The position numbers and the translations under genes were made by a program. From a virus: a stretch of 22,225 nt of DNA. The stretch lies in the IMG/VR virus record IMGVR_UViG_3300029319_000302, positions 1 through 22,225 of that record; one strand, 5' to 3'. Positions 1 to 22,225 of the stretch are shown one piece after another. A model generated the notes under the pieces. The model made no database searches and was not told the origin of the DNA. It was given only the letters and a program-made list of their open reading frames with translations. Numbering within the stretch: position 1 is the stretch's first letter; every line of letters begins with the position of its first letter.

Positions 1-204
1 ATCGAGGACTCTAAGCTAACGTTTGCATCGCTGGTGAAAAAGATAGCATCAGATCCTACTTTTAGAACACAAATAGGACTAGACATGGAAAAGATGCGCT
101 TAGCTACAGAAGCAGAGAAAGAGCGTTTATCAGAGTACATAAAGTATGAAGACGGACAAGTAGATCAACCCTTTTTATCATCAGATACAGTTAAAGGAGA
201 TTAA
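1..204 (+). CDS. 3' end of an unrecognised gene (partial)
   Basis: An open frame runs from the left edge to a TAA at 202-204 and gives the last 67 residues of a protein. The piece is charged and probably helical (stretches such as DMEKMRLATEAEKERLSEYI). It shows no motif that I recognise. Its stop directly abuts the ATG of the dehydratase gene, and that gene's ribosome binding site (AAAGGAG, 194-200) lies inside this frame, so the two are probably co-transcribed. A terminase small subunit or another packaging-module protein would fit the place, but nothing in the fragment proves that. Confidence 0.6.
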   Translation: MEDSKLTFASLVKKIASDPTFRTQIGLDMEKMRLATEAEKERLSEYIKYEDGQVDQPFLSSDTVKGD

Positions 205-1392
205 ATGAAGACTGCAGTAGTTTTTGGAGTTACAGGTCAGGACGGTTCTTACTTAACTGACTTGCTACTCTCAGAGGATTATAAAGTGATTGGTGTTGCT
301 AGACGCAGTAGTGTTGACACGACTGAGCGTTTAGATCAAAACATGAAAAATATTAATTTTACTCTTGTTGAGGGAGATATCACAGATGGATTTTGTGTCT
401 CTGATATTATTAATAAGTATAAGCCTGACGAAGTGTATAACTTGGCAGCTCAATCTCATGTAGGTACTTCTTTTAAGCAGCCTACATTAACTTGGGATGT
501 CACGGCTGGTGGATGTCTAAACATATTGGAAGCGATTAGGGTTTCACCAAGAGCTAATGAGATTAGATTTTATCAAGCCTCATCTAGTGAAATGTTTGGC
601 AAAAACTTTAGTGAACGGCCTGTTGAGTCTTCCGTAGGAGACTCTTTAATCACATACGAAAATACAGTCGTACAAAAATATCAAGATGAGGATACTGCTT
701 TTATGCCTCAGTCTCCATATGCCATCGCTAAGCTAGCGGCACACCATCTAGTTAGAAATTACAGAGATAGCTATGGTATACACGCATCTAGTGGTATTTT
801 GTTTAATCACGAGAGCGAACGAAGAGGAGAAAACTTCGTCACTCGTAAAATAACTAAGTGGATCGGAAGATTTCTGGCTTGGGAAAAACAAAACTCTGCA
901 TTAATCTCGTCGCCCTGTAGGTTTGAATTTGCAGGAGATCATATTATGTTGCCTAGAGAAAGAATGTATTTAGATATGATTAAAACACCTATATTTCCTA
1001 AGCTAGGGCTTGGAAATTTACAAGCAAGGAGGGATTGGGGCCATGCAAAAGATTATGTCCGAGGAATGTGGCTCATGCTGCAACAAGAGGAACCAGACGA
1101 TTATGTCATCGCTACTGGAGAAACATACAGTGTTGAGGAATTTTTGGAATACGCTTTTGAGCACGCTGGTCTTGGTGATTGGAACCAGTACGTGTACATT
1201 GACCCTGAATTCTTTAGACCCGCTGAAGTTGATTACCTACTTGGTGACCCGTCCAAAGCAAGAAGAAAACTCGGATGGGAACCAGAAATCAAATTCAGAA
1301 GATTAGCAGAGTTAATGACGGAGGCAGATATAGATGAGGAATTACGACGATCCGGCTTACAAGAAGTTTCGGACGGATGTGTTGAAGCGTGA
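205..1392 (+). CDS. gmd: GDP-mannose 4,6-dehydratase
   Basis: Short-chain dehydrogenase/reductase that converts GDP-mannose to GDP-4-keto-6-deoxymannose, the entry to GDP-fucose, GDP-rhamnose and GDP-perosamine. Seen: the NAD(P)-binding GVTGQDG loop at residues 8-14; DEVYNLAAQSHV at 75-86; the SSSE active-site segment at 126-129; the catalytic pair Y172/K176 in SPYAIAK; NHESERRGE at 201-209; RRDWGHAKDY at 275-284; and FFRPAEVD near 336-343. All follow the bacterial Gmd family. Compared with E. coli Gmd from memory, there is extra sequence after the SSSE segment (about 133-168) and before RRDWGHAKDY (about 225-270), while the region before FFRPAEVD is shorter. The start has a good AAAGGAG site. 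The 3' end overlaps the HNH gene by 59 bases. In a phage it probably alters host surface sugars or supplies a sugar for virion glycosylation (inference). Confidence 0.93.
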   Translation: MKTAVVFGVTGQDGSYLTDLLLSEDYKVIGVARRSSVDTTERLDQNMKNINFTLVEGDITDGFCVSDIINKYKPDEVYNLAAQSHVGTSFKQPTLTWDVTAGGCLNILEAIRVSPRANEIRFYQASSSEMFGKNFSERPVESSVGDSLITYENTVVQKYQDEDTAFMPQSPYAIAKLAAHHLVRNYRDSYGIHASSGILFNHESERRGENFVTRKITKWIGRFLAWEKQNSALISSPCRFEFAGDHIMLPRERMYLDMIKTPIFPKLGLGNLQARRDWGHAKDYVRGMWLMLQQEEPDDYVIATGETYSVEEFLEYAFEHAGLGDWNQYVYIDPEFFRPAEVDYLLGDPSKARRKLGWEPEIKFRRLAELMTEADIDEELRRSGLQEVSDGCVEA

Positions 1393-1591
1393 CAAATTTC
1401 GCTGCAAGATGTGCAAGACTAGCGGGAAAAAGAAAAAGATGTATGTCCACCACATCAGAAAGTGGGCTAGCGCTTCGTCTCTGAGGTTTGATGTGAGTAA
1501 TGGCATAACCTTGTGTTATGACTGTCACAAAGAAGTCACAGGCAATGAGGTACACTATGAGTCTTATTTGTTGGGGTTGATAGATGGCTAA
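1334..1591 (+). CDS. HNH endonuclease
   Basis: An 85-residue stand-alone HNH nuclease. Seen: a zinc-binding CxxC at C24/C27, the VHH pair at 38-40, N56 in SNGITLC, and CxxCH at 61-65. This is the complete beta-beta-alpha-metal layout. Phage HNH proteins next to the terminase are known to help the terminase cut DNA during packaging, and the large terminase lies about 1.2 kb downstream; homing activity is the alternative. The start overlaps the dehydratase end by 59 bases in another frame and has CGGAGG (1319-1324) at good spacing, so I accept the long overlap. The stop overlaps the next ATG (ATGGCTAA). Confidence 0.88.
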   Translation: MRNYDDPAYKKFRTDVLKRDKFRCKMCKTSGKKKKMYVHHIRKWASASSLRFDVSNGITLCYDCHKEVTGNEVHYESYLLGLIDG

Positions 1592-2108
1592 GAAAAAAAC
1601 TCCTAAGTTTGTTGTTATAAAAGACACTAGAGAGCAGAAGGGCTGGATCTTCCACAGTGGCGATGCCTGCGATGGAATGAAGCCCGGAACGCTAAAGACT
1701 GGTGATTATACGCTTGAGGGATTTGAAGATGCCGTGTGCATTGAGAGAAAGAAAAGCGTAGAGGAAGTTGCTAACAACGTAGGCAAAGAAAAGAAAAGAT
1801 TCAATGCTGAAATGGAGCGCATACAGGAATACCCATTCAAATACATAATCTGTGAGTTTTCTATGAGCGATGTTATTAATTACCCTCGTTCAATATTTTC
1901 TGATTACATGTGGCATACTAAACCAGATTTTTGCAAAAGAGAAATAGCCAATAGAAAAATAACAGGCAAGTATATACTCAAAGCATTAATGGAATACCAA
2001 ACTTGGTATGGAGTCCATATATTGTTCTGCGATGATGCAAAGAACGCACAGAAGGTTACAGAAAGCATATTTAAGAGGTTAAATACGATGTTCCATGAAC
2101 AAACCTAA
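1584..2108 (+). CDS. ERCC4/XPF-type nuclease domain protein
   Basis: A 174-residue protein with an ERCC4-type nuclease core. Seen: VVIKDTREQ (D14), GDY at 40-42, then IERK at 53-56 with a further K57. These match the spaced acidic/ERK residues of the XPF/Mus81 family, whose members cut branched or flap DNA with a divalent metal. No helicase or HhH domain is present, so it is a minimal nuclease. Its place between HNH and ClpP-like genes, with overlaps on both sides, suggests translational coupling in one operon. A role in resolving recombination or replication branches before packaging is inference. Confidence 0.8.
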   Translation: MAKKKTPKFVVIKDTREQKGWIFHSGDACDGMKPGTLKTGDYTLEGFEDAVCIERKKSVEEVANNVGKEKKRFNAEMERIQEYPFKYIICEFSMSDVINYPRSIFSDYMWHTKPDFCKREIANRKITGKYILKALMEYQTWYGVHILFCDDAKNAQKVTESIFKRLNTMFHEQT

Positions 2109-2757
2109 TAGGACACAAATATACTCAGCCTTATCTAACTGGCATGACTATGGATTATTGTCACAAACAAGAGAGATATTTCTTGAATCTGGAGATGACG
2201 GTTTAGGAGCTAAGCACGCAGTAGAATTTATTAAGAACTTGCTAATGCTTGAATCTTTAAATGATAATCCTATTATCGTTCATCAATATAATATTGGCGG
2301 AGATCAAAACGCAGGCTTTGCAATATATGACGCAATCAAAGCTAGCAAGTGTAAATTTTTGTTTATTTGTTATGGTACGGCCTCTTCTATGGGTAGCATC
2401 ATACCGCAAGCAGTTATAGGTAAAGGTCTGAGGGTCACACACCCCCATACAGAGTGGCTGATACATGAAGGGTCTTGTGAGACCAGTGGGACAACAAAGC
2501 AGTTTATATCGAACGCTGAGGCCCTCAAACGGTCTAAAGAATTAATGTATGACATATATGTAAACGCATGCAAAAAGGGCTCTGCGTTTAAAGGAAGAAA
2601 AGCAGTAGAAATCAAAGCTATACTTAAGAGAAGACTGAATGTAAAAGAAGACTGGATTCTCGAAGGAGAAAAAGCTGTAGAATATGGTTTTGCGGATGGT
2701 GTCTTTGGTAAAGGTAATTGTGGCTCTATAGAAAAAATGTTAGAGAGGCTTAAATAG
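2095..2757 (+). CDS. ClpP-like serine protease
   Basis: A 220-residue protein of the ClpP/crotonase fold. Seen: NIGGD at 66-70 (oxyanion-type Gly pair), GTASSMGS at 94-101 with S98 at the ClpP nucleophile position, WLIHEGS with H124, and KEDWILEGEKAVEYGFAD at 184-201 with D186 as likely third residue. The complete triad suggests an active enzyme. In many phages a ClpP-like (S14/S49) enzyme is the head maturation protease next to the portal, but here another prohead protease candidate lies downstream (7000-8556), so its job is uncertain. The first 35 residues are unlike ClpP. The start overlaps the nuclease end by 14 bases; AAGAGG at 2073-2078 is somewhat far from the ATG. Confidence 0.82.
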   Translation: MNKPNRTQIYSALSNWHDYGLLSQTREIFLESGDDGLGAKHAVEFIKNLLMLESLNDNPIIVHQYNIGGDQNAGFAIYDAIKASKCKFLFICYGTASSMGSIIPQAVIGKGLRVTHPHTEWLIHEGSCETSGTTKQFISNAEALKRSKELMYDIYVNACKKGSAFKGRKAVEIKAILKRRLNVKEDWILEGEKAVEYGFADGVFGKGNCGSIEKMLERLK

Positions 2758-4760
2758 TGGCTGATATAAGCAAGAACCTAGACAGAGTAATACAAGATGC
2801 TTGGCTTGGTATAGATGTAAAAGATGGGGATTTGTTCAATCCTATGGATTTTCTTTTCCATGATGACGACCCAGATAAAATGCTTGAGCGCATAGCTTGG
2901 CTAATGATGCGCCCAGAATACTTCTCGTTTGTTTGTAAATATATATTAAATATCGAGATATCTCCATTCCAGTCTTTACTGCTTCAGGAGATGTGGCATA
3001 AGAAGTTTCCCATGTTGATCGGTAGTCGTGGTATGGGCAAGTCGTTTATATTATCAGTGTACCCATTGCTACGAGCGCTGTTTATGCCAAGAAGAAAGAT
3101 CATCGTTGTCGGTGCGGCCTTTAGGCAGTCGAAAGTGCTTTTTGAGTACATGGACACCATATGGAAGAACGCGCCGATTCTGAGGGATCTGTGTGGCTCT
3201 AGAAGCGGACCAAGAAGAGATGTCGATAGATGCGTAATGCATATTGGCGACAGTACTATAACATGCCTGCCTCTTGGTGACGGAAGTAAGATTCGTGGTC
3301 AACGTGCTAATGATATCATCGCTGACGAATTTGCATCTATACCTCGTGAGATATTTGAAAATGTCGTTGCTGGTTTTGCTGCGGTATCCGCTTCTCCTAT
3401 CGAAAAAGTAAAAGACAGAGCAAAAAAGAAAAAAGCGGAAGAGCTTGGAGTTGAGCTAATAAAAGAAACAGACGTAGACCCGGTAACAGAAAAGTCAAAC
3501 CAAATTATATTGTCCGGTACGGCATACTATGATTTTAATCATTTTGCAGAATACTGGAAAAGATACAGATCCATTGTAAACAGCAAGGGAGACAGGCAAA
3601 AGCTAAAGGAGGTTTTTGGTGATGATGTACCTCAAGACTTTGCTTGGCAAGAATATTCAGTCATACGCATGCCGGTAACGACACTCCCAGACGGCTTTAT
3701 GGATGAGGGCCAGATAGCTAGAGCTAGAGCAACTGTACACTCTGGTATTTTTCAGATGGAGTATGGGGCTTGTTTCACTACTGATAGTCAAGGATTTTTT
3801 AAGAGATCATTAATAGAAAACTGTATTGCCTCCGAGTCGAATAACATTGTCATAAATGAACAACCTATACAGTTTGAGGCGATGCTAAAAGGCGATCCAA
3901 ACAAAAAATATATTTTTGGAGTTGACCCGGCATCTGAAGTTGATAACTTTAGCATAGTTGTGCTAGAGCTAAATGGAACCCACAGAAGGGTGGTTCATGT
4001 ATGGACTACCAACAGAAGCCAACACAGAGATCAGTTAAAGGCGCACCTTGTAGACGAAGACGATTTTTACTCTTACTGTGCTAGAAAGATTAGGAACTTA
4101 ATGAAAGTATTCCCATGCATGGAGATTGCGCTTGATGCTCAGGGTGGCGGTATCGCCGTTATGGAAGCCCTGCATGACAAAGACAAGGTAAGAGAGGGAG
4201 AGCAAAAAATATGGCCTGTTATAGACTATGACAAGCCAAAAGATACGGACGATGAGCCGGGTTTACATATATTAAGAATGTGCCAGTTCGCAAAGTACGA
4301 TTGGCTCGCAGAGGCTAATCACGGCCTTAGAAAAGACTTTGAAGATAAACTAGTACTATTCCCAGACTTTGATTCAGTTAGTCTTGGTTTGTCTGCAGAA
4401 GAGGATAATATCGAAGGAAGAATATACGACACTCTAGAAGATTGCGTCATGGAGATAGAAGAATTGAAGAATGAACTGTCTATGATTATTATGACACAAA
4501 CAGGAACTGGTAGAGAAAGATGGGATACACCAGAAGTAAAAATAGCAGCAGGAAAAAAGAGTAGGCTCAGGAAAGACCGCTATTCTTCTTTGATTATGGC
4601 CAACATGAGCGCGAGGCAACTTGACGTAGAAAGAACCGTAAGAACGTATGATCACTATGGTGGTTTTGCTAGAAAGTCTGGAGAACAAGATAACAAGGAT
4701 AACGGGCCGATGTATCATGGTCCATCTTGGTTTACAGAAAATATGAGCGATATTTATTAA
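2757..4760 (+). CDS. terL: terminase large subunit
   Basis: DNA-packaging motor, 667 residues. The N-terminal ATPase shows a Walker A of the form G-S-R-G-M-G-K-S at 89-96, a Walker B DIIADE at 186-191 with catalytic E191, and a downstream SGTAYYDF coupling-like segment. The C-terminal RNase H-like nuclease shows FGVDPA with D390 and IALDAQGG with D460. It cuts concatemeric DNA and pumps it through the portal. It starts at GTG within TAGTG, sharing one base with the stop of the preceding gene; the internal context supports GTG because MADISKN follows directly and no better ATG lies nearby. A charged stretch (about 219-235, KDRAKKKKAEELG) probably forms an insertion in the ATPase domain. Confidence 0.96.
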   Translation: MADISKNLDRVIQDAWLGIDVKDGDLFNPMDFLFHDDDPDKMLERIAWLMMRPEYFSFVCKYILNIEISPFQSLLLQEMWHKKFPMLIGSRGMGKSFILSVYPLLRALFMPRRKIIVVGAAFRQSKVLFEYMDTIWKNAPILRDLCGSRSGPRRDVDRCVMHIGDSTITCLPLGDGSKIRGQRANDIIADEFASIPREIFENVVAGFAAVSASPIEKVKDRAKKKKAEELGVELIKETDVDPVTEKSNQIILSGTAYYDFNHFAEYWKRYRSIVNSKGDRQKLKEVFGDDVPQDFAWQEYSVIRMPVTTLPDGFMDEGQIARARATVHSGIFQMEYGACFTTDSQGFFKRSLIENCIASESNNIVINEQPIQFEAMLKGDPNKKYIFGVDPASEVDNFSIVVLELNGTHRRVVHVWTTNRSQHRDQLKAHLVDEDDFYSYCARKIRNLMKVFPCMEIALDAQGGGIAVMEALHDKDKVREGEQKIWPVIDYDKPKDTDDEPGLHILRMCQFAKYDWLAEANHGLRKDFEDKLVLFPDFDSVSLGLSAEEDNIEGRIYDTLEDCVMEIEELKNELSMIIMTQTGTGRERWDTPEVKIAAGKKSRLRKDRYSSLIMANMSARQLDVERTVRTYDHYGGFARKSGEQDNKDNGPMYHGPSWFTENMSDIY

Positions 4761-4762
4761 TA

Positions 4763-4774
4763 CTGTGTATAATA
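4763..4774 (+). promoter_or_regulatory. TGTGTATAAT motif before the portal gene
   Basis: CTGTGTATAATA in the 59-base gap before the portal gene. It is one of five gap copies of a TTGTGTATAT-type motif (others near 6971, 10171, 17585, 19809). TATAAT resembles a bacterial -10 box, but no -35 box is visible upstream. Read as a candidate phage late promoter; this is inference from recurrence and position. Confidence 0.55.
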
Positions 4775-4819
4775 ATTTACAATACCATTATCAATACTAT
4801 TGCCAAAGGAACAATATAA

Positions 4820-6937
4820 ATGTCAGAAGATCTATACTTGACTTGGGGTGACGACGCAGAGAGAAGTAAAGCTTATGAGCTGTCTGCTGACAATATTAAC
4901 GCATATGATGGTATACAGAAGTCATATGCCTATGACAATAGAACTTTCATAGATATAGAGACCCAAAGATCCGTAAGACCCGGCTTTAATCGCAGGGACT
5001 ACAATGCGTTTCGTCCGGGCGAAGGTATTCCGTCACAACAAAAGAAAATAGTCAAGATGTGTATGCAGGCTTATGAAAAAGTCGGCATTATTAGAAATGT
5101 TATTGACCTCATGGGTGACTTTGCTACACAGGGAATTACTCTAGTACACCCGAATAAAACAATCGAAAAGTTTTATCGTAAATGGTTTGAGCAGATTGAT
5201 GGCTTAGACCGATCAGAAAGGTTCTTGAATTATCTTTATAGGTGTGGTAATGTTCCTATCCGCAGAAGAACAGCAAAGATAAACAAGAAAAAAGAAGCGG
5301 AGCTTAAAAGAAGCACAGCTGCTCCAGATATGAAAATACAAGACATCCCGGTAACAAAAAGAGAGATCCCTTGGCGATATGATTTTTTGAATCCTCTTGC
5401 TGTTGGCATCAAGAATAAAGATGTCGCTATGTTTACTGGTGACATCGAATATGTACTCAAAGTCTCAAAGAACACAGTCAATTCATTAATGATGAATGGA
5501 GACGTAAATGGCAAAGGTCGTGACTTACCGAACTACTTAATAAAGAGATTTTCTCAAGGCGAAAGAGAAATCCCTCTAGATAAAGATAAGTTTATGATGT
5601 ATCACTACAAGAAGGATGACTGGAACGTTTGGTCAAATCCTATGATATACGCCATTCTAGATGATATTGTGATGCTCGAAAAAATGAAGCTAGCAGACTT
5701 AGCCGCTTTAGATGGAGCTATATCAAATGTCAGACTGTGGAGAATTGGTGATCTAGACCATAAGATTATTCCTACCAAGGCTGCTATTAACAAGTTAAGA
5801 GATATTCTCGCCAGTAATGTCGGCGGAGGTACTATGGACTTAGTATGGGGTCCTGAAATTGACTTTAAAGAAAGCAGCACACAAGTATACAAGTTTTTGG
5901 GGGCAGAGAAATACCAGCCAGTTCTAACTAGTATATATGCCGGACTTGGTATTCCTCCAACACTAACCGGAGCCGCTTCTGGTGGTGGATACAGCAATAA
6001 TTATGTTAGTCTCAAGACTTTAGTTGAAAGACTGGAGTACGGTAGAGAAAAACTTAAAGATTTCTGGATGAATGAAATCAAGTTAGTGCAGAAGGCTATG
6101 GGCTTTAGATTCCCAGCAGAGATACACTTTGACTCGATCATACTCTCAGATGAAGCCGCACAGAAACAACTTCTTGTTCAACTTGCCGATAGAGATATCA
6201 TATCTCACGAAACATTGCTTGAAAGATTTAGAGAGCTACCTACTATTGAGAAGATTAGAGTGAGAAGAGAAGAAAGAACTAGAACAAACGATCCGGGCGC
6301 TCCGAAGAAAGCCGGTCCTTTCCATAATCCTCAACACAAGCAGGATATGGCTAAACTAGCCATGACTAAAGACGTTCTAGATAAAGACATGTATTTGGAA
6401 AGCCTTGGCTTGCCTCCTGCAGAAGAGGAAATAGTAGAGGAAGAAAACCCTCAAACAGAGCGTATTGAGCTGGGACCTCCTCAAGAAGAAGACAATCAGC
6501 AGCCTGAAAGTCCAGAAGGCGGTAGACCATTTAACGCTAGAGACGAGCAAAAACGAAAGCAGAAAAGAGTGCTACCAAGAAGCAGTGATAACGTAGCTGC
6601 AACGCTCTGGGCATACGAAGCACAGAAGAAGATTTCCGAGTTAGTTACACCAATGGCGTTAGCTCATTTTGAAAAGAAAAACGCCAGAAGTCTCACTAAA
6701 TCAGAGTTTGATCAGCTAGAGCATCTAAAATTATGCATACTTACTGGCATAAAACCGTTTATGGAAATAGACGCTGATGTAATTAAGCAGATCATTGATT
6801 CTAATACGAGGCCATCGGAATCTTTCAGTCTTGAAGTGGATAGTGCGGTCAATAAGTTTTCTGAGACTCAAGACAGAAAACCAAGCATCGACGAAATGAG
6901 ATATATCTACGCCTCCACCTTTGCGTCGTTCTCCTAG
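4820..6937 (+). CDS. portal protein
   Basis: A 705-residue protein directly after the large terminase, with the pattern of phage portals: an N-terminal region with FRPGEGIP and RNVIDLMGDF, a central region with DWNVWSNPMIYAILDDIVMLEKMKLADL (stem and clip-like helices), and EKYQPVLTSIYAGLGIPPTLTG near 370-390, a segment typical of portals. It forms the dodecameric ring through which DNA enters and to which the connector binds. Beyond about residue 500 there is an extension: an acidic Pro/Glu/Gln linker (about 535-580), a Lys/Arg patch, then a predicted helical domain of about 120 residues. The ATG has AAAGGA at 4805-4810. Assigned from motif style and gene order. Confidence 0.9.
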   Translation: MSEDLYLTWGDDAERSKAYELSADNINAYDGIQKSYAYDNRTFIDIETQRSVRPGFNRRDYNAFRPGEGIPSQQKKIVKMCMQAYEKVGIIRNVIDLMGDFATQGITLVHPNKTIEKFYRKWFEQIDGLDRSERFLNYLYRCGNVPIRRRTAKINKKKEAELKRSTAAPDMKIQDIPVTKREIPWRYDFLNPLAVGIKNKDVAMFTGDIEYVLKVSKNTVNSLMMNGDVNGKGRDLPNYLIKRFSQGEREIPLDKDKFMMYHYKKDDWNVWSNPMIYAILDDIVMLEKMKLADLAALDGAISNVRLWRIGDLDHKIIPTKAAINKLRDILASNVGGGTMDLVWGPEIDFKESSTQVYKFLGAEKYQPVLTSIYAGLGIPPTLTGAASGGGYSNNYVSLKTLVERLEYGREKLKDFWMNEIKLVQKAMGFRFPAEIHFDSIILSDEAAQKQLLVQLADRDIISHETLLERFRELPTIEKIRVRREERTRTNDPGAPKKAGPFHNPQHKQDMAKLAMTKDVLDKDMYLESLGLPPAEEEIVEEENPQTERIELGPPQEEDNQQPESPEGGRPFNARDEQKRKQKRVLPRSSDNVAATLWAYEAQKKISELVTPMALAHFEKKNARSLTKSEFDQLEHLKLCILTGIKPFMEIDADVIKQIIDSNTRPSESFSLEVDSAVNKFSETQDRKPSIDEMRYIYASTFASFS

Positions 6938-6970
6938 TTTTTAGGCAAAATTAAACAGAAAAATCTTTTT

Positions 6971-6982
6971 TTGTGTATTATC
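6971..6982 (+). promoter_or_regulatory. TTGTGTATTAT motif before the protease/scaffold gene
   Basis: TTGTGTATTATC in the 62-base gap between portal and protease/scaffold. Same motif family as the other gap copies. It sits only 28 bases from the chosen ATG, so if it were a -10 box the transcript would start very near the ribosome binding site at 6987-6993. That is the weakest point of the promoter reading. Confidence 0.5.
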
Positions 6983-6999
6983 ATGTAAGGAGACTTTAT

Positions 7000-8556
7000 A
7001 TGAAAGCATATGCACAAGAAATACAAGATGGTCTTCAGGAATTGATTGAAAACAATACCACGATTGCGTATTGCGCTCCTGTTATTTCTGAAACCAATAC
7101 ACTAAGTACTTCCGCCGGTAAATACGAAGAAGACCGTGCGTTAGCTCTTAATTTTTTGGGTCTAGAAGATACTCAGGCCGAAAATAAAGAGCAGATAGAC
7201 TTATACTATTTAAGCTCTGTTTTAGTTAGTACCGGGTGGAATAAAAATGATGATGTTTTCGACGCACAAGAAATGTGGGAAGCACGTTCCACTCCAGAAG
7301 ATAAACAATTCAATTATATGCACAACGAAAAAGATATAATTGGTCACATAACCGCCAACTACGTTGTTGACTTTGAAGGCAACAGTTTAGATGGCGATCT
7401 TTCGTTTGCAGAGGCTGGTTCACCAACAGACTTTAATATAATTACACAGGGTGTTCTATATAAGTCTTGGAGCGATCCAGAACTACGCGAGAGAATGAAT
7501 AATATAATAGAAGAGATTGAGGAAGGAGATAGATGGTATGTATCTATGGAATGTCTGTTCCCAAATTTTGATTATGCACTGAAAGATGAAACGGGTGCAA
7601 GCAAAATTGTAAGAAGAGAGGAAGCTTCGGCGTTTTTGTCAAAGCATCTTCGCGCTTACGGAGGAACAGGGAAGTATGAGGGTTATACAGTGGGTAGATT
7701 ATTAAGAAATATATCTTTCTCTGGCAAGGGCTTGGTTTCTAAACCTGCTAATCCTCGAAGTGTCATTTTAAATGACAGTAAAAGTTTTAGTGAAAATGAT
7801 AGTGAACTAGTTGCTGTTTCATCAATAAAGGAGACTAAAATGTCCGATGTTTTACAGAAACAGTTGGAGGAAGTCAAGGCTGAACTAGCTGAAGCTCGAA
7901 CCGCCAACGAAACTATGAAGCAGGAAATGGAAGCTCAGAAAACAGAAGCGATTGAAAGTCAGTTGCAAAAGTTTGAAGAAACTATTTCTGCTAAGGATCA
8001 GGCTATTGCCGAAGTCCAAGCTCAGGTAGAAGAAGCTCTAGCAAGAGTTAAAGAACTTGAGGAAGCTCTAGCGGCTTCTGAAGCTGCTAAAGAAGAAGCA
8101 ATCGCTCAGGTTGCTGAAATCGAAAAGGCTGCTGCGCTCGAAAAGAGAGTTGCTGCTTTGACCGAAGCAGGTCTTGAAGGTGAAGAACTGGATGAGGCTA
8201 TTGCTAAATTTGAAAATCTTGATGAAGAAACTTTCGACTTTGTTGTTGCTGCAATGACGAAGAAGAAGGCGGAAAAGAAAGATGACAAAGAAAATCCTTT
8301 TGAAAAGAAGGACAAAAAAGAGGATGAAGAAGAAGCTCCAGCTATGATGAAGAAGAAAGCTGAAGTGGAAGTTCTTGAAGAAGAAGTGGACGAAGCAGAA
8401 GCTGAAGCCCAAGCAGAGGAATTAGAAGAAGCTGTAGAAGATGAAGACATTGCAATGGCAGAAGCTATTGACGATGAAGATTCCTCTGAAGAACTTCGTT
8501 CTACCGCAAGCGAGTGGTTTGGTTCTCTTCTAAAAACAACTGCGAACCTTAAGTAA
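7000..8556 (+). CDS. prohead protease-scaffold fusion
   Basis: A 518-residue protein. Residues 1 to about 260 look like a head maturation protease: LVSTGWNKNDDVF, NYMHNEKDIIGHI with candidate catalytic H108, and WYVSMECLF with candidate nucleophile S182, then GRLLRNISFSGKGLVSKPANPRS. The family (S78-like) is my inference from this H/S layout. From residue 281 to the end it is an acidic, Ala/Glu/Lys-rich coiled coil with a KKK/EEE-rich tail, as expected of a scaffold, ending in a short conserved-looking SEWFGSLLKTTANLK. I start it at ATG 7000 with AAGGAGA (6987-6993); a GTG at 6973 would add nine residues but lies inside the recurring TGTGTAT motif. The order portal, protease/scaffold, decoration, capsid is classical. 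An internal start produces a free scaffold (see 7840). Confidence 0.85.
   Translation: MKAYAQEIQDGLQELIENNTTIAYCAPVISETNTLSTSAGKYEEDRALALNFLGLEDTQAENKEQIDLYYLSSVLVSTGWNKNDDVFDAQEMWEARSTPEDKQFNYMHNEKDIIGHITANYVVDFEGNSLDGDLSFAEAGSPTDFNIITQGVLYKSWSDPELRERMNNIIEEIEEGDRWYVSMECLFPNFDYALKDETGASKIVRREEASAFLSKHLRAYGGTGKYEGYTVGRLLRNISFSGKGLVSKPANPRSVILNDSKSFSENDSELVAVSSIKETKMSDVLQKQLEEVKAELAEARTANETMKQEMEAQKTEAIESQLQKFEETISAKDQAIAEVQAQVEEALARVKELEEALAASEAAKEEAIAQVAEIEKAAALEKRVAALTEAGLEGEELDEAIAKFENLDEETFDFVVAAMTKKKAEKKDDKENPFEKKDKKEDEEEAPAMMKKKAEVEVLEEEVDEAEAEAQAEELEEAVEDEDIAMAEAIDDEDSSEELRSTASEWFGSLLKTTANLK
7827..7834 (+). promoter_or_regulatory. internal ribosome binding site for the nested scaffold
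   Basis: AAAGGAGA lies five bases before an in-frame ATG at 7840, inside the protease/scaffold gene. It is as strong as the sites used by the separate genes here and resembles the one before ATG 7000 (AAGGAGAC, then ATG). The ATG marks the border between the protease part and the coiled coil. Confidence 0.75.
7840..8556 (+). CDS. nested scaffold protein (internal in-frame start)
   Basis: Translation from ATG 7840 gives 238 residues beginning MSDVLQKQLEEVKAELAEA, the complete coiled-coil scaffold without the protease. It is in frame with the longer gene and ends at the same stop. Phage lambda makes its scaffold Nu3 from inside protease gene C in the same way, and the sequence here fits that arrangement: strong binding site, ATG at the domain border, and a need for many scaffold copies but few protease copies. 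The N-terminal 110 residues are heptad-like; the rest is Lys-rich then very acidic. That both products are made is inference. Confidence 0.72.
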   Translation: MSDVLQKQLEEVKAELAEARTANETMKQEMEAQKTEAIESQLQKFEETISAKDQAIAEVQAQVEEALARVKELEEALAASEAAKEEAIAQVAEIEKAAALEKRVAALTEAGLEGEELDEAIAKFENLDEETFDFVVAAMTKKKAEKKDDKENPFEKKDKKEDEEEAPAMMKKKAEVEVLEEEVDEAEAEAQAEELEEAVEDEDIAMAEAIDDEDSSEELRSTASEWFGSLLKTTANLK

Positions 8557-8577
8557 TTTAACAAGGAGAAATATATA

Positions 8578-9072
8578 ATGGCTCTTAAATCAGATAGAAA
8601 TGAATTACAGACTGACATTAGCTTTTTCATGAATGAAACAGCTACTAGAGGTGGTGTAGTTTCAATCTCGACTGGTGGTAGTGGTGCTGCTATGGATCAA
8701 GGCGCTGCTTTGGTTACTTACACTGCTGCCTCTGGTAAACCTCCTATTGGAATTCTTTTGAATGATATGGTTAACCTTGACCTCACACGTCAACATATTA
8801 ACCAACATAAAGATGAAGTCCAAAAGGGCGGTAAAGTAACAGTCCTTAGAAAAGGATATGTTGTAACTAACAGTGTAACGGTAGCAACCGCAGTCACCGC
8901 TGGTGATCCTGCCTATGTTACTCATGGTGGTAATATCGCTAATAGCGGTTGTATTGCTGACCATTCAGGTAACGTTGGTGCTTCAATCGGTACATTCTTA
9001 TCTAGCATAGACGAAGATGGCTACTACAAGGTTGAAATTAATCTACCTCAGTCCATCCGCGCTGCAGTATAA
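8578..9072 (+). CDS. head decoration/stabilisation protein candidate
   Basis: A 164-residue, Gly/Ala/Thr/Val-rich, beta-type protein between scaffold and major capsid genes, the usual place of capsid decoration proteins (lambda D or similar). Visible features: GGVVSISTGGSGAAMDQG near 25-42, a segment with KPPIGILLNDMVNLDL, a GKVTVLRKGYVVTN strand region, and AGDPAYVT. The pattern of a rather constant small beta barrel binding the capsid surface is typical, but I have no diagnostic motif. The start has AAGGAG at good spacing. Confident as virion protein, moderate as decoration protein. Confidence 0.65.
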   Translation: MALKSDRNELQTDISFFMNETATRGGVVSISTGGSGAAMDQGAALVTYTAASGKPPIGILLNDMVNLDLTRQHINQHKDEVQKGGKVTVLRKGYVVTNSVTVATAVTAGDPAYVTHGGNIANSGCIADHSGNVGASIGTFLSSIDEDGYYKVEINLPQSIRAAV

Positions 9073-9098
9073 TCATAGCCCATAAAGGAGAATAGATA

Positions 9099-10103
9099 AT
9101 GAATATGAAAGAACGTCCTTCTGATGAATTTATCGCATTGCTAAAGCAATCCGGTAGTTCAGATAAAGCAGTGGCTATCGAAGCCCAGCGTGAAATCGCT
9201 AAGGCTTTGGAAACACCATTGCGTAAAGGTGTCTTATTCGGTGATGTCGTAACTTCCATTTATGAAGCTATGCCACTTGAGCCGGGTGCTACACCTGAAT
9301 TTCCACTCGATCTTCTTGCACCGGGAACAGAAAGTGAGCACATTGCTTACACTAATCCGGGTCACGGTCGTATTCCAGAACGTAGCGTCGAAGGCGATTA
9401 CGTCATGGTTAACACTTACGGAATTACCAGCTCGATTGACTTCTTGCTGAAGTATGCCCGTGAAGCTAACTGGAACGTTATTGCTCGCGCAATGCAAGTT
9501 TTGGAAGCATCTTTTGTTAAGAAAATCAACGACGACGGATGGCACACTTTGCTAGCCGCATCTGTTGATAGAAATATTTTGGTCTACGATGCCGACGCAG
9601 CTGCTGGTCAGTTCACAAAGCGTTTGGTATCTCTGATGAAGACAGTTATGCGTCGTAACGGCGGTGGTAACAGCGTTACCGCTAATGGCCGATTGACTGA
9701 CATGTACCTGTCTCCAGAAGCCATCGAAGATATCCGCAACTGGGGTGTCGATCAGCTTGACGAAGTTTCACGTCGTGAAATTTACGTGGCAGCTGACGGA
9801 GCTGCTCCTTTGACGAGACTCTTCGGAGTTAACCTGCACGACTTGTTTGAGTTGGGCGATAACCAAGAGTATCAAGATTACTTTGATAATGATCTTGGTG
9901 GTTCTCTTGCTACTGGCGACGTTGAACTAGTTATTGGCTTGGATCAAGCCTCTAGCGATAGTTTCGTAATGCCAGTCAAGAAAGAAGTTGAAGTTTATGA
10001 AGACGAAGCTCTTCACAGACATCAGCGTCAAGGTTACTACGGTTGGGCCGAAATTGGCTTTGGTGTACTAGACAATAGAAGAGTTCTCGCTGGCTCCTTC
10101 TAA
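9099..10103 (+). CDS. major capsid protein
   Basis: A 334-residue protein in the capsid position, after protease/scaffold and decoration genes and before a strong terminator. Features fit an HK97-fold capsid protein: a helical N-terminal arm (about 1-45), LFGDVVTSIYEAMPLEPGATPEFPLDLLAPG, a long central helix region (about 120-150, REANWNVIARAMQVLEASFVKKIND), TDMYLSPEAIEDIRNWG, and a C-terminal EVYEDEALHRHQRQGYYGWAEIGFGVLDNRRV, the kind of segment seen at the end of phage capsid proteins. The ATG follows AAAGGAG. A second ATG lies two codons on. No obvious cleavage site for the prohead protease can be read by eye. Confidence 0.88.
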   Translation: MNMKERPSDEFIALLKQSGSSDKAVAIEAQREIAKALETPLRKGVLFGDVVTSIYEAMPLEPGATPEFPLDLLAPGTESEHIAYTNPGHGRIPERSVEGDYVMVNTYGITSSIDFLLKYAREANWNVIARAMQVLEASFVKKINDDGWHTLLAASVDRNILVYDADAAAGQFTKRLVSLMKTVMRRNGGGNSVTANGRLTDMYLSPEAIEDIRNWGVDQLDEVSRREIYVAADGAAPLTRLFGVNLHDLFELGDNQEYQDYFDNDLGGSLATGDVELVIGLDQASSDSFVMPVKKEVEVYEDEALHRHQRQGYYGWAEIGFGVLDNRRVLAGSF

Positions 10104-10128
10104 TACTTGTACGCTCAAGTTTAATAAG

Positions 10129-10163
10129 AACCGTCCTGTTAGAGATAATAGGGCGGTTTTTTT
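10129..10163 (+). terminator. rho-independent terminator after the capsid gene
   Basis: Stem AACCGTCCT (10129-10137) pairs with AGGGCGGTT (10150-10158), nine pairs with one T-G, around a 12-base loop, followed by a run of T (10157-10163). It lies 25 bases after the capsid stop and is the only clear terminator on the + strand in this window, so it probably ends the head operon. A TTGTGTATAT motif follows at once. Confidence 0.88.
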
Positions 10164-10170
10164 ATTGTTT

Positions 10171-10182
10171 TTGTGTATATAA
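10171..10182 (+). promoter_or_regulatory. TTGTGTATAT motif before the first cassette
   Basis: TTGTGTATATAA lies just behind the terminator and 46 bases before the next ATG (measured from the TGTG). A terminator followed by this motif is the strongest argument that the motif is a promoter: the downstream fibre genes need a new start. No -35 box is visible. Confidence 0.62.
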
Positions 10183-10217
10183 AAGTAAGCCCAGAATAAC
10201 CAAAAGGAGCATATACT

Positions 10218-10994
10218 ATGGAGCTATTGATAAAAGTAAACAGCGCAGATGGTGATAAATCATATAAAGATGGCGACATTGTTCAGGCGTTTTCTAATGA
10301 TAGGATATTATTAGCTAACGCTCAATCTATTTGTAGTGTAGATAACTTTAACCTAGACCCAGTATCTGGTTTAAGATATAATGATACATTGTTGATGAAA
10401 TATATGGAAACTTCGAGTCTTTATAGAGTTGAAAGAATAAATGCAACCTCGGCAAGAAGAATAAATCTTTTGACTTCAGAAGAAGATATAATAAGCAATT
10501 CGCCAAACTTAGACGGTGAAGCTATATGGATAGAAGATTACTTGGCCAGAAGACTAAAAAGCAATAGACACAGGATCTTTGGCTCAGTAGGATCAGAAAT
10601 TTGGTATAGTGGATCTAGACCTATAGATCTTGATATTATTTGGAATCATATCGAATCAGGGTCTGATAATCTTAAACAAGACAATACATCTTGGAAGTTT
10701 ACATCTTTGGAAAAAAGGCATTTTTACACTATGAATTGCAGAGGCAATGCTGGAGGAATCATCCAAGAGCTCTCTGGTCATACTGTTGTGGATCGACAAA
10801 ATCCTGTAATTACGGGTGATGAAGTCATAGCAGCAAAAAGAAAATGGCAAGTTCCTTACTGGGACTTAGGTGCAAACGTTGATGATATTAGAAATTACGA
10901 CAAAGAAGTTGACGGAAGAGTTGAGATTAATGACAGACCGTTTGTGGATGACATTAACGTAGACAAAATTGAAGCTGGAATAATAGTACTATAA
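10218..10994 (+). CDS. unknown structural-region protein, family P copy 1
   Basis: A 258-residue protein that I do not recognise. It is clearly related to the 276-residue protein at 16746-17576. Shared blocks: YKDGDI(V/I)QAF near 16-25; a D-(T/P)-LL segment; ERIN; NL(L/I)TSEE; PN-DGE; RRLK; WY--SR; WNxIE; EKR(H/Y)F; ELSG-TV; AKR(K/R)W-VPYWDL; and VDD(I/L)RN. Conserved aromatic/charged blocks over the whole length suggest one globular fold. No signal peptide or membrane segment is seen. It opens a cassette of fibre-type genes, so a virion role such as fibre attachment is plausible but unproven. The start has AAAGGAG. Confidence 0.75.
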   Translation: MELLIKVNSADGDKSYKDGDIVQAFSNDRILLANAQSICSVDNFNLDPVSGLRYNDTLLMKYMETSSLYRVERINATSARRINLLTSEEDIISNSPNLDGEAIWIEDYLARRLKSNRHRIFGSVGSEIWYSGSRPIDLDIIWNHIESGSDNLKQDNTSWKFTSLEKRHFYTMNCRGNAGGIIQELSGHTVVDRQNPVITGDEVIAAKRKWQVPYWDLGANVDDIRNYDKEVDGRVEINDRPFVDDINVDKIEAGIIVL

Positions 10995-11002
10995 AATAAA
11001 AA

Positions 11003-11016
11003 CCAGCGACGGCTGG
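11003..11016. other. small GC-rich hairpin between genes
   Basis: CCAGC-GACG-GCTGG, a perfect 5-bp stem with a 4-base loop, in the 56-base gap before the 138-residue protein. Read on the + strand it is preceded by an A-rich run and has no T run after it. Read on the - strand it is followed by TTTTTATTTT and would look like a terminator, although no - strand gene is present. It may be an mRNA-processing or stability hairpin. This is the only gap above about 40 bases that lacks the TGTGTAT motif. Confidence 0.5.
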
Positions 11017-11050
11017 CAACTAACATTACAATTAATAGGAGTATTTTGAT

Positions 11051-11467
11051 ATGACTGCTATGTCAAATTATTTAGAAAATAAGCTTATAGACCATATCTT
11101 GAGGGGCACATCTTTTTCTGCTCCGAGTAACATTTACGTTGGTCTGGTAGGAAAGTATGATGCAGCTCAACTAGAAGCTGGCACACTAACTCACGAACTT
11201 TCTGGCGGCTCTTACGCTAGATCATCTGGTATTAAAGGCGATGCATATTGGAGTGCAGGCTCTACTAATGGGCTCACCGATAATGAGCAGGCAGTAACTT
11301 TTGCTGCAGCATCAAACGAATGGGGTCATGTATCAGGACTGTTTGTTGCAGACGCATCCTCCGGCGGAAACGTTCTTTTGTATGGGCAGCTATCAGCTAC
11401 TAAGTTTGTAGAGAACGGCGATCAATTTGTTATTTCAGCAGGTGATTTAGACATTACTTTTGCTTAA
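11051..11467 (+). CDS. small conserved phage structural protein (fibre-associated)
   Basis: A 138-residue protein. It begins MTAMSNYLENKLIDHILRGTSF and continues with SNIYVGL, a pattern that I recognise from a common family of small phage proteins, often labelled tail or tail-fibre protein, located next to fibre genes. The rest is beta-type: a Gly/Ala-rich part, then EWGHVSGLFVAD and VLLYGQLSA. It lies directly before the long fibre, 22 bases away, with its own GGAG site. Exact role unknown. A second in-frame ATG (codon 4) could be the start. Confidence 0.68.
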   Translation: MTAMSNYLENKLIDHILRGTSFSAPSNIYVGLVGKYDAAQLEAGTLTHELSGGSYARSSGIKGDAYWSAGSTNGLTDNEQAVTFAAASNEWGHVSGLFVADASSGGNVLLYGQLSATKFVENGDQFVISAGDLDITFA

Positions 11468-11489
11468 TTTTTTATAAGGAGCAGAGGCA

Positions 11490-14400
11490 ATGGCTTTAGT
11501 ACTTAAAGATAGAGTAAAAGAGACTTGCACCGGAACAAGTGGCGACATGGCACTTACTGGCGCAGTGTCTGGCTATGTAGCCTTCGATGCAGATGCAACC
11601 TTTGACGGCAACACAACGTACTATGCTTTAGAAGATGCAGATGGCACAAAGTGGGAAGTTGGCTTGGGCACACTCAGTGCAGACTCCACAACTCTTACCA
11701 GAACTACAATTCTTGCAACTCAAGCTAGTTTCACAGATACCACCAGACAAACATTTAGTAGTGGAACACACACAATCTATTGTGTTTATCCTGCAGGCAA
11801 ATCTGTACATTTAGATGGTAGTGGCGTTTTATCTCATAGCATTGTTAATGCCGATATAAGTAATAGTGCAGCTATAGCTATAGCAAAACTTGCCTCTTCT
11901 AGTATAGGCGTTAGCGATGGGTCTAGCACTACTGAAATTAGCCTCGGTCAAGATATACAGTTTCGTGGAACTTCCAATGAAGTAGAAGTAGCCGAAGCTT
12001 CTGGAACGATCACTGTTGGTTTACCTAGTAGCATTACGGCGAATGTTACTGGAGACCTGACAGGCAATGCTGACACCGCTACAAATGCTACCAATGCTAC
12101 TCACGTAGCTGTCGCAGACAATGAAAGTACTGACGAAAACAACCTTATAACTTTCATAGAAGATGCCAGTGCTACAGGAAATGTAGGATTGGAATCGGAT
12201 GGCGACTTCCATTACAACCCATCGACAGGAACCGTCACAGCGACAATATTTAAGGGTAACATAGATGCGGTTGATGGAGATTTTGATGGTACGCTTGAGG
12301 CAGATGCCATCACAATAGGCGGAACAGCCCTGAACACCGTCATTGCTGGAGTGACTGTCACTAATGCAACTAACGCAGTTACTGCTACAAATGCCAATCA
12401 TGTAGCTGTTGCGGATAATGAGAGCACCGATGAGAACAATTTAATCCCATTCATAGAAGATGCTAGCGCGACAGGAAACGTAGGTCTGGAATCGGATGGC
12501 GATTTTCACTACAACCCATCTAGCGGAACTATTACGGCGACAATATTTAAAGGCAACATAGATGCAGTTGACGGTGATTTTGATGGTACACTCGAAGCAG
12601 ACGCTATTACCGTAGGAGGTGTCGCCCTCAATACAGTTATAGCGGGAGTTACTGTCACTAACGCTACCAACGCTACCAATGCTGTCACCGCCACAAACGC
12701 CAACCATGTAGCTGTTGCAGATAACGAGAGCACCGACGAGAATAACCTCATAACATTTATCGAAGATGCGAGTGCTACAGGCAACGTAGGGTTAGAATCA
12801 GACGGTGATTTTCACTATAATCCATCTACTGGAACTGTCACAGCAACGATATTCAAAGGCAATATAGACGCTGTAGACGGCGACTTTGATGGAACGCTAG
12901 AGGCTGACGCAATTACTATCGGTGGAACTGCATTGAATACAGTTATCGCCGGAGTAACCGTTGCAAACGCAACTAATGCGGTTACTGCCACAAATGCTAA
13001 TCATGTGGCTGTTGCAGACAATGAGAGCACAGATGAAAACAATTTGATTCCATTTATTGAGGACGCCAGTGCCACGGGGAATGTAGGTTTAGAGTCAGAT
13101 GGAGACTTTCACTACAATCCTTCTAGCGGTACAGTTACCGCAACCATATTCAAAGGAAATATAGATGCAGTTGACGGGGACTTTGATGGAACACTTGAAG
13201 CAGATGCCATTACGATTGGTGGAACTGCGCTAGACACACATATTGCTGGGGTCACAGTTACTAATGCTACAAACGCTGTTAACGCTACTCATATTAATGT
13301 AGCTGATAACGAGAGTACGGACGAAAACAATCTCATAACCTTCATTGAGGATGCTAGCGCTACAGGAAATGTGGGTTTGGAATCTGACGGTGACTTCCAC
13401 TATAATCCATCAACGGGGACAGTCACAGCTACTATTTTTAAAGGTAACATAGACGCTGTAGATGGTGACTTTGACGGCACTCTAGAGGCTGACGCAATCA
13501 CGGTGGGAGGTACTGCTCTTAATACAGTTATCGCAGGAGTGACAGTTACCAACGCTACTAACGCAGCTCATGTTTCTGTGGCTGATAATGAGAGTACAGA
13601 TGAAAATAACCTCATACCCTTCATCGAGGACGCTAGCGCTACGGGCAATGTTGGATTAGAATCTGACGGAGATTTCCATTATAACCCTTCTAGTGGCACA
13701 GTTACTGCCACTATATTTAAGGGTAATATAGACGCGGTAGACGGAGATTTTGACGGGACTTTAGAAGCGGATGCAATTACAATAGGCGGAACCGCACTAG
13801 ATACACATATCGCTGGAGTCACTGTTACCAATTCAACCAATGCAGTTAATGCCACTCATGTTTCCGTGGCCGATAATGAAAGCACCGACGAAAACAACCT
13901 GATAACATTTATAGAAGACGCTAGCGCTACGGGTAATGTAGGACTAGAGTCAGATGGCGACTTTCATTATAATCCCTCTACTGGTACGGTTACGGCTACT
14001 ATATTTAAAGGTAACATTGACGCGGTAGATGGAGATTTCGATGGAACGTTAGAGGCCGATGCTATTACTGTAGGTGGAACCGCCCTGAACACAGTCATTG
14101 CTGGAGTAACCGTTACCAATGCCACTAACGCCGCGCACGTTGCAGTCGCTGATAATGAGAGCACTGACGAGAACAATCTTATAACCTTTATTGAAGACGC
14201 CAGCGCAACAGGTAATGTTGGTCTAGAATCTGATGGGGATTTCCATTATAACCCAAGTACTGGTACAGTTACTGCTACGATTTTTAAAGGTAATATAGAT
14301 GCCGTAGATGGAGATTTCGATGGGACTTTAGAAGCCGACGCTATTACGATTGGTGGAACAGCATTAAACACGGTTATTGCAGGAGTAACGGTAACTAACG

Positions 14401-15344
14401 CTACCAATGCAGTTACGGCAACAAACGCTAATCATGTCGCAGTTGCGGATAACGAAAGCACAGATGAGAATAATCTGATACCATTCATTGAAGATGCGAG
14501 TGCCACTGGTAACGTTGGCCTAGAGTCTGATGGAGATTTTCATTACAATCCGTCTAGTGGCACAATAACAGCCACGATCTTCAAGGGTAACATTGATGCT
14601 GTAGATGGAGACTTTGACGGAACCCTAGAAGCAGATGCAATCACAATAGGTGGTACAGCGATAGGTTCTATCTACTCAGCTATTGCAGGTAGCTCTAGTA
14701 TTGTCACCACTGGAGCTTTGGACTCTGGTTCTATTACTTCTGGGTTTGGAAATATTGACAATGGTAGTAGTAGTATTGCTTGTGGGTCTCTTGATGTATC
14801 CGATGGAAACATAACAAATGTTGGAGACATAGATTGTGACAGTATTAGTGTGGCAGATGCTGCAAACGGCTTGAACATTGACGTATCTGGGGCAAATAAC
14901 GGAACTGCTAAGATTACCCTTAAAGATAACGTTGCTACCGCTTTAGATGTTACTGAGGCTAGCAACTCTTACATGAAGTTTACAACCACAGACAATGCCA
15001 GTAGAATTGTAACTAACGTCGGTGTTGTAGGAAACACAACTGCACTTACTAGTCAGTCTGGTAGTGTTGTTATTAATGCTGCTTTGGGCAACTATTTCAC
15101 TGTAGCCACAAGTGGAAATATAACAGGTTTAGATATACAAAACGCCGTAGTGGGTCAAAAAATATTAATTAGATTTGCATGGGGAGGAGATCATTCTCTC
15201 GCCTTTACAGATACAGTCATATGGCCCGGAGGAACAGCCCCCGGAACCACAGCAAGTGGCGTAGATATGATTGGATTTATATGTACAACTGCCTCATCTG
15301 CGTTTGATGGATTTATAGTTGGTGAAGATATTAAGAGTTCATAA
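11490..15344 (+). CDS. long fibre/adhesin with nine near-identical repeats
   Basis: A 1284-residue fibre protein. Residues 1 to about 112 form a module known from many phage fibre proteins (RVKETCTGTSGD, GNTTYYALEDADGTKWEVG, TILATQ, VYPAGKSVHLDGSG), probably virion attachment. Residues about 113-204 lead into Asn/Ala/Thr-rich sequence. Residues 205 to about 1057 are nine tandem repeats of 93-102 residues, each with VADNESTDENNLI, FIEDASATGNVGLESDGDFHYNPS, TATIFKGNIDAVDGDFDG and EADAIT blocks. Residues 1058-1284 form a different C-terminal part with VTNVGVVGNTTAL, LIRFAWGGDHSLAFTD and DMIGFICTT, probably the distal tip. It is expected to be a trimeric extended fibre for host binding (inference). 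Start with AAGGAG. The repeats are remarkable for silent recoding. Confidence 0.88.
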   Translation: MALVLKDRVKETCTGTSGDMALTGAVSGYVAFDADATFDGNTTYYALEDADGTKWEVGLGTLSADSTTLTRTTILATQASFTDTTRQTFSSGTHTIYCVYPAGKSVHLDGSGVLSHSIVNADISNSAAIAIAKLASSSIGVSDGSSTTEISLGQDIQFRGTSNEVEVAEASGTITVGLPSSITANVTGDLTGNADTATNATNATHVAVADNESTDENNLITFIEDASATGNVGLESDGDFHYNPSTGTVTATIFKGNIDAVDGDFDGTLEADAITIGGTALNTVIAGVTVTNATNAVTATNANHVAVADNESTDENNLIPFIEDASATGNVGLESDGDFHYNPSSGTITATIFKGNIDAVDGDFDGTLEADAITVGGVALNTVIAGVTVTNATNATNAVTATNANHVAVADNESTDENNLITFIEDASATGNVGLESDGDFHYNPSTGTVTATIFKGNIDAVDGDFDGTLEADAITIGGTALNTVIAGVTVANATNAVTATNANHVAVADNESTDENNLIPFIEDASATGNVGLESDGDFHYNPSSGTVTATIFKGNIDAVDGDFDGTLEADAITIGGTALDTHIAGVTVTNATNAVNATHINVADNESTDENNLITFIEDASATGNVGLESDGDFHYNPSTGTVTATIFKGNIDAVDGDFDGTLEADAITVGGTALNTVIAGVTVTNATNAAHVSVADNESTDENNLIPFIEDASATGNVGLESDGDFHYNPSSGTVTATIFKGNIDAVDGDFDGTLEADAITIGGTALDTHIAGVTVTNSTNAVNATHVSVADNESTDENNLITFIEDASATGNVGLESDGDFHYNPSTGTVTATIFKGNIDAVDGDFDGTLEADAITVGGTALNTVIAGVTVTNATNAAHVAVADNESTDENNLITFIEDASATGNVGLESDGDFHYNPSTGTVTATIFKGNIDAVDGDFDGTLEADAITIGGTALNTVIAGVTVTNATNAVTATNANHVAVADNESTDENNLIPFIEDASATGNVGLESDGDFHYNPSSGTITATIFKGNIDAVDGDFDGTLEADAITIGGTAIGSIYSAIAGSSSIVTTGALDSGSITSGFGNIDNGSSSIACGSLDVSDGNITNVGDIDCDSISVADAANGLNIDVSGANNGTAKITLKDNVATALDVTEASNSYMKFTTTDNASRIVTNVGVVGNTTALTSQSGSVVINAALGNYFTVATSGNITGLDIQNAVVGQKILIRFAWGGDHSLAFTDTVIWPGGTAPGTTASGVDMIGFICTTASSAFDGFIVGEDIKSS
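12102..14660 (+). repeat. nine tandem 93-102-aa repeats, conserved in protein but recoded in DNA
   Basis: Repeat units start (first base of the His codon) at 12102, 12399, 12705, 13002, 13290, 13569, 13857, 14136 and 14433. Lengths are 99, 102, 99, 96, 93, 96, 93 and 99 residues; the last unit is incomplete. Protein differences fall at few positions: LITF or LIPF, NPSTG or NPSSG, ITIGG or ITVGG, LNTVIAG or LDTHIAG, and the length of the ATN/TNA-rich linker. DNA differences are massive and mostly in third positions. Confidence 0.95.
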
Positions 15345-15353
15345 GGGTGACAC

Positions 15354-16736
15354 ATGGCAACAACTACAGTAAGTGTTGGATCAAATCAAAGTATAGCTAC
15401 CGTTACGCCAAGTTCAGCTAGCGGTAGTAATCCATATACAGTAGCGTTTGGATCTAGTCCCGGAAGCAATGTCGCCGTAGGAGACATCGTTACTATGGAT
15501 GATTCTGCCAACACAGGGACAACATTTATTTATCTTTTAACTGGCATATCTGGAAGTGATTACACTCTGAAATATTGCTCTGGTGGAACTGGAGCTGATT
15601 CACCTACTAACATCACAGATGAATATGGTGACCAACAGGATGCGGTATTCAAAAGAGCCTTTTCTACAATTACTTTGTTTGAGGCTATGGTTGATGACTC
15701 AAGCCCTTCTTATTGGGGAAGTAGCGACGATGTTGTTGGTGAGCTACATTCAGACTCTACCTTCACAGACGCAACTGTAACATTTGACAGTAAGCAAAGT
15801 TTATCTTCTGTAAAATTAACTGTTAATTCTGACGATAGGCATGACGGTACAGCAGAAAGTGGAGCCTTACTAAAGCCCACATCTGGTTCTGGCCACAACG
15901 TAGGTATCATCAAAATAGGAATAGACGATTTTACCATTGAATGGCTAGATATCAGTGCGGATAGCCTAGACTCTACAAACACTAATAAGTTTATAAACAT
16001 TTCTACAGGAGCAGGAGATTGCACCATAAGAAATATGCTTATACATGATAAAGGAGGCAATCCCGGTAGTACTGGCCCAGTAGCTATCGCTAGCGGATTG
16101 TCTTTGACCACTTCAGAAAACTGGTACTTTCTCAATAATATTATTTATAACATGATAGAGACTAGTAATGATAGCGCAATGGGTATAAATATAAGGTCGT
16201 TCATAGGAAGTCTTTACATCTATAACAATACGATATATAAGCTAACATCCCAAGGAGGAAGTAAAGACGCTGTTGGGATGAGATTTGGAGATGGCACTCA
16301 CATTCAAGCAAACATAAAAAATAATATAGTTGCAGGTTTAACTGAGGGCGATATAGCCGCCGCTTATTGGATGGATGAGACTCCAAACTCGAACAGAGTG
16401 TTAAACTCCGCTACTAACCTTTCAGATGATACTACCGATGCAGCAAAGGATGCTGAGGATTTTGACGTTAATAAAAATGACTCAACGGCATTGATAGGCA
16501 AAACTCTTAGTCAAATAGATTTTGTATCTACATCAGCAGGATCGGAAGACTTACATCTGGACACTTCCTCCGTGTGTCTAGAGGCTGGGACAGATTTAGG
16601 AACAACTGGCGGTGTCAATATAGATATAAACGGTGTTGACAGAGATGCCACTGGAGTTACTTGGGATATTGGAGCTCACCAAAAAAGTACAGCAGCTACC
16701 ACAGGAAGTCCCGCATTTTTTCTATTCATGGATTAG
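15354..16736 (+). CDS. beta-helix-like adhesion protein with anchor-Q-type C-terminal motif, copy 1
   Basis: A 460-residue Ser/Thr/Asp/Asn-rich protein. The middle part carries short strand-turn periods such as IGIDDFTIEWLDIS, CTIRNMLIHDKGG, WYFLNNIIYNM, LYIYNNTIYKL and ANIKNNIVAGL, the pattern of a right-handed parallel beta-helix as in phage tailspikes. Near the C-terminus: DLHLDTSSVCLEAGTDLG, then DINGVDRDATGVTWDIGAHQ. The D-I-x-G-x-x-R...D-I-G-A form is typical of the bacterial choice-of-anchor Q domain. The last residues (SPAFFLFMD) are hydrophobic. It ends the first cassette and is related to the 352-residue protein at 18748. Host-receptor or polysaccharide binding is inference; no catalytic site is seen. 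The ribosome binding site is weak (AAGGGTGA). Confidence 0.75.
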   Translation: MATTTVSVGSNQSIATVTPSSASGSNPYTVAFGSSPGSNVAVGDIVTMDDSANTGTTFIYLLTGISGSDYTLKYCSGGTGADSPTNITDEYGDQQDAVFKRAFSTITLFEAMVDDSSPSYWGSSDDVVGELHSDSTFTDATVTFDSKQSLSSVKLTVNSDDRHDGTAESGALLKPTSGSGHNVGIIKIGIDDFTIEWLDISADSLDSTNTNKFINISTGAGDCTIRNMLIHDKGGNPGSTGPVAIASGLSLTTSENWYFLNNIIYNMIETSNDSAMGINIRSFIGSLYIYNNTIYKLTSQGGSKDAVGMRFGDGTHIQANIKNNIVAGLTEGDIAAAYWMDETPNSNRVLNSATNLSDDTTDAAKDAEDFDVNKNDSTALIGKTLSQIDFVSTSAGSEDLHLDTSSVCLEAGTDLGTTGGVNIDINGVDRDATGVTWDIGAHQKSTAATTGSPAFFLFMD

Positions 16737-16745
16737 GAGAGCCTT

Positions 16746-17576
16746 ATGGAAGTTATAGTAAAAATAAATGATGGCCCAGTAGCCAGCTCTTACAAAGACG
16801 GTGATATCATTCAGGCTTTTACTTTGGATGAAATATATTATCATCACGCACAGCAGAAGTGTCATGTGAAAAATTTTGGCCTTGAAACCAACGGCTCTAG
16901 AACCCCTGATCCTCTGCTCATAAACTTCCTCGAAAGAACCAAGACATACAAGTTTGAGAGAATTAATTCAAACTATGTAAAAAGAACCAACCTCATAACT
17001 AGCGAGGAAACTATTCTTGGGAAGACTCCGAATGAAGACGGTGAAAGGATTAATCCTTATGAATATATAACAAGAAGACTAAAGAACAAAAACCATTTAA
17101 TTTTTAGAGCTGCTAATGGATTTGCCTACTGGTACGGGAAGAGCAGAAGTGATGTAGATATTAATGCAGTCTGGAATGATATAGAAACATACAGTGATCA
17201 CTTAAAGTCTGAACACAGTAGTTTTCCGTTTTCAGATATTGAAAAAAGATACTTTGCGGCTATAAATACTTCTGGTAGGAGTTATACTGGTGACTCATTT
17301 ACTAGGGTCGAGCTTTCGGGAGACACTGTTCATACTCGACAAGAGATCGCTCTTGAAAATCCTCCTGAAGAAATACCAGATGATTACGACCCAGTTGTTG
17401 TAGCAAAAAGAAGGTGGTTTGTACCCTACTGGGATTTGACTACATCACTTGGTAACTCTGTAGATGACTTAAGAAATCCCAACAAGGAATGTGACTGTAG
17501 AAAAGAAATGGACGAAAGAGAGCACATTGATATATTAACTTTTGATAAAGTGACAGAAGGAATAGTAAGTATATAA
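16746..17576 (+). CDS. unknown structural-region protein, family P copy 2
   Basis: A 276-residue homologue of the protein at 10218-10994, with the shared blocks in the same order: SYKDGDIIQAF at 15-25, FERIN, NLITSEE, PNEDGERI, RRLKNKNHLIF, YWYGKSRSDVDI, WNDIE, EKRYF, ELSGDTVHTRQE, AKRRWFVPYWDL and SVDDLRN. It has about 18 extra residues, among them a Pro/Glu-rich insert (NPPEEIPDDYDP) before the AKRRW block and a CDCRKEMDERE segment near the end. The two copies differ widely elsewhere, so the duplication is old. Function unknown. It starts with TAGGAG ten bases after the previous stop, so it is probably read from the same transcript as the beta-helix protein. Confidence 0.75.
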   Translation: MEVIVKINDGPVASSYKDGDIIQAFTLDEIYYHHAQQKCHVKNFGLETNGSRTPDPLLINFLERTKTYKFERINSNYVKRTNLITSEETILGKTPNEDGERINPYEYITRRLKNKNHLIFRAANGFAYWYGKSRSDVDINAVWNDIETYSDHLKSEHSSFPFSDIEKRYFAAINTSGRSYTGDSFTRVELSGDTVHTRQEIALENPPEEIPDDYDPVVVAKRRWFVPYWDLTTSLGNSVDDLRNPNKECDCRKEMDEREHIDILTFDKVTEGIVSI

Positions 17577-17584
17577 TCTTATTA

Positions 17585-17596
17585 TTGTGTATATAG
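17585..17596 (+). promoter_or_regulatory. TTGTGTATAT motif before the Ala/Ser repeat gene
   Basis: TTGTGTATATAG in the 56-base gap, with the TGTG 47 bases before the ATG. It matches the copy at 10171 in 11 of 12 positions and has nearly the same distance to the gene start. No -35 box is visible. Candidate promoter. Confidence 0.58.
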
Positions 17597-17632
17597 ATTA
17601 GTTAACAACCCACAACATAAAGGAGAAGGCAT

Positions 17633-18421
17633 ATGAGTTTTTCAGGAGCTCCATTTTCGTCAACTCCCTTCTCTTCTAGTGGGAATGTAATAACTGCTGC
17701 TGCAACATTAACCGCCAGTGCCACATTAACCGCAGAGGGAACGTTACCAGCACAGACAATATCTGGAGCAGCTAGTCTGTCTGCAACTGGTGCCGTATCC
17801 TCAGAAGCTAAAGTTACAAGGTTTGCTTCAGCAGCGGCATCATGCAGTGGTTCTTTAGCTGCTACTGGATTTGTAAAAAGAAACGCTTCAGCCTCACTTT
17901 CGGCGTCAGCTACATTATCAGCTTCAGCTAATGCTAAAAACTTTGCGTCAGCATCGCTTACAGCCTCTGGCTCTGTTTCGGCATCAGGCAGCGTTAAGAG
18001 ATTTGCCTCTGCATCACTATCTGCTAGCGCTTCCACATCTCAAACTGCAAAAGTGGACAGGTTTGCATCAGCATCACTTTCTGCCAGTGGAGCATGTTCT
18101 GCGTCGGGTAAAGTGTCCAAGCTCGCTGCGGCTTCGTTAACAGCTTCAGCTTCTTTGTCGGCATTAGGCGGGTTTGACATACAGGGAGCTGCTTCGTTAA
18201 CTGCCTCAGCTACACTTGATGCTACAGCAGAAATAAACCAATTACTAATAACCAAAGAATTTATTGTGTATATTAATACGTCTGATAGCTTTATTTGTAG
18301 TATAAATACAGACTTTGAGGAAACCGCCTCCATAAACACAGGCATGGAATTGGTTGCCTCTGTAGATACAAATAAGACTGTAGACGCTAGTATAGAAACA
18401 TTTGCTACTTTCGAGGGTTAG
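17633..18421 (+). CDS. Ala/Ser-rich protein with 20-residue and 10-residue repeats
   Basis: A 262-residue protein. The first 43 residues (MSFSGAPFSSTPFSSSG, then Ala/Thr-rich) lead into eight in-register 20-residue repeats at 44-203 with consensus FASASLSASGxxSASGxVKR, and then into five 10-residue repeats at 212-261 with consensus xSINTxxxxx (VYINT, CSINT, ASINT, ASVDT, ASIET). No charged catalytic residues are conserved, so it is structural: probably a thin elongated stalk or virion surface protein. I do not know the family name. Synonymous codons vary between repeats, as in the long fibre. Strong AAAGGAG before the ATG; two bases separate its stop from the next gene. Confidence 0.72.
   Translation: MSFSGAPFSSTPFSSSGNVITAAATLTASATLTAEGTLPAQTISGAASLSATGAVSSEAKVTRFASAAASCSGSLAATGFVKRNASASLSASATLSASANAKNFASASLTASGSVSASGSVKRFASASLSASASTSQTAKVDRFASASLSASGACSASGKVSKLAAASLTASASLSALGGFDIQGAASLTASATLDATAEINQLLITKEFIVYINTSDSFICSINTDFEETASINTGMELVASVDTNKTVDASIETFATFEG
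17762..18241 (+). repeat. eight 60-base repeats (20 residues each)
   Basis: Protein repeats start at residues 44, 64, 84, 104, 124, 144, 164 and 184 of the Ala/Ser-rich protein. Core (F/N/L)ASASL(S/T)AS is best conserved; a basic residue often closes the unit (VTR, VKR, VKR, VDR, VSK). FASASL is coded differently from copy to copy. Confidence 0.85.
18264..18275 (+). other. in-gene copy of the TTGTGTATAT motif
   Basis: TTGTGTATATTA lies inside the Ala/Ser repeat gene, where it codes for part of FIVYIN, about 150 bases before the BppU-like gene. It matches the gap motif in its first ten positions. It may be a promoter for the two downstream genes or a chance match. Confidence 0.3.
18266..18415 (+). 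repeat. five 30-base repeats (10 residues each)
   Basis: Decapeptide period in the C-terminus of the Ala/Ser-rich protein: VYINTSDSFI, CSINTDFEET, ASINTGMELV, ASVDTNKTVD, ASIETFATFE. A different period and composition from the preceding 20-residue repeats. Confidence 0.75.
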
Positions 18422-18423
18422 AT

Positions 18424-18735
18424 ATGGCTAGTAATGAAATACATGTAGGTGATATTGGAACTACTCTCCAATTAACCTTTAAAGATGATGGATCTGTTGT
18501 AGATATCAGCTCCGCAAATAATATATATATTATACTACAGGGTCCCGATGACAATGCTTCACAAAAGACTGGAGCTTTAGTTACCGATGGAACTGACGGT
18601 AAAGCTAAGTATGTTACAGTATCAAATGATATTGATACTGCAGGTACGTGGAAAATTCAAGGTAAGGTAGTATTCGCTAGTACCACTTACCACAGCGATG
18701 TTCATAATTTTACAGTATATAAAAACTTATCATAG
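18424..18735 (+). CDS. BppU N-terminal-like small beta-sandwich protein
   Basis: A 103-residue protein: IHVGDIGTTLQLTFKDDGSVVDISSANNIYIILQGPDD, then GALVTDGTDGKAKYVTVSNDIDTAGTWKIQGKV. The G-D-x-G-x-x-L...F-x-x-DGS-x-V-D and T-D-G-x-D-G-K-x-x-Y...T-A-G-x-W patterns resemble the N-terminal domain of phage baseplate upper protein BppU, an Ig-like domain found alone in many phages. It probably helps to attach fibres or forms part of the tail or baseplate. GAGGG precedes the ATG and the gap to the previous gene is two bases, so coupled translation is likely. Confidence 0.62.
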   Translation: MASNEIHVGDIGTTLQLTFKDDGSVVDISSANNIYIILQGPDDNASQKTGALVTDGTDGKAKYVTVSNDIDTAGTWKIQGKVVFASTTYHSDVHNFTVYKNLS

Positions 18736-18747
18736 GAATATTGTTAG

Positions 18748-19806
18748 ATGGCAACAGTTGCAAAATCAATAGGGACAACAGGTAGAGACTACAGTACTAT
18801 AACAGCTTGGGAAGCAGATCTTTCCAATGGCTCAGTTTATAGTTCTGGAGATACAGCTCAAGGCGTATGTTATGCTGATAGCGTATTCACTGAAAATGTA
18901 ACTATTAGTGACGCCTCCGCTATTCCGACAAATATACAGCTCACCGCTGCGGATGGACAAAAGCATGACGGAACTGCAGGATCTGGAGTTGTGGTCAAGC
19001 CTTCATCTACCAGCTCCTATATAATTAATGTGCAAGAACCAAATACTGATGTATCCTTTTTAGAATTAAACGGCAACGGCACAGGTAGATTTGGTTTTTT
19101 CTGCACCACTAGCCTCACCGGGACTGTACTTAGAAATTGTATTATCCATAATATTAGATCGACATCAGATACAGGCGGTACGGTGTCTGTCATGAGAAAT
19201 AGGTCCGGCATGACATTTATGAACAACTTTGTCTTTAACTGTACTTCGGGTACTGACGGAAGCATGCGGGTTCACGACACAGAAAGTTCCGTAGTTACCA
19301 ATATATTTAATTGCACATACTATTACTTGCCAGTCGATGACGCAGCAGAAGGCTCAGCTTATTTGTTTTATCAAACATTTAGAACCACTGGAGCGACTGG
19401 TAAAAATGTCTTGGCTTATAGATATCACACATTTTCTGCAGATCCAATAGTTGCCGGTGCGACAGCTGATTACTGGGGAGCTGTTGGCGCAATAAGTAAC
19501 GTAACAAATGTAACCACAGAAGCCTATGCCGATGCATTTGTAGACACCTCAACAAGTGATCCTGACCTGCACTTAAAGTCAGGCACAGATCTTATAGGGG
19601 CGGGTGTTGACTTAGGCACTACTCCAACTAATGTTAATATAGATATAGATGGAGGAGACAGGGATGCAGCTGGGACGGCTTGGGATTTGGGTGCAGACCA
19701 GTTTAATCTAGCCCCAACCTCTGCATCAGGAAATGGGAAATACAGTAGTAGGTTAAACCTGTTTTTCTTTGGGGCTCAGGGTTTAGGATCGTTTTCAACA
19801 GTATAA
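18748..19806 (+). CDS. beta-helix-like adhesion protein with anchor-Q-type C-terminal motif, copy 2
   Basis: A 352-residue protein related to that at 15354. It opens with AKSIGTTGRDYSTITAWEADL, a form common at the start of beta-helix proteins with repeated-event motifs. The core shows strand-turn periods (VSFLELNGNG, TVLRNCIIHNI, MTFMNNFVFNC, VVTNIFNCTYYY). The end carries DPDLHLKSGTDLIGAGVDLG and DIDGGDRDAAGTAWDLGADQF, aligned with the copy-1 motif. The last 25 residues contain LNLFFFGAQGLG, a hydrophobic tail. KHDGTAGSGVVVKPS matches RHDGTAESGALLKPT in copy 1, so the relation covers the N-terminal half too. Likely receptor-binding or spike-like; no enzymatic residues identified. Weak ribosome binding site. 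Confidence 0.75.
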   Translation: MATVAKSIGTTGRDYSTITAWEADLSNGSVYSSGDTAQGVCYADSVFTENVTISDASAIPTNIQLTAADGQKHDGTAGSGVVVKPSSTSSYIINVQEPNTDVSFLELNGNGTGRFGFFCTTSLTGTVLRNCIIHNIRSTSDTGGTVSVMRNRSGMTFMNNFVFNCTSGTDGSMRVHDTESSVVTNIFNCTYYYLPVDDAAEGSAYLFYQTFRTTGATGKNVLAYRYHTFSADPIVAGATADYWGAVGAISNVTNVTTEAYADAFVDTSTSDPDLHLKSGTDLIGAGVDLGTTPTNVNIDIDGGDRDAAGTAWDLGADQFNLAPTSASGNGKYSSRLNLFFFGAQGLGSFSTV

Positions 19807-19808
19807 TT

Positions 19809-19820
19809 TTGTGTATATGT
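19809..19820 (+). promoter_or_regulatory. TTGTGTATAT motif before the connector gene
   Basis: TTGTGTATATGT in the 47-base gap after the second cassette, with the TGTG 44 bases before the next ATG. Fifth gap copy of the motif. It marks the border between the fibre cassettes and the connector/neck genes. Confidence 0.57.
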
Positions 19821-19853
19821 ATATGTAACAACTTAGTATAAAGGAAAAATAAA

Positions 19854-20366
19854 ATGGCGTGGACTACAGATTTAGTTCTCTTTGTCAGAACCCTCATAGG
19901 TGACCTTGATGGGTCTAAATATGCAGATTCTAGACTAGAGCAAATTATAGCAGTTGCCGCATACAAGGTATATGACCAAGCCGATTTTACTTACACATAT
20001 ACAGTAGATATTGCAGCGAAAGACATATCACCAGACCCTGTTGACAATAAAGATACCGACTTCACAGTCCTTACTGCTTATCAGGCAGCTTGTATTATTG
20101 TAGGCAGCGAAGTTAAAACCGAAGCAGCAAATTCATTAAACCTTAGAGATGGACCTTCGATGATAGACCTTAGAGGTGTATCTGCGACACTAAACACTCT
20201 ATATAACGACTTGTGCAACAAGTACGAAGACCTGCTAAATACATATAAAACAACTAACAGTCTACATGGCCAAGCTATTCTTGGTCCGTACAGTCCGGGT
20301 AGCGCTGTTGTTAATCGTTCGTTCCAATACAACTACGGGCGCTCAGGGTCCGCATTTGATTATTAA
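19854..20366 (+). CDS. head-tail connector (adaptor) candidate
   Basis: A 170-residue protein, mostly helical: DLVLFVRTLIGDLDGSKYADSRLEQIIAVAAYKVYDQADF near the N-terminus, then ISPDP, then TAYQAACIIVGSEVKTEA, DGPSMIDLRG and a long helix (about 110-140). The short helical bundle with an early R-x-L-I-x-D and a mid-protein Asp-Pro loop resembles phage adaptor proteins (HK97 gp6-like), which sit under the portal. The place, at the head of a run of small neck-type genes, supports this. The C-terminus (SFQYNYGRSGSAFDY) is Tyr-rich and may reach into another ring. AAAGGA before the ATG. Confidence 0.52.
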   Translation: MAWTTDLVLFVRTLIGDLDGSKYADSRLEQIIAVAAYKVYDQADFTYTYTVDIAAKDISPDPVDNKDTDFTVLTAYQAACIIVGSEVKTEAANSLNLRDGPSMIDLRGVSATLNTLYNDLCNKYEDLLNTYKTTNSLHGQAILGPYSPGSAVVNRSFQYNYGRSGSAFDY

Positions 20367-20381
20367 TAAAGGAGATTTAAA

Positions 20382-20609
20382 ATGGCTGTAGACGTAGCAC
20401 AGAAAGCAAGAAACAGTGATGACCAGCCAAACGGTGGTGCTGGTATCGTCAGCATTGCTGGCGCTAAAGGATTGACAGCGGCAAACAAAGTTAGCTCAAA
20501 CCACACTTTGTCTCCGCCAATATCCGCTTCACTAATAGACCAAAGTATAGATGTTATGTATAATCGTCTTAATCACAGATTTGACGACTACATGACGTAT
20601 AGCACATAA
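20382..20609 (+). CDS. small hypothetical protein
   Basis: A 75-residue protein, not recognised. Gly/Ala/Asn-rich in its first half (GGAGIVSIAGAKGLTAANKV), with a helical-looking second half (SLIDQSIDVMYNRLNHRFDDYMTY). It has a strong AAAGGAG and lies 15 bases after the connector candidate and 11 before the next gene, so it is a real member of the neck operon. No membrane segment is seen. Confidence 0.6.
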   Translation: MAVDVAQKARNSDDQPNGGAGIVSIAGAKGLTAANKVSSNHTLSPPISASLIDQSIDVMYNRLNHRFDDYMTYST

Positions 20610-20620
20610 GGAGTTTAAAT

Positions 20621-20917
20621 ATGGCAGGAGTATCAAGCTTTGCAACTGGTAGAAAGAGCAGTATCGGCACAACCGCCGTGCAGCTTACAACCACCTCAAC
20701 TCATGCGTCTAGGGGCGTTCAGATTGTGGCAGATTCGACAAATTCGGTTAAAGTATATGTAGGGATTTCTACAGTTACGACCGATGCAGCAGATGCCACG
20801 GATGGATTTCCACTATCCGCTGGAGAGAGTGTAGTTATACCAGTTATCGACCCTTCTACAATTTATGTGAGAGCCGCTAGCGGAACCTCATCGAAAGTAT
20901 TTTTTGTGACTGTTTAG
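20621..20917 (+). CDS. small beta-type structural protein
   Basis: A 98-residue protein with pattern SSIGTTAVQLTT, RGVQIVADSTNSVKVYVGIS, GFPLSAGESVVIPVIDPSTIYVRAASG. Such a short all-beta protein with the AGESV-x-IP-V and IYVRA-type segments is common among phages, where it is usually annotated as a structural or decoration-like protein. Function not shown here. Strong AAGGAG before the ATG; only four bases to the next start. Confidence 0.6.
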   Translation: MAGVSSFATGRKSSIGTTAVQLTTTSTHASRGVQIVADSTNSVKVYVGISTVTTDAADATDGFPLSAGESVVIPVIDPSTIYVRAASGTSSKVFFVTV

Positions 20918-20921
20918 TATC

Positions 20922-21434
20922 ATGCCCATAGTAATACCAACAGGTGTTTTTAATGTATACAATGAGGCGGTGGAGCTTTTTGAGCGCACCGTCACATTAG
21001 TATATCCAGAAAAGAAAGAGTCTTGCCCAAATTGTTATTTAGATACGATGGGTACACGAACTCGTTCTGTAAGTGTATACAAGCCCGGCGGCCCATACCC
21101 GTTTGGCCGAGGTATGCCCTGTCCGTATTGCGCAGGTGCTGGATACAAGTCTTCGGAAACAGAAGAAGATATAGATGTGAGAATCTATTGGGAGCCAAGA
21201 CAGTGGAGAGACATTGGCTTTGCTGTTAATTTAGCTGAAGGTGCGATACAGGTTATATCTAACATGACCCTTCTTCCGAAGTTAGACAACGCAAAGTACC
21301 TTATTCCAAAATCGTATGGCAATATATCAAATTATCACACCATGAAATTCACTAGGGCTAGTGTTGCTTATCCTCAAGGTTTTAAGCAAAACCCAGAGAA
21401 GTATGCTGTGACATTTTGGGAAAGGAATGGCTAA
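20922..21434 (+). CDS. neck-region protein with CxxC...CxxC zinc motif
   Basis: A 170-residue protein of unknown name. It has two CxxC pairs, CPNC at 35-38 and CPYCAGAGY at 67-75, a spacing that suits one bound zinc ion; the second pair looks like a DnaJ-type CxxCxGxG. The C-terminal two-thirds are beta-type (DIDVRIYWEPRQWRDIGFAVNLAEGAIQVIS). The gene begins four bases after the previous stop with no clear ribosome binding site, so its translation is probably coupled. Neck or head-closure component by position only. Confidence 0.6.
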   Translation: MPIVIPTGVFNVYNEAVELFERTVTLVYPEKKESCPNCYLDTMGTRTRSVSVYKPGGPYPFGRGMPCPYCAGAGYKSSETEEDIDVRIYWEPRQWRDIGFAVNLAEGAIQVISNMTLLPKLDNAKYLIPKSYGNISNYHTMKFTRASVAYPQGFKQNPEKYAVTFWERNG

Positions 21435-22054
21435 TGTCTATATCTCTCAAGTTAACCGACTCAATGGCGGATATTGAAAAAAGAATATTAAGAGCCATAA
21501 TAGATGAGGCAAATAAGGGATTTTTGAAGTCTGTTGTAAGAGCTCTAGAGCCTATAAAAGTTATCGTTAGAAGCGCACTAGAGTCTTCTCCAGAGATATC
21601 ATCTTTAAATGGAGGAACGCTTAGAGCTGATTTCGGTATACCAACCGGCAAAGATGCTACCACCGCAATCGTTAACTCTATTGCAGAGTCAGTCACATTT
21701 ACCACTCAAAAGTTTTCCGCAAGAGGTAACAGTATTAGCGGAGGGGTTACAATTGGAATACAACCTACTAGTTTTGTAAACCTTCTAGGTCTTGGGAAAA
21801 CAGAGCTAGAAAAAGGAGGCTCAATACCTTGGCTTCAATGGTTGCTAACAGCTGGTGACTCTATTATCATAGCCGACTTTGGTGTTGATTATGGACCGAA
21901 GGGCAGAAGTGGAATGGGAAGTATGACAGTAAAACGAAGACCATTTAAGGTCAATAGTTCATTTTCAGGTACTTCTACTGATAACTTTATAACCAGAGCC
22001 TTGGCGCCAAAAGCTGCACAGATAGAGAAAGCTATCATAAGGAGTCTATCATAA
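21434..22054 (+). CDS. neck/tail-completion candidate
   Basis: A 206-residue protein from ATG 21434, which overlaps the previous stop (TAATG) and follows AAAGGA at 21421-21426. An upstream in-frame ATG at 21416 would add six residues inside the previous gene and is less likely. The first half is helical (MADIEKRILRAIIDEANKGFLKSVVRALEPIKVIVRSALESSPE). The second has NSISGGVTIGIQPTSFVNLLGLG, GGSIPWLQWLLTAGDSIIIADFGV and FSGTSTDNFITRAL. Helical start followed by a mixed fold in the neck module suits an HK97-gp10-like tail completion/neck protein. This is assignment by position and shape only. Confidence 0.5.
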   Translation: MSISLKLTDSMADIEKRILRAIIDEANKGFLKSVVRALEPIKVIVRSALESSPEISSLNGGTLRADFGIPTGKDATTAIVNSIAESVTFTTQKFSARGNSISGGVTIGIQPTSFVNLLGLGKTELEKGGSIPWLQWLLTAGDSIIIADFGVDYGPKGRSGMGSMTVKRRPFKVNSSFSGTSTDNFITRALAPKAAQIEKAIIRSLS

Positions 22055-22225
22055 TGCCCGATGAACAATATAAGTCATTAAGAGGTATTGAGAATACGCA
22101 AGATGCAACTCTTTCTAATCAACTCCTCGAAAACTTCATAACTTTTTATGACTGGGGTTTTACAAACGCTGGCGCTTTCTACAATATAGAAATTCCTCAG
22201 TCTGGTATATATGGAGGCAACCTGC
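22054..22225 (+). CDS. 5' part of a neck/tail structural gene (partial)
   Basis: An open frame starts at ATG 22054 within TAATG and runs to the right edge, giving the first 57 residues: it contains QLLENFITFYDWGFTNAGAFYNI and EIPQSGIYGG. The stretch ENFI-x-FYDWG followed by G-A-F-x-N-I is a pattern that I associate with a phage structural protein near the neck, but I cannot name it. GGAG at 22041-22044 lies in the previous gene. Truncated by the window edge. Confidence 0.7.
   Translation, partial: MPDEQYKSLRGIENTQDATLSNQLLENFITFYDWGFTNAGAFYNIEIPQSGIYGGNL

Follow-up and report, generated by a model that had tools for sequence, protein, structure and literature searches.

A recurrent intergenic element, TTGTGTATA, is a probable late promoter in a group of uncultured, mostly marine phages

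Introduction

Late promoters of phage T4 carry a short element, TATAAATA, at -13 to -6, that is read by gp55 with help from the clamp, and those of Aeh1 carry CTAAATA and are served by a diverged gp55 (PMC1524935). As a yardstick for what follows, TATAAATA was found mostly 22-36 nt before the starts of the T4 late genes that carry it. In the extended -10 promoter of sigma-70, which has the form TGnTATAAT, the -35 box is dispensable.

Here, we describe a 22,225-nucleotide stretch of viral DNA (the window) that makes up bases 1-22225 of a 30,707-base IMG/VR record (G000). It belongs to an uncultured, widespread and mostly marine phage group, the nearest terminase relative of which has ~26% identity among 50,697 phage records. 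The element that recurs between its genes resembles the T4 gp55 system in that it is short and confined to a presumed -10 region, lacks a -35 box, lies tens of bases before structural genes on the putative late strand, and is accompanied by a small phage-encoded candidate sigma factor, here called B. Unlike TATAAATA, its core is TTGTGTATA with an invariant GTGTA, and unlike in T4, B is encoded inside the presumed late module. Aeh1, in which the sigma factor has diverged along with the late -10 element, provides a precedent, but its core remains of the TAAATA type, unlike TTGTGTATA. With the extended -10 promoter the element shares a TG upstream of a TATA element and a dispensable -35 box; it differs in reading TG-TG-TATA, which shifts the spacing by one and has an invariant second G, and in being confined to one module.

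Materials and Methods

Capsid and terminase queries returned 156 loci from viral contigs; relatives in IMG/VR number at least 295 and at least 599 contigs for the two queries, respectively. Removal of redundant loci left 66 contigs (1.43 Mb) for all counts, and five large records of 94-145 kb were read over their full length. Genes on the 66 contigs were called with a simple hexamer-based ORF caller written for this analysis; the calls are rough, and one miscalled ORF pair within the window was fixed by hand.

Results

The original prediction was built on five copies of TGTGTAT in the longer gaps between genes of the window. All five are present, on the + strand, and the features to which we refer are as follows.

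4763..4772, + strand: putative promoter copy 1, CTGTGTATAA; abuts the terminase stop codon and precedes the portal gene ATG at 4820; predicted RNA start at ~4779
6971..6980, + strand: putative promoter copy 2, TTGTGTATTA; precedes the ATG at 7000; predicted start at ~6987, giving a leader of ~13 nt with AAGGAG
10126..10161, + strand: intrinsic terminator 3' of the major capsid gene, with copy 3 directly next; z -5.1
10171..10180, + strand: putative promoter copy 3, TTGTGTATAT; precedes ORF 10218-10994; predicted start at ~10187
10995..11050, + strand: the sole gap above 40 bases lacking TGTGTAT; small GC hairpin at ~11003-11017
17585..17594, + strand: putative promoter copy 4, TTGTGTATAT; precedes ORF 17633-18421; predicted start at ~17601
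18264..18273, + strand: exact TTGTGTATAT in coding DNA, within ORF 17633-18421
19809..19818, + strand: putative promoter copy 5, TTGTGTATAT; abuts a stop codon and precedes ORF 19854-20366; predicted start at ~19825

As had been claimed, the motif occupies five of the six gaps above 40 bases, the sixth having a hairpin in its place, and one copy sits directly behind the capsid terminator. The distances of copies 1-5 to the ATG (57, 29, 47, 48 and 45 bases) are close to the 44-56 and 28 bases first given. The gene starting at 7000 is a probable prohead protease/scaffold gene. A first-order Markov model of the gaps produced a mean of 0.046 gaps with TGTGTAT and a maximum of 2 in 20,000 trials, against 5 observed. 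Over the entire window the bare 7-mer is only in mild excess (8 found versus 3.8 expected, with occurrences inside ORFs at 5058 on the + strand and at 13801 on the - strand), and the signal thus lies in placement within gaps. The coding copy at 18264 is probably due to chance, the background of the 10-mer in coding DNA of relatives being ~0.01/kb; possibly, it is an internal promoter for gene 18424, the orthologues of which have TGTGTA within 90 nt upstream in 6 of 14 cases. A search of the last 8.5 kb of the record, which had not been visible when the motif was first noticed, added two exact copies (G000:23062 and 26667), both in gaps, such that the motif is found in 7/9 gaps of at least 35 bases in the whole 30.7 kb.

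The same search in relatives gave a far larger sample. Equal density in coding DNA had been named as the outcome that would speak against a promoter; in the 66 contigs, which share kinship and hence do not yield independent counts, TGTGTATA occurs at 1.83/kb in gaps versus 0.033/kb in coding DNA (~55-fold), and the promoter reading was not refuted. Relative to the gene that follows, TGTGTATA has the sense orientation in 133 cases versus the opposite one in 5. A prior-free count of 8-mers placed TTGTGTAT first, in 150 gaps versus 5.3 expected, and had TGTGTATA among its top words. The logo obtained by EM, with sites in 65 of the 66 contigs, consists of a T-rich upstream flank, TTGTGTATW (TTGTGTAT(A/T)), a weak stretch, and T at position 15 followed by A/G at position 16, with positions numbered from the motif's first T. 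All five copies in the window have a purine at position 16, and the T-purine step is a probable transcription start site. The GTGTA core is invariant and the bases after TATA are poorly conserved. After refinement, the consensus reads TTGTGTATA, preceded by T-rich sequence and lacking a -35 box. TTGTGTAAT and GGTGTATAA are variants of this putative promoter core. An upstream A-tract was rejected as a general feature; its signal in the pooled logo stemmed mainly from particular orthologous gap types.

The motif is kept in orthologous gaps whose flanks diverge, and in three gap types it persists down to 48-60% protein identity. Orthologous copies were found in the terminase-portal gap of most relatives in which this gap was readable. 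There, TTGTGTA abutting the terminase stop codon is kept to 55% portal identity while the leader after it changes, and the variants include TTGTGTAATAAT and TTGCGTATAGT. Before the protease-like gene, TGTGTA lies within the last 70 nt in 55/60 orthologous upstream regions, versus 0/60 for its reverse complement. TGTGTA follows the capsid gene within 230 nt in 48 of 49 relatives, often immediately behind the terminator, and it is upstream of orthologues of ORF 19854-20366 in 10/18 and of the gene after the motif-less gap 10995-11050 in 3/9 relatives. No relative has TGTGTA in the 90 bases before genes 205, 2757, 8578, 9099, 20382, 20922, 21434 and 25687, as expected inside operons. The short leader of copy 2 had been raised as an argument against a promoter. 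This objection did not survive: a distance of 16-19 nt from motif end to ATG recurs in the orthologous gap of many relatives, and a ~13-nt leader starting just before AAGGAG would therefore be a conserved arrangement.

Large relatives have their structural genes in a block on one strand and nearly all other genes on the opposite strand. The fitted motif was found in 38/59 structural-strand gaps versus 6/134 opposite-strand gaps (Fisher p 6e-19). TTGACA/TATAAT pairs follow the reverse pattern, being present in 43/121 opposite-strand gaps versus 8.5 expected and in 3/55 structural-strand gaps versus 2.6 expected. This contrast points to two promoter classes, with the motif as the class of the virion genes. 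The proposed lack of a -35 box was borne out. In gaps outside the three recurrent types, the motif alone is conserved, with no -35-like hexamer upstream, and TTGACA-like matches (at least 5/6) at the spacing of a -35 box are found in 4.8% of cases versus 9.2% in shuffled sequence. In the terminase-portal class, the -35 position falls inside the terminase coding sequence.

In 8/8 large relatives examined, the suggested search for a phage sigma factor gave a Sigma70_r2 match close to where the structural module begins. This protein, B, is encoded by the second gene of the module, after one small acidic ORF; whole or partial, it is present in 30/66 contigs. A motif copy precedes the acidic ORF and B in 5/5 genomes inspected. 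Among 66 loci that contain B, GTGTATA is found upstream of it on the sense strand at 53 versus 6 on the opposite strand, with the variant TTTTGGTGTATAAT in more distant relatives. The window is continued to the left by the contig IMGVR_UViG_3300030419_003054, which matches it at 99.6-99.7% identity where the two overlap. In this contig, 0.6 kb separates the end of B from window base 1, and the operon of B opens with TTTTTTTGTGTATAG, which places B and its putative promoter 0.6-1.4 kb upstream of the window.

B is ~166 aa in the clade of the window and about 166-180 aa overall. Region 2 is strongly conserved, with PF04542 above cut-off, and the model of B aligns with sigma domain 2 structures in VIA-align (Z 8-10), including 3ugp, sigma domain 2 with -10 DNA (Z 8.4, 1.7 A, 68 residues). 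Foldseek gave no match with E <0.001 for the entire model, and the assignment of domain 2 thus relies on Pfam and VIA-align. PF04545 (region 4) did not match B. Its model has three C-terminal helices versus four in sigma-4, and this part may be a reduced domain 4 that has lost one helix. Some relatives encode two further sigma-like proteins, A1 and A2, on the opposite strand; each of B, A1 and A2 matches at least one of phrog_351 and phrog_1740 (phage RNA polymerase sigma factors) over region 2, weakly for B and clearly for A2. Unlike other sigma factors of these families, B is short and has no region-4 match.

The gp55 family (phrog_234) matched only in G001, at the B locus, with E 0.007 (T4 control 2.5e-70). 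A profile comparison of B with gp55 was not significant (probability 8% over 33 residues), and T4 gp55 (7d7c) had E 1.2 in Foldseek and was absent among the VIA-align matches listed. The resemblance of B to T4 gp55 is only suggestive. In the relatives, TATAAATA itself is just 3-fold denser in gaps than in coding DNA and shows no preference for either orientation. Given that the core sequence differs and that B is at most a possible member of the gp55 family, we do not file the system as a gp55 member.

Searches for other components of the transcription apparatus gave no candidates. An RNA polymerase beta-prime gene was not found by a search in which the positive control worked. The eight large relatives had no match to PF00940 (T7-type RNA polymerase), for which no positive control responded, or to the clamp families PF02916 and PF00712, the former without a proper T4-type control. 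B had zero tblastn matches in the 50,697 phage records, and a scan of genome contigs gave weak matches only, mostly in actinobacterial MAGs. Microcystis phage MaeS, a distant terminase relative, was rejected as a carrier: it has only 3 + strand copies of TTGTGTAT in 49 kb, most of its genes, including the terminase, are on the strand opposite those copies, and it has no sign of the motif system.

Discussion

The original proposal of a late promoter that requires a phage factor is the reading best supported by our data, as the motif is gap-, strand- and module-specific and B is encoded nearby. We infer with fair confidence that TTGTGTATA is the -10 core of a late promoter to which a phage sigma factor, probably B, directs host RNA polymerase. 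B is named as the reader because a -10-only promoter fits a sigma factor in which no domain 4 can be recognised and because B is present wherever the motif is. Host core polymerase with B, our best guess, would open the DNA at GTGTATA. Domain 2 of B would melt and read the -10 element, and its degenerate domain 4 would suit the absence of a -35 box. The first base of the RNA would be a purine, ~16 bases downstream of the motif's first T and ~8 bases after TATA. Transcription would restart before the portal, protease, post-capsid and tail operons, with the post-capsid restart right behind the capsid terminator, and the presumed early genes on the opposite strand would be served by host sigma-70 at TTGACA/TATAAT promoters.

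The place of its gene speaks against B. It is encoded within the module that it would control, and its first expression would need another promoter or leak; neither was found. The same promoter could have another reader, A1, A2 or an activator acting on the T-rich flank, with B doing something else. Sigma regions 2 and 4 are both present in A2, and the genes of A1 and A2 are on the early strand, where a regulator that is made ahead of the late genes is usually encoded. Their distribution is patchy (A1 only in G001, G003 and G004; A2 only in G001 and G002), whereas all large relatives examined have B together with the motif, and in G005, which carries the motif and is perhaps incomplete, B is the sole Sigma70_r2 match. 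We consider another reader unlikely.

Recognition by host sigma-70 as an extended -10 promoter, with no phage factor, appears more doubtful still. The TG beside TATA, the T-rich upstream flank and a spacing to the predicted start that suits a -10 element are as expected from such a promoter. The consensus TGTGTATA departs from TGnTATAAT in the spacing and invariant second G noted above and in its poorly conserved bases after TATA, and the motif hardly occurs on the opposite strand, which is rich in sigma-70 promoters. It is very improbable that the motif is an RNA processing or protein-binding signal at operon starts rather than a promoter: its strand specificity and, in some gaps, its nearness to ribosome sites would suit such a signal, but copies directly behind a terminator leave little RNA for processing, a copy lies ahead of the first gene of the whole module, RNA folding near copy 1 showed nothing notable, and Rfam had no match in the window. 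Chance or A/T-rich gap composition, with which the mild enrichment of the bare 7-mer across the window would agree, is refuted by the gap-versus-coding density and conservation in relatives and by the Markov gap model (0.046 versus 5 observed).

If B reads the element, the position of its gene behind a motif copy of its own would make late transcription self-amplifying once B is first expressed. We put forward tentatively, with slightly less than even confidence, a self-amplifying late switch in which a minimal sigma factor, its domain 4 vestigial, recognises TTGTGTATA as an element of the -10-only kind not described before and thereby drives its own gene near the start of the late module; this would give an abundant, uncultured phage group a late-transcription class apart from T4 gp55/TATAAATA. 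No earlier report of the motif as a promoter was found in the open-licence PMC literature at title level.

In conclusion, the motif lets operons and late genes be marked in the genomes of a phage group that is remote from known phages yet carried by hundreds of IMG/VR contigs. It also provides a concrete candidate sigma-promoter pair that is testable with purified proteins though no isolate exists. If the proposed reading is true, these phages would provide an added case, with a sequence unlike that of T4, of late transcription that relies only on a -10 element and on a sigma factor lacking a functional part for reading a -35 box.

Further features of the window and its relatives

Immediately 5´ of the terminase gene, window positions 205-2757 encode a GDP-mannose 4,6-dehydratase, an HNH endonuclease, an ERCC4-type nuclease and a ClpP-like protease. 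In the portal leader (window 4773-4819 and orthologous gaps), CAATAnnATT elements recur ~12 nt apart between the TGTGTA-containing candidate late-promoter motif and the ribosome site, and are retained in dozens of relatives.

Two pairs of paralogous ORFs (10218-10994 and 16746-17576, 42% identity; 15354-16736 and 18748-19806, 29% identity) suggest cassette duplications in the window. The 1284-aa ORF at 11490-15344 is made up of long repeats of ~300 bases each, very similar in protein and with heavy synonymous variation from copy to copy.

Part of the relatives carry, on the early (non-structural) strand, two additional families of small sigma-like proteins, A1 and A2, and some have three sigma-like genes per genome. 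A conserved TGMCGATA block lies within the TTGACA-TATAAT spacer of early-type promoters in ~30 opposite-strand gaps (stretches L166-L180 of the large relatives G001 and G002).

Features on the early (opposite) strand of large relatives
G001:83107, G003:85485, G004, G002:95183, G001:116480; early strand; A1/A2 sigma-like genes
G001:7568, G002:5296 (examples); opposite strand; early-type promoter gaps bearing TGMCGATA

The TGMCGATA block looks like an operator or a spacer-read element common to the early regulon.
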